Positions 1 to 64,000 of a stretch of DNA of 64,000 bases are shown in pieces. Positions within the stretch are counted from its first letter, which is position 1; each line of letters opens with the position of its first letter. Source of the DNA: Cellulophaga baltica. Its GTDB lineage: Bacteria; Bacteroidota; Bacteroidia; Flavobacteriales; Flavobacteriaceae. The stretch spans positions 1 through 64,000 of the forward strand of contig NZ_JAHKQN010000035.1 of the NCBI RefSeq assembly GCF_018861125.1, written 5' to 3'. The notes beneath the pieces were generated by a model. It had not been told where the DNA came from and searched no databases. It saw only the letters and a program-made list of their open reading frames with translations. The position numbers and the translations under genes were made by a program.

Positions 1-441
1 TCTCTGGCTTATGGATTAAATGATTCGCCAATTGGACTTTGTGCTTGGATTATTGAGAAATTCAATTCGTGGAGCGACAACAAAGGAAACATTGAAAACT
101 GCTTTTCCAAAGATGAATTACTTGCTAATGTTAGCCTTTATTGGTTTACGAAAACAATCTACTCTTCTATGAAAATCTATCACGAAATAAGTCTAAGTCC
201 TCTTGTTTTCGCAAAAGATGATTTTATAGAAACCCCTGTAGGTTTTGCTAAATTCCCAAAAGAAATACCTGTTCCTCCTAGAAAATATATCGAAAAAGGA
301 TTTAATATTGTTCATTGGACAGAAATGCCAAAAGGTGGTCATTTTGGAGCAATGGAACAACCAGAGCTTTTAGCTTTAGATTTAATATCATTCTTTAAAA
401 AAACAGAAAAAAGCACTATGCACAACAATGGCTATAATTAA
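1..441 (+). CDS. epoxide hydrolase, C-terminal part (5' end outside window)
   Basis: The reading frame is open from base 1, so only the last 146 codons are visible. The sequence matches the C-terminal lid and cap region of microsomal-type epoxide hydrolases (alpha/beta hydrolase fold): a WSD motif, a conserved KDELLANVSLYW stretch, and near the end GGHFGAMEQPELL, whose His is the expected catalytic-triad histidine. The last codons (ATG CAC AAC AAT GGC) already lie in the left core of the first attC-like element, typical of cassette genes. Function as an epoxide hydrolase is inferred from the family; the nucleophile is upstream of the window. Confidence 0.8.
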   Translation, partial: SLAYGLNDSPIGLCAWIIEKFNSWSDNKGNIENCFSKDELLANVSLYWFTKTIYSSMKIYHEISLSPLVFAKDDFIETPVGFAKFPKEIPVPPRKYIEKGFNIVHWTEMPKGGHFGAMEQPELLALDLISFFKKTEKSTMHNNGYN

Positions 442-617
442 TACGGGTTTTGGTACTTAACCCAAAGTTCAAAGCTTATAAACCAAGTCCGCCAAATCTT
501 TTGATTTGGCTTTAGAACAAAAAAAGTAAAACAAAATAAAAAGTTTTGGCTCAGTGCTTAATCGGAAATTCAGTATTTTTAATTCCCGCACTAACAATAG
601 CCGAAACGTTGCCAATA
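418..617 (+). repeat. attC-like element 1 (long type)
   Basis: Left core ATGCACAAC (418-426) is followed by an arm that pairs with the arm before the right core CGTTGCCAAT (607-616): ...ATTAATACGGG against CCCGCACTAAC.... The centre carries the long-type insert, with AAGTCCGCCAAATC and the hairpin CAAATC/GATTTG near 490-510. The right core belongs to the next cassette. Confidence 0.75.
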
Positions 618-621
618 ATTA

Positions 622-1930
622 TGACCCGTCCTGAAATATGTATACAAAACACTTCAAGTATATGTATAAAAATGATGGATATATAAAACGCTATAGTGAG
701 AGCTTTAAGCTCAAAGTCTTGGCAGAACTTACCAAAGGAAACCATTCCAAAAGACAAATTGCATTAACTTACGGTATACAATCCAGTACTATAAATGTAT
801 GGATCAAAAAGTATGATCGTAAAGATTTAATGAACACCCGTGTAACCGTGCAAACAGACGATGAACTTTCCCGTATCAAAGCCCTTCAAAAAGAGCTGAA
901 ACAACTTAAGGACCTTCTTATTAAAAAGGACCTAGACAAACTGGTGACCGACAGCTATCTTGAGGTAGCCGCCGAAAACCTGGGCTATAGAGATGTTGAA
1001 GAATTAAAAAAAAAACTTAAACATAAAGCCATGATGAAAGTAGCACCGATAAACCGTAATGAAAGACTGTATTCGATTGGTACTATCTGTAATGCCTTTG
1101 ATCTGAAAAGAGATGCCTATTACAAATTCCAAAAACGTTTTGTTATCAAAAAACAGATAGAACAAGATGTACTCGAACTTGTTCGAAAAAGCAGAAGAAC
1201 ACTACCTCGAGAAGGTACCAGAAAACTCATGAGATCATTAAAAGATGAGTTTCATAAGTACCACCTTAAAGTAGGTAGAGACCAGCTGTTCCGTATCTTA
1301 AGAGAAAATCGATTGCTCATTAGAAGAAAGAAGTACTCCTCTAGAACCACCAATTCATATCACCGGTTTTACAAGTATGGTAATATTATAAAAGACTTGA
1401 GAATCAATAGACCTAATCAGGTTTGGGCATCCGATATTACCTATATCAGAACCATAAAAGGATTCTGTTACCTAGCATTGATTACAGACATGTATTCCCG
1501 TAAAATCGTTGGATACGACCTAAGTGATAGCCTAGAGCTAAAAGGGTGTGTCAGAGCTTTAAATAAGGCTATTTACAATGCTAAGAACATTGATCACCTT
1601 ATTCATCACTCGGGCAGAGGTATTCAATATTGCATTAACGTCTATACCCAAATACCAAAAAGAAAGAAAATTAAAATCAGTATGACAGAAGAAAATCATT
1701 GCTATGAAAACGCCCTTGCCGAAAGGGTCAATGGTATTCTAAAAGATGAATTCTATCTTGATCAAACATTTACCAGTGTGGTCCATGCTAAAAAAGCAGC
1801 CAAAAATGCAATCAAATTATACAACTCAAAAAGATTACATTTATATTTAGATTATAAAACACCTAATTACGTGCATCAATATGCCGCTTAAAACTAATAT
1901 TAATCTGTAGCCGTATTTTAGGACGTGACA
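622..1930 (+). mobile_element. IS3-family insertion sequence, about 1.3 kb
   Basis: The element holds one transposase gene. Imperfect terminal inverted repeats are visible: left TGACCCGTCCTGAAATA at 622 and right end (reverse complement) TGTCACGTCCTAAAATA, 14 of 17 matching. No convincing 3-4 bp target duplication is seen in the flanks (left ...AATTA, right TAACA...). It lies immediately after the right core of attC-like element 1, inside the cassette that encodes the HEPN-like protein. Confidence 0.8.
638..1891 (+). CDS. IS3-family transposase, single frame, catalytic Asp replaced by Gly
   Basis: A 417-aa protein that joins an OrfA-like N-terminus (helix-turn-helix, residues about 15-55, then a coiled coil with a leucine-rich heptad pattern) to an OrfB-like HTH_21 and rve integrase core (about 255-410). 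IS3 elements usually make OrfAB by frameshifting; here the two parts are in one frame across a run of ten A at 1006-1015, a likely slippage site. DDE residues: first Asp in WASDITYI is present and the Glu in ENALAERVNG is present, but the second Asp motif, normally HSDRG, reads HSGRG. The enzyme is therefore probably inactive. Start ATG 638; ATG 662 is an alternative. Confidence 0.85.
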   Translation: MYTKHFKYMYKNDGYIKRYSESFKLKVLAELTKGNHSKRQIALTYGIQSSTINVWIKKYDRKDLMNTRVTVQTDDELSRIKALQKELKQLKDLLIKKDLDKLVTDSYLEVAAENLGYRDVEELKKKLKHKAMMKVAPINRNERLYSIGTICNAFDLKRDAYYKFQKRFVIKKQIEQDVLELVRKSRRTLPREGTRKLMRSLKDEFHKYHLKVGRDQLFRILRENRLLIRRKKYSSRTTNSYHRFYKYGNIIKDLRINRPNQVWASDITYIRTIKGFCYLALITDMYSRKIVGYDLSDSLELKGCVRALNKAIYNAKNIDHLIHHSGRGIQYCINVYTQIPKRKKIKISMTEENHCYENALAERVNGILKDEFYLDQTFTSVVHAKKAAKNAIKLYNSKRLHLYLDYKTPNYVHQYAA

Positions 1931-2068
1931 TAACAAAATAAAATGCTCTAATCAAGAACTTAAAATTATATTTAATGTGAAATTCTGAAAGTAGAAAACA
2001 CTGATTAAAAAAGTTTGATTAAAGAAAATAATAGTTGAGAAAAAAACTAAATTATAATAAGAAAATCT

Positions 2069-2503
2069 ATGTATGAAGGAAAACCGAGTAAAGGACTAGA
2101 GTTTTATGACTTACTAAACAAGTCTGAAAAATTCACTTCAGAATTAGGAAAAATAGCCTTAGCATCTGGAAGATTAGAAGTTGAATTTATTATGTTTTTA
2201 ACTAAAAATAAAGTGAAAGGAAATTATAAAAAAGCAACACTTGGCAGACTTATTAGACTTGCTAATGAAAACAAATTATTATCGGAAAATGAAAACCAGG
2301 TTTTTGACCACATTTGTAAGCTTCGAAATTATATAACTCATAATATTTATGCTCTTTTTTCAGACTCAATTGAAGAGACAATTTTAGAAAGTGAAAATTT
2401 ATTAGACTCTGACGTTTATTTATATACTGAAACAGCTTGGCAACTGACTGAAAATTTAAATGGCCTTGCAGATGTTATAAAAACAAAAAGGAATAATCTA
2501 TAA
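2069..2503 (+). CDS. HEPN-like small protein
   Basis: A 144-aa, mainly helical, soluble protein with no signal peptide. Residues about 107-112 read RNYITH, which fits the R-N-x3-H motif of HEPN ribonucleases; it sits in a helix (KLRNYITHNIY), as in many abortive-infection and toxin HEPN proteins. No partner antitoxin gene is adjacent, so a toxin role is not shown. The gene is the only non-IS gene of its cassette and ends 1 base before the next attC-like element begins. Family assignment rests on the motif and helical character only. Confidence 0.5.
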   Translation: MYEGKPSKGLEFYDLLNKSEKFTSELGKIALASGRLEVEFIMFLTKNKVKGNYKKATLGRLIRLANENKLLSENENQVFDHICKLRNYITHNIYALFSDSIEETILESENLLDSDVYLYTETAWQLTENLNGLADVIKTKRNNL

Positions 2504-2706
2504 CTACACACAACAATATGTATATTTAATGCGGGGTTTAGTGTTTAATTCAAAAGGTTGTGTATTTTTACTAAGTCCGTCAAATCATTTTGATTTGATT
2601 TTTGATTAAAACAAGATAAAAGCAAACAAAATGCTTTAACTAAGTGCTAAATTGAAAATCTCTGATTTTCTATTCCCGCACTAAAAATACACGCAACGTT
2701 AGCAAC
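2504..2706 (+). repeat. attC-like element 2 (long type)
   Basis: Left core TACACACAAC (2505-2514) and right core CGTTAGCAAC (2697-2706). Inner arms TTTAATGCGGG and CCCGCACTAAA pair. The centre carries AAGTCCGTCAAATC and the CAAATC/GATTTG hairpin shared by the long-type elements. Confidence 0.75.
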
Positions 2707-2751
2707 AACCTTAAAAAAACATCTGTAATTCCAACAAAAATTTGGTTAAAC

Positions 2752-2961
2752 TCAAACTTTATTCCTTTTATCAAACCATTTGACAGCGGAAACGTATAAA
2801 ATTGCTTGAGGAAAAGTCACGAGGAACGTAAAACCAAACCGATTGAACCAAGACTGAATTAAATCCTGCGAACCTAAACTAAAAATCAACCCATTTACCA
2901 AACAAAGAGGAGTGGCAATTAACATCACAAACCGAAATGTAGATTTTAATTCCTTTCTCAT
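2752..2961 (-). CDS. DUF2798-like two-helix membrane protein
   Basis: A 69-aa protein with two predicted transmembrane helices (about residues 10-30 and 42-62) separated by a short polar loop, the layout of the DUF2798 family. Its start overlaps the stop of the upstream isochorismatase-like gene by 4 bp (ATGA), so the two are translationally coupled on the minus strand. It ends about 45 bp from attC-like element 2. The function is unknown; coupling suggests it is co-expressed with the hydrolase under the divergent MerR-type regulator. Confidence 0.6.
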   Translation of the reverse strand: MRKELKSTFRFVMLIATPLCLVNGLIFSLGSQDLIQSWFNRFGFTFLVTFPQAILYVSAVKWFDKRNKV

Positions 2962-3632
2962 TTTACAAATTCTTCGGTAGTTAAATGTTCGCCAAAATGA
3001 TGAACAATTTCACTTAAAAAATAATCTTGCTGTATTCGATTAAAAGCAGAAGTCGCATCAGAAATCACAAAAGTATTATAACCAATATCGTGAGCTTCAC
3101 GCAAAGTACTTTCGACACAAACGTGAGTTGCATAACCAGTCAGATAAAGATTTTCGATTTTATTATTTCGCAAATAAGCATCCAAATTTGAACCTGCGAA
3201 ACCACTTGCACCCATTCTACCAGATACAATAAATTCATCTTCCAACGGTTCTACCGTTTTATAAAATTCCGCACCAAAACCATTTTTGGGAAATGTTCCA
3301 GCATTTGGAATTGCCTTTCTCAATCCGCTTTTGCCATTGGCTAATTCTGGATATCCTTTTTCAAATTGCAAACGAACATAAATAACAGGAATACCTTCTT
3401 TACGTGCGAATTCCAATGATTTTTCAATGTTGAAAATTGAATTTAACATCATTTCTTCATCCTCTAATAATGCCTTGCGTAGTTTTCCGTCTGCGTGCAT
3501 CCATTCGTTTTGTGTTTCGATTAACAACAATGCCGATTTACTTTTGGCATTTGTTTCATCTGTAGAAACTTCTTGTGCTGTTGTTTTTGATATCATCATC
3601 ATAATTATTGGTATTAATAATAAATTTTTCAT
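2958..3632 (-). CDS. secreted isochorismatase-like cysteine hydrolase
   Basis: A 224-aa protein with an N-terminal signal peptide ending near TTAQ, then an isochorismatase-like fold. The nucleophilic cysteine is seen in YATHVCVEST (residue about 175). The usual first acidic residue (family pattern LxIDxQN) is Glu here (LLIETQNEW), and the usual catalytic Lys region reads SGRMGASGF, so the triad is atypical. The family includes nicotinamidases and other amide-cleaving enzymes; the substrate is unknown. Divergent from the MerR regulator at 3733, with palindromes between them. Confidence 0.8.
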   Translation of the reverse strand: MKNLLLIPIIMMMISKTTAQEVSTDETNAKSKSALLLIETQNEWMHADGKLRKALLEDEEMMLNSIFNIEKSLEFARKEGIPVIYVRLQFEKGYPELANGKSGLRKAIPNAGTFPKNGFGAEFYKTVEPLEDEFIVSGRMGASGFAGSNLDAYLRNNKIENLYLTGYATHVCVESTLREAHDIGYNTFVISDATSAFNRIQQDYFLSEIVHHFGEHLTTEEFVK

Positions 3633-3647
3633 CTAATTTGTTTTGTA

Positions 3648-3664
3648 TTTACAAACATTGTAAA
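3648..3664. promoter_or_regulatory. palindrome TTTACAA-ACA-TTGTAAA between divergent genes
   Basis: Perfect 7-bp inverted repeat with a 3-bp centre, 16 bp upstream of the isochorismatase-like start codon. A second, imperfect palindrome (10 of 12 pairs) with the same half-site lies at 3700-3721. These are the likely operators for the MerR-family protein encoded at 3733. Confidence 0.55.
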
Positions 3665-3674
3665 TTATTTACAA

Positions 3675-3721
3675 TTGCAAAACAACAACATATTTTCTAT
3701 ATTTGCAACAATTATTGTAAA
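3675..3721 (+). promoter_or_regulatory. promoter and operator of the MerR-family gene
   Basis: A Bacteroidota-type promoter: TTG at 3675-3677 and TATATTTG (consensus TAnnTTTG) at 3698-3705, with 20 bp between them. The palindrome ATTTGCAACAAT/ATTATTGTAAAT (3700-3721) overlaps the -7 box, which suits autoregulation. Confidence 0.55.
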
Positions 3722-3732
3722 TAAGTTACAAA

Positions 3733-4050
3733 ATGAAACAGAAAGTAGATTTATCGTTTGACTTTGACTTCTTGGAAAAATTAGTAGTTGGTATTGGAGA
3801 AGTATCTCAAATAACAGATATTCCAACAAGACAGATACGATATTGGGAAGAAAAGCAAATTATTGAAAGTCTGCCCGAAAAAGAAGGTAAAAACAGAAAA
3901 TACGACTATAAGAACATAAAAAAAATGTTGCTTATCAAGGAACTTTTGGACGAAGGTTATACTTTGGACTCTGCATCCGAAAAAATAAAAAAGAGAATGG
4001 AACTAATAGAAAAAACATTAGACAAATTGAACAAAAAGGGCAGTTGCTAA
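3733..4050 (+). CDS. MerR-family transcriptional regulator
   Basis: A 105-aa protein with a MerR-type winged HTH at residues about 18-85 (GIGEVSQITDIPTRQIRYWE) followed by a short dimerisation coiled coil. There is no C-terminal effector domain and only one Cys, the last residue, so metal sensing of the CueR type is unlikely. It is divergent from the DUF2798/isochorismatase pair, with palindromes between them, and so probably controls that pair. The stop codon sits inside the left core of attC-like element 3. Confidence 0.85.
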   Translation: MKQKVDLSFDFDFLEKLVVGIGEVSQITDIPTRQIRYWEEKQIIESLPEKEGKNRKYDYKNIKKMLLIKELLDEGYTLDSASEKIKKRMELIEKTLDKLNKKGSC

Positions 4051-4240
4051 CAACGTATATACCTCATAGCTAGTTAATTGCTTCAACTAAGTTAAGGCTT
4101 ATTTGCAAGTCCACCAAATTTTTTAATTTGGCTTTTTGAGAAAATAAGATAAAAAGAAAATTAAAAAATTCGGCTTGTGCTTAACCGAAAAAATAGTACC
4201 TTTTTGCACGCTACGAGCCATATACAAGACCGTTGTATGC
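4043..4240 (+). repeat. attC-like element 3 (long type)
   Basis: Left core GTTGCTAAC (4043-4051) is the exact reverse complement of GTTAGCAAC, the first nine bases of the same cassette (2698-2706). Right core CGTTGTATGC is at 4231-4240. The inner part has AAGTCCACCAAAT and a hairpin of AAATT and AATTT. Confidence 0.75.
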
Positions 4241-4253
4241 AATAAATAAAAAA

Positions 4254-4721
4254 ATGGATTCTATAGGTCAGATATTTTTAGTGTATTCCGATAAAGTGGA
4301 AGATTATAGAATAGGTAAAGGAAGGTTTTCTTTTACTAAAAATGACGATTCATTCATAGTTAATTTTTGGATAAGAGCTGAATACGAAATAATGATGCCT
4401 GACGGACAAAAAGATATTGTTTGGGGTCCAACGTTAGAAATTTTAACAACTCATAATTCTCTATTAGAAATTGGGGAAACTTCCAAACTACATATTCTAG
4501 ACAAAGAAAAGGCTGGAAAAGAATGGGATATTAATTATCGAACAGGCTTTTATCATCAAAGTCACCAAATGATCAAAGATTGTGATATTCACATCAAGAA
4601 ATTAAATGATCAGCAAATAGACGTTGAATTTAAAGGAGAACCTTCTGATGACTTTGAACATTTCACTTTCAAAGGTAAGTGTATTCTCCCTATTTCAGAT
4701 AAAATAGAAAGATATTGGTAA
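4254..4721 (+). CDS. protein of unknown function
   Basis: A 155-aa soluble protein from ATG 4254; an in-frame TTG at 4233 lies within the attC-like core and is a less likely start. Beta-rich and acidic, with no signal peptide, no membrane segment and no motif that I recognise. It is the first of two genes in a cassette; the next gene starts 11 bp after its stop, so the two are probably co-translated and may act together. Confidence 0.6.
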   Translation: MDSIGQIFLVYSDKVEDYRIGKGRFSFTKNDDSFIVNFWIRAEYEIMMPDGQKDIVWGPTLEILTTHNSLLEIGETSKLHILDKEKAGKEWDINYRTGFYHQSHQMIKDCDIHIKKLNDQQIDVEFKGEPSDDFEHFTFKGKCILPISDKIERYW

Positions 4722-4732
4722 TTCATCATAGC

Positions 4733-5242
4733 ATGCAAAAAGAGTTTAAAATCATTACTGAAGGAGTTATAATAATTGCCTCTTCAGAATCATTAAAACA
4801 TAAATACAAAAATGAAGAGTTTAATTATGATTTTCCAAGTGGGTTTTCTCAGCTTTCTAACTCTAATTCTTTAATTGCATTAACAACAACTGAAGGTGAT
4901 GACGTCAAGGTAGTAACACGATTTGAATCAACTCTGGATCACACTCATTACGATAAAATCATCTCTCAGTATTTAGCATTTGATTCCAATGACAAATTAC
5001 TCATTTTGTCTCATGCTGAATTCACGATGATATGTAGTCGCAAACAAGGTGATTTTCAACAGTATGGTTGGCCACTAAAATTTACTGAATCGATCGACTC
5101 TGGTAGTTATAAAATTGAAGTAGGAGTTAAAGACGTCAATGATGATTTCGATCAACATCAAGCGTATTTCAAATTGGATATTAACATAATGAAAACAAAT
5201 AATACTATCACTCCTAATCAAGTGGTTGATATTAGTGAATAA
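4733..5242 (+). CDS. protein of unknown function
   Basis: A 169-aa soluble protein from ATG 4733; an in-frame TTG at 4715 overlaps the preceding gene. No signal peptide, membrane segment or recognised motif. It has a mixed beta pattern with a Trp/Lys-rich centre. Second gene of a two-gene cassette; the stop codon is 3 bp before the next attC-like element. A toxin-immunity or two-subunit relation with the gene at 4254 is possible but unsupported. Confidence 0.6.
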   Translation: MQKEFKIITEGVIIIASSESLKHKYKNEEFNYDFPSGFSQLSNSNSLIALTTTEGDDVKVVTRFESTLDHTHYDKIISQYLAFDSNDKLLILSHAEFTMICSRKQGDFQQYGWPLKFTESIDSGSYKIEVGVKDVNDDFDQHQAYFKLDINIMKTNNTITPNQVVDISE

Positions 5243-5245
5243 AAA

Positions 5246-5303
5246 GCTTACAACACTATGTAAAAATGCATTAAAACGCATTTTACATTAACCGTTGTAA
5301 AAC
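5246..5303 (+). repeat. attC-like element 4 (short type, 58 bp)
   Basis: Left core GCTTACAAC (5246-5254), near-perfect stem TATGTAAAAATGC / GCATTTTACATTA with a short loop, right core CGTTGTAAAAC (5293-5303). Left core matches the reverse complement of the cassette start GTTGTATGC (4232-4240) at 8 of 9 positions. Confidence 0.8.
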
Positions 5304-5428
5304 ATTTGTAACAAACATTTAAGATATATTTTCATAATTTATATTCTACAAGAAGTATATTTATTTCCATTTTATCAGCAGATTTGATTCATTTAAGATA
5401 AAAGATAATATTTTCAAACAATTAGTAA

Positions 5429-6574
5429 TTGATTTATATAACACTTCTCAATATTGCGATTTTTCAGGGAATAGTATTAGGAATAATTATTTTAAAATCG
5501 TCCTTATTTAAAAGCAATGCAAATAAATATTTAGCCTACGCCATATTTACACTATCGCTTCTTTTATTAAATCTTGTTTTCGAAATAGTAGATATATATA
5601 ACACTATACCCTTGCTACGTTTTATTGATAATATAGAATGGGGTTTTATTTTTCCAGTTTTTATTTTTCTATTTACTGTGCACCAAGTAAATCATCCTAT
5701 ACGACATTCTAAAAAAACCCGATGGTTATTTGTCCCTTTTATATATTATGCCTTCATCAATATTTTTAGTGACCTTGATACTATTGCTGGTGTTTATGAT
5801 ATTCCAAATTCAGTTTATAGAGTAATAGGAATTTTAAGACTTATAGGAATTTTTATAGTTCCACCATTTATAATTGGTATTTTAATCTATACATATAGTT
5901 TCATTAAATTTTCGAACAACACGCAAGAAAAAAAATGGATTACAATTTTATGGACGTTGGTTTCTGTATTATTGCTTTCTTGGGTATTAGCAATTATTCT
6001 TGGTTTATTTTTTGAATATGACGTTTCATCTTTTATGAAACTTCTTGCCTTATTTGGAACATTCGTAATCCATTGGACAGCATATTTTGGTCTATTTAAA
6101 TATAGATTAGCGAAAGATAAAGAAGGTATCAATAAATTATTAACTCACAAGATTTCATTCAGCGATAATGACCTATCTATAGATACTAATCTTAAAAAAG
6201 TGAATTATTCAAATAATTTAGAACCACCTACAACAGAGAATCTTTATTACATAAAACTTGAAGCACTTTGTAAAAATCATCAAATTTATAGAGACAGTAC
6301 ATTAAATAGGGAAAAAGTTGCTGAAAAATTAGGAATAAGTTCAGGTTATGTTTCTAAATTGGTAAATACAATTACAGGAAAAAATTTCGCAAATTATATA
6401 AATTACTATCGTGTAGAAGCAGTTAAGGAAATGATTTTAGATTCTGAATTTAAAAATTACAGTCTTTTAGCAATAGGATTAGAATCGGGGTTTACTTCGA
6501 AGACAACATTTTACAATGCATTTAAGAAAGCAACAGGAATGACACCAAATGCATACCGTAAAGCGCATAAATAA
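5429..6574 (+). CDS. membrane-bound AraC-family transcriptional regulator
   Basis: A 381-aa protein with about seven predicted transmembrane helices in residues 1-225 and a C-terminal AraC-type double HTH (about 275-380; EKLGISSGYVSKLVN and the second HTH ending GMTPNAYRKAHK). This layout is common in Bacteroidota and suggests regulation by a membrane or envelope signal. The start is a TTG at 5429 with a weak ribosome site; the first ATG is well inside a helix, so the start is uncertain. It leads a plus-strand set with two outer-membrane-type proteins and a lipoprotein peptidase, its likely targets. Confidence 0.8.
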   Translation: MIYITLLNIAIFQGIVLGIIILKSSLFKSNANKYLAYAIFTLSLLLLNLVFEIVDIYNTIPLLRFIDNIEWGFIFPVFIFLFTVHQVNHPIRHSKKTRWLFVPFIYYAFINIFSDLDTIAGVYDIPNSVYRVIGILRLIGIFIVPPFIIGILIYTYSFIKFSNNTQEKKWITILWTLVSVLLLSWVLAIILGLFFEYDVSSFMKLLALFGTFVIHWTAYFGLFKYRLAKDKEGINKLLTHKISFSDNDLSIDTNLKKVNYSNNLEPPTTENLYYIKLEALCKNHQIYRDSTLNREKVAEKLGISSGYVSKLVNTITGKNFANYINYYRVEAVKEMILDSEFKNYSLLAIGLESGFTSKTTFYNAFKKATGMTPNAYRKAHK

Positions 6575-6765
6575 GTACGGATTTGTATTGTTTTAAGGTA
6601 TTGGGACTTTTAATATGTTTACTTCATTTAGTTTCGAGCCATAATTAAAATAATTTATAACCAAATTTGGACTACTGTATATGAATTTAATTCGATTATT
6701 ACTTATTCCTTTTAGTATGATATCCTTGGTTGTAAAACATTTTGACTCGTCAAATAAATAATACT

Positions 6766-7169
6766 ATGAAAAACTTAATAATATTTCTATGTTTATATAC
6801 AACCATTGCTTCATCTCAAGAAGAATCGCAATTTGAAATTAAAGATAATCTGTTCAAAGTTAGTGTTTTTAATAACATCTCTCTATTAAACAATTTAACT
6901 CTTCAAATTGGTCTTTCAGTTAGAAAAAATCTTGATTTCGTTACTTTAGAAGTTCCGATTTTGATAAAACACAACATCTCAAATAAATGGTCTACATTTT
7001 TAGTGTACAATCAAGAAAAGTTATATATAAAAATTTTCCAGACTTAAATATTGAACAGCCTTCAAAGTTCTATATATCGACAGGTACGGAATATGGATTT
7101 AAAAACAATTTTACTGGAAATTTCACGATAGGATTTCCTTTCGACTTACAATTAGGGTTAAAATTTTAG
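6766..7169 (+). pseudogene. small outer-membrane beta-barrel-like gene, frameshifted
   Basis: The first frame (ATG 6766 to stop 7047) encodes a signal peptide and the start of a beta-rich secreted protein. The continuation is found in another frame (about 7030-7169: NFPDLNIEQPSKF... to LGLKF) and ends in Phe, as outer-membrane barrels do. A one-base change around 7014-7040, a stretch of A and T runs, would account for the break. Either the gene is broken or the sequence has an indel error. The upstream GGTTGTAAAACATTT (about 6728) resembles a right core but lacks a partner. Confidence 0.55.
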
Positions 7170-7178
7170 AAATTATAA

Positions 7179-7892
7179 ATGAAAATAAAAAAAACTTTAA
7201 CCACAGCTATTTTAATAATATTTTTTACAATCGGATATTCCCAAACAACAAAAAAAAAGAATCAACTTGAATTTTCTATAGGTTACAATTCAGGTTCATT
7301 AAAAAATTTAGAATTTGCCCCAATATCACGCTATGATTATAAAGACATAATTTATAAATTAAACTATGAACGAACGAGTAAAAAACAAAACATTTTTGAA
7401 ATAGAATTAGACTTTTTTGACAGAACAGCCTTAAAAAGTAAAAACATACCAAGCCTAAATGCGCATCACCTTAAAGCAGATTTAAGTTTTTCTTACTTAA
7501 AGCAGATTCATAATAAAAACGCATTTTCTATCCATTTAGGGTTGCAATCACTTTCAAATCTTACTTTTCTATATAATAAAACTGATTATTTTGCTATACA
7601 TCAAGAATTTGGTTTTGCAAGTCTTTTTGGTTATCAATTAAATGAAAAACAGTATCTCTCTTCAAAATTGACAATTCCGTTTGTATTGGTTAGAATGACA
7701 AATAACGGTGGATCTGTTGAGTCCTTCAAGCGCTATCAAAGTGTGAAGTGGAACTTTAAGTATGGTTATGTACTTTCAAAATATTTTGACTTAAAAATAA
7801 CCTACGACTTTATGTACAATAGACTTCAAATTCCTAGCGCTTATAGAGAATTGCAACATCAAATAAACCTTGGAATAATCTATAAATTTTAA
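7179..7892 (+). CDS. outer-membrane beta-barrel-like protein
   Basis: A 237-aa protein with a signal peptide (cleavage near GYSQ) followed by alternating amphipathic beta strands and a C-terminal aromatic residue (INLGIIYKF), the usual signature of an outer-membrane barrel. No specific family is recognised. It lies 9 bp after the frameshifted barrel gene and 7 bp before the lipoprotein peptidase gene, so the three look like one transcript under the AraC-type regulator. Confidence 0.65.
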   Translation: MKIKKTLTTAILIIFFTIGYSQTTKKKNQLEFSIGYNSGSLKNLEFAPISRYDYKDIIYKLNYERTSKKQNIFEIELDFFDRTALKSKNIPSLNAHHLKADLSFSYLKQIHNKNAFSIHLGLQSLSNLTFLYNKTDYFAIHQEFGFASLFGYQLNEKQYLSSKLTIPFVLVRMTNNGGSVESFKRYQSVKWNFKYGYVLSKYFDLKITYDFMYNRLQIPSAYRELQHQINLGIIYKF

Positions 7893-7899
7893 CTTAATT

Positions 7900-8619
7900 A
7901 TGAAACTTACAAAATTAATAAAACATGTATTTTTATCTTCTTTTATTTTTATAGCAACTTCTTGTGCTGATGAGTTAATTGGTAATGTAGGAGAATTAGA
8001 CGAAGATATTTTTCTAAATTATCAAACAATAACAGTATTAGAATTACCATTTGAAGATGATGCTGAATGGCATATAAATCAAGGTGGAAGGACAGGCTTG
8101 CAGAACAATCATTTTTCAAATCGTAATCAGAGATATGCTATAGATTGTGTTCAAAAATTAAATGGCATCTCTTTTATTGGAGATGGAACCAGTAATGAAG
8201 ATTATTACTGCTTTGGTAAACGATTAAATTCACCTGGTTATGGAAAAATAATAGCTTTAGAAAATGATATTATTGATAATACTATACCTGGAAGTGTTAA
8301 TAGTGATATTGATGAAAACACAAAAGCAGGTAACTATATTATTATAGACCATTTAAATGGAGAATATTCTCTTATGGCGCATTTTAAAAAAGGTACAATA
8401 ATGGTTTCCGTTGGAGATATAGTTGTTAAAGGACAAGAAGTCGGCAAAGCCGGAAATAGCGGAAACTCTGGTGGTCCACATTTACATTATCATTTACAAA
8501 ATAAATCTGGATATCTTGAAGGAATTGGTCTTCCAATGCAATTTTTAAATTATTATGCGGATGATGTATTCATAGAAAGAGGAGAACCTGTGAAAAGTGA
8601 GGTTGTAAGAAAGGAATAA
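7900..8619 (+). CDS. M23-family peptidase-like lipoprotein
   Basis: A 239-aa lipoprotein: hydrophobic signal with lipobox ATSC (Cys at about 22), then an M23/LytM domain. Zinc-ligand motifs fit the subgroup with H followed by QRYAID (NNHFSNRNQRYAIDC) and the C-terminal HxH in GGPHLHYHLQ; MAHF supplies a further His. The domain usually cleaves peptidoglycan cross-links or glycine-rich peptides. It is the last gene of a multi-gene cassette and ends 5 bp before the next attC-like element. Confidence 0.75.
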   Translation: MKLTKLIKHVFLSSFIFIATSCADELIGNVGELDEDIFLNYQTITVLELPFEDDAEWHINQGGRTGLQNNHFSNRNQRYAIDCVQKLNGISFIGDGTSNEDYYCFGKRLNSPGYGKIIALENDIIDNTIPGSVNSDIDENTKAGNYIIIDHLNGEYSLMAHFKKGTIMVSVGDIVVKGQEVGKAGNSGNSGGPHLHYHLQNKSGYLEGIGLPMQFLNYYADDVFIERGEPVKSEVVRKE

Positions 8620-8623
8620 AAAC

Positions 8624-8760
8624 GTTTTACAACACCGTGTATAATTAATTGCTTGGTTCACTGCCGTCTTACGAACATTCCATCGGAATATTCTATCTGT
8701 GATTTATTTGCTAAATTAGTTGCTTACACACGCAACTAACCATACACAAAACCGTAAGCC
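8624..8760 (+). repeat. attC-like element 5 (medium type, right core damaged)
   Basis: Left core GTTTTACAAC (8624-8633) is the exact reverse complement of the cassette start GTTGTAAAAC (5294-5303). Arms GTGTATAATTAATTGC / GCAACTAACCATACAC pair at 13 of 16 positions. The right core reads CCGTAAGCC (8752-8760), as if three bases (TTG) were lost from CGTTGTAAGCC. Confidence 0.75.
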
Positions 8761-8790
8761 ATTTAAAAAGAACAGTAACTACATTGAAAA

Positions 8791-9480
8791 ATGGATTATT
8801 CCGAAACAAATAGATTATCAAGATTAACCGCAATCTTAATTCAATTACAGACTAAACGAATTGTAACTGCTTTGGAGTTAGCTAATAAATTTAATATTAG
8901 TAAAAGAACTATTTACAGAGATATAAAGGCACTGGAACAATCTGGTGTTCCTGTATTAACAGAAGAAGGAAAAGGTTATACATTAATGGACGGATATAAA
9001 ATACCTCCTGTTATGTTTACCGAAAAACAGGCTAATGCTTTAATACTTGCAGAACAATTAGTACTAAATAGTAAGGACGCATCTTTTGTTAAAGACTATA
9101 CTGAAGCAATAGATAAAATTAAATCAATTCTAAAATATACAACAAAAGATAAAGCCAATACACTTCTTGAACGTACACGCTATGACCAAAATATAAATCG
9201 GGAAAGGAATAGTAATAACCTTTCTGATTTACAAAGCGCATTGACTAATTACAACCTTGTTAAGATAGAATATATTAATAAAGAAAATTCTCCATCAATC
9301 AGATTAATAGAACCATTTGCCGTATTAAATTCTGAAAATTGGTATTTAGTTGCATTTTGTCGTTTGCGTAACGAGTTTAGGTTTTTTCGACCAGACAGAA
9401 TTCAAAAAATAGAAATTCTAACAGAAAATTTCGAACCTCATAATATGACTTTACAAGAATATTTTGACAAATATCAATAA
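8791..9480 (+). CDS. WYL-domain transcriptional regulator (YafY type)
   Basis: A 229-aa protein with an N-terminal DeoR/HTH_11-type winged helix (ELANKFNISKRTIYRDIKAL, about residues 24-43) and a C-terminal WYL-like domain (about 140-205; ENWYLVAFCRLRNEFRFFRPDRI). Such proteins sense small or nucleic-acid ligands and usually control adjacent genes. The alpha/beta-hydrolase gene 75 bp downstream, behind its own -7 box, is the likely target. Intact length for this family. Confidence 0.85.
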   Translation: MDYSETNRLSRLTAILIQLQTKRIVTALELANKFNISKRTIYRDIKALEQSGVPVLTEEGKGYTLMDGYKIPPVMFTEKQANALILAEQLVLNSKDASFVKDYTEAIDKIKSILKYTTKDKANTLLERTRYDQNINRERNSNNLSDLQSALTNYNLVKIEYINKENSPSIRLIEPFAVLNSENWYLVAFCRLRNEFRFFRPDRIQKIEILTENFEPHNMTLQEYFDKYQ

Positions 9481-9504
9481 CTCTTTTTGCCCCTTGCCAT
9501 AAGG

Positions 9505-9529
9505 TTGTCATCGACCCAATTTACTTTTG
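9505..9529 (+). promoter_or_regulatory. candidate promoter of the hydrolase-OmdA pair
   Basis: TACTTTTG (TAnnTTTG type) at 9522-9529, 27 bp before the ATG of the hydrolase. Just upstream GGTTGTCATCGACC (9503-9516) is a weak inverted repeat that could be the WYL-regulator site. No well-spaced -33 TTG is present, which suits an activated promoter. Confidence 0.4.
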
Positions 9530-9555
9530 TAGTATAATTATTTTAAAACAAAAAA

Positions 9556-10518
9556 ATGACAACAAAAATGAACGAAAGTATTAATTCAATCGAGTTTCCA
9601 AAATCTACTATGATTATAGTCAATGGTATTGAACTTGAAGTATTTGAAGCAGGTAAAGAGAATAAAGGTAAACCTATTGTACTTTGTCACGGATTTCCAG
9701 AAAATGCGTTTTCTTGGCGTTTCCAAATTCCAGAACTTGTAAAAGCTGGATATCACGTTATTGTTCCAAATCAAAGAGGTTATGGAAAATCATCTTGTCC
9801 AACTGAAATAACAGAATACGGCATTGAACATTTAACAGGTGACTTGGTTTCTCTTCTAGATTACTACGGATATAAAGATGCTACTTTTATAGGTCACGAT
9901 TGGGGTGCTAATATTGTTTGGAGTCTAGCTTTATTACATCCTGAGAAAGTAAATAAAATAATAAATTTGGCTTTACCATATATGCAAAGAGGAGAAAAAC
10001 CTTGGATAGAGTTTATGGAAGAAATATTTGGACCAGATAATTATTTTGTTCACTTTAATCGACAGATAGGAGTTGCAGATGCAATATTAGATAAAAACAC
10101 ATCACAATTCCTTCGCAACTTATTTCGTAAGAACGTACCACCTGCAATGCCTGAACTAGGAATGATGATGATTAATCTTGCAAGAGCAGAAAAACCACTC
10201 GGAGAACCAATAATGAGCGAAAGTGAATTGGCTGTTTATGTTTCTGCTTTTGAAAAATCAGGATTTACAGGAGGTATAAATTGGTATAGAAACCTTGACC
10301 GAAATTGGCATTTATTGGCAGATGTAAATCCAATTATTCAACACCCTACACTTATGATATATGGCGAACAGGATATGATTCCTAAATCTGAGAACCTAAC
10401 AGATTTCGTTCCTAATGCAGAAGTCGTTAGTTTAAATTGCGGTCATTGCATTCAACAAGAAAAACCAGAAGAAACTAATCAAGCTATTTTAAAGTGGTTA
10501 GAACAACAGAATGCCTAA
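9556..10518 (+). CDS. alpha/beta hydrolase, epoxide-hydrolase/haloalkane-dehalogenase type
   Basis: A 320-aa soluble enzyme. Visible motifs: oxyanion HGFPE (about residue 50), nucleophile elbow GHDWGA with Asp as nucleophile (about 117), acid Asp in YGEQDMIPKS, and His in NCGHCIQQEKPEE. An Asp nucleophile with HGFPE points to epoxide hydrolases rather than esterases; the substrate is unknown. The next gene overlaps its end by 8 bp, so they are coupled. Probably controlled by the WYL regulator just upstream. Confidence 0.85.
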   Translation: MTTKMNESINSIEFPKSTMIIVNGIELEVFEAGKENKGKPIVLCHGFPENAFSWRFQIPELVKAGYHVIVPNQRGYGKSSCPTEITEYGIEHLTGDLVSLLDYYGYKDATFIGHDWGANIVWSLALLHPEKVNKIINLALPYMQRGEKPWIEFMEEIFGPDNYFVHFNRQIGVADAILDKNTSQFLRNLFRKNVPPAMPELGMMMINLARAEKPLGEPIMSESELAVYVSAFEKSGFTGGINWYRNLDRNWHLLADVNPIIQHPTLMIYGEQDMIPKSENLTDFVPNAEVVSLNCGHCIQQEKPEETNQAILKWLEQQNA

Positions 10519-11087
10519 AGAAGAAATAGAAACATATTATCCTAAAAGTCAAACAGATTGGAGAAACTGGTTGGTTAAAAATCATCAGTTGAAACAGTCT
10601 GTTTGGCTTGTTTTTTATAAAAAATCAACAAAAGTCGCCACTATTAGTTGGAGTGAAGCAGTTGATGAAGCACTTTGTTTTGGATGGATAGACAGTACTA
10701 AAAAGACAATAGATGCAGAAAGATACATACAATATTTTAGCAAAAGAAAACCTAACAGTATTTGGTCTAAGATAAATAAGGATAAAGTGGAGTATTTAAC
10801 TTCAAAAAAACTTATCCAAAAAGCTGGATATAAATCTATTAAGATTGCAAAAGAAAATGGTTCTTGGTTTAAACTAGACGAAGTAGAAGCACTTATTATT
10901 CCTGAAAATTTGAAAAAAGAATTTAAAGCAAGAGAGGGTTCTCTGGAATATTATGAGAGTTTGAGTAAATCAGCAAAGAAAATTCTATTAATTTGGATTG
11001 TGCTTGCCAAAAGACCTGAAACAAAAAAGAATTATTGAAATAGCTGAAAACGCTAGTAAAAATACGAAACCAAAACAATTCAGATAG
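10511..11087 (+). CDS. YdeI/OmpD-associated (OmdA-like) protein with a 3' frameshift
   Basis: The open frame (10511-11038) gives 175 aa: an N-terminal YdeI-type region (SQTDWRNWLVKNH, SWSEAVDEALCFGWIDS) and the OmdA C-terminal helical region. Family members end in a basic tail. Here the frame stops at 11038, but another frame continues with IIEIAENASKNTKPKQFR to TAG at 11085-11087; removing one A from the AAAAAA run near 11023-11030 restores the full 194-aa form. The role is unclear; relatives are linked to peptide or bacteriocin resistance. Confidence 0.7.
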
Positions 11088-11095
11088 AAAAAAAC

Positions 11096-11232
11096 GGCTT
11101 ACAACAATGTATATAAAAAATAGGCGAAACAGTAATAAATTCAAGGCTTTTAGCTCGTATCAAACTACGTGTTTAACCGAAAGTTTCGTGCTTCGAAATC
11201 GCCTACTTTTCATATACTTACCGTTGTAAGAC
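11096..11232 (+). repeat. attC-like element 6 (medium type)
   Basis: Left core GGCTTACAAC (11096-11105); long paired arms GTATATAAAAAATAGGCGA against TCGCCTACTTTTCATATAC (17 of 19); right core CGTTGTAAGAC (11222-11232). Left core pairs with the damaged cassette start GTAAGCC (8754-8760). Confidence 0.8.
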
Positions 11233-11286
11233 ATTATGAGAAACCTTCCAATATAGGTATATTCTTAGGAAAATAAAGAATCAAAA

Positions 11287-11832
11287 ATGCCAAGTAAATT
11301 GTACTCCTTAAATGATGGAAACCAAGACAAACTTCTAGTGTCAATTAAGGTAAGTCAGGATTGGGTGGATTCCGTTAAATCTAAATATGATTGGAACGAA
11401 TTTGACTTATATGACAATCGATTATGGGAATATATGTATAAACTCTTTGATGAGACCATGGTCAAAAGTGGAATTCATGATGATGATGAATTATGGAATA
11501 AATTGAATCGTCAACAAAAAGTGTTTTGGGCATTTCTATCTTTTAATGGCGATACCGATAATGGAGGTGTTCATCAATTTGTTATTAATCGACCAAAATT
11601 TATCGTCGCGACTACTGAAACATGGAAAGAATTAGGAATTGAAAAATTAGAAACAGATTACAACTCTGTATTGGCCGAATTAACTGTAAAAACATCTGAA
11701 ATTACTGAATTGAAATCTTCAGCAAAAATCGAAAATTACTATTACGACAAGGAATTCAAAAAGAAAGTCTATAAAAAAGTAGCCGATTATATAGAAAATA
11801 ATATCGAAAAGTTAGCTAGTATCGAAAAATAA
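11287..11832 (+). CDS. DUF4375 (DMP19-type) protein
   Basis: A 181-aa soluble acidic protein. The segment FWAFLSFNGDTDNGGVHQFV (about residues 79-98) matches the DUF4375 signature, the domain found in the DNA-mimic protein DMP19. C-terminal third is a charged coiled-coil-like helix (ELTVKTSEITELKSSAKIE onward). DNA mimicry has been shown for one member only and is not implied for all. Single gene of its cassette; its stop codon adjoins the next element. Confidence 0.7.
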   Translation: MPSKLYSLNDGNQDKLLVSIKVSQDWVDSVKSKYDWNEFDLYDNRLWEYMYKLFDETMVKSGIHDDDELWNKLNRQQKVFWAFLSFNGDTDNGGVHQFVINRPKFIVATTETWKELGIEKLETDYNSVLAELTVKTSEITELKSSAKIENYYYDKEFKKKVYKKVADYIENNIEKLASIEK

Positions 11833-11833
11833 C

Positions 11834-12040
11834 GGCTTACAACAATACCTATAGCAAATAGGGCATAAAGTGCTATATTTAAAGGCTTGGGCTAATTTAC
11901 TAAGTCCGCCAAATCTTTTGGATTTGGCAATTAAAAAAGAAAAGATAATTACAAAACAAAAAGCTCTGGCTAGCAGACCAGACGGAAACGAAAAGTTTCC
12001 TTGCCTGCCCTACTTGCCATAGCCGTGACCGTTACCACAC
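11834..12040 (+). repeat. attC-like element 7 (long type)
   Basis: Left core GGCTTACAAC (11834-11843) matches the reverse complement of GTTGTAAGAC (11223-11232) at 9 of 10. Arms TATAGCAAATAGGGC / GCCCTACTTGCCATA pair. Centre: AAGTCCGCCAAATC hairpin and a second hairpin GGAAAC/GTTTCC. Right core CGTTACCACAC (12030-12040). Confidence 0.8.
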
Positions 12041-12151
12041 ATAAAATATCTAAAGAAAAATAGAACTGGTATAGTTATTGAATAAAATCATTTAAAAAAC
12101 AATTCTAAAAAAATATTATTTATAACAAAAATCGAATAAATTAAAAAACAA

Positions 12152-12673
12152 ATGAATAAATTAAAATTAATTATAGTTCTTTCAATAGCAATATTGTTTA
12201 GCTCTTGTTCTGAAGATAAAGACACTGAACCTATAATTCAAACTGGAAATGGATTTAACTATAAGGGCTCATTTTATTCTGTAGATAAAGCTTTTATAAA
12301 AGACTTTAATATTATAGATAATGAACCTTCTAAAATCTCTATAGTTTTGTCAAATGTAAACCCATCTAGAACAACTCCAAAATGGGGAGATGTAAATTAT
12401 TTTTATTTTGCATTTGAAGGAACTAACGTAATAGAAGGAACTATAACACCTGTTCCCGAGTACTCGATACGTGAAAATGCAGATTTTGAGAATTTTTCAA
12501 TTCTTGCAGGAAATACAATTATAAGACATAATGACCCAAGAGTTAGTAACATAGCTATTTCTAGTTCTGTAAATATTAAATCTATATCGATAGATGAAAT
12601 AGATCTAGATTTTGAATTTACACGACCAGATGGAGAAATTATAACAGGAAGTTACAAAGGTACATATGAATAA
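12152..12673 (+). CDS. lipoprotein of unknown function
   Basis: A 173-aa protein with an N-terminal signal and lipobox SSC (Cys 19), followed by an acidic linker and a beta-rich domain of about 145 residues. The pattern TGSYKGTYE at the end is common in short Bacteroidota immunoglobulin-like lipoproteins but I cannot name the family. Probably on the periplasmic or outer-membrane surface. Sole gene of its cassette; about 110 bp of AT-rich leader precedes the ATG, room for its own promoter. Confidence 0.65.
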   Translation: MNKLKLIIVLSIAILFSSCSEDKDTEPIIQTGNGFNYKGSFYSVDKAFIKDFNIIDNEPSKISIVLSNVNPSRTTPKWGDVNYFYFAFEGTNVIEGTITPVPEYSIRENADFENFSILAGNTIIRHNDPRVSNIAISSSVNIKSISIDEIDLDFEFTRPDGEIITGSYKGTYE

Positions 12674-12708
12674 ATGAAGAAAATTTAATTTGTCAATATA
12701 ATGTAAAC

Positions 12709-12844
12709 GTGTAGTAACACCGTGTATAATTAATGGCTGGTTATCGCCTACTTACGAAAATCTTCGCAGATTTTCTATTCGGTTTTTATTTGCTAAATTA
12801 AGTGCTTAAACACGCCACTAATCATACACAATCACGTTAGCCAC
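12709..12844 (+). repeat. attC-like element 8 (medium type)
   Basis: Left core GTGTAGTAAC (12709-12718) matches the reverse complement of the cassette start GTTACCACAC (12031-12040) at 9 of 10. Arms GTGTATAATTAATGGC / GCCACTAATCATACAC pair. Inner hairpin GAAAATCTTCGCAGATTTTC. Right core CGTTAGCCAC (12835-12844). Confidence 0.8.
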
Positions 12845-12882
12845 AAGCTAAAAAAAAAATCCAGCAACTAAAACCAACCGAT

Positions 12883-13713
12883 ATGAAAGACGGAATAATA
12901 AATTGGAACGTTGACCCTGAAATTTTTACTTTATTCAACACTTTTCCAATTAGATATTACAGTCTTTCGTGGGCAATTGGTTGCGGTCTTTTATATTTAG
13001 TAGTTAAGAAAGTTTATCAAAAAGAGAAAATACCACTCGAAAACTTGGAACAGCTAACTATGTACATTTTAATTGGAGGGCTTCTGGGTGCACGCCTTGG
13101 GCATTGTTTTTTTTATGAACCGCAATATTACATGCAAAATCCACTTGAAATACTATTACCTATCCGAAAAGTAGGCGAATCCTTCAAGTTTACAGGATTT
13201 CAAGGACTTGCAAGCCATGGCGGATTAACTGGAATAGTAATCGCAATCATCCTTTATGTTAGAAAGACCAAAACGAATATTTTGTGGATAATGGACAGAG
13301 TTGCTCTTGGGTCTGGATTAATGGCTGCGAGCATTAGAATTGGGAATTTTATGAACTCTGAGGTATACGGCAAACCGACGAATGGTAACTGGGGTGTGGT
13401 CTTTGAAAGAGATGACCTAATACCTAGACATCCAACCCAACTTTACGAAGCTGCGGCATATTTGCTCATTTTCGTGGTTCTTTTGTTTGTTTATAAATCG
13501 AAAAAAATTAGAAGACAAAATGGACTTATGGTCGGAAATTTTACGATTTTAATGTTTACAGCAAGATTTATGATTGAATTTGTCAAAGAAAATCAAGTTG
13601 TATTTGAAGATTCGATGTCATTAAATATGGGGCAAATTTTAAGTATACCCCTTATCCTTTTAGGTTTTGGAATAATATATTACGGGAAAAAGCCAGTGGC
13701 TAACAATGCCTAA
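12883..13713 (+). CDS. lgt: prolipoprotein diacylglyceryl transferase
   Basis: A 276-aa polytopic inner-membrane protein that transfers a diacylglyceryl group from phosphatidylglycerol to the lipobox Cys. Seen: GGLLGARLGH, the SHGG motif (about residue 110), the Lgt signature with Arg in IRIGNFMNSEVYG (about 156), and HPTQLYEA. Length is normal for Lgt. Seven helices predicted. The gene is a single-gene cassette and its last codons (GTG GCT AAC AAT GCC) form the left core of the next element. A core Lgt elsewhere in the genome is expected, which would make this an accessory copy. Confidence 0.9.
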   Translation: MKDGIINWNVDPEIFTLFNTFPIRYYSLSWAIGCGLLYLVVKKVYQKEKIPLENLEQLTMYILIGGLLGARLGHCFFYEPQYYMQNPLEILLPIRKVGESFKFTGFQGLASHGGLTGIVIAIILYVRKTKTNILWIMDRVALGSGLMAASIRIGNFMNSEVYGKPTNGNWGVVFERDDLIPRHPTQLYEAAAYLLIFVVLLFVYKSKKIRRQNGLMVGNFTILMFTARFMIEFVKENQVVFEDSMSLNMGQILSIPLILLGFGIIYYGKKPVANNA

Positions 13714-13892
13714 ACGTAATGCGGACTTTAGGGCAAAACCGAAAGGTCTGATTATATTTATGAAGTCGCTAAGTCTTATGGATTTAGCTTTGGACAAGAA
13801 AAAATAAAACTAAACAATAAGCTTTAGCTTCGTACGCAGACGGAAACGAAAAGTTTCCTTACTACCGCACTACGAGCCGAACCGTTATGCGC
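13696..13892 (+). repeat. attC-like element 9 (long type)
   Basis: Left core GTGGCTAAC (13696-13704) is the exact reverse complement of the cassette start GTTAGCCAC (12836-12844). Long-type insert AAGTCGCTAAGTC with TAAGTC/GATTTA hairpin and GGAAAC/GTTTCC hairpin. Right core CGTTATGCGC (13883-13892). Confidence 0.8.
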
Positions 13893-13995
13893 AAGCCAAC
13901 AAAAATCACATTACATATTAAAATTTCGGCTTTTTAAAAAGAACATGTGAATTTAAAAATGTATTTATTAAATTGAGCTTCTAAATGAAAAATGG

Positions 13996-14436
13996 TTGGA
14001 TGTGGAAAATTCCAAATTGAAAATAATAAAAGAAATTGCGCAGGAATTGGATTCTGGATTTGACTGTTATTATAACCCAAAAACGGACGAAATTGTAACG
14101 ATTCCAAATTTTGGACAAATATCAGACGAAGATGAGTTTCGTGAAGCATTTGGAGTGGAATTAGAAAAAGTAAATAAAAACAAGGCAGAATTTATAAAAA
14201 TTGAGGTTTTAGAAAGTTTCGAATCTTTTAAAATAATGGAACATTTCATTTCCCAAATTGCGGACAAACAGCTTCAAGCGGAATTGGAAAATATTTTAGA
14301 ACAAAAAAAACCATTTCAGAATTTTAAGAATTCAATTGACAATTCGGATTATAGACAAAACTGGTTTGACTTTAAACAAAATGAATTGGAAAAAATAGTA
14401 GAAACTCGATTAAAACGAGCAAAAGCCAGCGCATAA
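13996..14436 (+). CDS. UPF0158 family protein
   Basis: A 146-aa acidic soluble protein that fits UPF0158: an N-terminal strand with GFDCYYNPKTDEIVTIP, a central FESFKIMEHFISQ helix, and the KKPFQNFKNSID...YRQNWFDFK block. The function of the family is unknown. Start is uncertain: TTG 13996 is the most likely in-frame initiator, since no in-frame ATG occurs upstream before a stop. The final codons overlap the left core of element 10. Confidence 0.75.
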   Translation: MDVENSKLKIIKEIAQELDSGFDCYYNPKTDEIVTIPNFGQISDEDEFREAFGVELEKVNKNKAEFIKIEVLESFESFKIMEHFISQIADKQLQAELENILEQKKPFQNFKNSIDNSDYRQNWFDFKQNELEKIVETRLKRAKASA

Positions 14437-14565
14437 CACCGTATAAAAATAATTGCGGTTTAGTGCTTAATCAAAAGTCGTTGCGTGTTTGTAACGTCTG
14501 ATTTTCCTTTGGAAAATCCTCGCATACAAACCCGCAACTATTCTTATACATAAACGTTCTACTCC
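14429..14565 (+). repeat. attC-like element 10 (medium type)
   Basis: Left core GCGCATAAC (14429-14437) is the exact reverse complement of the cassette start GTTATGCGC (13884-13892). Arms GTATAAAAATAATTGCGG / CCCGCAACTATTCTTATAC pair. Inner hairpin GATTTTCCTTTGGAAAATC. Right core CGTTCTACTCC (14555-14565). Confidence 0.8.
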
Positions 14566-14579
14566 ATAATTAAAATAAA

Positions 14580-15470
14580 ATGACTAAAATAAAGATTTCA
14601 ATAAAAGCCTCTGGCTATAAAGGTTCTTATGATGAAAAAGAAAGTGCTAAAAGTATTGTTATTGATAAAGATTTAAACAGTTTTCAATTAACTGAAAATG
14701 ATTTAAAGCACATACTTACTTCCATAATAACGGCTATAAAAGAAATAAAAGCTGAATACCCGGATGAGCAAACAAACGTTAGCTATCATAATGATAATAG
14801 ACTTGAAAGTATCATGTTTGAAATAGAGTTTAACGACAAGTCTGGTGATTCTCAAATTATTAAAGAAAAAGCTTTTTTTGAAGAAGTAGCAGAACACAGC
14901 AGTTTGCAATCCTTAATTTTTGACTATTGTGATGTTACAGATAATGGAGAAGAGGGCACGAGAATTTGGGTTATGGGGGAATACATGCAGGGGACTCCTG
15001 CCGGAACTTATGCCATACTAGCACTCGCAAACAAAAACAAAAAATGGATATCTAAATACATCGATTTTTTAAAGACTAATGATCTAGATAACGAATTTGA
15101 ACAAATGTGGCATATTAAAGCCCTGATTGAAAAATATGGTTGGTGTAAAGAAACCTGCAGTTTGGCCATTGCAAGAAATGTTAGTTGTTGTGGGCAAACT
15201 GGAAAAGAACAGTGTGCTGCTTTTTTAGATGAAGGACTTTTAGATTATCTGAATTCTGAAGAAAACAGAAAAGAATTTATTGATCTAATTTCACAGGAAT
15301 TTGAGGAATGGGATCAAGTTGAACTTAGATTAAAAGACGGTTCTAAGAAATACTATATAGTTTATGTTGTAAATTATGTAGATCACTTTGATAAAGTGCT
15401 AAAAGAAGAAGAAATTAATGAAATGAAAACAGGTTTATTGAACAAATTGGAAGATTACAATACGAATTAA
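14580..15470 (+). CDS. protein of unknown function, cysteine-rich centre
   Basis: A 296-aa soluble protein starting only 24 bp after the cassette boundary. N-terminal 100 residues are beta-rich. The middle has a Cys cluster (GWCKETCSLAIARNVSCCGQTGKEQC, about residues 187-212) that could bind a metal or form disulfides; the C-terminal part is acidic. No signal peptide or membrane segment. I recognise no family. It is the last complete cassette gene before the IS1182-family element. Confidence 0.6.
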   Translation: MTKIKISIKASGYKGSYDEKESAKSIVIDKDLNSFQLTENDLKHILTSIITAIKEIKAEYPDEQTNVSYHNDNRLESIMFEIEFNDKSGDSQIIKEKAFFEEVAEHSSLQSLIFDYCDVTDNGEEGTRIWVMGEYMQGTPAGTYAILALANKNKKWISKYIDFLKTNDLDNEFEQMWHIKALIEKYGWCKETCSLAIARNVSCCGQTGKEQCAAFLDEGLLDYLNSEENRKEFIDLISQEFEEWDQVELRLKDGSKKYYIVYVVNYVDHFDKVLKEEEINEMKTGLLNKLEDYNTN

Positions 15471-15473
15471 AAC

Positions 15474-15524
15474 GGTGTAGAACAATGTATAAATGGCATT
15501 AAAACGACCATTTATACTAACCGT
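15474..15524 (+). repeat. attC-like element 11 (short type), right core split by an IS
   Basis: Left core GGTGTAGAAC (15474-15483) matches the reverse complement of GTTCTACTCC (14556-14565) at 9 of 10. Stem TGTATAAATGGC / ACCATTTATACTA with a short loop. The right core CCGT is cut at 15524 and resumes at 17188 as CCGTTAAAAATA. Confidence 0.75.
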
Positions 15525-17187
15525 CAGACTGCGCAAAAACCTATTCTTTTTCCTTGTAAAAAAACTTAGAATTTCGTAAATTAAAGTATTGTTAATCAAT
15601 ACATTACTTATGGATTTTATCAAAGGTTTTGACCGTAACCAACTAGTTATGATGGATTTTGAATCTTGTTTAGGTATGGATTCTTGGGCAAGGGTTGTGG
15701 ATATGTTTGTGGATATTCTTCCTCTTAAAGAACTAGGATTTAAAGAGGTACTTAACGATCAGGGTAGACCTCCATATTGTTCCTCTGATTTACTTAAACT
15801 CTACCTATATGGTTATAAGAACAAAATACGATCCTCACGACAATTAGAATTGGCCTGTAAAGTAAATTTAGAAGTAATTTGGCTTTTAAAAGGCCTTAGT
15901 CCATCTGCTCGGAAAATCGCCTACTTTAGAAAAAACAACGCTACTGCCTTTAAGCAAGCCTTTAGATATTTTGTAGTGCTTTTAAAAGATTGGAAACTTA
16001 TAGAAGGAGAAACCATTGCTATTGACTCCTTTAAAATAAGAGCCCCAAATGCACTTAAAAACAACTTTAACCAAAACAAAATAGAACGACATATTACCTA
16101 CATTGACACTAAAATTAAAGAGTATCAAAAACAATTAGACCAAGCGGATTCGGAACTTGATTGCCAAGAGGTACAAAATAAAATAGTATACCAAAAATCG
16201 AAAAAAGAAAAATACCGTACCATAGAAAAACAATTAAAGCAAAGTGGGGAAACACAAATAAGTCTTACCGATCCCGATGCTAAATCCGTTGTGCTCCATC
16301 GTAACATCGTAAATGTAGGGTACAATATACAGGCTGGCTGTGATGCTAAGCACAAGCTCTTTGTATACAATGACACTGGTAAGGTAAATGATACTAATGC
16401 GCTTTCTTCCATGGCTCTCGATGCAAAGCAGCTCTTGGGAATCGAAAATTTAAAAACCCTTACTGACAAAGGATATACAACAGCAAAGCAATTAAACATT
16501 TGTACCCAAAATGGAATAACACCTTACTCCTCACCAAAAGAACATTCTTCGCAAGATAACGGACTATTTTCCATGGTAGATTTTAAGTACTCTCTGCAAA
16601 AGGATACCTATATATGCCCTGCAAACCAAACCCTAACAACAAATGGAACAGTTTACCATAAAGCAAACCATAAAGTAAAGCATTACAAAAATAGACAAGC
16701 TTGCAAAGAATGCAAATTAAGAACCTTATGTACTACCAATAAAAATGGACGATTTATAGAACGTTCTATTTACCAAGAAGACTTAGAAGAAAATAAAAAA
16801 AGGGTAGATGATAATCCTGAATATTATAGACTTCGACAACAAATTACAGAACACCAGTTTGGCACTTTAAAAAGGCACTGGGGATTTACATATACTTTAA
16901 TGAAAGGGAAGCAACATGTATTAGGCGAGGTTAATTTATTGATGATTTGCTATAATCTAAAAAGACTTATGACCATACTTGACCCAAAAGAGCTAAAAAT
17001 TAGGTTAAAGGCTCTGTGGTCTTTATTAAACCTAATATATGACGCTATTAGGACCGTTTCAAGACAATTTATTAGTAAACCAAATTTAACGTATTCAAAA
17101 AAACAACTACATAAAACGGCCATTGCCTAGCTTAAATTAGACCAGAAGTTACTATTTTTATTCAAAATGGAGTTTTTGCACAAACTC
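15525..17187 (+). mobile_element. IS1182-family insertion sequence, about 1.66 kb
   Basis: Contains one complete transposase gene. Ends are inverted repeats: left CAGACTGCGCAAAAAC and right (reverse complement) GAGTTTGTGCAAAAAC. A 4-bp direct repeat, CCGT, flanks it (15521-15524 and 17188-17191). Removing one CCGT and the IS recreates a continuous right core, CTAACCGTTAAAAA, so the element landed inside the attC-like site. Confidence 0.8.
15610..17130 (+). CDS. IS1182-family transposase
   Basis: A 506-aa DDE transposase from ATG 15610 (an upstream in-frame TTG at 15589 is unlikely). N-terminal DUF772-type region (PPYCSSDLLKLYLYGYKNKIRSSRQLE), catalytic Asp in AIDSFKIRA, second Asp in LTDKGYTTAKQL, Glu in ITEHQFGTLKRHWG, and a Cys cluster (CKECKLRTLC) near residues 365-380. 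All expected acidic residues and the full length are present, so it may be active. Confidence 0.9.
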   Translation: MDFIKGFDRNQLVMMDFESCLGMDSWARVVDMFVDILPLKELGFKEVLNDQGRPPYCSSDLLKLYLYGYKNKIRSSRQLELACKVNLEVIWLLKGLSPSARKIAYFRKNNATAFKQAFRYFVVLLKDWKLIEGETIAIDSFKIRAPNALKNNFNQNKIERHITYIDTKIKEYQKQLDQADSELDCQEVQNKIVYQKSKKEKYRTIEKQLKQSGETQISLTDPDAKSVVLHRNIVNVGYNIQAGCDAKHKLFVYNDTGKVNDTNALSSMALDAKQLLGIENLKTLTDKGYTTAKQLNICTQNGITPYSSPKEHSSQDNGLFSMVDFKYSLQKDTYICPANQTLTTNGTVYHKANHKVKHYKNRQACKECKLRTLCTTNKNGRFIERSIYQEDLEENKKRVDDNPEYYRLRQQITEHQFGTLKRHWGFTYTLMKGKQHVLGEVNLLMICYNLKRLMTILDPKELKIRLKALWSLLNLIYDAIRTVSRQFISKPNLTYSKKQLHKTAIA

Positions 17188-17191
17188 CCGT

Positions 17192-17348
17192 TAAAAATAA
17201 AATCAGTTATACTTTCTGTTTTGAATGGTTTGGTAATGAACAAATTTTTCTTGACGACACCTTATTGAGTGCCATTCTAGGCGATACAAATCTAATCCTG
17301 AAACAGTCAATGGGGTACGCAGAATTTTTAAAACGAAAAGAATTATAG
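17192..17348 (+). pseudogene. short gene remnant directly behind the IS
   Basis: An open frame runs from the split core (GTT AAA AAT AAA...) through NKISYTFCFEWFGNEQIFLD and LLSAILGDTNLIL to TAG at 17346-17348. The composition looks coding, but there is no start codon of its own on this side of the IS. If the IS is removed, the frame joins ATG 15493 in element 11, giving about 62 codons. It is best seen as the remainder of the next cassette or of a truncated gene; family unknown. Confidence 0.35.
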
Positions 17349-17941
17349 CATACCATTTCGCAAATCCTGAAGGAATTTCTATGAGGTCCGATTGGATATT
17401 GCCTCTTTTCGTGCATCAAGCTTTAAAACCTCCAATTATAAAAACCATAGCTCCTTGTGATACATTCGGCTGTTCTTACGAATCAATCTTGAATTGCATT
17501 TCACTTATTTTGTGAACTTTCAGCGCTATTTTTGCTCCATCGAGAATCTTTCCGACATAATTGCTCTCTTTAATCATATATTCTAGGATTGTCAAGTAAG
17601 CTGAATAAACTAGATTTGGATTTACCAATAGAGTTAATAATTTTTCAATTGAAGAAAATAGAATTTTTGAATCTAGAATTAAAGCTTCTAAATTTAATGA
17701 AGAATTCCTTTGTTTTACCGCATTTCTACTTAAAACAGTGTTTTGCTATTGCAAAATAAAAAAACGCGTATGATGAAACTTACGTTTCACTATTGCCTAG
17801 ATAAATAGAAAGTAAATACAATAAGAAAAGCTCAAAGAGTCAGTTTTAGAATCTATGAGTCTAGAAGGAACAGTATCTAAATTTAACAAAAGATTGGTTT
17901 GTTTTTTACCTCATCTCTTGGTTGGCTCTGGTATTTATTAT
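17349..17941. other. gene-poor stretch with one minus-strand remnant
   Basis: No complete gene is seen on either strand. The only coding-like signal is a minus-strand open frame at 17476-17745, listed separately. No tRNA, clear terminator or attC-like element is recognisable. The array appears to end here. Confidence 0.5.
17476..17745 (-). pseudogene. C-terminal gene fragment of unknown family
   Basis: On the minus strand 90 codons are open between TAG (17746-17748) and TAA (17476-17478). The product looks like a genuine helical protein: SLNLEALILDSKILFSSIE, then LLTLLVNPNLVYSAYLTIL, ending KVHKISEMQFKIDS. There is no start codon near the 5' end, so it is probably the tail of a broken gene. 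I do not recognise the family. Confidence 0.4.
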
Positions 17942-18583
17942 TCATTTTCTGTAGTTTCTTAAAGTCAAGATATGCGATAAAAGTACCAAAGGTACTATAT
18001 AAGCTGGTAAGTACACATATGGGAAATACAATACAGCAATGTTTGGTTGATTAAATGCTAATTTCTGTAAAGGTAATGGTGATGAGAGTATTGCAATAGT
18101 AACAATAAATAGAAGTAACATCAGTCCGAGGATGTTCCATGTTAAAATAAAGTATTTTGGCAATCTGTTTTTTTGAAAAGACAAGTACAGCAATATAATG
18201 ATAGCTGATATACCCATAATAATATCAAAATTCCAACCTTTAAAGGTCATTAGAACAGGAATTTTCTTTTCTATAAACAGCTGATAAAGTACTAGTTCTA
18301 TTGGTAATCGAAGTATATGAACGGCACATAAAAATTTTAAATTGAGTTGAATCTTTCTAACTATTTTATAAAAGATTATAGAGAGAACAACTGCACCTAA
18401 GAGAATCAACAAAAATCTTGGTGGTCTTATTAATGTGTCTGTAAAATATTCATTGTACGAAGCAATACCAATAATAATAAGCCATAAAACACTTAAAATC
18501 AAAATCCTTTTGTCTCTTCTTGTTCCTAAATAAAACAGGATAAAAGACAAAAGGGTTATTGTTATAAAAATAAAGGATAACAT
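17942..18583 (-). CDS. integral membrane protein of unknown function
   Basis: A 213-aa protein with about seven predicted transmembrane helices and little soluble sequence. No motif is recognised. Its start is 3 bp after the stop of the DUF1569 gene, so it is the third gene of a minus-strand unit with the YCII-like and DUF1569 genes. The Crp-like regulator 84 bp further upstream on the same strand may control them. Confidence 0.65.
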   Translation of the reverse strand: MLSFIFITITLLSFILFYLGTRRDKRILILSVLWLIIIGIASYNEYFTDTLIRPPRFLLILLGAVVLSIIFYKIVRKIQLNLKFLCAVHILRLPIELVLYQLFIEKKIPVLMTFKGWNFDIIMGISAIIILLYLSFQKNRLPKYFILTWNILGLMLLLFIVTIAILSSPLPLQKLAFNQPNIAVLYFPYVYLPAYIVPLVLLSHILTLRNYRK

Positions 18584-18586
18584 CTG

Positions 18587-19036
18587 TTAATTATTAAACT
18601 GCTTTAAATGGTGATCGGTATGTTTGTAAACATACTTCCCGATTTGTTCTTGCGTCATTTTACCAAAAAATGGATGCACGAAATTGTGGTTTGAAAAAGA
18701 TGAATAAGCCTGCAAAAGCTCAATCCATTTTACTTTTTCATTTTCAAAATTTTCTGTTCCTATTCCTGTAATTACCATTTCAGGATGAGTTGGCTGGTTT
18801 TTTTTCATTGGTTTTTCATTTTTTAAGATACTTTTCAATGCCATTCCGCCAAATAACCTGCCAATAAACAACCTTTTGTAGTGTTTCTTTCCTTGAAACA
18901 TTTGTTCACTCATTGTACAATGTTTTAACATTTGGTATGCATCCATTTTACCCCATTGAGCTTTGGAATTCACTTGCAATGAATTTATTCTATTCACTAA
19001 TTCCGTACTTGTGTTTTCGTCAAAAATAGTCTTCAT
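18587..19036 (-). CDS. DUF1569 (DinB-like fold) protein
   Basis: A 149-aa soluble helical protein. WGKMDAYQMLKHCTMSEQM (about residues 28-46) and the terminal HTDHHLKQF fit DUF1569, a relative of DinB/YfiT four-helix enzymes that bind a metal through three His residues; His 38, His 141 and His 142 are candidates. The substrate is unknown; some relatives are thiol transferases. Lies 13 bp after the YCII-like gene. Confidence 0.75.
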   Translation of the reverse strand: MKTIFDENTSTELVNRINSLQVNSKAQWGKMDAYQMLKHCTMSEQMFQGKKHYKRLFIGRLFGGMALKSILKNEKPMKKNQPTHPEMVITGIGTENFENEKVKWIELLQAYSSFSNHNFVHPFFGKMTQEQIGKYVYKHTDHHLKQFNN

Positions 19037-19049
19037 GATAATGATTTTT

Positions 19050-19400
19050 TTAAGATTGCATTGGAATTATGTTTCTGACTTCCACAGATCCTCCCATTAG
19101 TAATACGGGACATTCTTTAGCAATTTCTGATGCTTCAGTTAGAGATGAAGATTTAACCACCATATTTCCTGTAAGTGTTTGGTTGTTTGGTACAGGAATG
19201 CCTTTTTTGATTTCCATAGAAGGGTTAATTGTTGTCCCTTGAAGCCCTAAACGGCTAGTGCTTACGAGTTTTGCTTGTGATGCTATTCCGCTTATAAAAG
19301 TTCCCCATTGTTGTTGCATTTTAAAAAGTTGCTCTTGAGTTCGTTCTTGGTTACTGGGTTGCATACGAAATAACAACATATAATCTTGTAATTGTTTCAT
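19050..19400 (-). CDS. YCII-related (DGPF-type) small protein
   Basis: A 116-aa protein with the layout of the YCII/DGPF superfamily: an N-terminal strand (DYMLLFRM), a helix, and the final EASEIAKECPVLLMGGSVEVR block that matches the family's ferredoxin-like fold. Such proteins often sit next to ECF sigma factors or small-molecule enzymes. Here it heads a minus-strand unit with DUF1569 and a membrane protein. Confidence 0.7.
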   Translation of the reverse strand: MKQLQDYMLLFRMQPSNQERTQEQLFKMQQQWGTFISGIASQAKLVSTSRLGLQGTTINPSMEIKKGIPVPNNQTLTGNMVVKSSSLTEASEIAKECPVLLMGGSVEVRNIIPMQS

Positions 19401-19484
19401 CTGTAGAAAGTTTATTTATGAATGATTGATGAGACAAAGCTATCGTCATTATAAAAAATAAAACTTGTCATAAGGCAAGAAAAG

Positions 19485-20066
19485 CTATTCCTCCGAAATT
19501 TCTTTTCTTATTCGGCTTAATGAGGTGTCGGTAACCCCTAAATATGTAGCTATGTGCTTTAGTGAAATGTTTTGAACAATATGCGGTTTTTCTTTGATTA
19601 ACCTTTTATATCTTTCTTTGGCTTTGTCGGCTATCATGGATACACTTTGGTTTTTTAATGAAAAATAACTGTTCACCAGCGTAGTTCTCCCTTGTTCTCT
19701 AAAACTTTGAATACTATGGAAGAGTTGTTGAAAAGTATCAAAGTCTAATTGCCAACATTTACAATCTGTCAAAGCTTGTATACTTTCTCTAGTAGAATTT
19801 CTAAGAAAAAATGAAGTCCAATCAATAACAATATCACCGACTGCATAAAAATTGGTTGTTATGTCATTTCCCGATATATCTACAACATAAGAACGAGCAA
19901 AACCACTCTCTATAAACCAATAATGATTTTCTGTTTTCCCTTCATCCAATAAATAGTCATTCTTAGAAAAGTTAACTTGTCTAAATTTTGAAATAATCAA
20001 CTCCTGTTCATTTTCATTTAAGTGGGCTGAGGAAAAAATATTTTTTAAAAAGTGTTCGTCTTTCAT
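19485..20066 (-). CDS. Crp/Fnr-like cyclic-nucleotide-binding-domain regulator
   Basis: A 193-aa protein: N-terminal cNMP-binding beta roll (about residues 25-115, DYLLDEGKTENHYWFIESGFAR) and a short C-terminal HTH (SLKHIATYLGVTDTSLSRIR, about 168-187). The usual phosphate-binding cassette of Crp is not evident, as in many Bacteroidota Crp-like proteins of this size. It precedes the YCII-DUF1569-membrane protein unit on the same strand and is a candidate regulator of it. Confidence 0.8.
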   Translation of the reverse strand: MKDEHFLKNIFSSAHLNENEQELIISKFRQVNFSKNDYLLDEGKTENHYWFIESGFARSYVVDISGNDITTNFYAVGDIVIDWTSFFLRNSTRESIQALTDCKCWQLDFDTFQQLFHSIQSFREQGRTTLVNSYFSLKNQSVSMIADKAKERYKRLIKEKPHIVQNISLKHIATYLGVTDTSLSRIRKEISEE

Positions 20067-20307
20067 TATATTTATCAGATGGTATTGGTCGCATGTTCGT
20101 TAAGATACATGATGTACATAAGTTAAAGATTAATTGTTTACACTAAGTTAATTTTTAAATTTGTGCATAGTTTCTTAGGTTTCTTTGATCAAAGTAACCT
20201 AAAAATACATTTCTATAATAGACTTTCCAAATTCCGTTTCCATACTATGATAGTAAACTTCGTAATACGTTTTTTCTTTATAAATAAAACGATTTAGCCT
20301 ATTTTAA

Positions 20308-20487
20308 TTTCCTCTTGATGGATACCAGTGTAAGGCTCGCTCTAGCCGAGATATAAGTTTTTATGATGATAGTATTATTAGAACTAAAACCATAATGCCT
20401 ATTACGGAAATTTTAAAATCAAAAAATAATTCTACACGTAATGGTTCTCAACATGTTAAGAACATAATTAAAAAATGGAAAATTTAG
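20308..20487 (+). pseudogene. C-terminal gene fragment of unknown family
   Basis: An open frame without a start codon runs from a stop at 20305 to TAG at 20485-20487. The translation contains YQCKARSSRDISFYDDSIIR and ends HVKNIIKKWKI, which looks like real protein. It lies in the 590-bp space between the Crp-like gene and dinB, where nothing else coding is visible. Family not recognised. Confidence 0.35.
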
Positions 20488-20632
20488 CTTTTAATATAGA
20501 GTTTTAAACTTCAATAGAATTTTAATATTACTCCAATTATCTGTAAATAAATCATTTAGTAACCTACTATCTTTAATAAAATGCTGTTGATAACAATTCT
20601 GTTAAATTTCAATTACTAATCATAATTATATC

Positions 20633-20672
20633 TAATTTTGGAAATAATCCATTTTAATGTATTATTTCCAAA
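20633..20672 (+). promoter_or_regulatory. promoter box and perfect 12-bp inverted repeat in front of dinB
   Basis: TAATTTTG (TAnnTTTG type) at 20633-20640. A perfect inverted repeat, TTTGGAAATAAT (20637-20648) and ATTATTTCCAAA (20661-20672), with a 12-bp spacer, overlaps the box and ends at the A of the likely start ATG (20672). It could be a damage-repressor operator or an mRNA hairpin over the start. Confidence 0.6.
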
Positions 20673-21889
20673 TGAAAACAGAATCAATCATACATTTAGA
20701 TTTAGATACTTTTTTTGTGTCTTGTGAGCGACTTATCGATTCTAAACTACTAAAGCGTCCTTTGCTTGTAGGTGGTATTGGAGATCGTGGGGTTGTTGCT
20801 GCTTGTAGTTATGAAACTAGAAAGTTTGGAGTTCATTCTGGAATGTCTATGAAATTAGCTCGCCAATTATGCCCTGAAGCGACTGTTATTAGAGGAAACT
20901 CAAGCACATATACCAAACATTCACAATTAGTTACAGAAATTATTAAAGAACGTGTACCTGTATTTGAAAAAGCGAGTATTGACGAGTTTTATGCAGATCT
21001 GACTGGTATGGATAAATTTTTTGGTACTTATAAATTTGCTTCAGAACTTAGGAATACGATTATTAAAGAAACAGGACTACCTATTTCTTTCGGTTTGTCT
21101 TCTAATAAAATAGTTTCAAAAGTTGCTACTGGTGAAGCTAAACCTAATAATCAAATACGAGTAGATAGTGGTTTTGAAAAAAAATTTCTAGCTCCACTAT
21201 CTATTCAAAAAATACCTTCTGTAGGTACGAAAACCTATCAAACATTACGAAATTTAGGCATTACAAAAGTACATATTGTTCAAGAAATGCCTCTAGAGAT
21301 GATGGTTAGTGCTTTAGGTAAACATGGGCAAACAATTTGGAGACGTGCCAATGGTATTGATCGTCCTCCTTTAATCCCTTTTCATGAACGAAAATCGATA
21401 TCTACTGAACGTACGTTTGATAAGGATACCACTAACATGACCTTGCTACGAACTACAATAACTGCAATGGCTGAGAACTTAGCATATCAATTACGTAGAG
21501 GAGACAAACTTACAGCTTGTATTTCTGTTAGGTTGCGCTATTCTGATTTTCAGACCTATTCTAAACAAATCAAAATCCCCTATACGAGTGCTGATCACAT
21601 ATTAATTCCAAAGATATTGGAGTTGTTTGAGCGTTTATACGAACGTCGTTTACTAATCCGGTTAGTTGGTGTAAAATTTAGTGATATCGTTACAGGAAAT
21701 TATCAAATCAATCTTTTTGATGATACGGAAGAAATGCTGAGTCTATACCATGCTATGGATCACATTCGTAACAAATATGGAGAAAAAAGTATCATGCGAG
21801 CAACTTCCATGGGAGCAAAAACTATAGGACGATTTCACAATCCATTTAGTGGAGAACCCCCTATCATACTAGCACACCGAAAACAATAA
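20672..21889 (+). CDS. dinB: Y-family DNA polymerase (DinB/Pol IV type)
   Basis: A 405-aa translesion polymerase from ATG 20672 (ATG 20657 sits in the spacer of the palindrome). Catalytic acidic residues: Asp in HLDLDTFFVSCE and SIDEFYADL (DE). Palm, fingers and thumb occupy residues 1-230 and the little finger about 240-350. It extends damaged-template synthesis and in this arrangement probably works with the downstream DnaE-type polymerase, as ImuB/DinB and DnaE2 do in other bacteria. The next start is 1 bp after its stop. No LexA-like or UmuD-like gene is adjacent. Confidence 0.9.
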   Translation: MKTESIIHLDLDTFFVSCERLIDSKLLKRPLLVGGIGDRGVVAACSYETRKFGVHSGMSMKLARQLCPEATVIRGNSSTYTKHSQLVTEIIKERVPVFEKASIDEFYADLTGMDKFFGTYKFASELRNTIIKETGLPISFGLSSNKIVSKVATGEAKPNNQIRVDSGFEKKFLAPLSIQKIPSVGTKTYQTLRNLGITKVHIVQEMPLEMMVSALGKHGQTIWRRANGIDRPPLIPFHERKSISTERTFDKDTTNMTLLRTTITAMAENLAYQLRRGDKLTACISVRLRYSDFQTYSKQIKIPYTSADHILIPKILELFERLYERRLLIRLVGVKFSDIVTGNYQINLFDDTEEMLSLYHAMDHIRNKYGEKSIMRATSMGAKTIGRFHNPFSGEPPIILAHRKQ

Positions 21890-21890
21890 T

Positions 21891-24863
21891 ATGTATCTTA
21901 ATTGTCACTCTTATTATTCCTTGCGATTTGGCACATTTTCAGAAGTTGAACTTTTGAAAATGGGGCAAATAAATGGTGTAAACACATTGGCGTTAACTGA
22001 TATTAATAATACATCTGCTTGTATGAATTTTGTAAGAAAAGCCAAGCAATATGGAATTAAACCAATTATCGGGATTGATTTTAGAAATGGTGCTGAACAG
22101 CTTTATGTTGGCATTGCTAAAAATAATGAAGGATTCAAAGAGCTTAATGATTTTCTTTCTTTTCATTCGCATAAAGACATAAAATTACCCGCTTTAGCAC
22201 CTGTATTTGAACATGCTTTTATTATTTATCCTTTTGAAACTATTTTACAGTTAGAGAAATTGAATTTTGAATCCCATGAATACATAGGCATTTCAGTAGA
22301 CAACTTAAGGCGTTTGCCATTTTCAAAATACAAATCATACATCGATAAATTAGTAATTCAACAACCTGTTACTTTTAGAAACAAGCGTGATTTTAATGCG
22401 CACCGATTATTGCGTGCTATTGCAAACAATACATTGTTAAGCAAATTACAACAGACTGAACAAGCCAGTTTAACTGAACAAATGTTGTCAAATGACAAAC
22501 TCCTAGAAGCTTATCAAGAGTTTCCGAAAATAATCGACAACACTAATACTTTAATGGCAAGCTGTGAAATAACTTTTGGTTTTGGAGAAAGTAGAGTTTC
22601 CCAAAATCAGCAAATATTTGGTTCTTCAAAAGAGGAAGATTTTAAATATTTAAAACAGCTTTGTGAAGATGGATTGCCTAACCGATACCCCAATCGTACC
22701 GATGCAGTGACTAAACGTTTAGCCGTTGAACTAGAAACCATTCAAAAAATGGATTTCGTTTCGTATTTCTTAATCAATCATGATATCATTAACTACGCAA
22801 ATTCTAAAGGGTATTTACACGTGGGACGTGGTAGTGGTGCAAATAGTATTGTGGCGTATATTATTGGAATAACAAATGTAGATCCTATTGAATTAGATTT
22901 ATATTTTGAACGATTCATAAACCCTTATCGTGTTTCCCCTCCAGATTTTGATATTGATTTTAGTTGGAAAGACCGCGAAGATGTCACTGCATATATTTTC
23001 AGACGTTTCAAAAACACAGCATTATTAGCAACCTATAATACCTTTAAATATAAAGCCGTAGTTCGTGAATTAGGTAAGGTATTTGGACTTCCGAAAGAAG
23101 AAATAGACAAGCTCTGTACAGGTCATTTTGCTATCAGTGATTTGGATGATATGGCAAAGCTTGTTTTGAAGTACAGTGCATTAATTAAAGGGTTTCCTAA
23201 TTATTTGAGTGTGCATTCGGCAGGTGTTTTAATTCTAGAGAAGCCTATACATTATTATTCTGCCACAGATTTGCCCCCCAAGGGTTTTCCAACAGTACAG
23301 TTTGATATGATTATCGCCGAAGATGCAGGGGTTTTTAAGTTTGATATTTTAGGACAACGTGGTTTAGCTAAAATTAAAGAAGCTATAGAAATTATTAGAG
23401 AAAATAGACCTGATGTACCTGATATAGATATCAGTCAAATTGAAACATTCAAAAAAGATGCTAAAATCAATGATTTATTAAGTAGAGGAAAAGCGATTGG
23501 TGCCTATTATGTTGAATCTCCTGCGATGCGTGGTTTAATGTGTAAGCTTAAAGTTAATGACTATTTAGGTTTGGTTGCTGCTAGTTCTGTTATTCGCCCT
23601 GGAGTTTCTAGTTCCGGAATGAAAAATGAATACATACGCAGGCATCGAGAGCCTGAGCGTAGAAAAGAAGCTAATGCTATTTTAGGACAAATTATGCCCG
23701 AAACCTATGGTATTATGGTGTATCAAGAAGATGTATTAAAAGTAGCCAATCAGTTTGCTGGGTTAGATTTAGGAGAAGCAGATGTTTTACGCCGTGGTAT
23801 GAGTGGTAAGTTTAGGTCTAGAGAAGAATTTACACGCGTAGAAGAAAAATTTAGAAGCAATTGTAAGAAAAAAGGGTATCCTGAATCTTTAACAACAGAG
23901 GTATGGGATCAGATTGCTAGTTTTGCAGGCTATGCCTTTGCTAAAGGACATTCTGCTTCTTATGCGGTGGAAAGTTATCAGAGCATGTATTTAAAGTGCT
24001 ATTACCCTTTAGAGTTTATGGTAGCTGTACTTAATAATGGTGGTGGATTTTATAGTGCGGAACACTACATACACGAAGCTCGAATGTGGGGAGCCAAAAT
24101 TCATGCACCTTGCATCAATTTAAGTGATCACCACAATACCATACATGGTGTAAATATCCATTTAGGTTTTGGTTATTTAAAAAACTTAGAAAATTTGGTG
24201 GTACAACGTTTTTTAACCGAACGACAGCTTCACGGATTGTACGAATCATTAGATGATTTTATAGACCGTGTGATTATTAGTATAGAGCAATTAGCCATTT
24301 TAATTAGAATTGGCGCTTTTAAATTTACAGGTTTAGCAAAGAATGAATTACACTGGCAAGCCATCTTTAAAATTAATGCATTAAAAAAACGATCAGGTAA
24401 TCCTTCTTTATTTCAACCCAAGCACAGACAATTTGAACTTCCCAAATTAGAACATAGTTGGTTAGAAGATGCTTATGACCAAATAGAACTATTAGGTTTT
24501 CCTTTGTATAGTTATTTTGATTTAATTTCTGAACCTATTTTAAGCAATTTAACAGCCAAAGACATGCTACAAAATGAGAATAAAGAATTATTGCTATACG
24601 GTATTCTCGTAAACACAAGGTTTAACACGACCAAGAATAATAAGAATATGCGTTTCAGTACATTTATAGATCAACAAGGGGATTATTTTGATGTGGTTCA
24701 CTTTACTAAAGTAGTGGATAAATATCCTATTCATGGTATTGGAGTTTATGCCTGCTATGGAAAAGTTACTCAGGAATTTGAGCATTTTAGTATTAACGCC
24801 ATTTGGACAAAAAAACTAGCTTTTAAAACGGATCCTAGAGCTTCAGATGATATCCCATCTTAA
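21891..24863 (+). CDS. DnaE-type DNA polymerase III alpha subunit, error-prone group
   Basis: A 990-aa C-family polymerase, shorter than replicative DnaE (about 1,150 aa or more). N-terminal PHP domain (NCHSYYSLRFG, LALTDINN), the catalytic PDFDIDF motif in the palm (about residue 355), the GRGSGANSIVAY motif, and the fingers and helix-hairpin-helix region. The C-terminal OB fold (about 880-960) is present, while the tau-binding tail is reduced. Length and coupling to dinB support a damage-inducible mutasome role similar to DnaE2; the housekeeping DnaE should be elsewhere. Confidence 0.85.
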   Translation: MYLNCHSYYSLRFGTFSEVELLKMGQINGVNTLALTDINNTSACMNFVRKAKQYGIKPIIGIDFRNGAEQLYVGIAKNNEGFKELNDFLSFHSHKDIKLPALAPVFEHAFIIYPFETILQLEKLNFESHEYIGISVDNLRRLPFSKYKSYIDKLVIQQPVTFRNKRDFNAHRLLRAIANNTLLSKLQQTEQASLTEQMLSNDKLLEAYQEFPKIIDNTNTLMASCEITFGFGESRVSQNQQIFGSSKEEDFKYLKQLCEDGLPNRYPNRTDAVTKRLAVELETIQKMDFVSYFLINHDIINYANSKGYLHVGRGSGANSIVAYIIGITNVDPIELDLYFERFINPYRVSPPDFDIDFSWKDREDVTAYIFRRFKNTALLATYNTFKYKAVVRELGKVFGLPKEEIDKLCTGHFAISDLDDMAKLVLKYSALIKGFPNYLSVHSAGVLILEKPIHYYSATDLPPKGFPTVQFDMIIAEDAGVFKFDILGQRGLAKIKEAIEIIRENRPDVPDIDISQIETFKKDAKINDLLSRGKAIGAYYVESPAMRGLMCKLKVNDYLGLVAASSVIRPGVSSSGMKNEYIRRHREPERRKEANAILGQIMPETYGIMVYQEDVLKVANQFAGLDLGEADVLRRGMSGKFRSREEFTRVEEKFRSNCKKKGYPESLTTEVWDQIASFAGYAFAKGHSASYAVESYQSMYLKCYYPLEFMVAVLNNGGGFYSAEHYIHEARMWGAKIHAPCINLSDHHNTIHGVNIHLGFGYLKNLENLVVQRFLTERQLHGLYESLDDFIDRVIISIEQLAILIRIGAFKFTGLAKNELHWQAIFKINALKKRSGNPSLFQPKHRQFELPKLEHSWLEDAYDQIELLGFPLYSYFDLISEPILSNLTAKDMLQNENKELLLYGILVNTRFNTTKNNKNMRFSTFIDQQGDYFDVVHFTKVVDKYPIHGIGVYACYGKVTQEFEHFSINAIWTKKLAFKTDPRASDDIPS

Positions 24864-25491
24864 CTTAAAAAAGAATATTATTTAGGGTTAAACAAAAATT
24901 GCTTAGAGGCACAATTGATTTTTAAAATCGACTTATTTCAATTTGGGAAAACAACAAATTACCGGACTTTAAACTAACAAGTATGAAATTATAAAATATA
25001 AAAAAATAAACATTAGTGTTTACATGACATTCGTGGTTAAAAGAAATTTTCTGAAATTCCCATTGTGATCTATAGTACATCTTTTAATCAACGAGAGATT
25101 GATATTTCAAAAATGGTGTTGGGCGTTATATTCAAAAGCCTACATCCTTTGAACAACTCAAAACTTTACTATAAAAGTGTTTACGTTCATTAAATAAACC
25201 TGAGAATTTAGATGTTGAAAATTCTGATTTTGTGGTATAAGCTTACTTTTAGTTTAACTTTTTTCATTAGGTCTTTTAAATATCTACAAAACTAGAAATG
25301 CAAATATTTATAGCAAATAATAATAAAAAGAAGTCTTCATGATTAATTCATATATTTGTAGTAGACGATTCACTTTCTATTAAATAGAGTTGATATTAGG
25401 TTCACAATTCGTCAACATTAACGGTTAAATTTTACAGAGGCATTGATATTACTGGGCTAACAAAGATAGGTTCAAAACCCAGCCCGGTCAC

Positions 25492-25530
25492 AAAAGCCTT
25501 TTAAATCATAAGATTTAAAAGGCTTTTTTC
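25492..25530 (+). terminator. intrinsic terminator, 16-bp stem
   Basis: AAAAGCCTTTTAAATC, loop ATAA, GATTTAAAAGGCTTTT, then T residues. No protein gene lies directly upstream, so it may end a non-coding transcript or be a remnant of a tRNA or element end. Confidence 0.7.
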
Positions 25531-25701
25531 AGTTTTAAGAACTTTCTAGATTCACTTCACTGAAGTTTCTTTATTTTTATTAAAGACTTAAACTATAAAC
25601 AAACTAAACAATTTTACATAGCTTAAAAGCTCTCATTTAAAAGCTTTTTAAACCCAAAAAAAACTATCTGAACTTACCAACTATTTAAAGGGCTTTATAA
25701 C

Positions 25702-25780
25702 GGTTTATTTAAGCTGAAAACATTAAGTTACAGGATAAACATTAGTACTATTTTAGTTTGTATTAAAAGCTGTGAAAATG
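25702..25780. repeat. dispersed intergenic repeat, copy A
   Basis: Shares TTATTTAAGCT, ATTAAGTTA and TTTTAGTTTG followed by TTAAAAGC with the sequence at 32566-32650. This copy has a degenerate version of the hairpin that is perfect in copy B. Confidence 0.45.
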
Positions 25781-26137
25781 GTTTTTTAATGTTTATAAAT
25801 TTTACAACTTTGAGATAAAAAACATAGGTACAGCTTCAACATATTTTATCTTATTTTGGTGTTTAATAATTAAGACAAAAACAATCTTGGATTTACAACA
25901 AAAAAGTGGCCATTTAGTTGCGAGTCATGTAGCTACATTTTAATTAAACATTTCTATTTCAAATACTTTTATCGTTTTATACCCTAAAGTGAAGTGTATT
26001 CTTTTTGTTTACTGAAAAGTTGTCTTGTTTTACTGAAAACATCAATTACATCTAAAATTTAAAATTAAATTAGACGTTATTATACTATAAGTAGTTGATT
26101 AGCCTTATTAAAAATATAACCATAAAAATTTTAAATT

Positions 26138-27175
26138 ATGAATAAAAAAAATGATTATAAATTATTAAGATTTAGCTTCGCCTTATTTTGCTTGGTAAGT
26201 CTTTTTGCTTGTAGTTCAGATGACAGTACAGATGACAGTACGGATGACGATGTTGAAACAGAAGAAGAATATATCGTTATAGACAGAGATGAAGTTGTTC
26301 TTATTGAAGGTACAGATATTGACGAAACTACTTTAGGGTTTGCAGAAGGTAATGTTGAAGTACAATTAGTTGAAATAGATGGTACTGAATATTATCAAGT
26401 ATATACATCTAATCAAATATCTCTTCCCGTTGATTATGACATGGGTCCTTGGTGCGCATATGATGTTGATGATGATACTGATGAAGAAGGTGGTATATGG
26501 ATTGACAATGAACATGGTGAAGTATACCAAGTTACTTATGATTTTTTAGATACTACAGTTAATGAGCTTTATTCAGATAGTGATGAAGATGATGCATACT
26601 GGGATGCTATGATTGATGGAGATAATGTCAATTATACAAATAGTAGATATCTTTGTATTAATGCTGCTGTAGCTGTAGTAGAAGAAGAATATTGGTCACA
26701 ATGTGTAGAATGTCTACCTGAATATTTTGAAGATGAAACAATTGAAGAAGCTTATTATTTCCCAGTAACTCCTATTAAGTTAGATCAACCATCTGATATT
26801 CAAGGTACTCAAGGAATTGCATTAAATGGTGTTATTTTTGATGGATCGGCTCCTGTTGACGATATTATATCATATTATACCATTGCTGCGTTTGATGATG
26901 CAGGAGGGCACATTAATCCGTTTGTAGGATATCATTACCACACTAATACAGGTTTAACATACGGTTTTGATGAAGATGATGATCATAGATTTATAGGTTA
27001 TGCATTAGATGGCTATAAAATTTATGAACACGATGAAACTCTAACAGATTTAGATGATTGTAATGGTCATGATGACGATGATTTAGGATATCATTATCAT
27101 ATTTCTGATGCTGCAACAAATGAAAATTTACCTTGTTTTTACGGACAAACTGCAACTACTGGCGGTGGTAGGTGA
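26138..27175 (+). CDS. YHYH-domain lipoprotein
   Basis: A 345-aa secreted lipoprotein with lipobox FAC (Cys 25) and an acidic, repeated linker (DDSTDDSTDD) behind it. The C-terminal half is a YHYH domain: GYHYHTN (about residue 268) and GYHYHIS (about 325), with HFIGYALDG-like spacing between them. Strongly acidic, suggesting calcium or other metal binding at the cell surface. The family's function is not established. Followed by a terminator hairpin at 27213. Confidence 0.8.
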   Translation: MNKKNDYKLLRFSFALFCLVSLFACSSDDSTDDSTDDDVETEEEYIVIDRDEVVLIEGTDIDETTLGFAEGNVEVQLVEIDGTEYYQVYTSNQISLPVDYDMGPWCAYDVDDDTDEEGGIWIDNEHGEVYQVTYDFLDTTVNELYSDSDEDDAYWDAMIDGDNVNYTNSRYLCINAAVAVVEEEYWSQCVECLPEYFEDETIEEAYYFPVTPIKLDQPSDIQGTQGIALNGVIFDGSAPVDDIISYYTIAAFDDAGGHINPFVGYHYHTNTGLTYGFDEDDDHRFIGYALDGYKIYEHDETLTDLDDCNGHDDDDLGYHYHISDAATNENLPCFYGQTATTGGGR

Positions 27176-27212
27176 TGGATTAATTACTATATTTTTCTAG
27201 TGCATAATATGT

Positions 27213-27249
27213 AAAAAAGTGTCTATAAAAACTATAGACACTTTTTTTT
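27213..27249 (+). terminator. intrinsic terminator after the YHYH gene
   Basis: AAAAAAGTGTCTATA, loop, TATAGACACTTTTTTTT. It separates the YHYH gene from the next gene, whose ATG is only 23 bp further, so some read-through is likely needed or a promoter lies in the hairpin region. Confidence 0.75.
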
Positions 27250-27271
27250 CTCAATAATCAATTTTTAGAAT

Positions 27272-27904
27272 ATGAAAAAAATAATTCTTATAATTTTTAT
27301 CCTATTTGGGTCTTTCTATTCCTTAAATGCTCATGGCTCAAAAGTATCCTCTTTTTTTTTAGCTGAAAGCACTCCAGGAGTTTGGAATATTCAAATTAAT
27401 GCTTCTATGGCTGCGTTTCAATATGAATATCTAGCTTTCAATGATAAGGAAAGTCTAGAAAATATAGCACCAGATGACTTTAAAAATTGGATCATAACTC
27501 ATTTAAAACAAGAAATAGATATAATTGTTAATGGTAAAAAAATAACTTTCGGTGAAGGTTATGTAAAGCCTGCTCATGAAACATTAGTGAAAATTCTTTT
27601 AAATGATATGCCAAAAGACATAAAGAGCATTTCTGTAACAAATAAAAGCTTAATAAACGGTATTCCTAATCATAAATCATATTTTAAAATTATTAGAGAA
27701 GGAAATTATTCTGAGATGTTTCCTTTGAGTTTTAAAAATAATTATTCTACTCATTTAGAATACAGTTTAGGAAAATTAAAATTAAAAGGAACCACTAGTA
27801 ATACGGACTATTTTTATTATTCGTTATTTTCAGGTTTTGTGGCCCTTACAATATTAATTATTTCTGTATTTTATATTAAAAAAAAGAAAAAAAGAAATTT
27901 ATAA
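27272..27904 (+). CDS. membrane-anchored secreted protein of unknown function
   Basis: A 210-aa protein with a signal peptide (cleavage near LNAHG), a periplasmic domain of about 150 residues, one transmembrane helix (about 182-202) and a basic tail (KKKKKRNL) in the cytoplasm. The mature N-terminus starts with His, and the domain resembles small Bacteroidota proteins of unknown function found near metal-related genes. No catalytic motif is seen. Confidence 0.6.
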   Translation: MKKIILIIFILFGSFYSLNAHGSKVSSFFLAESTPGVWNIQINASMAAFQYEYLAFNDKESLENIAPDDFKNWIITHLKQEIDIIVNGKKITFGEGYVKPAHETLVKILLNDMPKDIKSISVTNKSLINGIPNHKSYFKIIREGNYSEMFPLSFKNNYSTHLEYSLGKLKLKGTTSNTDYFYYSLFSGFVALTILIISVFYIKKKKKRNL

Positions 27905-28005
27905 ATACAAATATTATTAACCCTATTTTTAATATAACCTAGCTTAACATAACACTTAATTAGTACAAAAAAAAATTCTATGTATTATTGACCTACTTTG
28001 TTAAA

Positions 28006-28204
28006 TTGAAAAGTACGTTAAGACAAAAAAAATATAGTTTAGAATTTAAGATAAAAGTAGTAGAGTTAAGCTTTACAAAAGCCAATGTGAAACAAATATG
28101 CGAGAAGTTGGATATTCATTTCACTACTGAGTTGTTAGCGAAGGAAGTCTAATAAATATGGTTAAATAGTTTTTCAAGTCGTGGGAAAGCCAAAACTAAT
28201 AAAC
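28006..28204 (+). pseudogene. IS3-type OrfA transposase remnant
   Basis: KKYSLEFKIKVVELSFTKAN and KQICEKLDIH match the N-terminal HTH of IS3/IS911 OrfA proteins; the frame stops at 28152, and WLNSFSSRGKAKTNK, also OrfA-like, follows. No OrfB and no clear ends remain. It is a decayed insertion next to the TonB-receptor unit. Confidence 0.65.
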
Positions 28205-28287
28205 AATAATTATTTGAAAAATATTTTCTTTACAAATTACAAAATGAAATTAATTTCAACTTTACTATCATTAAAACTTAACCTTAT

Positions 28288-28725
28288 TTGAATCCCTGTT
28301 TCATGTATCATACTACCAAAAAATGCTTAATTGGTCTGATATTACTGATCTATTTGGTCGTTAATTTTAATAAAGGGGTATTTGAGGTTACACATATTTT
28401 AAACCATCTATTTACCAGTGGATATAGTTATCATACACACGACATTGACTCAGAAATTTATGATCATGAACACTTTATTTTAAACCTAGACCTTTTTAAA
28501 ATAGCTTTTGAGCAGTGTAGCCATTCCCTAACTGAACAAAAAAAAGAATTACAACTATCTGTTAATAAAACACTTCAAAATTTCCCTTCAGTAGTTTTTA
28601 AAATGAACTTAGGTGTATTAAAAGACAAGAACAATTCTTTCTTCAACTTACTATTACCTCCAACTCCTTTGTTGGAAATTATGACTCCTCCTCCAGACCA
28701 TGGTTTAACTTTAATTGCATGCTAA
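28288..28725 (+). CDS. small His-containing protein upstream of the TonB receptor
   Basis: A 145-aa protein with an N-terminal hydrophobic segment (about residues 12-30) and a His-rich stretch with HILNH, YSYHTHDIDSE and YDHEHF (about 35-65). The C-terminus has PPPTP-like proline residues. This looks like a short anchored or exported metal-binding protein, as often found before metal-related TonB receptors in Bacteroidota. Family not named with certainty. A weak start: the CDS begins at an ATG with no clear ribosome site. Confidence 0.55.
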   Translation: MNPCFMYHTTKKCLIGLILLIYLVVNFNKGVFEVTHILNHLFTSGYSYHTHDIDSEIYDHEHFILNLDLFKIAFEQCSHSLTEQKKELQLSVNKTLQNFPSVVFKMNLGVLKDKNNSFFNLLLPPTPLLEIMTPPPDHGLTLIAC

Positions 28726-29096
28726 TCCATTAAAATCAGGTTCAAAAATTGCTTTTAAGTAAAAAAATGATTCTTTTGAAGCTACCTAATTTTTAAAATT
28801 AAACTGAAATAATTTCTGTAATTCATATTACTAATTTTATATCTCAGTTCTTTTTGGATTTTGGATTGCATGTATCCCTAAAAATAGCCTTACAGCAAAT
28901 GAAATTGTAGGCAGACAGAGACTCCATACAATACACTAGTTTCTATTCTATGAAATAGGAATTTAAAAGTGTAAAACACTGTATGCTTATATTTTAAATT
29001 ATGAAAATCTATAAACAAATATTCAGCTGTTAAGACTATCAAAATAAGTCTATTAATAAAAGTGAGCAAACACGTTCATCAAAGAACAAAAAAACA
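28726..29096. other. 370-bp leader of the TonB receptor
   Basis: No gene is seen. A small perfect palindrome, AGTGT-AAA-ACACT, lies near 28967-28979 and a CTATT/AATAG inverted repeat near 28943-28960. Either could be a regulator site, for example for a metal-responsive repressor, but no consensus can be matched with confidence. Confidence 0.35.
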
Positions 29097-31373
29097 ATGA
29101 AAAATATAACGATTAAAAAACATATACTAATATGTCTATTTCTCTTTTTCTTTAGCATAGTAAATAGCCAAGAAAAAGCATCGATAAAAGGTAGTGTACT
29201 AAGTGAATCTGGTAACCCCCTAGAAGCTGTAAATTTAGTCATCGAGGGTACCACAAAAGGTACAATTACTGAATCGAATGGAACTTTTATAATAGTAAAT
29301 ATTCCGTCTGGAAAATACAAGCTAATAATCAGCTCGATTGGTTACGAAACATATAAGCAGCGCATAAGCCTTAATCCCGGGGACGTGAAAAATTTTGATA
29401 TCAAGCTCAAGGAAACAAATGTTCAGCTTAGCGAAATCTATATCGTAGGTGATGCCTTAAACCCTGATAACCGAACAATCACAGTGAATGAGGTTAACCA
29501 AGAAGCCATACAGAAACTTAATGTCGATCTACCGATCCGTATTATTGAGCAAATACCAGGTGTAGATCTATCGGCATATAGCCAAGGAGGTGTTGCTGAT
29601 CAATTTTCTATACGAGGATTCGGTGGTGGTGGTCACGAAGGTGAAGCTGGAGTACAGATCGATGGTGTATCGCTTAATGAAGCAGAAGGCCACGCAGATG
29701 GTTACGCAGATCTTAATATACTCATTCCGCTCAATCTTGAAAGTGTAAAAGTATACAAAGGTCCATCTTCTGCGTTGTACGGCAGATTTTCACAGGGAGG
29801 TACACTTGCTATAGAGACCCGAAAAGGTGGCAACTACCAAAATGTTGGTATTAGCGGTGGAGCCTTTAATACTTTAAATTCTCAATATGCCTTAGGTAAG
29901 GAAGTTCCTCTTAAAAAAACAGGCCAACAACTAAATGCCAATCTGGCCTTCCAGCTATTCCAATCTAATGGTTATGCGGAAAATTCTGATCAGCTAAGAG
30001 GTAATATTACAGGCCGTTTGGGATTCGATATTTCCAATAACACGGATATTGCCCTGTCACTACGTGGTCACTCAAGTGTATGGGATGCTGCTGGTTATAT
30101 CACAGAAGAGCAAGTAGACGATTATGAGCTCAGAACTGAACAAGATGAATATGCTGAGAATGATGGTGGCAACAAAGAATTTTACGCCCAGCGAATAGAC
30201 TTCAACCACAACTTCAACGATAACCTCAGAATGCTCGTATTTGGCTATGCTGTACAGCAAGACTTTACGCGATTTGCAAAATTTGGCTTCACATCTGGTG
30301 GGCAAACTGAGCGGTTTAACACACGTAACGTCTATGCTGCTGGAGCAAATCTCAATGGACGCAACATCCTAGGTACAATTGACATAGACTGGATCGCTGG
30401 TACTGAGTACTACAGTGAAAGCACCGATCGTAAGCGTTGGGAATCAAGCTATCGCGTACGAGGTGATCTATACTTAGATCGACAATTCGATGTTCAGACG
30501 GCTTCTGCATTTGGTCAAGGAGAGTTTAATTTTAGCAAATACCTAAGAATGTCAGTTGGACTGCGCTACGATCAATATTTCGGTTCTTTCACAAATAGTG
30601 ACCCTGACATAACTCAATATATCCTCGACATGAGCACTCTCTCTAATCTAAGCCCAAAAATTGGACTAAAATCAACAATTGCCAAAGGTTTAGATTTGAG
30701 AGCAAGCATCTCACAAGGTTTCACTTTACCAAACAGTACATTGAAGTACGAGTCCGATAGTGGTCTTGACCCGTCTATTCTATGGCAATACGAACTAGGT
30801 GCTAAATATATAAGCACAAACTGGTTAACGGTTGATGTAGTAGGTTGGATGTTAAACACAACCAATGAAATATTAGAGAGCCCCTCAGGATCTGGTGACT
30901 ATGTAAACATAGGAGAAACTTCTCGAATAGGAATCGAATCTGAAGTCATCGTTACTCCAATAAGGGGGTTAGAGATAAGAGGTACATACTCGTTTACAGA
31001 TACCGAAATCAAAAATAATCCTGACGAGAGCTTGGAGGGCAACGAAGTAACAAACGTTCCTAAATCGATAGCAACATTCGATGTATCCTATGCTTTAAAA
31101 AACGGATTAGGATCACGCATGCTTTTTAGAAATGTGGGACCATACTTCACGAATTCAGAAAATACAGGTGATTATAAAGGATATAGCATCTCTAACTTTT
31201 TCCTCTTCTACAATTTCAACCAACAGTCATCTAATAAAGGTCGTGTCTTTTTGGAAATACGAAATGTATTCGACTCTCTTTATTCTGAAGTCGTTTTCGG
31301 TGATCCTGGATCACAAATGTTTACTCCAGCTCCTACTAGAAACTTGATGTTAGGCATTAATTATAATTTTTAA
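29097..31373 (+). CDS. TonB-dependent outer-membrane receptor
   Basis: A 758-aa receptor: signal peptide (cleavage near VNSQ), carboxypeptidase-regulatory-like domain (about 26-105), plug (about 118-235; RGFGGGGHEGEAGVQIDGVSL) and a 22-strand-type barrel ending in Phe. The plug has an unusual GGGHEGEAG and EAEGHADGYAD stretch rich in His, Glu and Asp, which would suit a metal ion or metal chelate. It is followed 25 bp later by a His-rich lipoprotein gene. No SusD-like partner is present, so a glycan role is unlikely. Confidence 0.9.
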   Translation: MKNITIKKHILICLFLFFFSIVNSQEKASIKGSVLSESGNPLEAVNLVIEGTTKGTITESNGTFIIVNIPSGKYKLIISSIGYETYKQRISLNPGDVKNFDIKLKETNVQLSEIYIVGDALNPDNRTITVNEVNQEAIQKLNVDLPIRIIEQIPGVDLSAYSQGGVADQFSIRGFGGGGHEGEAGVQIDGVSLNEAEGHADGYADLNILIPLNLESVKVYKGPSSALYGRFSQGGTLAIETRKGGNYQNVGISGGAFNTLNSQYALGKEVPLKKTGQQLNANLAFQLFQSNGYAENSDQLRGNITGRLGFDISNNTDIALSLRGHSSVWDAAGYITEEQVDDYELRTEQDEYAENDGGNKEFYAQRIDFNHNFNDNLRMLVFGYAVQQDFTRFAKFGFTSGGQTERFNTRNVYAAGANLNGRNILGTIDIDWIAGTEYYSESTDRKRWESSYRVRGDLYLDRQFDVQTASAFGQGEFNFSKYLRMSVGLRYDQYFGSFTNSDPDITQYILDMSTLSNLSPKIGLKSTIAKGLDLRASISQGFTLPNSTLKYESDSGLDPSILWQYELGAKYISTNWLTVDVVGWMLNTTNEILESPSGSGDYVNIGETSRIGIESEVIVTPIRGLEIRGTYSFTDTEIKNNPDESLEGNEVTNVPKSIATFDVSYALKNGLGSRMLFRNVGPYFTNSENTGDYKGYSISNFFLFYNFNQQSSNKGRVFLEIRNVFDSLYSEVVFGDPGSQMFTPAPTRNLMLGINYNF

Positions 31374-31398
31374 TGATTAAAATAAATAAAATAATAAT

Positions 31399-32055
31399 AT
31401 GAAAAATTCGATAATTAAAAGAGTTGCAATTTTCAGCCTTTGTTTGATCACTGTACTATTTATAAACTGTGGTCATAAGAATGACCCCGACAAGCACACT
31501 CACAACTCAGAAGACACAGGACATGTGCATACTCATGCTTTTGATGAACGAGGAGATGGCCACAGTCATTACGATACTAATAATGACAAACCACCATTTA
31601 CTTACTTAAGAATGAATGGAGAATTCCATCTTAACCCAGGTGACTCATTATCTCAAAACGATCCAAGAAATCCAGGTCGTCTTAAATTAACAACAAGTGA
31701 TAAAGCTGGGTCAATCACCAAAATGGTGTTTTACGATCATAACGACTTGGACAAGAAATTAGCCGAATGTGGATATGAATTTATAGGTAGTCGTCCTGAT
31801 CCTCATTTTTATCCTAAAAAGTCTAAAACTTCCATTTGGGATGTATTCAAAAAAGTAAAGGATTTTTCGGGAGATTGTATCAACTACAATTATGTAATTT
31901 CTCGATCGCCTCATGGAGATACTATCCATATGCACTTGCGATACGGTGATGATGTAGAGGCTTTACTCGCAATGAGCAACGATACAATAGATTCACAATT
32001 TAATCCATGGTGGGGAGTTTACTGTGATATTGAAAGAACTACATCTTGTGATTAA
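31399..32055 (+). CDS. His-rich lipoprotein, probable metal binding
   Basis: A 218-aa lipoprotein with lipobox INC (Cys 25). Right after it come HKNDPDKHTHNSEDTGHVHTH and GDGHSHYD, ten or more His residues in about 45. The rest is a globular domain with GDTIHMHLRYGDD and several Cys. Likely surface-exposed and able to bind zinc, copper or similar ions. It is the second gene of the TonB-receptor unit and is followed by a terminator at 32152. The specific metal is not known. Confidence 0.7.
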   Translation: MKNSIIKRVAIFSLCLITVLFINCGHKNDPDKHTHNSEDTGHVHTHAFDERGDGHSHYDTNNDKPPFTYLRMNGEFHLNPGDSLSQNDPRNPGRLKLTTSDKAGSITKMVFYDHNDLDKKLAECGYEFIGSRPDPHFYPKKSKTSIWDVFKKVKDFSGDCINYNYVISRSPHGDTIHMHLRYGDDVEALLAMSNDTIDSQFNPWWGVYCDIERTTSCD

Positions 32056-32110
32056 GAGGTAAAATAAATAAATAAATAAATTTATTTATATCTAACAAGC
32101 TTATAGTTAT

Positions 32111-32137
32111 CTGAGTCGTCCTAAAATAGGCTGACAT
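32111..32137. repeat. IS3-like terminal sequence remnant
   Basis: GTCGTCCTAAAATAGG resembles the right-end inverted repeat of the IS3 element at 1930 (ACGTCCTAAAATACGG). No transposase adjoins it; it may be the solo end of a lost element. Confidence 0.35.
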
Positions 32138-32151
32138 TTTTTTAATAAATT

Positions 32152-32182
32152 AAACCAGAGAAATTAACTTCTCTGGTTTTTT
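32152..32182 (+). terminator. intrinsic terminator of the TonB-receptor unit
   Basis: AACCAGAGAA, loop ATTAAC, TTCTCTGGTT followed by a T run. Confidence 0.8.
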
Positions 32183-32238
32183 TGCTGTTTACAATAACTA
32201 TTGAAAAATTCTCATATCAAACACTTAATAAAGATATA

Positions 32239-32496
32239 GATAAAAGTATTGAAGAAGGTACTAACTCAGAGTCTGATGATTATTCAAGTTATAAAAAAAT
32301 TACGCCCAAGATTAATAATAAAGCTTAAAAAGTTGACAAAACTAATACAAACAATGTCCCATGGATGCATACAGCAATAAGCAATGCTAAAAGACTACTA
32401 CTAGATGTTCATCATAGAATTGATGACGTTTTTTTAAATAACTATGAATGAATTCTGTTAAAAGTTAAATAAAAGGCATTTTGCTGAGAAAACGCC
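32239..32496 (+). pseudogene. ISXO2/IS1595-type transposase remnant
   Basis: PWMHTAISNAKRLLLDVHHR, then, after a frameshift and a stop, MNEFC and KLNKRHFAEK, match the C-terminal end of ISXO2-like transposases. The preceding 40 codons are partly open but contain a stop. Non-functional. With the OrfA remnant at 28006 it flanks the TonB-receptor unit. Confidence 0.6.
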
Positions 32497-32565
32497 CTAT
32501 AAATTATTTATTTTTAAATGGAAGGAATTATAGGTGTTTATAATGGTAAGCATATTGCTTTAAAA

Positions 32566-32650
32566 CGACTTATTTAAGCTAAAATATTAAGTTATAAATG
32601 AAATATTTTAATACCGTTTTAGTTTGCTTTAAAAGCAAACTAAAATGATT
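32566..32650. repeat. dispersed intergenic repeat, copy B
   Basis: Related to 25702-25780. In this copy TTTTAGTTTGCTTT/AAAGCAAACTAAAA forms a perfect 14-bp hairpin with no spacer (about 32617-32645), possibly a terminator-like or miniature element end. Confidence 0.5.
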
Positions 32651-32690
32651 TTGTAAGCGAACCAATTTGTTTCACTCTAAAAATTAATTC

Positions 32691-32738
32691 AAAAAAAACT
32701 TCGTTTACAAATGTTTTACAACACCTATAAACGAAGTT
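32691..32738 (-). terminator. intrinsic terminator of the PL6 gene
   Basis: On the minus strand AACTTCGTTTA and TAAACGAAGTT form a stem followed by a T run (the A run at 32691-32698 on plus). Lies 53 bp past the PL6 stop. Confidence 0.7.
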
Positions 32739-32790
32739 AAATACTACTTTTAAAATATTTCTAGAAAGTAGTTTTCAATACGGCTAAATT

Positions 32791-35097
32791 CTAATACATT
32801 AATTTTTGTTTTAGATTTTGCTCTATTCTAATCTTTCCTGAATTAATTACGGTATTATTTTCTGGTTTCTGTCCTTTTTCTCCCCATAATACAGCAACCT
32901 CTTTTACTGCATTATTTTTAAAAGTATTATCAGCAAAAACAACATTTACAATACCGTGATTTTGTATTAGTAAACCACTCTTATCTGCATTTCCAGAATT
33001 TGTAAATGTATTATTCTTAAGTATTAAATTTCCTCCTATGGTAGATTCATCATAACCACCACGGTAATAATTTAAAACTGAAGCCGCAACATTATCAAAA
33101 GTAGTATTTGTTATTGTTACAAACTCTGCATTATAATCACCTTTTGAGTCTGTTTCTGTATTTAAAAGAATACCTTCTAATGAGTTTTTGATAACACTAT
33201 TTGATATAGAAATAGTATCAGCAAATGATGCTTTGTAGGCTTTTATAACCGTTTTAAAGTTTGCTATTTCGGTATTATTAATAAAAAGATTAAAGGCTTT
33301 AGACATGTTCTTATCTAAAGTTACAATTGCATCTTGAGTTTTATCACCTCTTAATACAACTCCGTCAAGTTTCAATATACCTTTTGGGTGCATTACAAAA
33401 CCAGGATTTTCAGTATTAAATTGAATTTCAGCTTTTTTATTTGCGTCTGCCGACACAATACTGATTGTTTTATCAATAAGTAAACTTTCGCTAATATTAT
33501 AGATTTCAGCTTTTAATGATAGAATATCTCCTGACTTTGCTGTTTTAAGTTTACTAACTAAGTCTTCACCTGAAGTAACTTCAAGTGTTTCTCCTTTGTA
33601 ATTTGAAGCTTCAGATGAAAACCATTCTGAACCATAAATTGATTTATCAAACAATGTAGCATTTGCTGGTGTTGGTAATGTAATTGCACCTACACTATTT
33701 TGCTTAGTTCTATCAGATCCAAAATAATCTTCTGTAATGGTTTCAAAATCGAAACCTTCATAAACACTTTCTAAATTACTTGAAGGCGCGTAGAAGTTTT
33801 CAGCTATTTTAGCTACCTCAAAACTTTTAGTAATAAGTCCGTCATTAGTAACGCTACTTTTATTTTCGCTATTTAAGATGTTATTTTTAAAACTAATACC
33901 ACCAACATCATCATAATTTACCACAGGATAATTATCTGCATTGTGGTTGTATACTAAATTATTAGCAACAATCATACGCTCTGGTCTTGCTGAACGAATT
34001 TCAGAAGCTGGTAAAACGTCTTTTTTATCAATATTTGTACCTACACCAAACTGGAAAGGTGATTTACAATCAATATATGTATTATAAGCTACCACAACAT
34101 CAGTAACTTGATTATAACGGTTTAAAGGTGATTTAGGAATACCGTTCATCACTGCTAAAGCACTTCTAAACTTATCTCCTTTAATATTATAGAAATAGTT
34201 ATTAGTAATCCAATGCCCTGTATTAATTACACGAATACCACCAATAAATTCTGAATTATCATTACCAATAAAAACATTACCATCAATAGTACAATAATTA
34301 CCATGTCTTAAAACCAATGAGCCTTCACTTTCAAAAAAGACATTGTTTCTAAATTCATTAAAATTAGATTTGTTTGAAATTATTTCGACCTCACCATTAC
34401 ATCTATCAAAATAATTATTGGATACATTTGTATATGATGGTGCCATAGAAGTATGACTACTTCCTATTTGTAAAGTTTCACCATGCGGACCACCTTTACG
34501 AGGTCTCGGGCCAAAATGATTGTTTACAATTTGATGATGGTTATTAACGTGCTCGTTACCTTTTAAGAATACCCTAACTGTTGGACCAAAATTAGATTTA
34601 CCAACAATATTACAATGATCTAGCATGTTATTTCTACCCCAGAATTCAACCCAGTGATCTGAAACCTCTCTATTGGGTTTTGTAAATTCATCAATAACAC
34701 AATTTGTTATTCTGCTATTATTAGCTATCGTATCACTATTAAATTTAAACTGAATTACATTTTTAGTTGGCGTATATCCGTTTTTAAAATGTAAATCTTT
34801 AACCACAAGATATTCACCACCTAAACTTAAGTTAGATTCTCCTTCAATAGTAACTTTACCTGCTGTTTCAGCACGCAAAGTAATAGGCCTGTCTTCCGTT
34901 CCCTTACCAAAAAACTTAATTTGAATATCTTTCCAAACTCCGTTTTGCATTACTATCTCACTACCTGCTTCTGCTTTTGCGATAGCTTCTTTTAATTCTG
35001 ATTCGGTTGTTACCTTATTTATCGATTCTGAACTTGTTTTTTCTTGACAAGAAAACAGCGTAAGAGATAAGATAAAAAGGATTAATTTTTTTTTCAT
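32791..35097 (-). CDS. PL6-family polysaccharide lyase (alginate lyase type), lipoprotein
   Basis: A 768-aa protein from the internal Met at 35097 (MKKKLILF...SLTLFSC, lipobox Cys 17); the ORF could begin at 35139 but would lack a signal. Right-handed parallel beta-helix with a PL6-type catalytic region: NHFGPRPRKGGPHGETLQIG (around residue 215) and VEIISNKS, where the conserved Lys and Arg of the family are expected. A second beta-helix domain follows (about 490-768). PL6 enzymes cleave alginate or, rarely, dermatan sulfate; alginate is likeliest. Transcribed alone, behind a double operator. Confidence 0.85.
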   Translation of the reverse strand: MKKKLILFILSLTLFSCQEKTSSESINKVTTESELKEAIAKAEAGSEIVMQNGVWKDIQIKFFGKGTEDRPITLRAETAGKVTIEGESNLSLGGEYLVVKDLHFKNGYTPTKNVIQFKFNSDTIANNSRITNCVIDEFTKPNREVSDHWVEFWGRNNMLDHCNIVGKSNFGPTVRVFLKGNEHVNNHHQIVNNHFGPRPRKGGPHGETLQIGSSHTSMAPSYTNVSNNYFDRCNGEVEIISNKSNFNEFRNNVFFESEGSLVLRHGNYCTIDGNVFIGNDNSEFIGGIRVINTGHWITNNYFYNIKGDKFRSALAVMNGIPKSPLNRYNQVTDVVVAYNTYIDCKSPFQFGVGTNIDKKDVLPASEIRSARPERMIVANNLVYNHNADNYPVVNYDDVGGISFKNNILNSENKSSVTNDGLITKSFEVAKIAENFYAPSSNLESVYEGFDFETITEDYFGSDRTKQNSVGAITLPTPANATLFDKSIYGSEWFSSEASNYKGETLEVTSGEDLVSKLKTAKSGDILSLKAEIYNISESLLIDKTISIVSADANKKAEIQFNTENPGFVMHPKGILKLDGVVLRGDKTQDAIVTLDKNMSKAFNLFINNTEIANFKTVIKAYKASFADTISISNSVIKNSLEGILLNTETDSKGDYNAEFVTITNTTFDNVAASVLNYYRGGYDESTIGGNLILKNNTFTNSGNADKSGLLIQNHGIVNVVFADNTFKNNAVKEVAVLWGEKGQKPENNTVINSGKIRIEQNLKQKLMY

Positions 35098-35192
35098 GTT
35101 TGCTAAGTTGAGTACTATTTTAATTAAGACACCAATCATTTCCTGTACTTATGGCAATAAGGCTATTAAATATGCTAAAAAGACAAGAAAAC

Positions 35193-35221
35193 TGGTTTAC
35201 CAATTTGGTTTACCAAATATA
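35193..35221 (-). promoter_or_regulatory. double operator and -7 box of the PL6 gene
   Basis: TGGTTTACCA (35193-35202) and ATTTGGTTTACCAAAT (35203-35218), each an inverted repeat TGGT-TT-ACCA, lie side by side. On the minus strand TATATTTG (TAnnTTTG type, plus-strand 35214-35221) overlaps the second copy. The TGGTnnACCA form is like GntR/FadR-family operators. No regulator gene is adjacent. Confidence 0.6.
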
Positions 35222-35416
35222 ATCATATTTATGTCATTGTCGAATTTTTAACATTATTTAATCATATTGAAACTTTTAAATGAAGACAATTAGTATATTA
35301 ACAAAAAAAGTAAAGCAACTTAATTAATGAAAAATAATAGGTAAATACACAAAAAGAGAGTTTAAAGAATATTTTTTTTAGTATATTAAAATTATTAGCA
35401 GTCGTAATAATTTGTA

Positions 35417-36427
35417 TTAAGAATAACTAGCTTCAATAATATCATAAGCTAGTTTCTCACTAGCAGCTAATTTATATTTTGAGCTTGTATTTTTATAAGG
35501 GTTGGGGTTAGGGATGCTTTTAGTATCAATAGCATTGAATATGGCTGGGTGCACATAATAATTTTTACATACAGTAGGCGTATTCCCTAATTCTTCAGCT
35601 ACCATTTTTATAACGATATTGCTGAATTTCTTTCTACTTTTTTGGGTTTTCAAACTACTTTTTATCGCTTCTTCGTAGCATTCTACTCCTAGCCTGCTAC
35701 CCGCCCAAGTTCTAAAATCTTTACTAGAAAAATCATCACCCATATATTTAGCAATGTAATTATTAACCTCATCACTATCTAAATCATGAAAAGTACCATT
35801 TTCATCTTTATACCTAAATATTTCATAGCCAGGTAAACCTGCAACCTCTTTTATAAAAGGTATCAAATCTTCATCATCTATATGAACCTCTCGCTCTTTA
35901 TTACTTTTTCCTTTATAATTAAAAACAAGTTCATCTTCATCAATACTTAAATGTTTTCTTCGGAGTGTGGTAAGTCCAAAAGTTTCATTTCTATTCCGAT
36001 ATTGCTTATTCCCAATTCTGATTCCGTACTCATCAAGAATAAGAATTATTAAGGCTAACAATTTTTGCTTCTTCCAAGTTTTTAATTTTAAATCTTTATG
36101 TGCTCTCTTTCTTATTTTTGGTAAGCGATTGGCAAAATGAAGCATTTTTTTAAATTTAGCCTCTTGTTGTTGCTTTTCATATTCAGAGTGGTAAATATAT
36201 TGTTTACGCCCTTTTAAATCACGACCAGTAGCTTGTATATGACCGTCACTAAAACCACAAATAAAAACTTGTGACCACATAGGGGGAATTACTAAGTTTT
36301 TTAAACGTTTTAATGCTTTTTTATCTGTAATTCTACCACCATCTTCAGCATAAAAAGAAAATCCTCTCCCGCATTTTTTTCGAGAAATACACATTGCAGA
36401 ATCGTCTACTTCTTGAATTTTAAACAT
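35417..36427 (-). CDS. type IB DNA topoisomerase (poxvirus-like)
   Basis: A 336-aa enzyme that relaxes DNA by single-strand nicking through a Tyr. N-terminal domain (about 1-85) and catalytic domain with RNRNETFGLTTLRRKH (about 142-158), the KxxN-type lysine region NYKGKSNKER, DFRTWAGS (about 236-243) and the Tyr in VCKNYYVHPAI (about 288-298). Normal length for bacterial TopIB. The next upstream gene (36447) is 20 bp away on the same strand, so they form one unit. Confidence 0.9.
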   Translation of the reverse strand: MFKIQEVDDSAMCISRKKCGRGFSFYAEDGGRITDKKALKRLKNLVIPPMWSQVFICGFSDGHIQATGRDLKGRKQYIYHSEYEKQQQEAKFKKMLHFANRLPKIRKRAHKDLKLKTWKKQKLLALIILILDEYGIRIGNKQYRNRNETFGLTTLRRKHLSIDEDELVFNYKGKSNKEREVHIDDEDLIPFIKEVAGLPGYEIFRYKDENGTFHDLDSDEVNNYIAKYMGDDFSSKDFRTWAGSRLGVECYEEAIKSSLKTQKSRKKFSNIVIKMVAEELGNTPTVCKNYYVHPAIFNAIDTKSIPNPNPYKNTSSKYKLAASEKLAYDIIEASYS

Positions 36428-36446
36428 GAGAGAAGATTTATATTAA

Positions 36447-36848
36447 TTAAATAGAATTTGAAATTCTATTTTGTGATTTTGGTTTTACAGATATTGATGC
36501 TGTATCTGCATTAGTTATTGAAGTTCTGATTGTACTCATCGCTAATTTCAAAGATTGAAAGTCATTTAAACACTTTAGGTTTTCTGTAACCATGGTATCT
36601 AAATCTAATTCTGTCATTATTTTATTTTCTGTTTTAAAAACATTATCAATAAGCTTGATTAAATGCCTATTTCTATAACTACAGTCTAAAATAAAAATAT
36701 TCAAATCTCTTAACTCATCTAATCCGTTAGCTTTTATATAAGAATCATAATTAGAAACTAAAGTTTTTCTATACGCTGTAATTTTGTTACCTCTTTGGGT
36801 AGCTTCATCTTTTAATACTTGTAATTGTTCTTTTGTAGTAGCTTTCAT
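36447..36848 (-). CDS. small helical protein of unknown function
   Basis: A 133-aa soluble, mostly helical protein with no signal or membrane segment. No motif is recognised. It is the upstream partner of topoisomerase IB (20 bp spacing). The arrangement with a SYLF, porin and CsbD group on the opposite strand suggests a stress-response neighbourhood. Confidence 0.6.
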   Translation of the reverse strand: MKATTKEQLQVLKDEATQRGNKITAYRKTLVSNYDSYIKANGLDELRDLNIFILDCSYRNRHLIKLIDNVFKTENKIMTELDLDTMVTENLKCLNDFQSLKLAMSTIRTSITNADTASISVKPKSQNRISNSI

Positions 36849-37052
36849 GTGTAGTTTTTTAAGTGTTTCAAATTTAGATTCAGATAAAAAAAAGAATTAC
36901 TCTAAAAAAAATATTTTTGAACTCTATCGATTTCGCAACCTAATAGTTACCTGTTTAATATATTCCAATTCTTTTAAAATTATTTTAACATTAGTATTGG
37001 TTTTGCATCAAGAAATTAAGTGTAACAGCAAATAAGCTACAGGTATCCTTTC

Positions 37053-37060
37053 TAATTTTG
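37053..37060 (+). promoter_or_regulatory. -7 box of the SYLF gene
   Basis: TAATTTTG, 30 bp before the start codon at 37090. No TTG is well placed 20 bp upstream. Confidence 0.4.
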
Positions 37061-37089
37061 GAGTATTAATAATTTAAACAAAAACACTT

Positions 37090-37635
37090 ATGAAAACTTT
37101 AAAAACAATATTATTAGGAGCAATTTTATTTACCGCATTTAGCGGATTTTCTCAAACAGAGAAGCAAGCTAAAATTATGAAAGATGCTGAGAAAGTAAAA
37201 AAAGAAATGATCCAGACAGACAAAGGTTTAAAAAATTTTGTAGATAACTCTACTGCCTATGTAATTTTCCCTAATGTTGGTGAAGGTGCATTAATCGTAG
37301 GTGGAGCATCTGGTAATGGAGTAGTTTATCAAAATGGTCAACCAATTGGTTTAGCAGATCTTAAAAAAATTGATGTTGGTTTACAAGCTGGTGGACAAGC
37401 ATTATCTGAAGTTATCTTTTTTGAAACTGAAGAGGCTTTAAAAAGGTTTAAAGATAATGAATTAACATTTTCTGCTGAAGCTTCAGCAGTAATTGTCGAA
37501 TCAGGAGCTTCAAAAAATGCAAATTATAATGAGGGAGTTGTTGTATTTACAATGCCTAAAGCTGGTGCCATGGCCGATTTATCTGTTGGTGGACAAAAAT
37601 TAAAATTCGATGCATTTGATGATCGTTCTAAATAA
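37090..37635 (+). CDS. secreted SYLF (Ysc84-type) lipid-binding domain protein
   Basis: A 181-aa protein with a signal peptide (cleavage near GFSQ) and a SYLF domain over most of its length: YVIFPNVGEGALIVGGASGN (about 57-76), GLQAGGQALSEVIFF and FSAEASAVI. SYLF domains bind membranes or phosphoinositides in eukaryotes; in bacteria the role is unclear, often in envelope stress. Terminator at 37660. Confidence 0.85.
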   Translation: MKTLKTILLGAILFTAFSGFSQTEKQAKIMKDAEKVKKEMIQTDKGLKNFVDNSTAYVIFPNVGEGALIVGGASGNGVVYQNGQPIGLADLKKIDVGLQAGGQALSEVIFFETEEALKRFKDNELTFSAEASAVIVESGASKNANYNEGVVVFTMPKAGAMADLSVGGQKLKFDAFDDRSK

Positions 37636-37659
37636 TATTTAGCATTATAGCTTTATATG

Positions 37660-37692
37660 AAAGTCCTGTCTAATTAAGACAGGACTTTTTTT
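37660..37692 (+). terminator. intrinsic terminator of the SYLF gene
   Basis: AAGTCCTGTCT, loop AATT, AAGACAGGACTT with a T run. Confidence 0.85.
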
Positions 37693-37798
37693 ATGCCTTA
37701 AACTAAAATACATTTTTACGTTAAAACACTTTAACAAACACTTTTTTTTAGTGTCAAAAAACAAAGTGATTGTTTCAAAATCTTCGCTTCCGCAACTC

Positions 37799-37806
37799 TA
37801 GTTTTG
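37799..37806 (+). promoter_or_regulatory. -7 box of the porin gene
   Basis: TAGTTTTG (TAnnTTTG type), 46 bp before the ATG at 37852. Confidence 0.4.
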
Positions 37807-37851
37807 ATGAAAATTAAAAACAATTATTAAATTTTAAAACACATTAGTATT

Positions 37852-38433
37852 ATGAAAAAAGTAGTAGCATTATTAATATTTATGACTGCAGGAACATCAT
37901 TATTTGCTCAGTCTTGGTCAGACGAATTTCAATTAGGTGTTAAAGCAGGTGCTAACCTATCTACTGTAACTGGTGATGATTCTTCAGATCCTGGACATAG
38001 AACAAGCTTTTATGCCGGTTTATTGGCTGAAGCCCCAATAACAGAAAAATTATCTCTACAACCAGAGGTTTTTTATTCAAGACAAGGTTTTGATATTAAT
38101 GACAACCCGAATGGTTCGGATACTGAATATCAATTAGATTATATTCAAGTACCTGTATTATTAAAAGTGTATTTAGTAGACGGACTTAATATACAAGCTG
38201 GTCCTCAATTTGGTTTTAAAGTAAATGAAGATATTAATATCCCTGGTGCAGATGATGACATAGATGTTGATGGTGTTGAAGATTTTGATTTTCAACTTAC
38301 TTCTGGTTTAGAGTATAAAATTGCTCAATCAGTTTTTATACAAGCAAGATATACTTATGGTTTTTCTGAATTAGTAAAAGATACGGATACACATACCTCT
38401 TACTTTTCTGCTGGTATAGGGTACATGTTTTAA
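37852..38433 (+). CDS. outer-membrane beta-barrel protein (porin-family, OMP_b-brl type)
   Basis: A 193-aa protein with a signal peptide (cleavage near LFAQ) and an eight-stranded-type barrel: GVKAGANLSTVTG at the start, LSLQPEVFYSRQG, YIQVPVLLKVYLV and the final ...SAGIGYMF ending in Phe. This is the common Bacteroidota PorT/OMP_b-brl_2 fold. Structural or small-solute role. Followed by the CsbD gene 111 bp downstream. Confidence 0.8.
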   Translation: MKKVVALLIFMTAGTSLFAQSWSDEFQLGVKAGANLSTVTGDDSSDPGHRTSFYAGLLAEAPITEKLSLQPEVFYSRQGFDINDNPNGSDTEYQLDYIQVPVLLKVYLVDGLNIQAGPQFGFKVNEDINIPGADDDIDVDGVEDFDFQLTSGLEYKIAQSVFIQARYTYGFSELVKDTDTHTSYFSAGIGYMF

Positions 38434-38544
38434 AAAACAGGATAAATAGTTTTAGCGTCAAATTATAAATGTATTGCAGTAATACCATCGTGTAATCATT
38501 AGTAATTTTAAAGTATAGAAATAATAATCTTAAAAAATAAAAAT

Positions 38545-38730
38545 ATGAACAATACACAGTTAGAAGGTAAATGGAAACAAGTAAAAGGTGAGTTCAAACA
38601 AAAATATGGTAATCTTACCGATGATGATGTAACCTATGCAGAAGGAAAATTTGATGAAATGATAGGTAAAATTCAAGAAAAAACTGGAAGAAAAAGAGAA
38701 GAAATTGAAAAAGAAATTAGTGAACTATAG
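38545..38730 (+). CDS. CsbD-family stress protein
   Basis: A 61-aa helical, charged protein: KWKQVKGEFKQKYGNLTDDD and EGKFDEMIGKIQEKTG are the CsbD signature. Family members are induced by general stress or envelope stress. Ends in a bidirectional terminator shared with the convergent transporter gene. Confidence 0.9.
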   Translation: MNNTQLEGKWKQVKGEFKQKYGNLTDDDVTYAEGKFDEMIGKIQEKTGRKREEIEKEISEL

Positions 38731-38783
38731 TCACTAATTTATATTTCTACATTTTAAGTAGTTAATTGAGTTTTAGTCGACTT

Positions 38784-38821
38784 AAAAGAGCCATCAAAAT
38801 ATATATTTTGATGGCTCTTTT
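38784..38821. terminator. bidirectional intrinsic terminator
   Basis: AAAAGAGCCATCAAAATA and TATTTTGATGGCTCTTTT form a near-perfect stem with A and T runs on both sides, between the convergent CsbD and transporter genes. Confidence 0.85.
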
Positions 38822-38851
38822 ATATGTTACACTATAATAAACTCAGACTTC

Positions 38852-40171
38852 TTATTTACCCCAGTTTTTAATTTTATATCCCCAAACAGCAAAGAATAAT
38901 ATAATTGAATAACAAGGTATTAAAATCCAATAACTGCTTGTTGCTGCACTTGCTGTTGCAACAGATTCTGCAACTCCATTGTTAATTAATTCTACTTTGT
39001 TAGCATCTACAATTCTACCGTATAATGGTGGAATAATCGCTCCACCAGAAATAGCCATAATTAATAATGCTGATGCAGTTTTAGTAAACTTACCTAAACC
39101 ATCTAATGTTAATGGCCATATTGCTGGCCAAACAAGTGCATTTGAAACACCTAAAGCTGCTACAAACATAACAGAAGTAATTCCGCTAGTAGAAAGTATA
39201 CAAACACTAAATATAATACCTAATATAGCACTGGCAATTAAAGCTGTTCTTTGTTTTATTACTTTAGGAATTAATAAGGCACCTAATAAATAAGTTGCCA
39301 CCATTGCCATTAAAGTATAGGTTGTAAAATATTTTGCTTCTTCTGAAGAGAAACCTAATGAGATACCATATGAAATAATAGTATCACCAGCAATAACCTC
39401 AGCACCAACATATACAAATAAAGCTAATACGCCAAACCACAATTGTGGGTATTGAAAAATACTTGTTTTTGCTGTTTTTACATCAGTTGTTTCTTCTTCC
39501 TCTACAGTTGCTTCAACATTTGGTAGTGGAGCTTTTAAGATTAACATACCTAAAATAAACAATACAATTGCCATCACTACATATGGTAGAAAAACACTAT
39601 CAGCCATTGCATCTAACAAAACATTTTTTTCATCAATACTTACTGTTGCTAATTTCTCATTAACCTCATCAATGCCTGAAAGCAATAATGCACCAAAAAT
39701 TATAGAACCTAATGATCCTGCAACTTTATTAGCAATACCCATTATAGCAATACGCTTTGCTGCACTCTCTATTGGGCCTAAAATAGTAATGTATGGGTTT
39801 GATGCTGTTTGTAACAAAGTCATACCAACACCTTGAATAAATATACCTGTTAAAAACACCCAGTAAGTTCTAGCTTCTGCTGCAGGTATAAAAACTAAAG
39901 CACCAACTGCCATAATTACTAACCCTAATGACATCCCTTTTTTATATCCTATTTTACTAATAATATACGATGCCGGCAAAGCCATTACCACAAATGATAT
40001 GTATGACGCTGATGCTACTAAATATGATTGCGCATCAGTAAGTTCATTTATCGTTTTCATAAACGGAATTAAAGCTCCGTTAATCCACGTCACAAAACCA
40101 AAAATAAAAAATAGTCCTGCTATTATTAAAATTGGGACTAATGTACTTTTGGGTTTTAAATTGCTCTCCAT
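38852..40171 (-). CDS. sugar:H+ symporter of the FucP/NagP type (MFS)
   Basis: A 439-aa inner-membrane transporter with twelve predicted helices. GMTLLQTASNPYITILGP and RIAIMGIANKVAGS match the GluP/NagP branch of the FucP group, which carries glucose, galactose or N-acetylglucosamine. Its place behind three GH20 genes argues for N-acetylhexosamine. Downstream-most gene of the minus-strand locus, 87 bp after a GH20 gene. Confidence 0.85.
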   Translation of the reverse strand: MESNLKPKSTLVPILIIAGLFFIFGFVTWINGALIPFMKTINELTDAQSYLVASASYISFVVMALPASYIISKIGYKKGMSLGLVIMAVGALVFIPAAEARTYWVFLTGIFIQGVGMTLLQTASNPYITILGPIESAAKRIAIMGIANKVAGSLGSIIFGALLLSGIDEVNEKLATVSIDEKNVLLDAMADSVFLPYVVMAIVLFILGMLILKAPLPNVEATVEEEETTDVKTAKTSIFQYPQLWFGVLALFVYVGAEVIAGDTIISYGISLGFSSEEAKYFTTYTLMAMVATYLLGALLIPKVIKQRTALIASAILGIIFSVCILSTSGITSVMFVAALGVSNALVWPAIWPLTLDGLGKFTKTASALLIMAISGGAIIPPLYGRIVDANKVELINNGVAESVATASAATSSYWILIPCYSIILFFAVWGYKIKNWGK

Positions 40172-40258
40172 TTTTCTAAGGTTTAATTGATTTAAAAATT
40201 ATTATTATTTCTCGATGTTATAACTCTATTATTTTTTTAATTTTTGAATTTAATGGTA

Positions 40259-42604
40259 TTAAAACACCACAACTTCATCTATAAATATTTTTGATGCTTT
40301 ACCTTCTTGATGGTGTTCTTCAGGAATTGGATTCACACTTTTAGCTTTCAATTTTATTGCTTTAGCTCTTCTAGGTTCAAAATCTATAACAGTTTTTATC
40401 TTGTTTCGACCCTGTGTATGGCTAATACCTAATAATTTAATGTCACTAATTTTCTCAAAATTAACACCATCCTCTGAACTACAAATCTCATAATTTTCAG
40501 GAACATAGATACCACCTATGGTAAACCTAAGACTGGTAATCTCTAGACTACTAATTTCTTGTTCTTCCGGGAAGATAATATCAACATTTAAATCTCCGTG
40601 AAATTTATTCCAATTTTTATCTCCTCTATTTAATTTTCCGTAATTTAAATCAACCAAGCCAGACATATTAGTTTCTTTTACATTGGTAGAATAATCAATA
40701 ACCATTGCACCAGCTGCTTTATGTATTGGAAAGTACTTTTCAGACACATTACTTACTTGTTCTTTTTCTTTAAACGAGCTTGCTTTTAAAATCGATGTTT
40801 CTGTTAAAATAAAAGGGTTGGTGTACTTCTTAGATTTCTGTGTTGGAATACTACCATCAGTAGTGTAATAAATATCTAAATCGTTAACTTCAGTATGTAA
40901 GGTAACATCAACATTACCCTCTTTATACCCTTCATGATCTATAACTACATTAAAAGCACTAGTCGCATAATTGACTCCTTTTTTATCTAATCGTTTATTT
41001 TGCACAATTAGCCTGTCAGTAAAACAATCCCAATTTTTAGATTTCGGCTGTGTCCAACCGTTTTCAGCAATGGCATACAATCTTGGAAAAGTCATGTATG
41101 TTAGTTGATCCCAGTTGGTAATCGATTCTGTCCATAAATTACCTTGAAGTCCTAAAATATGCTCGCCTTCTTCAGTCGTAAGGCTATCTGAAATTACTTT
41201 GTAATTGTAAGTATCTTTTAAAAAACTATACGCATATCCTAAATTAGGTTCTAAATCGTCATCACCTTGTTTTAAATCTAAATAGCAATATTTTGCTGGT
41301 GACATAATCACATCATGACCTGTTTTCGCTGCTTTAATTCCTCCTTTTTCACCTCGCCATGACATTACTGTTGCACTAGGCTCGATATCACTCTCCAGAA
41401 TTTCATCCCAACCAATCATTTTCTTATCATGAGAATTGACAATTTTCTCAACTCTATTTGTAAAATACCCCTGTAAATCATGACTACTTTCAAAATTTTT
41501 ATCTTTTATCATTTTTTTACACTTAGGATCCTTTTCCCAAGATGATGTATTACACTCATCACCACCTAAATGAATATAATCAAAAGGAAATAGGCTTGAA
41601 ACTTCATTTAGCACATCACCTATAAACTCATAGGTTTTTTCATTACTAGGGCAATAAGTATTGTTTTTATTTACACCACCAGTACCTACATAAAAAGGAC
41701 CTTCAGCACATGATAATTCCGGATAAGAAGCAATTGCCGCTAAAGAGTGGCCTGGCATATCTAGTTCAGGAATAACTTCAATATAGCGCTCTTTTGCATA
41801 AGCAACTATTTCTTTAATATCCTCTTGAGTATAAAAACCACCGTAGGTAGCTTGTTGTCCTTCTTTTTGCTTTGGCCTTCCCCACCAATTAGATGTTGTA
41901 TCGTCTTTCGCATTTCTGTTTAAACGCCACGCTCCTATTTCAGTAAGCTTAGGATATTTTTTAATTTCTACCCTCCACCCATTATCATCAGATAAATGCC
42001 AGTGAAAACGATTTAATTTAGCTTCTGCCATAAAATCGATAACCTCCTTCACTTGGTCTTTATCAAAAAAATGACGCGAGACATCTAACATATACCCTCG
42101 CCATTTAAAAGCTGGAGCATCTTTTATACTAATTACAGGAATATGCCATTCAATATTCTTTTGTATTTCTTGAGCATAAAATTCTATTGGTAGCACTTGA
42201 GCAAAACTTTGTAATGCATAGAAAAAACCAGCACCCGATGAAGCTTTAACATCAACATGAGTTTTGCCTACTATAATTTCATAACCTTCGTCTTCAATTG
42301 TATTTTCTGTTTTAAATTCAATAGTTGCTTTACTTGATTTTATACCAATACGTGGCGTCCAACCTGAGGCTTTTTTAAAATTGCTAAAAAAGTTATTAGC
42401 AATTTTTAATTGCTCATTATTTTCAACCGAGATAATGGTTTTTCTATTCAAATCGAAATAGCCATGCCCTGGAATTACTTCTGTTGGCATCGGAATTATA
42501 TCTACCTCACTCGTCTGTAAACCAGATGTACACGAAAACAATATAAAAACACTACATAAACCTAACAGGAATTTAATTACGTTGCTTTTATATAAATTTA
42601 TCAT
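40259..42604 (-). CDS. GH20 beta-N-acetylhexosaminidase, lipoprotein
   Basis: A 781-aa protein with lipobox FSC (Cys about 25), GH20b N-terminal domain (about 35-145), GH20 TIM barrel with the catalytic pair Asp-Glu in HLGGDECN (about 348-354), then a chitobiase C-terminal-type Ig domain and a discoidin-like C-terminal region with SSLEITSLRFTIGG. It removes terminal beta-linked GlcNAc or GalNAc. 12 bp after the GH92 gene in one transcript. Confidence 0.9.
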   Translation of the reverse strand: MINLYKSNVIKFLLGLCSVFILFSCTSGLQTSEVDIIPMPTEVIPGHGYFDLNRKTIISVENNEQLKIANNFFSNFKKASGWTPRIGIKSSKATIEFKTENTIEDEGYEIIVGKTHVDVKASSGAGFFYALQSFAQVLPIEFYAQEIQKNIEWHIPVISIKDAPAFKWRGYMLDVSRHFFDKDQVKEVIDFMAEAKLNRFHWHLSDDNGWRVEIKKYPKLTEIGAWRLNRNAKDDTTSNWWGRPKQKEGQQATYGGFYTQEDIKEIVAYAKERYIEVIPELDMPGHSLAAIASYPELSCAEGPFYVGTGGVNKNNTYCPSNEKTYEFIGDVLNEVSSLFPFDYIHLGGDECNTSSWEKDPKCKKMIKDKNFESSHDLQGYFTNRVEKIVNSHDKKMIGWDEILESDIEPSATVMSWRGEKGGIKAAKTGHDVIMSPAKYCYLDLKQGDDDLEPNLGYAYSFLKDTYNYKVISDSLTTEEGEHILGLQGNLWTESITNWDQLTYMTFPRLYAIAENGWTQPKSKNWDCFTDRLIVQNKRLDKKGVNYATSAFNVVIDHEGYKEGNVDVTLHTEVNDLDIYYTTDGSIPTQKSKKYTNPFILTETSILKASSFKEKEQVSNVSEKYFPIHKAAGAMVIDYSTNVKETNMSGLVDLNYGKLNRGDKNWNKFHGDLNVDIIFPEEQEISSLEITSLRFTIGGIYVPENYEICSSEDGVNFEKISDIKLLGISHTQGRNKIKTVIDFEPRRAKAIKLKAKSVNPIPEEHHQEGKASKIFIDEVVVF

Positions 42605-42616
42605 GTATGGTTTGGT

Positions 42617-44848
42617 TTAGTTTTTAAATAATTCTTTATTAGGTGTGTTGCCTAATACAAAATGTAATTCACCACCTTCAAGTATTTGTTGGTGTGTAAT
42701 TGTATCTACATTATAAATTTCACCATTTAAAATAATACTCTGAATGTAAAAATTGTCTTTCGATTGGTTTTCTGTAGTTATTTTAAACAATTTTCCATCG
42801 CCTAACTCAACAGTTGCTTCACTAACATATGGTGATGTGATACTGTATACACCATCAGCAGGATTAATTGGATAAATACCTATTGATGATAGCACCAACC
42901 ATGCAGACATTTGACCGCAATCTTCATTACCACAATAGCCATCTGGTTTAGTGGTGTATTGAGTGTTTATAATTTTACGAACCATTTCTTGGGTTTTCCA
43001 TGGTTGCCCAATAGTGTTGTATAAATACGAAACATGATGACTAGGTTCATTACCATGTGCATATTGCCCAATCATACCTGTACTAAAAATAGGCAGTTTA
43101 TCATCTTTAGCTGGGTAATATGTAAACATAGAATCTAGTTTTACCGTAAATTGTTCTTTACCTAAAGTCTCTACCAAACCATCAATATCATGTGGTACAA
43201 ACCAGAAATACTGCCAACCGTTACTTTCACAAAACTCTTTCGTATAATTTTTCGCATTAAACGGACTGCTAAATACTCCTTTATCACTTTTTGGTCTAAA
43301 AAATGTAGATGATGTATCGTATAAATTTTTCCAGTTATTTGCTCTTTTTGAAAAAGTATTTGCAATTTCTGTTTCCCCTAAATCTTTAGCCAATGTAGCT
43401 ATACACCAATCGTTATACGCATATTCTAAAGTTTTTGAAACTGACCAATTTTCATGATCGCCACCAGTTGGCACATAGCCCAATTCCATATACGTATCAA
43501 TCTGTCTTCCTTTTTCAGTTGCAGATGCTACACAAGCTTCTAATGCTTTTTTAGCGTCTAAAGGAATGCCTTTAAAATAAGCATCAACCAACACAGGAAC
43601 GGCGTGGTAACCAATCATCATATTCGTTTCATTCCCAGCTAAAGACCACACTGGCAACAAACCTGTTTCGTCATAATGTGATAAGAATGACTTCAACATA
43701 TCTTCCGTTTCACTTGGCGCAATAAGTGTATATAATGGGTGTGTTGCTCTAAAAGTATCCCAAAGTGAAAATGTGTCGTATTTATTGTATCCTTCTGCAG
43801 TATGTACTTCACCATCTGCTCCTTTATAAGCACCATCTACATCACTAAGTAATGAAGGTGTTAAGAACACATGGTACATATTGGTATAAAACAATTCTTT
43901 TTGCGCCTTAGTACCTTCAATTTTTATTTTAGAAAGATAAGATTCCCAAGTATTTGATGCCTCTTCAACTGTTTTATTAAAATCCCAGTGAGATAGTTCT
44001 TTTTCTAAATTTATACGAGCACCTTCAGTACTTGCTGAAGACATGGCTACTTTTACTTGTATCTTGTCATTATCTTCAGTTTTATAATCAGCTACAATTC
44101 TAGTAAATTGTCCATTAACCGTTAACGCATCAATAACTTCCTTTTCGTTTTTATATAATGAAGCTTTATCAAAAGGTTTTGAGAACTTCATTACAAAATA
44201 AACGCGTTGATCGTTTGCCCATCCTTTAGATTTTCTGAAGCCAGAAATTGTTTGGTTATCTTCAATCGTGATTTCCGTTTCCATTGGTTTATCCCAATTT
44301 AAACTGTATCCTAAATCTAAAATAATTTTACTTTCTTCATCTTTAGGAAATGTATATTGATGAAAACCTACACGAGAAGTCGTAGTTAATTCTGCCTTGA
44401 TACCTGAACTTAATAAATCTACTGTATAATAACCCGGACTAGCTTTTTCTTTATCATGTGAGAATTTAGAATAAGGTCTGTATCTACCCTCAGGAGTTAA
44501 ACTCTCTGTAAACTTACTATTTAAAGGCATTACCAATAAATCGTACATATCACCCGCACCAGTACCTGATAGGTGTGTATGACTAAAACCCGCAATTGTA
44601 GAATCTGGATAAAAATACCCTGCAATTCTATCCCAACCTGGCAATCCGTTATCAGGACTTAGTTGCACCATACCAAAAGGGACTACTGCACCTGGATACG
44701 TATTTCCAGGACCATCAGTACCTGTAAATGTATTTACGTAGTTGGTTAGTTTTTCATTTGAAATCACTTTCTCTTGATGTTTTTTCTCCTCATTACAAGA
44801 AACAATACTCAAGAATACTAGTACCAGTAAATAGCTAAAATATTTCAT
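42617..44848 (-). CDS. GH92 alpha-mannosidase, lipoprotein
   Basis: A 743-aa protein with lipobox VSC (Cys about 18), N-terminal beta-sandwich (YVNTFTGTDGPGNTYPGAVVP) and an (alpha/alpha)6 barrel. GNEPSHHVSYLYN (about 585) and CGNEDCGQMSAW (about 630) are family signatures; calcium-dependent removal of alpha-linked mannose is the family activity. This is the canonical sequence of the two GH92s here. 5 bp after the upstream gene. Confidence 0.9.
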   Translation of the reverse strand: MKYFSYLLVLVFLSIVSCNEEKKHQEKVISNEKLTNYVNTFTGTDGPGNTYPGAVVPFGMVQLSPDNGLPGWDRIAGYFYPDSTIAGFSHTHLSGTGAGDMYDLLVMPLNSKFTESLTPEGRYRPYSKFSHDKEKASPGYYTVDLLSSGIKAELTTTSRVGFHQYTFPKDEESKIILDLGYSLNWDKPMETEITIEDNQTISGFRKSKGWANDQRVYFVMKFSKPFDKASLYKNEKEVIDALTVNGQFTRIVADYKTEDNDKIQVKVAMSSASTEGARINLEKELSHWDFNKTVEEASNTWESYLSKIKIEGTKAQKELFYTNMYHVFLTPSLLSDVDGAYKGADGEVHTAEGYNKYDTFSLWDTFRATHPLYTLIAPSETEDMLKSFLSHYDETGLLPVWSLAGNETNMMIGYHAVPVLVDAYFKGIPLDAKKALEACVASATEKGRQIDTYMELGYVPTGGDHENWSVSKTLEYAYNDWCIATLAKDLGETEIANTFSKRANNWKNLYDTSSTFFRPKSDKGVFSSPFNAKNYTKEFCESNGWQYFWFVPHDIDGLVETLGKEQFTVKLDSMFTYYPAKDDKLPIFSTGMIGQYAHGNEPSHHVSYLYNTIGQPWKTQEMVRKIINTQYTTKPDGYCGNEDCGQMSAWLVLSSIGIYPINPADGVYSITSPYVSEATVELGDGKLFKITTENQSKDNFYIQSIILNGEIYNVDTITHQQILEGGELHFVLGNTPNKELFKN

Positions 44849-44853
44849 TAATT

Positions 44854-46500
44854 CTATCTAAGTTTATTAACTTTTATATCTGCATTATTTGCAATATGTC
44901 TCTTATAATCTTGTGTGTACAACGTTGCAATTGTGCTATATTTTTCTGCTAATTTATTATAATCTGCCCAAGCTTTATCATATGCTTTGATCCACTTTTT
45001 AACATCTTTAGTGTTTCCATTATCATCAGCATATTTCATATAGACAAGTGTTCTATATATTTTGTATAGTTTTAAACCGTACTCTGCAGAACCAATCGCA
45101 TGATTTTTAGTTTCCTCACTGTCCCAATCGATAGATTTAGCCAACTTAACTATTTGTTTCCATTTTGCAATAGACTCGTCTTTTTGAACTAAATTTCTCT
45201 TTTGTTCTAATTCACCTTTTACCACCATTGGCCAAGCAATACCTTGGTCTCTTGTCCACCATGGGTTCATATCTCTATATGTTGAATTTCTACCTCTAAC
45301 TACTGCTTCAGCAGAAAGTAAACATAGTTTTCTAAATTTAGTAACATCGTCATCTTTTAAATGTAGGCGTTCAGTTGCATATCTATTAAAAATAAATTCT
45401 TCACTCTTATCTGTATTTTGACCCCACTGTGCCATAACCCATGAATTAAGATCACACCATAATTCATCTTTTATATACGGACCTTCCCATCCGCCTCCCC
45501 GAGACCATGTCCATACACCTGCATACAATTCTGGTTTTGTATCAACAAATTCTTGAATACTATTAATTTGTTCTTCCGGCATTCTTGCATGTTCTTCAAA
45601 ACCATTAATAACACCATTAGCTATATAATTTGGGTATGCACCTTTACCTTCATATTCACGAGCAGATTGCACTTCAATAATTTGTTTATGACGCCCTTTA
45701 CCAATTACTTTACTAAAATTATTAGCTCTATGAAAATCACCTTCACAATGTTTAATACTAATAATTAAATTTTTATGTGGTTCTACACCTTCACTTACCG
45801 CCAAATAATCGTCCATATTTGTATCAAAAGCACCCCAGGTACGGAAAATAAGTTGCTTATCTCTTTTTTCGCAAATCTCTTCTTTTAAAATATTTATTAA
45901 AGGAATTATTGTTTTCTCTGGGTTTGTTTTATCATCTATTGCCCCTTTGTGGTATGGTGCATCATGTAAATATGTTTCTCCTATACGAACTACCAATCCG
46001 TCTAGATCAGGAAATTGCTCAAACATTTCATTAATTTGAGCCCTGACTAATTTTTTAGTTAGTTCATCATTAGGGTTACCAAATGTATCTTCAATCTTGT
46101 ATTTTTCGATTAAACGTTTTGGAAATAAAACCAAATCTGACATGGCGTAAATAGCCATATCTTCAGCTTTACAAGCCGCATGCATTTTTTTAATTTGCGC
46201 TGCTTTTTCATCTACCCATTTACGATCTTCCGTCCCTTTGGGTAAAATATCTTTATCTACAGACTCCCAATTAATAGCTAATGCTGGTGATTCAAAAAGA
46301 AAATAAACCTTGCCATTATAGCCCATTTCTTTTATCACCGCTGGGTCATTATATTTTGTTTTATATGGTGCTTCGCCTGGGTTGTGATGTACCATATCTA
46401 AGATTAATGGTTCAGAATTTTGAGCCAATAACCTTAACGCAAAAGCGAAAAAAAATGAAAAAAATAATAGTAATGAACGTTTTTTGGTTGTCATCCCCAT
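44854..46500 (-). CDS. secreted glycoside-hydrolase-like protein, family not identified
   Basis: A 548-aa protein with a signal peptide (MGMTTKKRSLLLFF...; an internal Met at 46494 is an alternative start; cleavage near LLAQ). Middle region looks like a TIM barrel: LVVRIGETYLHDAPYH, LIFRTWGAFDTN, WTWSRGGGWEGPY; followed by a helical region like those behind GH67/GH115 barrels (LNSWVMAQWGQNTDKSEEFI). I cannot assign a CAZy family. It begins a transcript after the terminator at 46745 and precedes a GH92 gene by 5 bp, so a role in the same glycan is likely. Confidence 0.6.
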   Translation of the reverse strand: MGMTTKKRSLLLFFSFFFAFALRLLAQNSEPLILDMVHHNPGEAPYKTKYNDPAVIKEMGYNGKVYFLFESPALAINWESVDKDILPKGTEDRKWVDEKAAQIKKMHAACKAEDMAIYAMSDLVLFPKRLIEKYKIEDTFGNPNDELTKKLVRAQINEMFEQFPDLDGLVVRIGETYLHDAPYHKGAIDDKTNPEKTIIPLINILKEEICEKRDKQLIFRTWGAFDTNMDDYLAVSEGVEPHKNLIISIKHCEGDFHRANNFSKVIGKGRHKQIIEVQSAREYEGKGAYPNYIANGVINGFEEHARMPEEQINSIQEFVDTKPELYAGVWTWSRGGGWEGPYIKDELWCDLNSWVMAQWGQNTDKSEEFIFNRYATERLHLKDDDVTKFRKLCLLSAEAVVRGRNSTYRDMNPWWTRDQGIAWPMVVKGELEQKRNLVQKDESIAKWKQIVKLAKSIDWDSEETKNHAIGSAEYGLKLYKIYRTLVYMKYADDNGNTKDVKKWIKAYDKAWADYNKLAEKYSTIATLYTQDYKRHIANNADIKVNKLR

Positions 46501-46744
46501 AATAGTTGTAAAAGTTATAAGTATATAAACTTATGTTATCTTACGAATTTTGTATCATAATTTAGACCAATAACTTTTGCGCTTCGATAATCAACTACTA
46601 AATTTATGGAAATATAAAATCTTCTTTTTATTGCAACAGGACTTTGACTTTTTATAAAAGAATCTTTTTAAAGTGAGTTTTTAACCGAATAAAACTTCTT
46701 AAGCTAATTGAATTACAAGCAAATATTTGTTTACGAAAAGAATA

Positions 46745-46786
46745 AAAAACAAGTTTGCTCTATAGAACATAAAGCAAACTTGTTTT
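46745..46786 (-). terminator. intrinsic terminator dividing the glycan locus
   Basis: AAAAACAAGTTTGCT and AGCAAACTTGTTTTT form a stem. On the minus strand it lies 10 bp past the GH43 stop, so it ends the upstream transcript (63.9 to 46.8 kb). Confidence 0.75.
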
Positions 46787-46795
46787 TCAATTATT

Positions 46796-47719
46796 TTATT
46801 TTTCTCCCAAAGTATATTTTATGGGTACAATTGTACCGTCTTTATTGAATGACATTTTATCAAAACAAGCTGATCTTTTATGAAAAGAACCTTCATTTAC
46901 ATCACCTCTGTGATAAAAGAAATACCATTCATCTTTAAATTCAATTGCTGACGTATGATTTGGAGCATTGGGTGCATTTGGGGCTAATTCGCCTTTTAAC
47001 TCTGCGTATTGTGGCAGAGGATTATCAGCCATCCAATATTTAGTAACAGGACCAACTCTAGCGCTAAAATAGTAGATCTCATTTCTTTTGAAAATATGAA
47101 CTGCTTCGCTTACTGTTTCTTCACTTAGCCTAATCCAAGGTCCATCAAGTTCTGTCATGTTATCTTTTAATTTTGCTCCCATAATGTGCGTTCCTTTTTC
47201 TCCAATATTTACTTTATGATCGTTTCCATAAATATAGGCTTGACCGTCATCATCAACAAAAACAGTAGGGTCAAATATTGTTGTTATTTTTTCAGTAACC
47301 GCTTCTTCCCAAGGACCAATTGGTGTTTTACTTTTTGACACCCCAATATGTGTTTTATCAAATGGAAAATAAAAATAATACCAACCACCTTTATAAGCTA
47401 CATCAGGTGCATTCATTTGACCGTTTGCCCAACTATACTCTCTTGGTTTTAGAACTACTCCATGATTAATCCACGTATTTAAATCTGCAGATTCTAGAAC
47501 AACATAATCTTTCATAGTTTTATATGAAACTGCATCTTCTACATCTCTAGAACAATACACATATACTGTATCATTAAAAACTTCTGCAGCAGGATCTGCA
47601 GCATAAACAAAGCCTTTATCTTCCTTATTCAAGATCGGATTTTGTGCATTTGAGTAAATTACAAAGAATAATGAAAAAATTATTGCTATGATCGAAGGCT
47701 TTACAAACATAGTTTTCAT
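46796..47719 (-). CDS. GH43-type glycoside hydrolase
   Basis: A 307-aa protein with a signal peptide (cleavage near SNAQ) and a single five-bladed beta-propeller. Catalytic acids of GH43: Asp in AADPAAEVF (about 42), Asp in IFDPTVFVDDDG (about 147), Glu in TVSEAVHIF (about 206). Members cleave arabinose, xylose or galactose links; there is no extra domain to narrow it. 19 bp after GH20. Confidence 0.85.
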   Translation of the reverse strand: MKTMFVKPSIIAIIFSLFFVIYSNAQNPILNKEDKGFVYAADPAAEVFNDTVYVYCSRDVEDAVSYKTMKDYVVLESADLNTWINHGVVLKPREYSWANGQMNAPDVAYKGGWYYFYFPFDKTHIGVSKSKTPIGPWEEAVTEKITTIFDPTVFVDDDGQAYIYGNDHKVNIGEKGTHIMGAKLKDNMTELDGPWIRLSEETVSEAVHIFKRNEIYYFSARVGPVTKYWMADNPLPQYAELKGELAPNAPNAPNHTSAIEFKDEWYFFYHRGDVNEGSFHKRSACFDKMSFNKDGTIVPIKYTLGEK

Positions 47720-47738
47720 ATTTTATTTATATCATAAA

Positions 47739-50057
47739 TTAAAACTTAGTAACCGAGCTACTAATTGGTTGCAATTCTTCACCTTGCAATGCAAAAGAAA
47801 CATCAATCATACGAGGATTTGTACTAGGCTTGTATTGAATTGTAATTGGGTGCCACCCTTTTTTTAGTGCTACTTTTCCATATTTCTTTTTAGGTCCGTG
47901 GTAACCGCCATTATCAACGATCAACTGATCTCCAATAAATAATAAGTTTCCTCCATCAGAGCGAGTTTCAAACTCATAGATACCATCTTTTTCAGCATTG
48001 AAATACCCTGAATATGATATTGAAAAGTTTTTCTCTTCTTTGAAATCACCTAACACAATACTATCAACCTTATTAAAATTAGCTGTAGTTGGGGTTTTCA
48101 TATCTTCTACAGTTTTAAATTTCCCTTTTGAAACAAATCTTTTTAAGCCATTTTCTTTTGGTGTACTTTCTGAAGCTTTGATAAAATCTTTATGAATTAC
48201 TTTAGCCTTTTTTAAATCATTGAACTTTTCACCACGGTAAGATCTTGCTTTAATTTCAAGCGTGTCGTTAATTACTTCTGGAGCACTTACTGAAAACGGA
48301 GCTTCATATTTAAGTGATTCTCTTGTTGGTGTACTTCCGTCAAGAGTATAATAAATTTCAACATCATCTAAAGGGTAAGCCAATTCTAAATTTACTAAAG
48401 TACTGTCTACACAAGCAATATCTCTTTCTAAACCTTTGACCGCTGGTATGTAATAATACACATCTAAAACATCTAATCGATCATATTGCTTTTCAACTCT
48501 TGCATTAAATGCTTCAAAATCTCTTTCTTGAGCAACCCATCCATTTTCAGAAACGGCTAACATTCTTGGGAATGCCTGGTATTGTAATCTTTTATAACTC
48601 GGAATCCATTCTGACCAAAGGTTTGCTTGTATACCTAAAACATTGCTAGCTTCAGCTTCTGTAAAATTCTCAGGAATTGGCTCGTAATTATAAATTTTCT
48701 CTAAAGTATTTCCTTCATTAAGATAATCAAAATAGTAAGCATCAGTAGGTGTAATTACTAAATCGTTTCCATTTTCTGCTGCTTTTTTAGGTGCTTCTGG
48801 TCTCCAACCTCTCCACCACATAATTGTAGCCTCTTTAGTTAAACCTCCTTCAACGATTTCATCCCAACCCATGAATTTCTTTCCTTTCGATTTTAAAAAT
48901 TGCTCAATATCTCTATTGAAGAAAGATTGTAATTCATGCTCATCTTTAAGGTTATTTTCTTTAATTACTTTTTGACAAGATGGACAAACTTTCCACGAAT
49001 CTACATTAACCTCATCACCACCAATATGTACATATTCAGAAGGGAATAACTCAACAACTTCACTTAACACATTTTTCATAAATTCATAAGTTGTATCTTT
49101 CCCTAAACAAGCAGGGTGTGTAAAAACAGTATCCCAACCTGATTGTCCGTTACATGATAAAAAAGGATAATTATCTATTGCTGCTTTGAAGTGACCAGGC
49201 ATATCAATTTCAGGTATTACGGTAATACATCTATCATCAGCATAAGCTACAATTTCTTTTATTTGTTCTTGCGTAAAGAAACCACCGTACTTACGTTCAC
49301 CATCAATCTCTTTAAATTTAGATTGGTCAATAGTGTACAATTCATTTTCTACAGCTCTTGTATTACAAATTGTGTCTTGATTATTTGGTATTCTCCAAGC
49401 TCCTTTTTCAGTTAAAAGCGGGTATTCTTTTATTTCAATTCTCCAACCTTGATCATCTGTCAAGTGCATGTGGTAAGTGTTCATTTTGTATAAAGCCATG
49501 TGATCTAAAAAGTCTTTCACTTCATCAATTTCAAAAAAGTGACGACTAAAATCCATATGCATACCACGCCATTCAAAACGAGGTTCATCTTCAATACTAA
49601 CACTTGGTACATACCAATCTGCAGTAACCTTTTCTTTACTTTCAATAGCCACTGGCAATAATTGTCGTATGGTTTGAACAGCATTAAAAAAACCATTTTC
49701 TTCTGTAGCTGTTACCAATATTGAAGTTGGCGTAACTTCTAAAGTATAAGCACCATCTTTCAAGCCTTCTACATTTTCAAAAACAATAGCATTTTCTGTT
49801 TTTTCATTTTTTATTTGTAAATGATAACCAGCTGCAGTATTAAATAAACCTAAAAGATAGTTTACTGCTTTCTGCTGACTTTCGTCTTGCATTATCACTT
49901 TAGTATCAGATTCAATTTGAAAAGAACTTTCATTTAATTCAAAACTTACTGGTTTTGGCAATAATGAAATATCTTCTTGTTTAAAAGTTGGCTTAGGCTT
50001 TTCAGAGCATGAAGCTAAAAACAATGTGATTACTAATAAGGCTAAATAATTTTTCAT
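47739..50057 (-). CDS. GH20 beta-N-acetylhexosaminidase with C-terminal PA14 domain, lipoprotein
   Basis: A 772-aa protein: lipobox ASC (Cys 16), GH20b domain, GH20 barrel with HIGGDEVN (about 339-346), an Ig-like chitobiase C-terminal domain (about 540-600) and a PA14 domain (about 665-760, with FETRSDGGNLLFIGDQLIVD). PA14 usually binds carbohydrate, so it could keep the enzyme on its substrate. Closest in layout to enzymes on host- or algal-type glycoconjugates. 22 bp after the sulfatase gene. Confidence 0.9.
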   Translation of the reverse strand: MKNYLALLVITLFLASCSEKPKPTFKQEDISLLPKPVSFELNESSFQIESDTKVIMQDESQQKAVNYLLGLFNTAAGYHLQIKNEKTENAIVFENVEGLKDGAYTLEVTPTSILVTATEENGFFNAVQTIRQLLPVAIESKEKVTADWYVPSVSIEDEPRFEWRGMHMDFSRHFFEIDEVKDFLDHMALYKMNTYHMHLTDDQGWRIEIKEYPLLTEKGAWRIPNNQDTICNTRAVENELYTIDQSKFKEIDGERKYGGFFTQEQIKEIVAYADDRCITVIPEIDMPGHFKAAIDNYPFLSCNGQSGWDTVFTHPACLGKDTTYEFMKNVLSEVVELFPSEYVHIGGDEVNVDSWKVCPSCQKVIKENNLKDEHELQSFFNRDIEQFLKSKGKKFMGWDEIVEGGLTKEATIMWWRGWRPEAPKKAAENGNDLVITPTDAYYFDYLNEGNTLEKIYNYEPIPENFTEAEASNVLGIQANLWSEWIPSYKRLQYQAFPRMLAVSENGWVAQERDFEAFNARVEKQYDRLDVLDVYYYIPAVKGLERDIACVDSTLVNLELAYPLDDVEIYYTLDGSTPTRESLKYEAPFSVSAPEVINDTLEIKARSYRGEKFNDLKKAKVIHKDFIKASESTPKENGLKRFVSKGKFKTVEDMKTPTTANFNKVDSIVLGDFKEEKNFSISYSGYFNAEKDGIYEFETRSDGGNLLFIGDQLIVDNGGYHGPKKKYGKVALKKGWHPITIQYKPSTNPRMIDVSFALQGEELQPISSSVTKF

Positions 50058-50079
50058 TTTTTAAGGTGTTATTTTGGTG

Positions 50080-51630
50080 TTAGTCCGTTTTTGTACTTAA
50101 TTTTAAAAATTGTTCTTCGGTTGCTAAGCCCATCATATTATTTTTACGATGTTTTAAGCGCTCTACTGCTTTATCTAAAAATTCAGGATTTACATCTGTT
50201 GGTAAACCTTTAGTTTTTTTGTATTTCGGGTTATCATCCAATTTTGGGAGTGCATCTACTTTAGTTTTAAAACCATTTACAACTTCTTGTAAATCAACAT
50301 CCTTAATTAAATTATTAGTTTCATAGGGGTCACTCTCTAAATCATATAGGCGACTAATCTGCTGTAAGGTATCAACATAAACTTTGTATTTTTTATCACG
50401 CAATACCCGATCTCTAAATTGAATGGCATTTTCTAACCAACCTTCTTCATTAATATGCCCCGGTAAACCACCCATTGATAAAATAAAATCACGTCCAGTC
50501 TCTGTTTCTTTTTCAGTTAAAACCTTTGCAAATGAATGTCCATCAAGTTTAAAATCTGGCTCTTTTTCTGCACCTGCTAAATCTAAAAACGTTGGGAGCA
50601 CATCTGTAAAGTCAACTAAAACATCTGTTTCAAAATGTTTATTATCTGGTGTTTTTACTATAAATGGTGAATTAATTCCATTTTCGGTAAGATAAGCTTT
50701 ACCTCCCCTTATAAACTTTCCATTTCTTTTACCAATAATTGATGGTGAAGTACCATTATCAGTGGTTAACACTAAATATGTATTATCTGATAAGCCCGAT
50801 TTTTCTAAGTTATCAAGAATTTCACCAATAATATAGTCAGTGTAACGTACCATCGCCAAATGCTTTTCATACTTTGTTTTAGCCTCTGGCTCAAGCGGTG
50901 TGTGTACAAATGGTGAATGCGTAAGTACCATTGGGTAGTATATACAGAATGGATTTTCTTTATTGGTATTCATAAAATCAATCACGAAATCTGAAAAAAT
51001 ATCCGGCCCAAATTTACCTTCATAAGTTTTAGTACCTTCTTCAGTTATAATATAAGGATCCCAATAACGCTTATCACTTTCAGGAACTCCTGATTCGTAA
51101 CCTGTCCACATACAGAATTCATCAAAACCTGCTTTTTGCATTGCATTGGGTTCTATTCTAAAATCGTTTATTTGCCATTTACCTGCAATACAAGTTTTGT
51201 AACCTTCTTGGTGTAGTGCTTTTGCAAAACTTGGATTTTTAGCTGTGTCAAAGTTTGCTCCATGTCCCCAACGTGGTACATCATAATGGTTTACCCACCC
51301 ATTATTGTATGGGTATTGACCTGTAATTAAAGCCACACGACTAGGTGTACACTGTGGCATTGAATACACATTATTAAATTTTATACTTGTCTTTACTAAA
51401 GCATCAATATTAGGTGTATTAACTTCTGTTGCACCATAACTAGGAAACCACTCTTTACCCAAATCATCAACCATTATAAAAATAAAATTGGGTTGTATTT
51501 TTTCTTTATTTATTACCGTTGTTGATTTTTCTTTACAAGAGAAAAAACTAAACATAAGTACTGTAAAGCTTAAACACTTTACGACACTTTTATTAAAAAG
51601 ATTATTGTTTATTTTAGTTATTTTTTCCAT
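50080..51630 (-). CDS. S1-family sulfatase, lipoprotein
   Basis: A 516-aa protein from Met at 51630 (the frame is open to 51657 but the extra N-terminus has no signal logic); lipobox FSC near residue 32. Metal-binding DD in FIMVDDLGK, formylglycine motif CTPSR (about 95-99), ITGQYPYNNGW, and TTDNGTSP. Removes sulfate esters after Cys-to-formylglycine conversion, which needs a maturation enzyme not in this window. Its start overlaps the end of the upstream hydrolase gene by 13 bp. Confidence 0.85.
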   Translation of the reverse strand: MEKITKINNNLFNKSVVKCLSFTVLMFSFFSCKEKSTTVINKEKIQPNFIFIMVDDLGKEWFPSYGATEVNTPNIDALVKTSIKFNNVYSMPQCTPSRVALITGQYPYNNGWVNHYDVPRWGHGANFDTAKNPSFAKALHQEGYKTCIAGKWQINDFRIEPNAMQKAGFDEFCMWTGYESGVPESDKRYWDPYIITEEGTKTYEGKFGPDIFSDFVIDFMNTNKENPFCIYYPMVLTHSPFVHTPLEPEAKTKYEKHLAMVRYTDYIIGEILDNLEKSGLSDNTYLVLTTDNGTSPSIIGKRNGKFIRGGKAYLTENGINSPFIVKTPDNKHFETDVLVDFTDVLPTFLDLAGAEKEPDFKLDGHSFAKVLTEKETETGRDFILSMGGLPGHINEEGWLENAIQFRDRVLRDKKYKVYVDTLQQISRLYDLESDPYETNNLIKDVDLQEVVNGFKTKVDALPKLDDNPKYKKTKGLPTDVNPEFLDKAVERLKHRKNNMMGLATEEQFLKLSTKTD

Positions 51631-54083
51631 TCTAAATCTCCATTTTCTAAACTCCAATCATTACCATAATATCCAACAGCCTCAATGCCTTTTATTCCAC
51701 TTTTATAAATTGAAGTATTTAAAATCATCACGTCAGGAATATCAGTACCAGATCCAAAATATTTATTAGGTATTACAGTTTTAAACCCACTAATCCCTGT
51801 TCCTGTAACCACTGCTACCGATGCTACTTCACTATCTTTTCTTGGATACGTTAAGTAGACACCATAATTATCACCTTTTAAAATTTCACCTCCTACCTTA
51901 ATTTCGTTTCGTTTTACTTGTACCGGACTATCTTTTAACAACAACTTCCATGCACTATTGGTTGAAGCATTCCCATAAATAATAACCGAACGTTCTTTAT
52001 ATTTTTTAAGTGAAAATTCTTTATCAGAAATGATATCTATAGAACCATTGCCACGATAATAAAAAGTTTCTGCATCAAAGCGTGCTTTATTAAAAGCCCA
52101 TTTATTTTCAGTAACATTCCCTTTTGTTCCGTAAACAAAAAGCATATTATTTTTAAATGCTTCTTTAAAATTTCCGTAACGTTTTGGGTTTTTCTCAAAA
52201 GTATTTGTTGGTGCATTGGTTAAAATCCATTTCTCGTTTACTTTTTCAAACCAAGCTTCTTTTCCTTTTTTAGCTGATAAATTTTCAAATTCTGAATCAT
52301 CAATCGTAATATTTAAAGTATCAGATGTTTTTGTATGTTTTAAATCGACCTTAAACTTTCTTAGATTTTCTGTTTCAATAGAAATATTCCGAGTTTTTAA
52401 AAACTCATTTTTCTTAATTTGTTTTTCTGTACGTATATTTTGAGTTGCTTTAACTCCTGAAAATTCAAATAATTTTTCTTGCTGATAAAGCGTTACATAA
52501 CGACTTTCAGAAGAAATTCCTGGATTTGCTGTTCTAAACTCAAATGTTTTTACAACATCATTTTCAGGAATAGTATGCCATTTGAAATAATCGAAAATGG
52601 TATGAAAATCAATACCAAACCAGTGTTTCTTATCTTCATATTCTAAATATGCGAAATCAGGATGAAACCCTGCCAAATGCTTTCGCATAAAACGAGCTTG
52701 CTCTACAGGTACAGTTTCATCAGCATCACCATGTTGAATATAAACCCCGTGATGCAAATAATTTCTCGATAATTCTAAAGTGTGACTGGCATGGTTAGAA
52801 CGTGTAAACATATGATCTACAGCCAATTCATTTTCTTCCTTCTCTTTTCCTGCATACGAAAACAATGAATACCAACCCGAAATAGGTGCAATAGCCGCCC
52901 ATTTGTTAGGAAATGTTGCCCCTAAATGCCAAGTTCCATGACCACCCATAGAATGCCCTGTTAAATATGTACGTTTTGGATCTGTACCATACTTATCTTC
53001 TGCAATTTTTTGAACTTCCATAGCATCCCAACGGCCCCAGTCTTCCCAATTAAAACCATAATCTCTTCGGTTTGTCGGTGCTATTACATGGCCCCAATCT
53101 TTAGCTTTATAAGAAGCAGCTTGGTTTCTTGCTTCTACACTCGCGCCATGAACCGATAAAAACATTGCTGGTTTTTCATCCGTTTTTAAATCGCCCTCTT
53201 TAACTGAATAATACTGTACACTTCCATCTATCTTAGAAATAAATGTTCTTGAATATCTGTCTGTAGGAGTCTTTACATGATATAGAATTGAAGCTTCATC
53301 AAGAAGCTCATTTCCATTAAATAATTGAACTTTTACTCGAACTGTATCTTTCTTAGAAAATGAATCTTGAACATTATATGCCACTTTTCGCATTGCTAGT
53401 GGAACAATACTCGGTACTTTGGTTTCTATTTTTTTACCGTTTGAAACAGTTACTAATTTTAGATTTTTTAAATTACTTTTAGTAGCATTCAATAATCTTA
53501 TTGAACCAATTTTTGTATCGCTTTCTGTAGTTAAAAAATCAGGAATAGTCATATCTCTTTTTAATAAAGAAATAGGCTTTACAACAGGTAATAATTGCAT
53601 GTTTACCTGTCCACGACCTCCTTTTACCAAAAATGTATTTTCACCTTTTTTTAATTCTATAGGATGGAATGTCAAATGTTTGTTGTAAACATCACCTCCG
53701 CGAGGAACACCATTTACATAGACTTCATTATGTCCTGAAATTTCTAAAATTCGAAGCTCTTCAACTGGTGAATTATAGGTTACATATAAATAACCTCCTC
53801 TAAGTTTTCTGCTTTTAAAAACACCTTTTTCATCTGCTTCAACTTTTTCCCATTTTTCATCTTCACCATCTCTACCTACTCCAATAACATCATTTTCTAT
53901 GGGCTTGTAATTATCATCAGAAATAAAACTATAAAAAACTGGATCTGTATAAATAATAGTTCGTCTAGCTTGGTTTGTAGACCCGACCATTAATCCCTTT
54001 GTTAAAGGAATAGTATCTTGAGCCATTAAAATTACTGTTGAAAATAATGCTATTAATAAGGTTGAGAGACTTTTGGTTGTCAT
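51618..54083 (-). CDS. secreted serine hydrolase (prolyl-oligopeptidase/esterase type)
   Basis: An 821-aa protein with a signal peptide (cleavage near LMAQ), N-terminal beta-rich domain (about 25-280, with GHNEVYVNGVPRGGD as in a carbohydrate-binding sandwich), then an alpha/beta-hydrolase domain: GHSMGGHGTWHLG (Ser about 375), GDADETVP (Asp) and EDKKHWFG (His). It ends in another beta domain. Such enzymes deacylate polysaccharides. Coupled to the sulfatase by overlap; both may remove substituents before the exo-hydrolases act. Confidence 0.8.
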   Translation of the reverse strand: MTTKSLSTLLIALFSTVILMAQDTIPLTKGLMVGSTNQARRTIIYTDPVFYSFISDDNYKPIENDVIGVGRDGEDEKWEKVEADEKGVFKSRKLRGGYLYVTYNSPVEELRILEISGHNEVYVNGVPRGGDVYNKHLTFHPIELKKGENTFLVKGGRGQVNMQLLPVVKPISLLKRDMTIPDFLTTESDTKIGSIRLLNATKSNLKNLKLVTVSNGKKIETKVPSIVPLAMRKVAYNVQDSFSKKDTVRVKVQLFNGNELLDEASILYHVKTPTDRYSRTFISKIDGSVQYYSVKEGDLKTDEKPAMFLSVHGASVEARNQAASYKAKDWGHVIAPTNRRDYGFNWEDWGRWDAMEVQKIAEDKYGTDPKRTYLTGHSMGGHGTWHLGATFPNKWAAIAPISGWYSLFSYAGKEKEENELAVDHMFTRSNHASHTLELSRNYLHHGVYIQHGDADETVPVEQARFMRKHLAGFHPDFAYLEYEDKKHWFGIDFHTIFDYFKWHTIPENDVVKTFEFRTANPGISSESRYVTLYQQEKLFEFSGVKATQNIRTEKQIKKNEFLKTRNISIETENLRKFKVDLKHTKTSDTLNITIDDSEFENLSAKKGKEAWFEKVNEKWILTNAPTNTFEKNPKRYGNFKEAFKNNMLFVYGTKGNVTENKWAFNKARFDAETFYYRGNGSIDIISDKEFSLKKYKERSVIIYGNASTNSAWKLLLKDSPVQVKRNEIKVGGEILKGDNYGVYLTYPRKDSEVASVAVVTGTGISGFKTVIPNKYFGSGTDIPDVMILNTSIYKSGIKGIEAVGYYGNDWSLENGDLEWKK

Positions 54084-54091
54084 ACGACTGC

Positions 54092-55741
54092 TTAGTTAAT
54101 TAATTTTTTTTCTGTATTTATAAGTTGTTTTACAGTTTCCGGATTTGGTGTTCTGTTTGATGTTGTTTTGGCATCTCCATACCAATACACGCCTACACTA
54201 TACTCCATATCGCATTTAGTCCAGCTCCAAATTTCCATATCAAGTTGAAGTGAGGTGCCAAAAGGCATGACATCTAAAGCGCGAGTTCTTGTTTCTGTAC
54301 TATATTTTTGGGTATTTCTATCTCCAAACTCTGCTTCCGTTTTTCTATTATTTTTGTTATATTTATTAGAATTGGGTTGTGCATGGAATGGATGCTCATA
54401 AAAATCGTTACTCACCCCGCCCCAAGAATAGCCATAATAGTCTTCTGTTCCAGTTCCAAAAATTGAAGGAAAATCTTCTCCATCTACCCAAATTTTTTCA
54501 TCGCCTTCACCCCACCATTTTTTAACAGGATTCCATATCGTTAAAGCATCACCAACATATACACCTCGTCCTTTTAGTGTTACATAATTCCAGTCAGAGA
54601 ATGGTCTTGTAGAAACGGGATATTCTCCTCTCCAAGCCGCATTGAAATACATGCTGTTTTCATCCCAAGTATAATCGCCAACTTCAGCTTCTAAATTGAT
54701 CTCTATAGGATTATCTCCAAGATTAATAACAGAGATTTTTCCTATTTTTTGATATGGCATTACCCATCTGCTAGACATTGTTCCATCATTCTCAACAGTT
54801 CTGTACCAACCTTGAAAAGGATTTAAACCTATACCACTACCAAAAAAATCGCCAATAGGACTCCAAACCGTTTCTTTCCCATCGAACTCCATTTTTAAAA
54901 CTACAGATCGTGTAACCGTTGAATCTTTATAATTTCCAAGTTTTAATGACAATCCTTGAACAGCTTTTGTTCCTGAAGCCAATTCAATAGATTTTTCTTC
55001 ACCTGCGTTTAAAGATTCTGATAATGCAAATCGCTTACCTTCTGTTATCTTTTCCGGAGTTAATAAGGCTTCACCAACTTCTTTAATTAACGCATTTTCC
55101 TGTTTAAAATCTTCTAAAGTAAACGTTTTTATTTTTGTACCTTCATCATATTCACGATATGTAAATTGATAGAAAAATGGTTTTTCGGTTACTGTAATCT
55201 TACAATTTTTAGCATAAGGAATAGGAAAAAAAGATACCGCCGATCGTAACGATTTATGTGCAAAGGGAAACGGAAACAAACCAGTTCCGTTTAAAAGTCC
55301 CAACATATTTCCTTGCAACGTTGGTTCTGTTGCTCCATCTAAATATATTTTAATTATACTAGTTGTATTTGGTTTTTTTGCATTTAAAAAAGGCATCCAA
55401 GTACGTACTATAGCTCCAGCACCTTGATGATCCATTAATACCCATTCTTTTTGTCCATTAATTTCTTCGGTTCGAATAAAATTTTGGTCTTCTTCTTTAT
55501 TTTTTCTGTTAAAATCCTGATTTACAAACCAACCTACTGTATCATTTGGGGTTTTTGAAGCTCTGCTGTAACTACTTTCTTGTTTTAAGCGAAAGTTTTG
55601 TTTTGGAAATCTCGAAATTGCATCACGATCTACCATTTCATCTAATAAAGAGGTCATAGTTACAATTGTTTCTTTTTTTTCTGATTGCGTACAAGAAATT
55701 AAAAACAAACTCAACAAAAATATTAGAGTTATTTTTTTCAT
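54092..55741 (-). CDS. GH172 (DUF2961) protein, lipoprotein
   Basis: A 549-aa protein with lipobox ISC (Cys 17) and the DUF2961 double beta-sandwich: MDHQGAGAIVRTWMP (about 103-117), GLFPFPFAHKS, and GTGTEDYYGYSWGG (about 437-450) carrying acidic residues that are conserved in the family. GH172 members act on arabinofuranose or difructose anhydride; here the substrate is unknown. 9 bp before the start of the esterase gene. Confidence 0.8.
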   Translation of the reverse strand: MKKITLIFLLSLFLISCTQSEKKETIVTMTSLLDEMVDRDAISRFPKQNFRLKQESSYSRASKTPNDTVGWFVNQDFNRKNKEEDQNFIRTEEINGQKEWVLMDHQGAGAIVRTWMPFLNAKKPNTTSIIKIYLDGATEPTLQGNMLGLLNGTGLFPFPFAHKSLRSAVSFFPIPYAKNCKITVTEKPFFYQFTYREYDEGTKIKTFTLEDFKQENALIKEVGEALLTPEKITEGKRFALSESLNAGEEKSIELASGTKAVQGLSLKLGNYKDSTVTRSVVLKMEFDGKETVWSPIGDFFGSGIGLNPFQGWYRTVENDGTMSSRWVMPYQKIGKISVINLGDNPIEINLEAEVGDYTWDENSMYFNAAWRGEYPVSTRPFSDWNYVTLKGRGVYVGDALTIWNPVKKWWGEGDEKIWVDGEDFPSIFGTGTEDYYGYSWGGVSNDFYEHPFHAQPNSNKYNKNNRKTEAEFGDRNTQKYSTETRTRALDVMPFGTSLQLDMEIWSWTKCDMEYSVGVYWYGDAKTTSNRTPNPETVKQLINTEKKLIN

Positions 55742-55782
55742 ATTTAATTTATTTTAATACTGTTATAAGTTGATACCTTTTC

Positions 55783-58134
55783 TTAAATTTTAGGAGTAAC
55801 TCCCATTTCAAATTCCAAAACACCACCTTGTGTAATTTCTTTGTGCGTAATCCAATACCTATCTAAAGTTTTACCATTTAGTTTCATGGATTGAATATAA
55901 ATATTCTCTTTAGAATTGTTTTTTGCTATAATTCTGAAGGTTTTTCCTGAGTAGTAATTGTTGTCTAATTTTATTTCAACCTCATTAAATACTGGACTCG
56001 TAATTTGATATTTATTATCTCCAGGATTTATAGGGTGAATTCCAATTGATGCTAATACATACCAAGCAGACATTTGCCCGACATCTTCATTACCACACAA
56101 ACCATAGGCATCAGTTCCGTAAGCATCACTACAAATAGTACGTGTATATTTTTGAGTTAAATGCGGCACACCTGCTTCATTTAACATAAAAGGTACGTGG
56201 TGTACAGGCTCATTCGGGTGGTTGTAATAATTGTTCCAAAGAAAATCTTCAGGCGTCTTATCAAAGAAAGAAATTAATTCATTTTTAAAAGCTTCCTCAC
56301 CACCCATTAATTCTTTTAAACCATCAATATCATGTGGAACAAACCAACCCTGTTGATACGGATTACTTTCAATACACCCTTGACCATGTACTGTTTTCCC
56401 TTTCCATTCTAACCAAGTACCAGTACTATCTTTAGCTCTAAACCACTGTACTTCGTCGTTCCAGATATTCTTATAATTTTTACTTTTCTTAAAATACTGA
56501 GTTGCAATTGTATTCTTGCCTAAAGACTTAGCCATGGTAGCCAAAGCCCAATCTGAATACGCATATTCTAAAGTTTTTGAAATATGCTTATGTGAATACC
56601 CTAACTCACCATTGCCTGTATTATTTACAGTATTTAAAGAATATTGAAATGCCTTTTCAACATCATAATTACGAATTCCTTTTTGGTACGCATCATTAAT
56701 AACTGATACCGCGGGATTACCTAACATAACACCCGAGTACGAGTTTAACATTTCCCATCGTGGCAAATACTCTCTACCACTCAATTCGGCCATTTGTAAC
56801 AATGAATTTATTTCATCGTTCACCAACTCTGGATTTATTATTGTTTGTAAAGGAAATTGGGATCTAAAAACATCCCAACCACTAAAAATAGTGCGATACG
56901 TAAAATCATCTGTTTGATGTATTTTTTTATCAGCTCCAACGTAATTTCCATTTACATCAGAAAATGCGCGGGGATCTATTAACGTGTGATATAATGAGGT
57001 GTAAAAAATAGTTTTTTCATCATCTGTACCGCCCTCAACAGTTATATTTTCAATGGCTTTGCTCCAGCTATCACGAGCTTCTTGTCTTGTTTGGTCAAAA
57101 TCCCAATGGTCAATATCATGCTCTAAATTCTCTTTAGCACCTGCAACACTAACAAATGAAATTCCACTTTTCAATAAAACTTCTTCACCTTCTTTAGTGT
57201 CAAAATTTGTGTAAAATCCTAGATGCTTACCTTGCATTTCAGTTTTGTCAGTAAATATTTCTGCATTTTTAACAGCATCTTGATAATTATCCCTTCTGAT
57301 ATAACGCATTTTTCTTGGCACATCAGGAATATTGGCTTTCCAAATTCCGTAATCTTTTAATGGCTTGCTAAACTGACAGTAGAAATACACCACATAATCA
57401 GCATTACCAGCTCCAGCACCCCAACCACCACCTTCAGGCGGGCATTTCATCCAACCTTCAATAGTGTTTTCATTAACGATTTTTATATACTGTTCGGTTG
57501 ATGTACCACCTACTCTACGTGATAAATCAATTTGAATACGAGCTCTATCACTTTCAGGGTAGGTAAACTTGATAATTCCAGCTCTTGGTGCTGAAGTTAA
57601 TTCTGTTTTAACATTATAATCATCTAAAGTTACTGCATAGTACCCTGCCTCAGTAGTTTCTGTATCATGAGAAAAACGAGAACGGTAACCACTTTCTGGA
57701 TCCTCAGGAACGCCTCTATTGGTTTGTAGCTTACCAACGGTTGGTGTAACTAAAAAGTTACCCAAATCACCAAACCAACCAATACCACTCATATGCGTAA
57801 AACTGAACCCTTCTAAAGTTGGGTGTGCATAAGAATAACCAGGTCCATTATCACCACCTGTAAAAGTATCAGGACTTAATTGTACCAAACCAAAAGGTGT
57901 TGCTGACCCTGGAAATGTTTTTCCGAAACCGTGGGCATCTTTTGATTTTTTACCATAGGTAATTGCACCAATAATAGGGTCAATATAATCTACAGGTTGT
58001 TTTCCCTCTTTTACAGCAACTACTGTCTCTGCAACATCTTCAGTATTTTTCTTTGAAGATGAACACGAAACAGCAACTAATACACTTAGTAGTAAGCAAT
58101 AATAAACTGGTAATTTTATTTTTTCAATTCTCAT
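55783..58134 (-). CDS. GH92 alpha-mannosidase-like protein, lipoprotein, divergent
   Basis: A 783-aa protein: lipobox VSC (Cys 24), N-terminal sandwich (PFGLVQLSPDTFTGGDNGPGY) and the GH92 barrel. The family motif reads HPNEPVHHVPFML instead of GNEPSHHVSYLY in the other copy, and CGNEDVGQMSAWYVL is normal. The loop with several unusual Trp and Gly residues (GGGWGAGAGN) differs from its paralogue, suggesting another linkage or mannose context. 27 bp after the sulfatase gene. Confidence 0.85.
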   Translation of the reverse strand: MRIEKIKLPVYYCLLLSVLVAVSCSSSKKNTEDVAETVVAVKEGKQPVDYIDPIIGAITYGKKSKDAHGFGKTFPGSATPFGLVQLSPDTFTGGDNGPGYSYAHPTLEGFSFTHMSGIGWFGDLGNFLVTPTVGKLQTNRGVPEDPESGYRSRFSHDTETTEAGYYAVTLDDYNVKTELTSAPRAGIIKFTYPESDRARIQIDLSRRVGGTSTEQYIKIVNENTIEGWMKCPPEGGGWGAGAGNADYVVYFYCQFSKPLKDYGIWKANIPDVPRKMRYIRRDNYQDAVKNAEIFTDKTEMQGKHLGFYTNFDTKEGEEVLLKSGISFVSVAGAKENLEHDIDHWDFDQTRQEARDSWSKAIENITVEGGTDDEKTIFYTSLYHTLIDPRAFSDVNGNYVGADKKIHQTDDFTYRTIFSGWDVFRSQFPLQTIINPELVNDEINSLLQMAELSGREYLPRWEMLNSYSGVMLGNPAVSVINDAYQKGIRNYDVEKAFQYSLNTVNNTGNGELGYSHKHISKTLEYAYSDWALATMAKSLGKNTIATQYFKKSKNYKNIWNDEVQWFRAKDSTGTWLEWKGKTVHGQGCIESNPYQQGWFVPHDIDGLKELMGGEEAFKNELISFFDKTPEDFLWNNYYNHPNEPVHHVPFMLNEAGVPHLTQKYTRTICSDAYGTDAYGLCGNEDVGQMSAWYVLASIGIHPINPGDNKYQITSPVFNEVEIKLDNNYYSGKTFRIIAKNNSKENIYIQSMKLNGKTLDRYWITHKEITQGGVLEFEMGVTPKI

Positions 58135-58160
58135 ATTTTACGCTGTAATCTTAAATAATC

Positions 58161-59657
58161 TTAATGTGCTCCTGCTTTTTTAGTAAGTCCTTTTTTAAAC
58201 ATATCTACAGTAACATCATTTTCTTGTAATTCACCTGAAGTTGTTCTCCCATTTTCAACAATCTGCTTTAATTGTTCTGTCATTTTTTTGACTAGCTTAG
58301 GGTGTTTGTTATACACATTTGTAGTTTCTTCAACATCTTTTTTCATGTTGTACAACTGTATATCAGGGTAATTTTCTTTTATAGCTTTATTATCCGTTGG
58401 TTGACTCCAGCCTCCAGAACCAGGTGTTAATTCTAATTTCCATTTTTTATTACGGATAGAAAACTTACCATTTATAGAGTGATGAACTACTAAATTATAG
58501 TCTGTTTTTGCTTTCTTATTTTCTAACATAGGCAGAATACTATACGAATCTACACCTTCTGAATCTCCTAAATCTAAACCTGTAATTGCTGCACTTGTAG
58601 CCATTAAACTTGTTTGACAAATAAGCTTGTCATTTTTAGAACCTGCTTCAATTTTTCCTGGCCACCTTACAATAAAAGGTATGCGGTGTCCGCCTTCCCA
58701 AATATCAGATTTATAACCTCTAAAATCTGCACTTGGGTAGTGACCAAATTCTTTTTCTAACTTACCCGCTTTTGCTACAGGTGCTGAGCAACCGTTATCA
58801 CTAGTAAAGAAAACTAAAGTATTATCTGCTATTCCATTTTTCTCTAAAGCCTCAAGTACACGACCTACCACATCATCTGTTTCCATTACAAAATCAGCAT
58901 AAGCTCCCATGCCACTTTTTCCTTGCCAAGCTTTTGAAGGTACAACTGGACTGTGTGGAGAGTTTAATGCTAAATACATAAAAAATGGTTCTTCAGTTTT
59001 TGATGCTTTAGTTATATAATCTTCAGCATGATCTCCTAAAAATTGAAGCATTTTAATTGGTTCCATTTTATCAACTACCTTGTCATCTTTTATAACAGTT
59101 TTCATTACACGCGAGTGGTGAAAACCTATATAAGAATCAAACCCACGCGAAACAGGTCCGTTTGGTACCGTTGAACCAATTGCAGGTCCTACTACTTTTT
59201 TTCCGTCGTATACCTGAACAGGTTTTCCTTCATCATCAACAAACTTAAAACCTAAGTGCCATTTACCAATTGCAGCTGTTTTATAGCCTGCTTTTTTAAG
59301 CATTTTTGGCACTGTCATTTGATCTTTATCAATTAGTGGTTCTAGTTCATCGCCACTTGCTAAAACTCCCTGTTGTAATCTTGAACGCCATGAATAACGA
59401 CCCGTTAAAATTGCATAACGTGATGGCGTACATACTGCTGAAGCTGAATGTGCATCAGTAAACGTCATTGATTCTTTCGCAAAAGCATCAATTTTTGGAG
59501 TTAATATCTTCCCTTTCTCAGGGTTTAAAGCTTGTACATCTCCATAACCTAGATCATCACAAATGATATAAAGTATATTCGGTTTCTGTTGTGCTGTTAC
59601 TGAACTCGCAACCAACATTAGTAATACTACTATTTTTGAAATTTTCATGCTCATCAT
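58161..59657 (-). CDS. S1-family sulfatase (arylsulfatase-like), secreted
   Basis: A 498-aa protein with a signal peptide (cleavage near VTAQ). Metal site in IICDDLGYGDV, formylglycine motif CTPSRYAILTG (about 81-91), second site in TSDNGCSAP, and KWHLGF. Start ATG at 59657 overlaps the TGA of the upstream GH20 gene by 4 bp (ATGA). A different S1 subgroup from the sulfatase at 50080, suggesting two sulfate positions. Confidence 0.85.
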   Translation of the reverse strand: MMSMKISKIVVLLMLVASSVTAQQKPNILYIICDDLGYGDVQALNPEKGKILTPKIDAFAKESMTFTDAHSASAVCTPSRYAILTGRYSWRSRLQQGVLASGDELEPLIDKDQMTVPKMLKKAGYKTAAIGKWHLGFKFVDDEGKPVQVYDGKKVVGPAIGSTVPNGPVSRGFDSYIGFHHSRVMKTVIKDDKVVDKMEPIKMLQFLGDHAEDYITKASKTEEPFFMYLALNSPHSPVVPSKAWQGKSGMGAYADFVMETDDVVGRVLEALEKNGIADNTLVFFTSDNGCSAPVAKAGKLEKEFGHYPSADFRGYKSDIWEGGHRIPFIVRWPGKIEAGSKNDKLICQTSLMATSAAITGLDLGDSEGVDSYSILPMLENKKAKTDYNLVVHHSINGKFSIRNKKWKLELTPGSGGWSQPTDNKAIKENYPDIQLYNMKKDVEETTNVYNKHPKLVKKMTEQLKQIVENGRTTSGELQENDVTVDMFKKGLTKKAGAH

Positions 59658-61507
59658 TTTAATCTTACTTCCGTTATCTCTCCTAATAATTCTCCTTCTT
59701 TATTAAACAAACCCGCTTTTAAAAGTGATTTTGGTTTCACTCTAAAATCGCCGGTATATTTGTTTGCTTCAACTGTTGGGTCTTCACCATCAGTAGTATA
59801 ATAAATATCATAACCTACTGCTTCTGTTTCTAAATACACAATAGCTTTATCGTGTAATTGATCAATACCAAAAGCAGGATATACCGTAAATAAACTTTGT
59901 GCAACGTTTACATTTTCATTTTTCAACCTTTCAAAATGTGATGTTTCTAATGCATGCTGAAAACGCTCCCAGTTTTTTACTTTTGGGTTGCTCCATGATA
60001 CTTCAGCGCTAGCTAATGTTCTTGGATATAACATATATTCAAAATGCTCTTCAGTCGGAGTAAATTCACCCCATAAAGATGCTTGATTACCTAAAACTCT
60101 ACTAGCCTCTTCAGCTGTTAATTCTGCTGGTACAGGCTCATGGTTATAAACTACTGAAAGTGGCAATACTGAATTTGGTCCTTCTGGCTCCATAATTGTT
60201 GGTCCTTGCACTCTACTTATGTAAGAATGTAAATAAGAAGTCATAATTGTTGGGTATCCTTTTTTTGGTGCTTGTAACTCAGGAGTGTATTTGCCTCTAC
60301 GCCATGCCATAATAGTAGCTCCAGGAACACCATTACCGCTTAATACTTCATCCCAACCAATCATAGTTTTCTTTTGTTTTTTTACAATTTTATGAATGCG
60401 TTGTATAAAATAACTCTGAAGTTCTTCATAGTCTTCCAAATCATTATCTTTCATTAGTTGCGCACACATTGCGCTCTTTTTCCAATCTGATTTGTTACAC
60501 TCATCACCACCAATGTGTATATATTTAGAGGGAAACAAATCTGCAATTTCTTCAATTACACCTTCTAAAAACTCATAAGTAAATTCACTCGCAGGACAAA
60601 TAGTATTGTTTGGTGCTTTACCTCCAACAGCTACTTCAAAATTTACATTAGAAGTATCAATGTCAGAACAGAATAACTCTGGGTATGAAACTACCAAAGC
60701 TTTACTATGACCAGGAACATCAATCTCTGGAATAATTTCTACATTTCTAGTTTTAGCGTATGCAATAATTTCTTTGATATCTTCTTGTGTATAAAAACCA
60801 CCAACCGTTTTAGGTTCTTCAGCTGTTGCTGCTTCCCTACTCCACCAAGCTATTCCGTCTCTTTCTGCTCTCCAAGCACCTTTCTTAGTTAGATTAGGGT
60901 ATTTTTTAATTTCAATTCTCCAACCTTGATCATCAGTTAAGTGTAAATGAAAAATATTTATTTTATAGGCGGATAGTACTTCAATCTGTTTTTTTACGAA
61001 TTCTTTAGTTTGAAAGTGACGTGACACATCAAACAAAACTCCTCTCCAATGAAACCTTGGATTATCAGTTATTATCATACAAGGTATTGCTGTCGCTCCT
61101 CTTACACCTAAAGGAATAGCTTGTCTTAAAGTTTGAAAACCATTGAACATACCTGCGTAATCTTTCGCTTTTATAACAACTTTGTCTGGCGTAATTTCTA
61201 ACTTATAACCTTCAGCATCTATCGAGGGATCTTTTACCTTCTCAAAAAGTATATAATTTGAATTAACTTTTGCTTTACCTTTATTTATAAATAAACTTAA
61301 GCCCGTATCTTTTGTTAATTCTGAAGCAACTATAGGCTCTAAAACTGAATTATATTTTGATGCAATATATACCTGAGTACCACTATTCAAATTAAAACCA
61401 CCTGTATTAAAAACAACAGATTCTGGTTGAGGAATAAATGTATTCTCTTGTGCTTTTACAACAATTGAGAAAAATAAAATTGATATAAAAAATAATAGTT
61501 TATTCAT
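59654..61507 (-). CDS. GH20 beta-N-acetylhexosaminidase
   Basis: A 617-aa protein with a signal peptide (cleavage near VKAQ), GH20b domain (about 22-130), the GH20 barrel with HIGGDECN (about 343-350) and a shortened C-terminal Ig domain with the chitobiase-type DIYYTTDGEDPT. Third GH20 of the locus and the smallest. Coupled by overlap to the downstream sulfatase, so the pair could act on a sulfated N-acetylhexosamine end. Confidence 0.9.
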   Translation of the reverse strand: MNKLLFFISILFFSIVVKAQENTFIPQPESVVFNTGGFNLNSGTQVYIASKYNSVLEPIVASELTKDTGLSLFINKGKAKVNSNYILFEKVKDPSIDAEGYKLEITPDKVVIKAKDYAGMFNGFQTLRQAIPLGVRGATAIPCMIITDNPRFHWRGVLFDVSRHFQTKEFVKKQIEVLSAYKINIFHLHLTDDQGWRIEIKKYPNLTKKGAWRAERDGIAWWSREAATAEEPKTVGGFYTQEDIKEIIAYAKTRNVEIIPEIDVPGHSKALVVSYPELFCSDIDTSNVNFEVAVGGKAPNNTICPASEFTYEFLEGVIEEIADLFPSKYIHIGGDECNKSDWKKSAMCAQLMKDNDLEDYEELQSYFIQRIHKIVKKQKKTMIGWDEVLSGNGVPGATIMAWRRGKYTPELQAPKKGYPTIMTSYLHSYISRVQGPTIMEPEGPNSVLPLSVVYNHEPVPAELTAEEASRVLGNQASLWGEFTPTEEHFEYMLYPRTLASAEVSWSNPKVKNWERFQHALETSHFERLKNENVNVAQSLFTVYPAFGIDQLHDKAIVYLETEAVGYDIYYTTDGEDPTVEANKYTGDFRVKPKSLLKAGLFNKEGELLGEITEVRLK

Positions 61508-61509
61508 AA

Positions 61510-62298
61510 TTATAAATTTTCAGCAATTAGTTTTGCTACATGCTTGCCTTGTTCTTTTTTCCCTAATTCGTTATAATGTACATTGTGAGGTTTTATGTAC
61601 CACTCTTTTTCGTGTGGTTTTGTAAATGCATACAAATCATTAACTTGTATTGATGGGTAGTTTTCTAAAACTTGTAATGCTGCTTTATTATATTTTACAC
61701 TATCACCAGTAACTCTACCATCTGCTCCTTCTGCAGGAACAGCCGTAGTAGTTGCAAAAATTAATTTTGCCTTAGGATATTCCTTCTTTAAATATTTACA
61801 AATCTTATCAAGATTTTCTTTATATTTTTCAGTGCTACTTACTTGCTTTCCATTTTCAATATCAAGCTTACCACTTTTCATATACTTTAAATCATGTAAA
61901 CCAACATTAAAATGAATTACATCCCAATCAAAATCCCAACCACCTTTTAAATATGGTTGAAACATAGTTGTTTTCATCTTCTCTACAAAAGGAATAAACT
62001 TATTACTTGATTGTCCGTTTTTGTGGAATCGAAATACATTAGCTTTTTCTTCTAATTCTTCTCTAACTGTTGTTGTATACCCAATTGAAATAGAATCTCC
62101 GTAAATAAAAACATTAGGTAATTTCTTGTTAGGATCTACATACTTAAAAGCAACGCCTTTATTAGCAAGTTTTTTCCATGCTTCACGAGATATTTCTTCA
62201 TCATAACTGCTTCCAAAAATATTTATCGAAGCACATGATGATGCACTTATTACAATACCAGATGCTCCTAAATATTTTACAAAATTTCTTCTATTCAT
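61510..62298 (-). CDS. SGNH/GDSL-type hydrolase, lipoprotein
   Basis: A 262-aa protein with NRRNFVK twin-Arg-like start and lipobox SSC (Cys about 22). Block I GDSIS (about 67), block III NVGLHDL in place of GxND, and block V HNVHYNELG with the catalytic His. The modified block III (His for Asn) is shared by a subgroup found in such loci. Probably a carbohydrate esterase (acetyl or sulfate-related). Sits 2 bp before the GH20 gene start. Confidence 0.8.
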   Translation of the reverse strand: MNRRNFVKYLGASGIVISASSCASINIFGSSYDEEISREAWKKLANKGVAFKYVDPNKKLPNVFIYGDSISIGYTTTVREELEEKANVFRFHKNGQSSNKFIPFVEKMKTTMFQPYLKGGWDFDWDVIHFNVGLHDLKYMKSGKLDIENGKQVSSTEKYKENLDKICKYLKKEYPKAKLIFATTTAVPAEGADGRVTGDSVKYNKAALQVLENYPSIQVNDLYAFTKPHEKEWYIKPHNVHYNELGKKEQGKHVAKLIAENL

Positions 62299-62310
62299 CT
62301 TTATGATATT

Positions 62311-63747
62311 TTATAAGCTAACTGTAAAAGTGTTGAATGATTTAGCGTCAAGCAAAGCATTTATTTCTTTATCGTTAATCTTAAAGTTTAACTCACGGTT
62401 TTGATCTTCGTTATTGTAAGTTAACACTACAACTTTATTTTCAGCTTCATTATAAAATACAATTGTATCATCATCACCACCAGTTGCTGCTAATTTTACT
62501 GATCCTGGTGCTACGTAAGCACTTAAATGTTTCATTAAATAAAACTCCGGATTGTAAGTAATTGCTTTTGTTTTACTATCGATAGAAATCATAGAATTTT
62601 GTTTCCAACCCCATTGACTTTTACCTGTTTCATCTAAAACCATATTCCAGTACATGTATGAATTTGCACCATTTTTAAAATAATGTTTCATTAAATCAAA
62701 GGTATGTTCTGCAGCTTTCCAATCATTAGAGCCATCACCACATTCTGTTTCTGTCTGCATTAGTTCCATTTCTGGATATTTTGCATGAACACCCTCAATA
62801 GCACCTTTACCTGCCCATTGAAAACCAACACCAGTAACGTAATTTTTCGTGTTTTTATATTCTAATACATTTTCAACTCTTTCAATTTGTGGACGTTCAA
62901 CAGTACCTAACCAAATTTCAGTATCTAAACCATCAGTTTTAAATTTAGGGCCTAAATAATCTGCAATAAAAATTCCTAAATCTTGAGGTTTCCAAACACA
63001 TGATGGAAAGTTTTGTGCCGAATTATATTCGTTTTGAACATGTACCGCTCCTATTTCAATACCCTCTGCTGCATATGCTTGTACAAACTTTGAAAAGTAT
63101 AATGCATAAGATTCGAAATATTCTGGCTCTGTAATAAAACGAGAAACCAATTCTTCCGTATTGCTCAACTCTAAAGGCAAATCATTAAATTCTGGATTTG
63201 CTTTACACGCATAATGCTTGCTATGTTTCATCCAAGATGGTGGACACCAGGGTGAAGCCCAAACAGCAATATCTGGGTTTATTTTTTGTGCTTCTTTAAT
63301 ATATGGAATTAAACGTTTTTTATCACGATCAATAGAAAAGTTTTCCATTGCAAAATCACCATCCGTTTCATTAAAACTATACCAGTCTACCGCATAGTCA
63401 TTAGCACCAATTGGCATTCTAAAAAGATTGAACTTACAACCTGTTTCTTGACTTACTAAATCATTTAATATTTGTTGTTTTTCTTCAGGAGTAACCATTC
63501 CTAAAGCATCCCAACCTAATTCATTAAAACAACCACCAAAACCAGTAATTTCTTGCTCTTGATTTTCAGTGTTGACAGTAATAGCAATATCAGAAGTTAT
63601 TTCTCCTTCTCTTTCTATATATTTCTTATCATTCCAAACATTATCTTCTGTACTACTAACCCATGAAACAGCTAGAGCTTTTTCCTCTTCTTTACAGGCT
63701 GTAAAAACAACAACTATAATTAACAGTAAACTTTTTAAAATTTTCAT
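62311..63747 (-). CDS. GH30 glycoside hydrolase, lipoprotein
   Basis: A 478-aa protein with lipobox TAC (Cys 18), a TIM barrel and a small beta-sandwich. GFGGCFNELGWDAL at the N-terminus, acid/base Glu in HVQNEYNSA (about 240) and nucleophile Glu in LMQTETECGDG (about 333). GH30 enzymes act on glucosylceramide, beta-1,6-glucan or fucose/xylose; the subfamily cannot be fixed by eye. 12 bp before the SGNH gene in the same transcript. Confidence 0.85.
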   Translation of the reverse strand: MKILKSLLLIIVVVFTACKEEEKALAVSWVSSTEDNVWNDKKYIEREGEITSDIAITVNTENQEQEITGFGGCFNELGWDALGMVTPEEKQQILNDLVSQETGCKFNLFRMPIGANDYAVDWYSFNETDGDFAMENFSIDRDKKRLIPYIKEAQKINPDIAVWASPWCPPSWMKHSKHYACKANPEFNDLPLELSNTEELVSRFITEPEYFESYALYFSKFVQAYAAEGIEIGAVHVQNEYNSAQNFPSCVWKPQDLGIFIADYLGPKFKTDGLDTEIWLGTVERPQIERVENVLEYKNTKNYVTGVGFQWAGKGAIEGVHAKYPEMELMQTETECGDGSNDWKAAEHTFDLMKHYFKNGANSYMYWNMVLDETGKSQWGWKQNSMISIDSKTKAITYNPEFYLMKHLSAYVAPGSVKLAATGGDDDTIVFYNEAENKVVVLTYNNEDQNRELNFKINDKEINALLDAKSFNTFTVSL

Positions 63748-63755
63748 ATACTTTT

Positions 63756-64000
63756 TTATTTTACAGTTAAAATTTCTCTTAAACGAATATCTTTTGATGA
63801 AGCACCTATCATTATTCTAAAATCACCTGCTTCTACTAATCTTTTTAAATCTTTATCTAACATTGAAAGCTCATTCGGACCTAATTCAAAAGTCACTTTT
63901 TGAGACTCTCCTGCCTTTAAGTAAATACGTGTAAAACCTTTTAATTCTTTTATTGGTCTTGACACTGATGCTAACTCATCACGGATATACATTTGTACTA
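63756..64000 (-). CDS. GH3 glycoside hydrolase, C-terminal end (5' part outside window)
   Basis: The frame is open to the window edge; 81 codons are seen. They form the C-terminal fibronectin-type-III-like domain typical of GH3 beta-glucosidases and xylosidases: VQMYIRDELASVSRP, LKGFTRIYLKAGE, RIMIGASSKDIRLR. The catalytic domains are beyond 64000. Stop is 9 bp before the GH30 start. Confidence 0.8.
   Translation of the reverse strand, partial: VQMYIRDELASVSRPIKELKGFTRIYLKAGESQKVTFELGPNELSMLDKDLKRLVEAGDFRIMIGASSKDIRLREILTVK

Follow-up and report, generated by a model that had tools for sequence, protein, structure and literature searches.

A Secreted Cellulophaga baltica Protein Distantly Related to GH67 and GH138 as a Putative exo-α-Uronidase

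In marine bacteria, the breakdown of sulfated fucans, mannans, and algal glycoproteins relies on PULs, and several genes of these PULs encode enzymes that lack an assigned role. One such gene lies in the window analyzed here, a stretch of 64,000 nucleotides of Cellulophaga baltica DNA, and the question is what its product, protein X, does beside the GH92 and GH20 enzymes encoded next to it. The original prediction had placed a secreted 548-aa protein at 44854-46500 without giving a strand. The ORF is intact and runs along the minus strand from 46500 to 44854 (548 codons). Its N-terminus, MGMTTKKRSLLLFFSFFFAFALRLLAQN, looks like a Sec/SPI-type signal peptide without a lipobox Cys (residues 1-27, 46420-46500, minus strand); this judgment, made by eye, agrees with secretion. 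We consider X a real gene because homologs of near full length and 61-89% identity are kept in 28 other loci across several phyla, as found in a scan of ~85,000 genomes.

An AlphaFold2 model of X was built on alignment A1 (25 sequences) and reached a pLDDT of 80 and a pTM of 0.82, with the active-site loops as its least certain parts (low pLDDT). Eight strands (residues 32-38, 63-66, 116-122, 168-172, 216-220, 245-249, 272-278, and 326-334) alternate with helices to form a (β/α)8 barrel at residues 30-335 (45496-46413, minus strand). A helical domain follows at residues 347-548 (44857-45462, minus strand). Both the TIM-barrel-like architecture and the GH67-like helical tail proposed from sequence motifs were therefore present in the model. 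A Foldseek search against the PDB, which had been suggested as a check of the barrel, returned GH67 as the best match (E 4e-11), followed by GH138 BPa0997, GH20-like enzymes, GH84, and GH89. Structural alignment with VIA-align 2 gave Z 19.8 for GH67 (3.8 Å over 404 residues), Z 18.0 for GH138 (4.2 Å over 454 residues), Z about 18 for GH84, yet at more than 8 Å, and Z 16.8 for GH115. The proposed likeness to GH67 and GH115 stood for GH67 as the best match; GH115 was weaker and is reported not to share the GH67 active-site residues (PMC3879575). GH99 was not among the Foldseek matches listed, which excludes nothing. GH195, a new mannanase family from a related PUL, was set aside as a candidate because it is described as GH99-related (PMC13063451).

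At the sequence level, X matched no Pfam family above threshold, nothing in NCBIfam, and nothing in a single-sequence search of PDB sequences. The GH67M family (PF07488) matched below threshold at residues 242-301 (E 0.0032), scoring 17 against a gathering cutoff of 23.5, and a homolog with 70% identity to X just passed that cutoff at 25.6. PF03648 had no match in X. Relatives of X fall into three tiers, namely, the X clade, sub2 (34-39% identity), and the remote tier rem (19-22%). A profile merged from all three was compared with the GH67 profile by hhalign in local mode and gave 97% probability and E 1.1e-10 over 308 columns (X residues 54-411) at about 17% identity, whereas control profiles of GH20, GH29, and GH31 gave probabilities of 1.4%, 1.7%, and 8.2%. 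Against all PDB sequences, the three-tier profile A2 ranked GH67 first (E 0.0033) and GH138 second; this GH138 match is weak (E 0.007) and confined to residues 71-157 and C-terminal stretches. The broader A2 was required, as the 25-sequence profile A1 returned only chance matches from the PDB. The original view that no family could be named holds for Pfam and NCBIfam thresholds and gives way to measurable distant homology with GH67 and a local sequence match with GH138. Judged by sequence, the X family appears new relative to Pfam, NCBIfam, and the PDB, and a CAZy number may already exist for it.

The distant homology extends to the active site. In the profile alignment, R220 (45841-45843), K250 and D255 of the strand-6 motif (45736-45753), and E276 and E282 of the strand-7 motif (45655-45675, all on the minus strand) are identical to the GH67 active-site columns R325, K360, D365, E386, and E392, where the last two follow G. 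stearothermophilus numbering and E392 is E393 in C. japonicus. R172 of the strand-4 motif R172-I-G-E175 (45976-45987, minus strand) stands in for the GH67 lysine K288. Five of the seven chosen sites were identical against a background of 51 in 307 columns (hypergeometric p 0.0017, with the sites picked knowing the alignment). We take GH67 K288, R325, and K360 to bind the carboxylate, D365 and E393 to form the base pair, and the strand-4 Glu (E292/E285) to be the catalytic acid; for GH138, E294 and E361 are presumably the catalytic residues. Residue numbering was checked on the sequences and titles of PDB mutants (1h41, E292A; 1k9e, E285N; 1mqr, E386Q; 6hzg, E361S).

The catalytic acid needed a closer look at strand 4. 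GH67 E292 lies opposite Y177 of X in the profile alignment, with E175 nearby, beside a loop gap. The GH138 strand-4 motif aligns better than that of GH67 (GLVVRIGE in X, GLLVCLGE in GH138) and brings E175 into register with GH138 residue 294. We assign E175 as the putative acid because of this register and its invariance. The acidic residues of RIGETYLHD had been singled out for mutation, and the motif does hold E175, which by sequence comparison is most likely the catalytic acid. The closeness of this motif to GH138, together with a fold match that spans more residues with GH138 than with GH67, would also suit an enzyme with GH138-like residues that is a retaining glycosidase or performs another reaction, such as that of a lyase or phosphorylase, rather than GH67-like inversion. 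However, the strand-6 and strand-7 motifs are in register with GH67, and we regard this alternative as quite improbable.

Conservation was computed across the three clades, down to 19% identity, where the invariant charged residues are D122, R172, E175, D180, R220, K250, D255, R258, and E276; E282 is kept in at least 90% of the superfamily. This set, E282 included, was derived without reference to GH67 and covers the GH67-matched sites, and most of the charged positions that the superfamily conserves are matched to GH67 or GH138. In X, the roles of acid, base pair, and carboxylate binding are assigned by analogy with these two families and are putative. In GH115, the active-site residues are reportedly not conserved with GH67, and since this family acts on the same substrate with all of them changed, residue transfer on this fold is generally unsafe (PMC3879575).

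One branch of the superfamily departs from this pattern. Members of a Bacteroidota sub2 side branch (L030, 1447-2976; L060, 1426-3132; L064, 11860-13611) have NQAG where others have REYEG and lack the E282 equivalent, which counts against a uronidase assignment. The loss could also be read as a sign that X is a non-catalytic binding or scaffold protein, a reading we consider very improbable, as every putative catalytic residue is invariant in the X clade across several phyla. The sub2 homolog of L030 carries an in-frame TGA close to its N-terminus (about 2976-3108); it may be a pseudogene or start later, or the TGA may be a sequencing error. In L064, which comes from a Persicobacter plasmid, the gene adjoins porphyranase, GH2-like, and sulfatase genes, and because of these neighbors its substrate probably differs. 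The presence of a superfamily member in a porphyran cluster, where uronic acid is not expected, also counts against the uronidase assignment.

Homologs of X occur in Flavobacteriaceae, Marinifilaceae, Kiritimatiellota, Verrucomicrobiota, and one Lentisphaeria bin, and a Persicobacter plasmid carries an X copy with 64% identity. Two loci (L024 and L025) hold identical X sequences in MAGs labeled Kiritimatiellota and Lentisphaeria, probably a single organism binned twice. The distribution is patchy. Besides its own genome, X had matches in 1 of 395 genomes sampled from the phylum and 1 of 296 sampled from the order, both of them cousins with 36-39% identity, and in the phylum to which locus L020 belongs, 48 of 288 sampled genomes contained some superfamily member. 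A search of viral contigs and phages found no X relatives. The sub2 clade is hosted by Bacteroidota and Verrucomicrobiota-type genomes. Maximum-likelihood phylogeny recovered sub2 and rem each as one supported clade, with only shallow separation among X sequences from different phyla. This shallow branching and the 64-69% cross-phylum identity suggest horizontal movement of X. The rem relatives (L061, L062, and L085-L091) are Verrucomicrobiota-type proteins of about 575-630 aa with 19-22% identity that are unannotated in Pfam and retain the X active-site motifs. That of L062 has no obvious signal peptide by eye, and the rem relatives are perhaps cytoplasmic.

The genomic context of X points to its possible substrates. 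The original prediction had X heading a transcript with GH92 and GH20 genes, and the sequence agrees. A strong intrinsic-terminator-like hairpin of 20 pairs (46789-46743, minus strand) lies 3' of the GH43 stop, within the 295-nt gap between GH43 and X, and parts X from the upstream genes. X is followed in the same direction, with gaps of 5, 12, and 87 nt, by a GH92 exo-α-mannosidase family gene (42617-44848), a GH20 β-hexosaminidase family gene (40259-42604), and an MFS sugar transporter (38852-40171, all on the minus strand) whose best NCBIfam match, the N-acetylglucosamine transporter NagP, was under its cutoff. The Bacteroidetes promoter pattern occurred at chance frequency with none near X, σ70-like sites were fewer than expected, and no Rfam match was found near X.

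This unit sits in a sulfatase-rich PUL of roughly 60 kb. Upstream of the hairpin, the minus strand carries GH43, GH20, sulfatase, esterase, DUF2961, GH92, sulfatase, GH20, GDSL, and GH30 genes (46796-63747), and same-strand genes reach about 98.4 kb of the contig. Up to that point, the PUL includes two GH3, GH95, GH29, two GH30, four GH92, and GH130 genes, an Asparaginase_2-family protein, DUF5703, DUF2961, and about nine sulfatases, two of them Pfam-confirmed and the others assigned by eye from their first residues. Two SusC/D-like pairs, also identified by eye, lie beyond 98.4 kb on the opposite strand. The Asparaginase_2-family protein (contig C10 89984-90988, L121 7984-8988, minus strand) scores far under the β-aspartyl-peptidase cutoff and could be a glycosylasparaginase freeing N-glycan GlcNAc from Asn. 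An 821-aa esterase-like protein of no clear family (51618-54083) and the DUF2961 protein (54092-55741, both on the minus strand) recur beside X in 9 and 8 of the 28 loci, respectively, and are additional unassigned components of this degradation system. A chondroitinase-B family lyase (32791-35139, minus strand, Pfam E 8e-199) adjoins the GH92 PUL but is separate from it.

The adjacency of X and GH92 is repeated in 10 other loci, and other X loci lie in fucan-type GH95/GH31/sulfatase clusters. A fucosidase-type gene (GH29, GH95, or GH141-like) was present in 24 of the 28 loci and a sulfatase in 19. The theme common to X loci is sulfated, fucose-containing glycans; in C. baltica, the combination of GH130, GH20, GH92, and Asparaginase_2 genes suggests glycoprotein N-glycans as the target. 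Some fucoidans carry α-1,2-GlcA branches on fucose.

These neighbors bear on what the basic pocket of R172, R220, and K250 would hold. The frequent sulfatases, the sub2 relative beside a porphyranase, and a mannose-6-sulfate-releasing GH92 known from a related marine PUL (PMC13063451) would fit a C6 sulfate. The fold and catalytic residues would then be unchanged, and the enzyme would act in exo fashion to release a sugar sulfated at C6, for example mannose-6-sulfate, HexNAc-6-sulfate, or L-galactose-6-sulfate. We consider this rather unlikely, as the three basic residues match the GH67 carboxylate binders and both nearest families, GH67 and GH138, act on uronic acids. Drift from uronate specificity to a neutral sugar, such as fucose, galactose, or mannose, would make X an α-glycosidase of another kind. 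In its favor, the identity to GH67 is only about 17% and most X loci lie among fucosidase genes, but these loci already have fucosidases that belong to known families, and the invariance of R172, R220, and K250 in all three clades fits anion binding; this drift seems unlikely.

We moderately favor a reading of X as an exo-glycosidase from a family beyond Pfam and NCBIfam within a GH67 and GH138 superfamily, most likely an α-uronidase. It would most likely act in the periplasm by an inverting mechanism, with E175 protonating the glycosidic oxygen, D255 and/or E282 activating water, and R172, R220, and K250 gripping the terminal sugar by its C6 acidic group, which is most likely a uronate carboxylate. 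Removal of this α-linked acidic sugar would open mannose, HexNAc, and fucose to attack by the GH92 and GH20 enzymes of the same transcript and by the neighboring fucosidases and sulfatases. By analogy, X probably clips an acidic cap off sulfated, fucose- and mannose-rich algal glycans. The original candidate thus holds in sharpened form, probably as a distant, separate GH67/GH138 relative with exo-α-uronidase function. A more tentative proposal, possible but short of our expectation, is that X founds a GH family joining GH67 and GH138 as a uronidase superfamily and uncaps fucose/mannose-containing sulfated algal glycans or N-glycans. If true, X would provide a sequence link between GH67 and GH138, which have fold and substrate class in common. 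With 61-89% identity kept from phylum to phylum and a uronidase-like active site that can be read, the family makes this missing step directly testable.

Among known systems, the GH67 α-glucuronidases (CjGlcA67A, PDB 1gqi/1h41; G. stearothermophilus AguA, 1k9d/1mqp) resemble X in the barrel with a C-terminal helical domain, in profile homology, and in identity at the R325, K360, D365, E386/387, and E392/393 columns. Unlike them, X lacks the N-terminal domain of roughly 150 residues. Its barrel strand 1 begins at residue 32, after the signal peptide, and its structural alignment begins at GH67 residue about 142-152. The strand-4 motif also differs (RIGETYLHD in X, KANSEGQPGP in GH67), X loci are not xylan loci, and the X-bearing genome has no GH67 gene. 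The GH138 α-galacturonidase BPa0997 (PDB 6hze/6hzf/6hzg) shares the fold, Glu294 in register with E175, and the second rank among PDB sequences, but it is a larger multidomain protein acting on rhamnogalacturonan II. The GH115 α-glucuronidase (4c90) shares the general barrel and helical arrangement, but has no sequence match with X and has D206, D332, and E375 as its active-site residues (BoAgu115A numbering). Sulfated mannan or glucuronomannan is the substrate assigned to published GH92/sulfatase PULs (PMC6298971, PMC9723552). In the parts of the PUL reports at hand, no X-like enzyme is mentioned and the α-uronic-acid uncapping step has no assigned enzyme (PMC6298971, PMC9723552, PMC13063451). 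As described there, these marine Flavobacteriia PULs have several GH92, GH3, many sulfatases, and SusC/D pairs in common with the X PUL, which adds three GH20 genes, GH130, an Asparaginase_2-family gene, GH29, GH95, and X itself.
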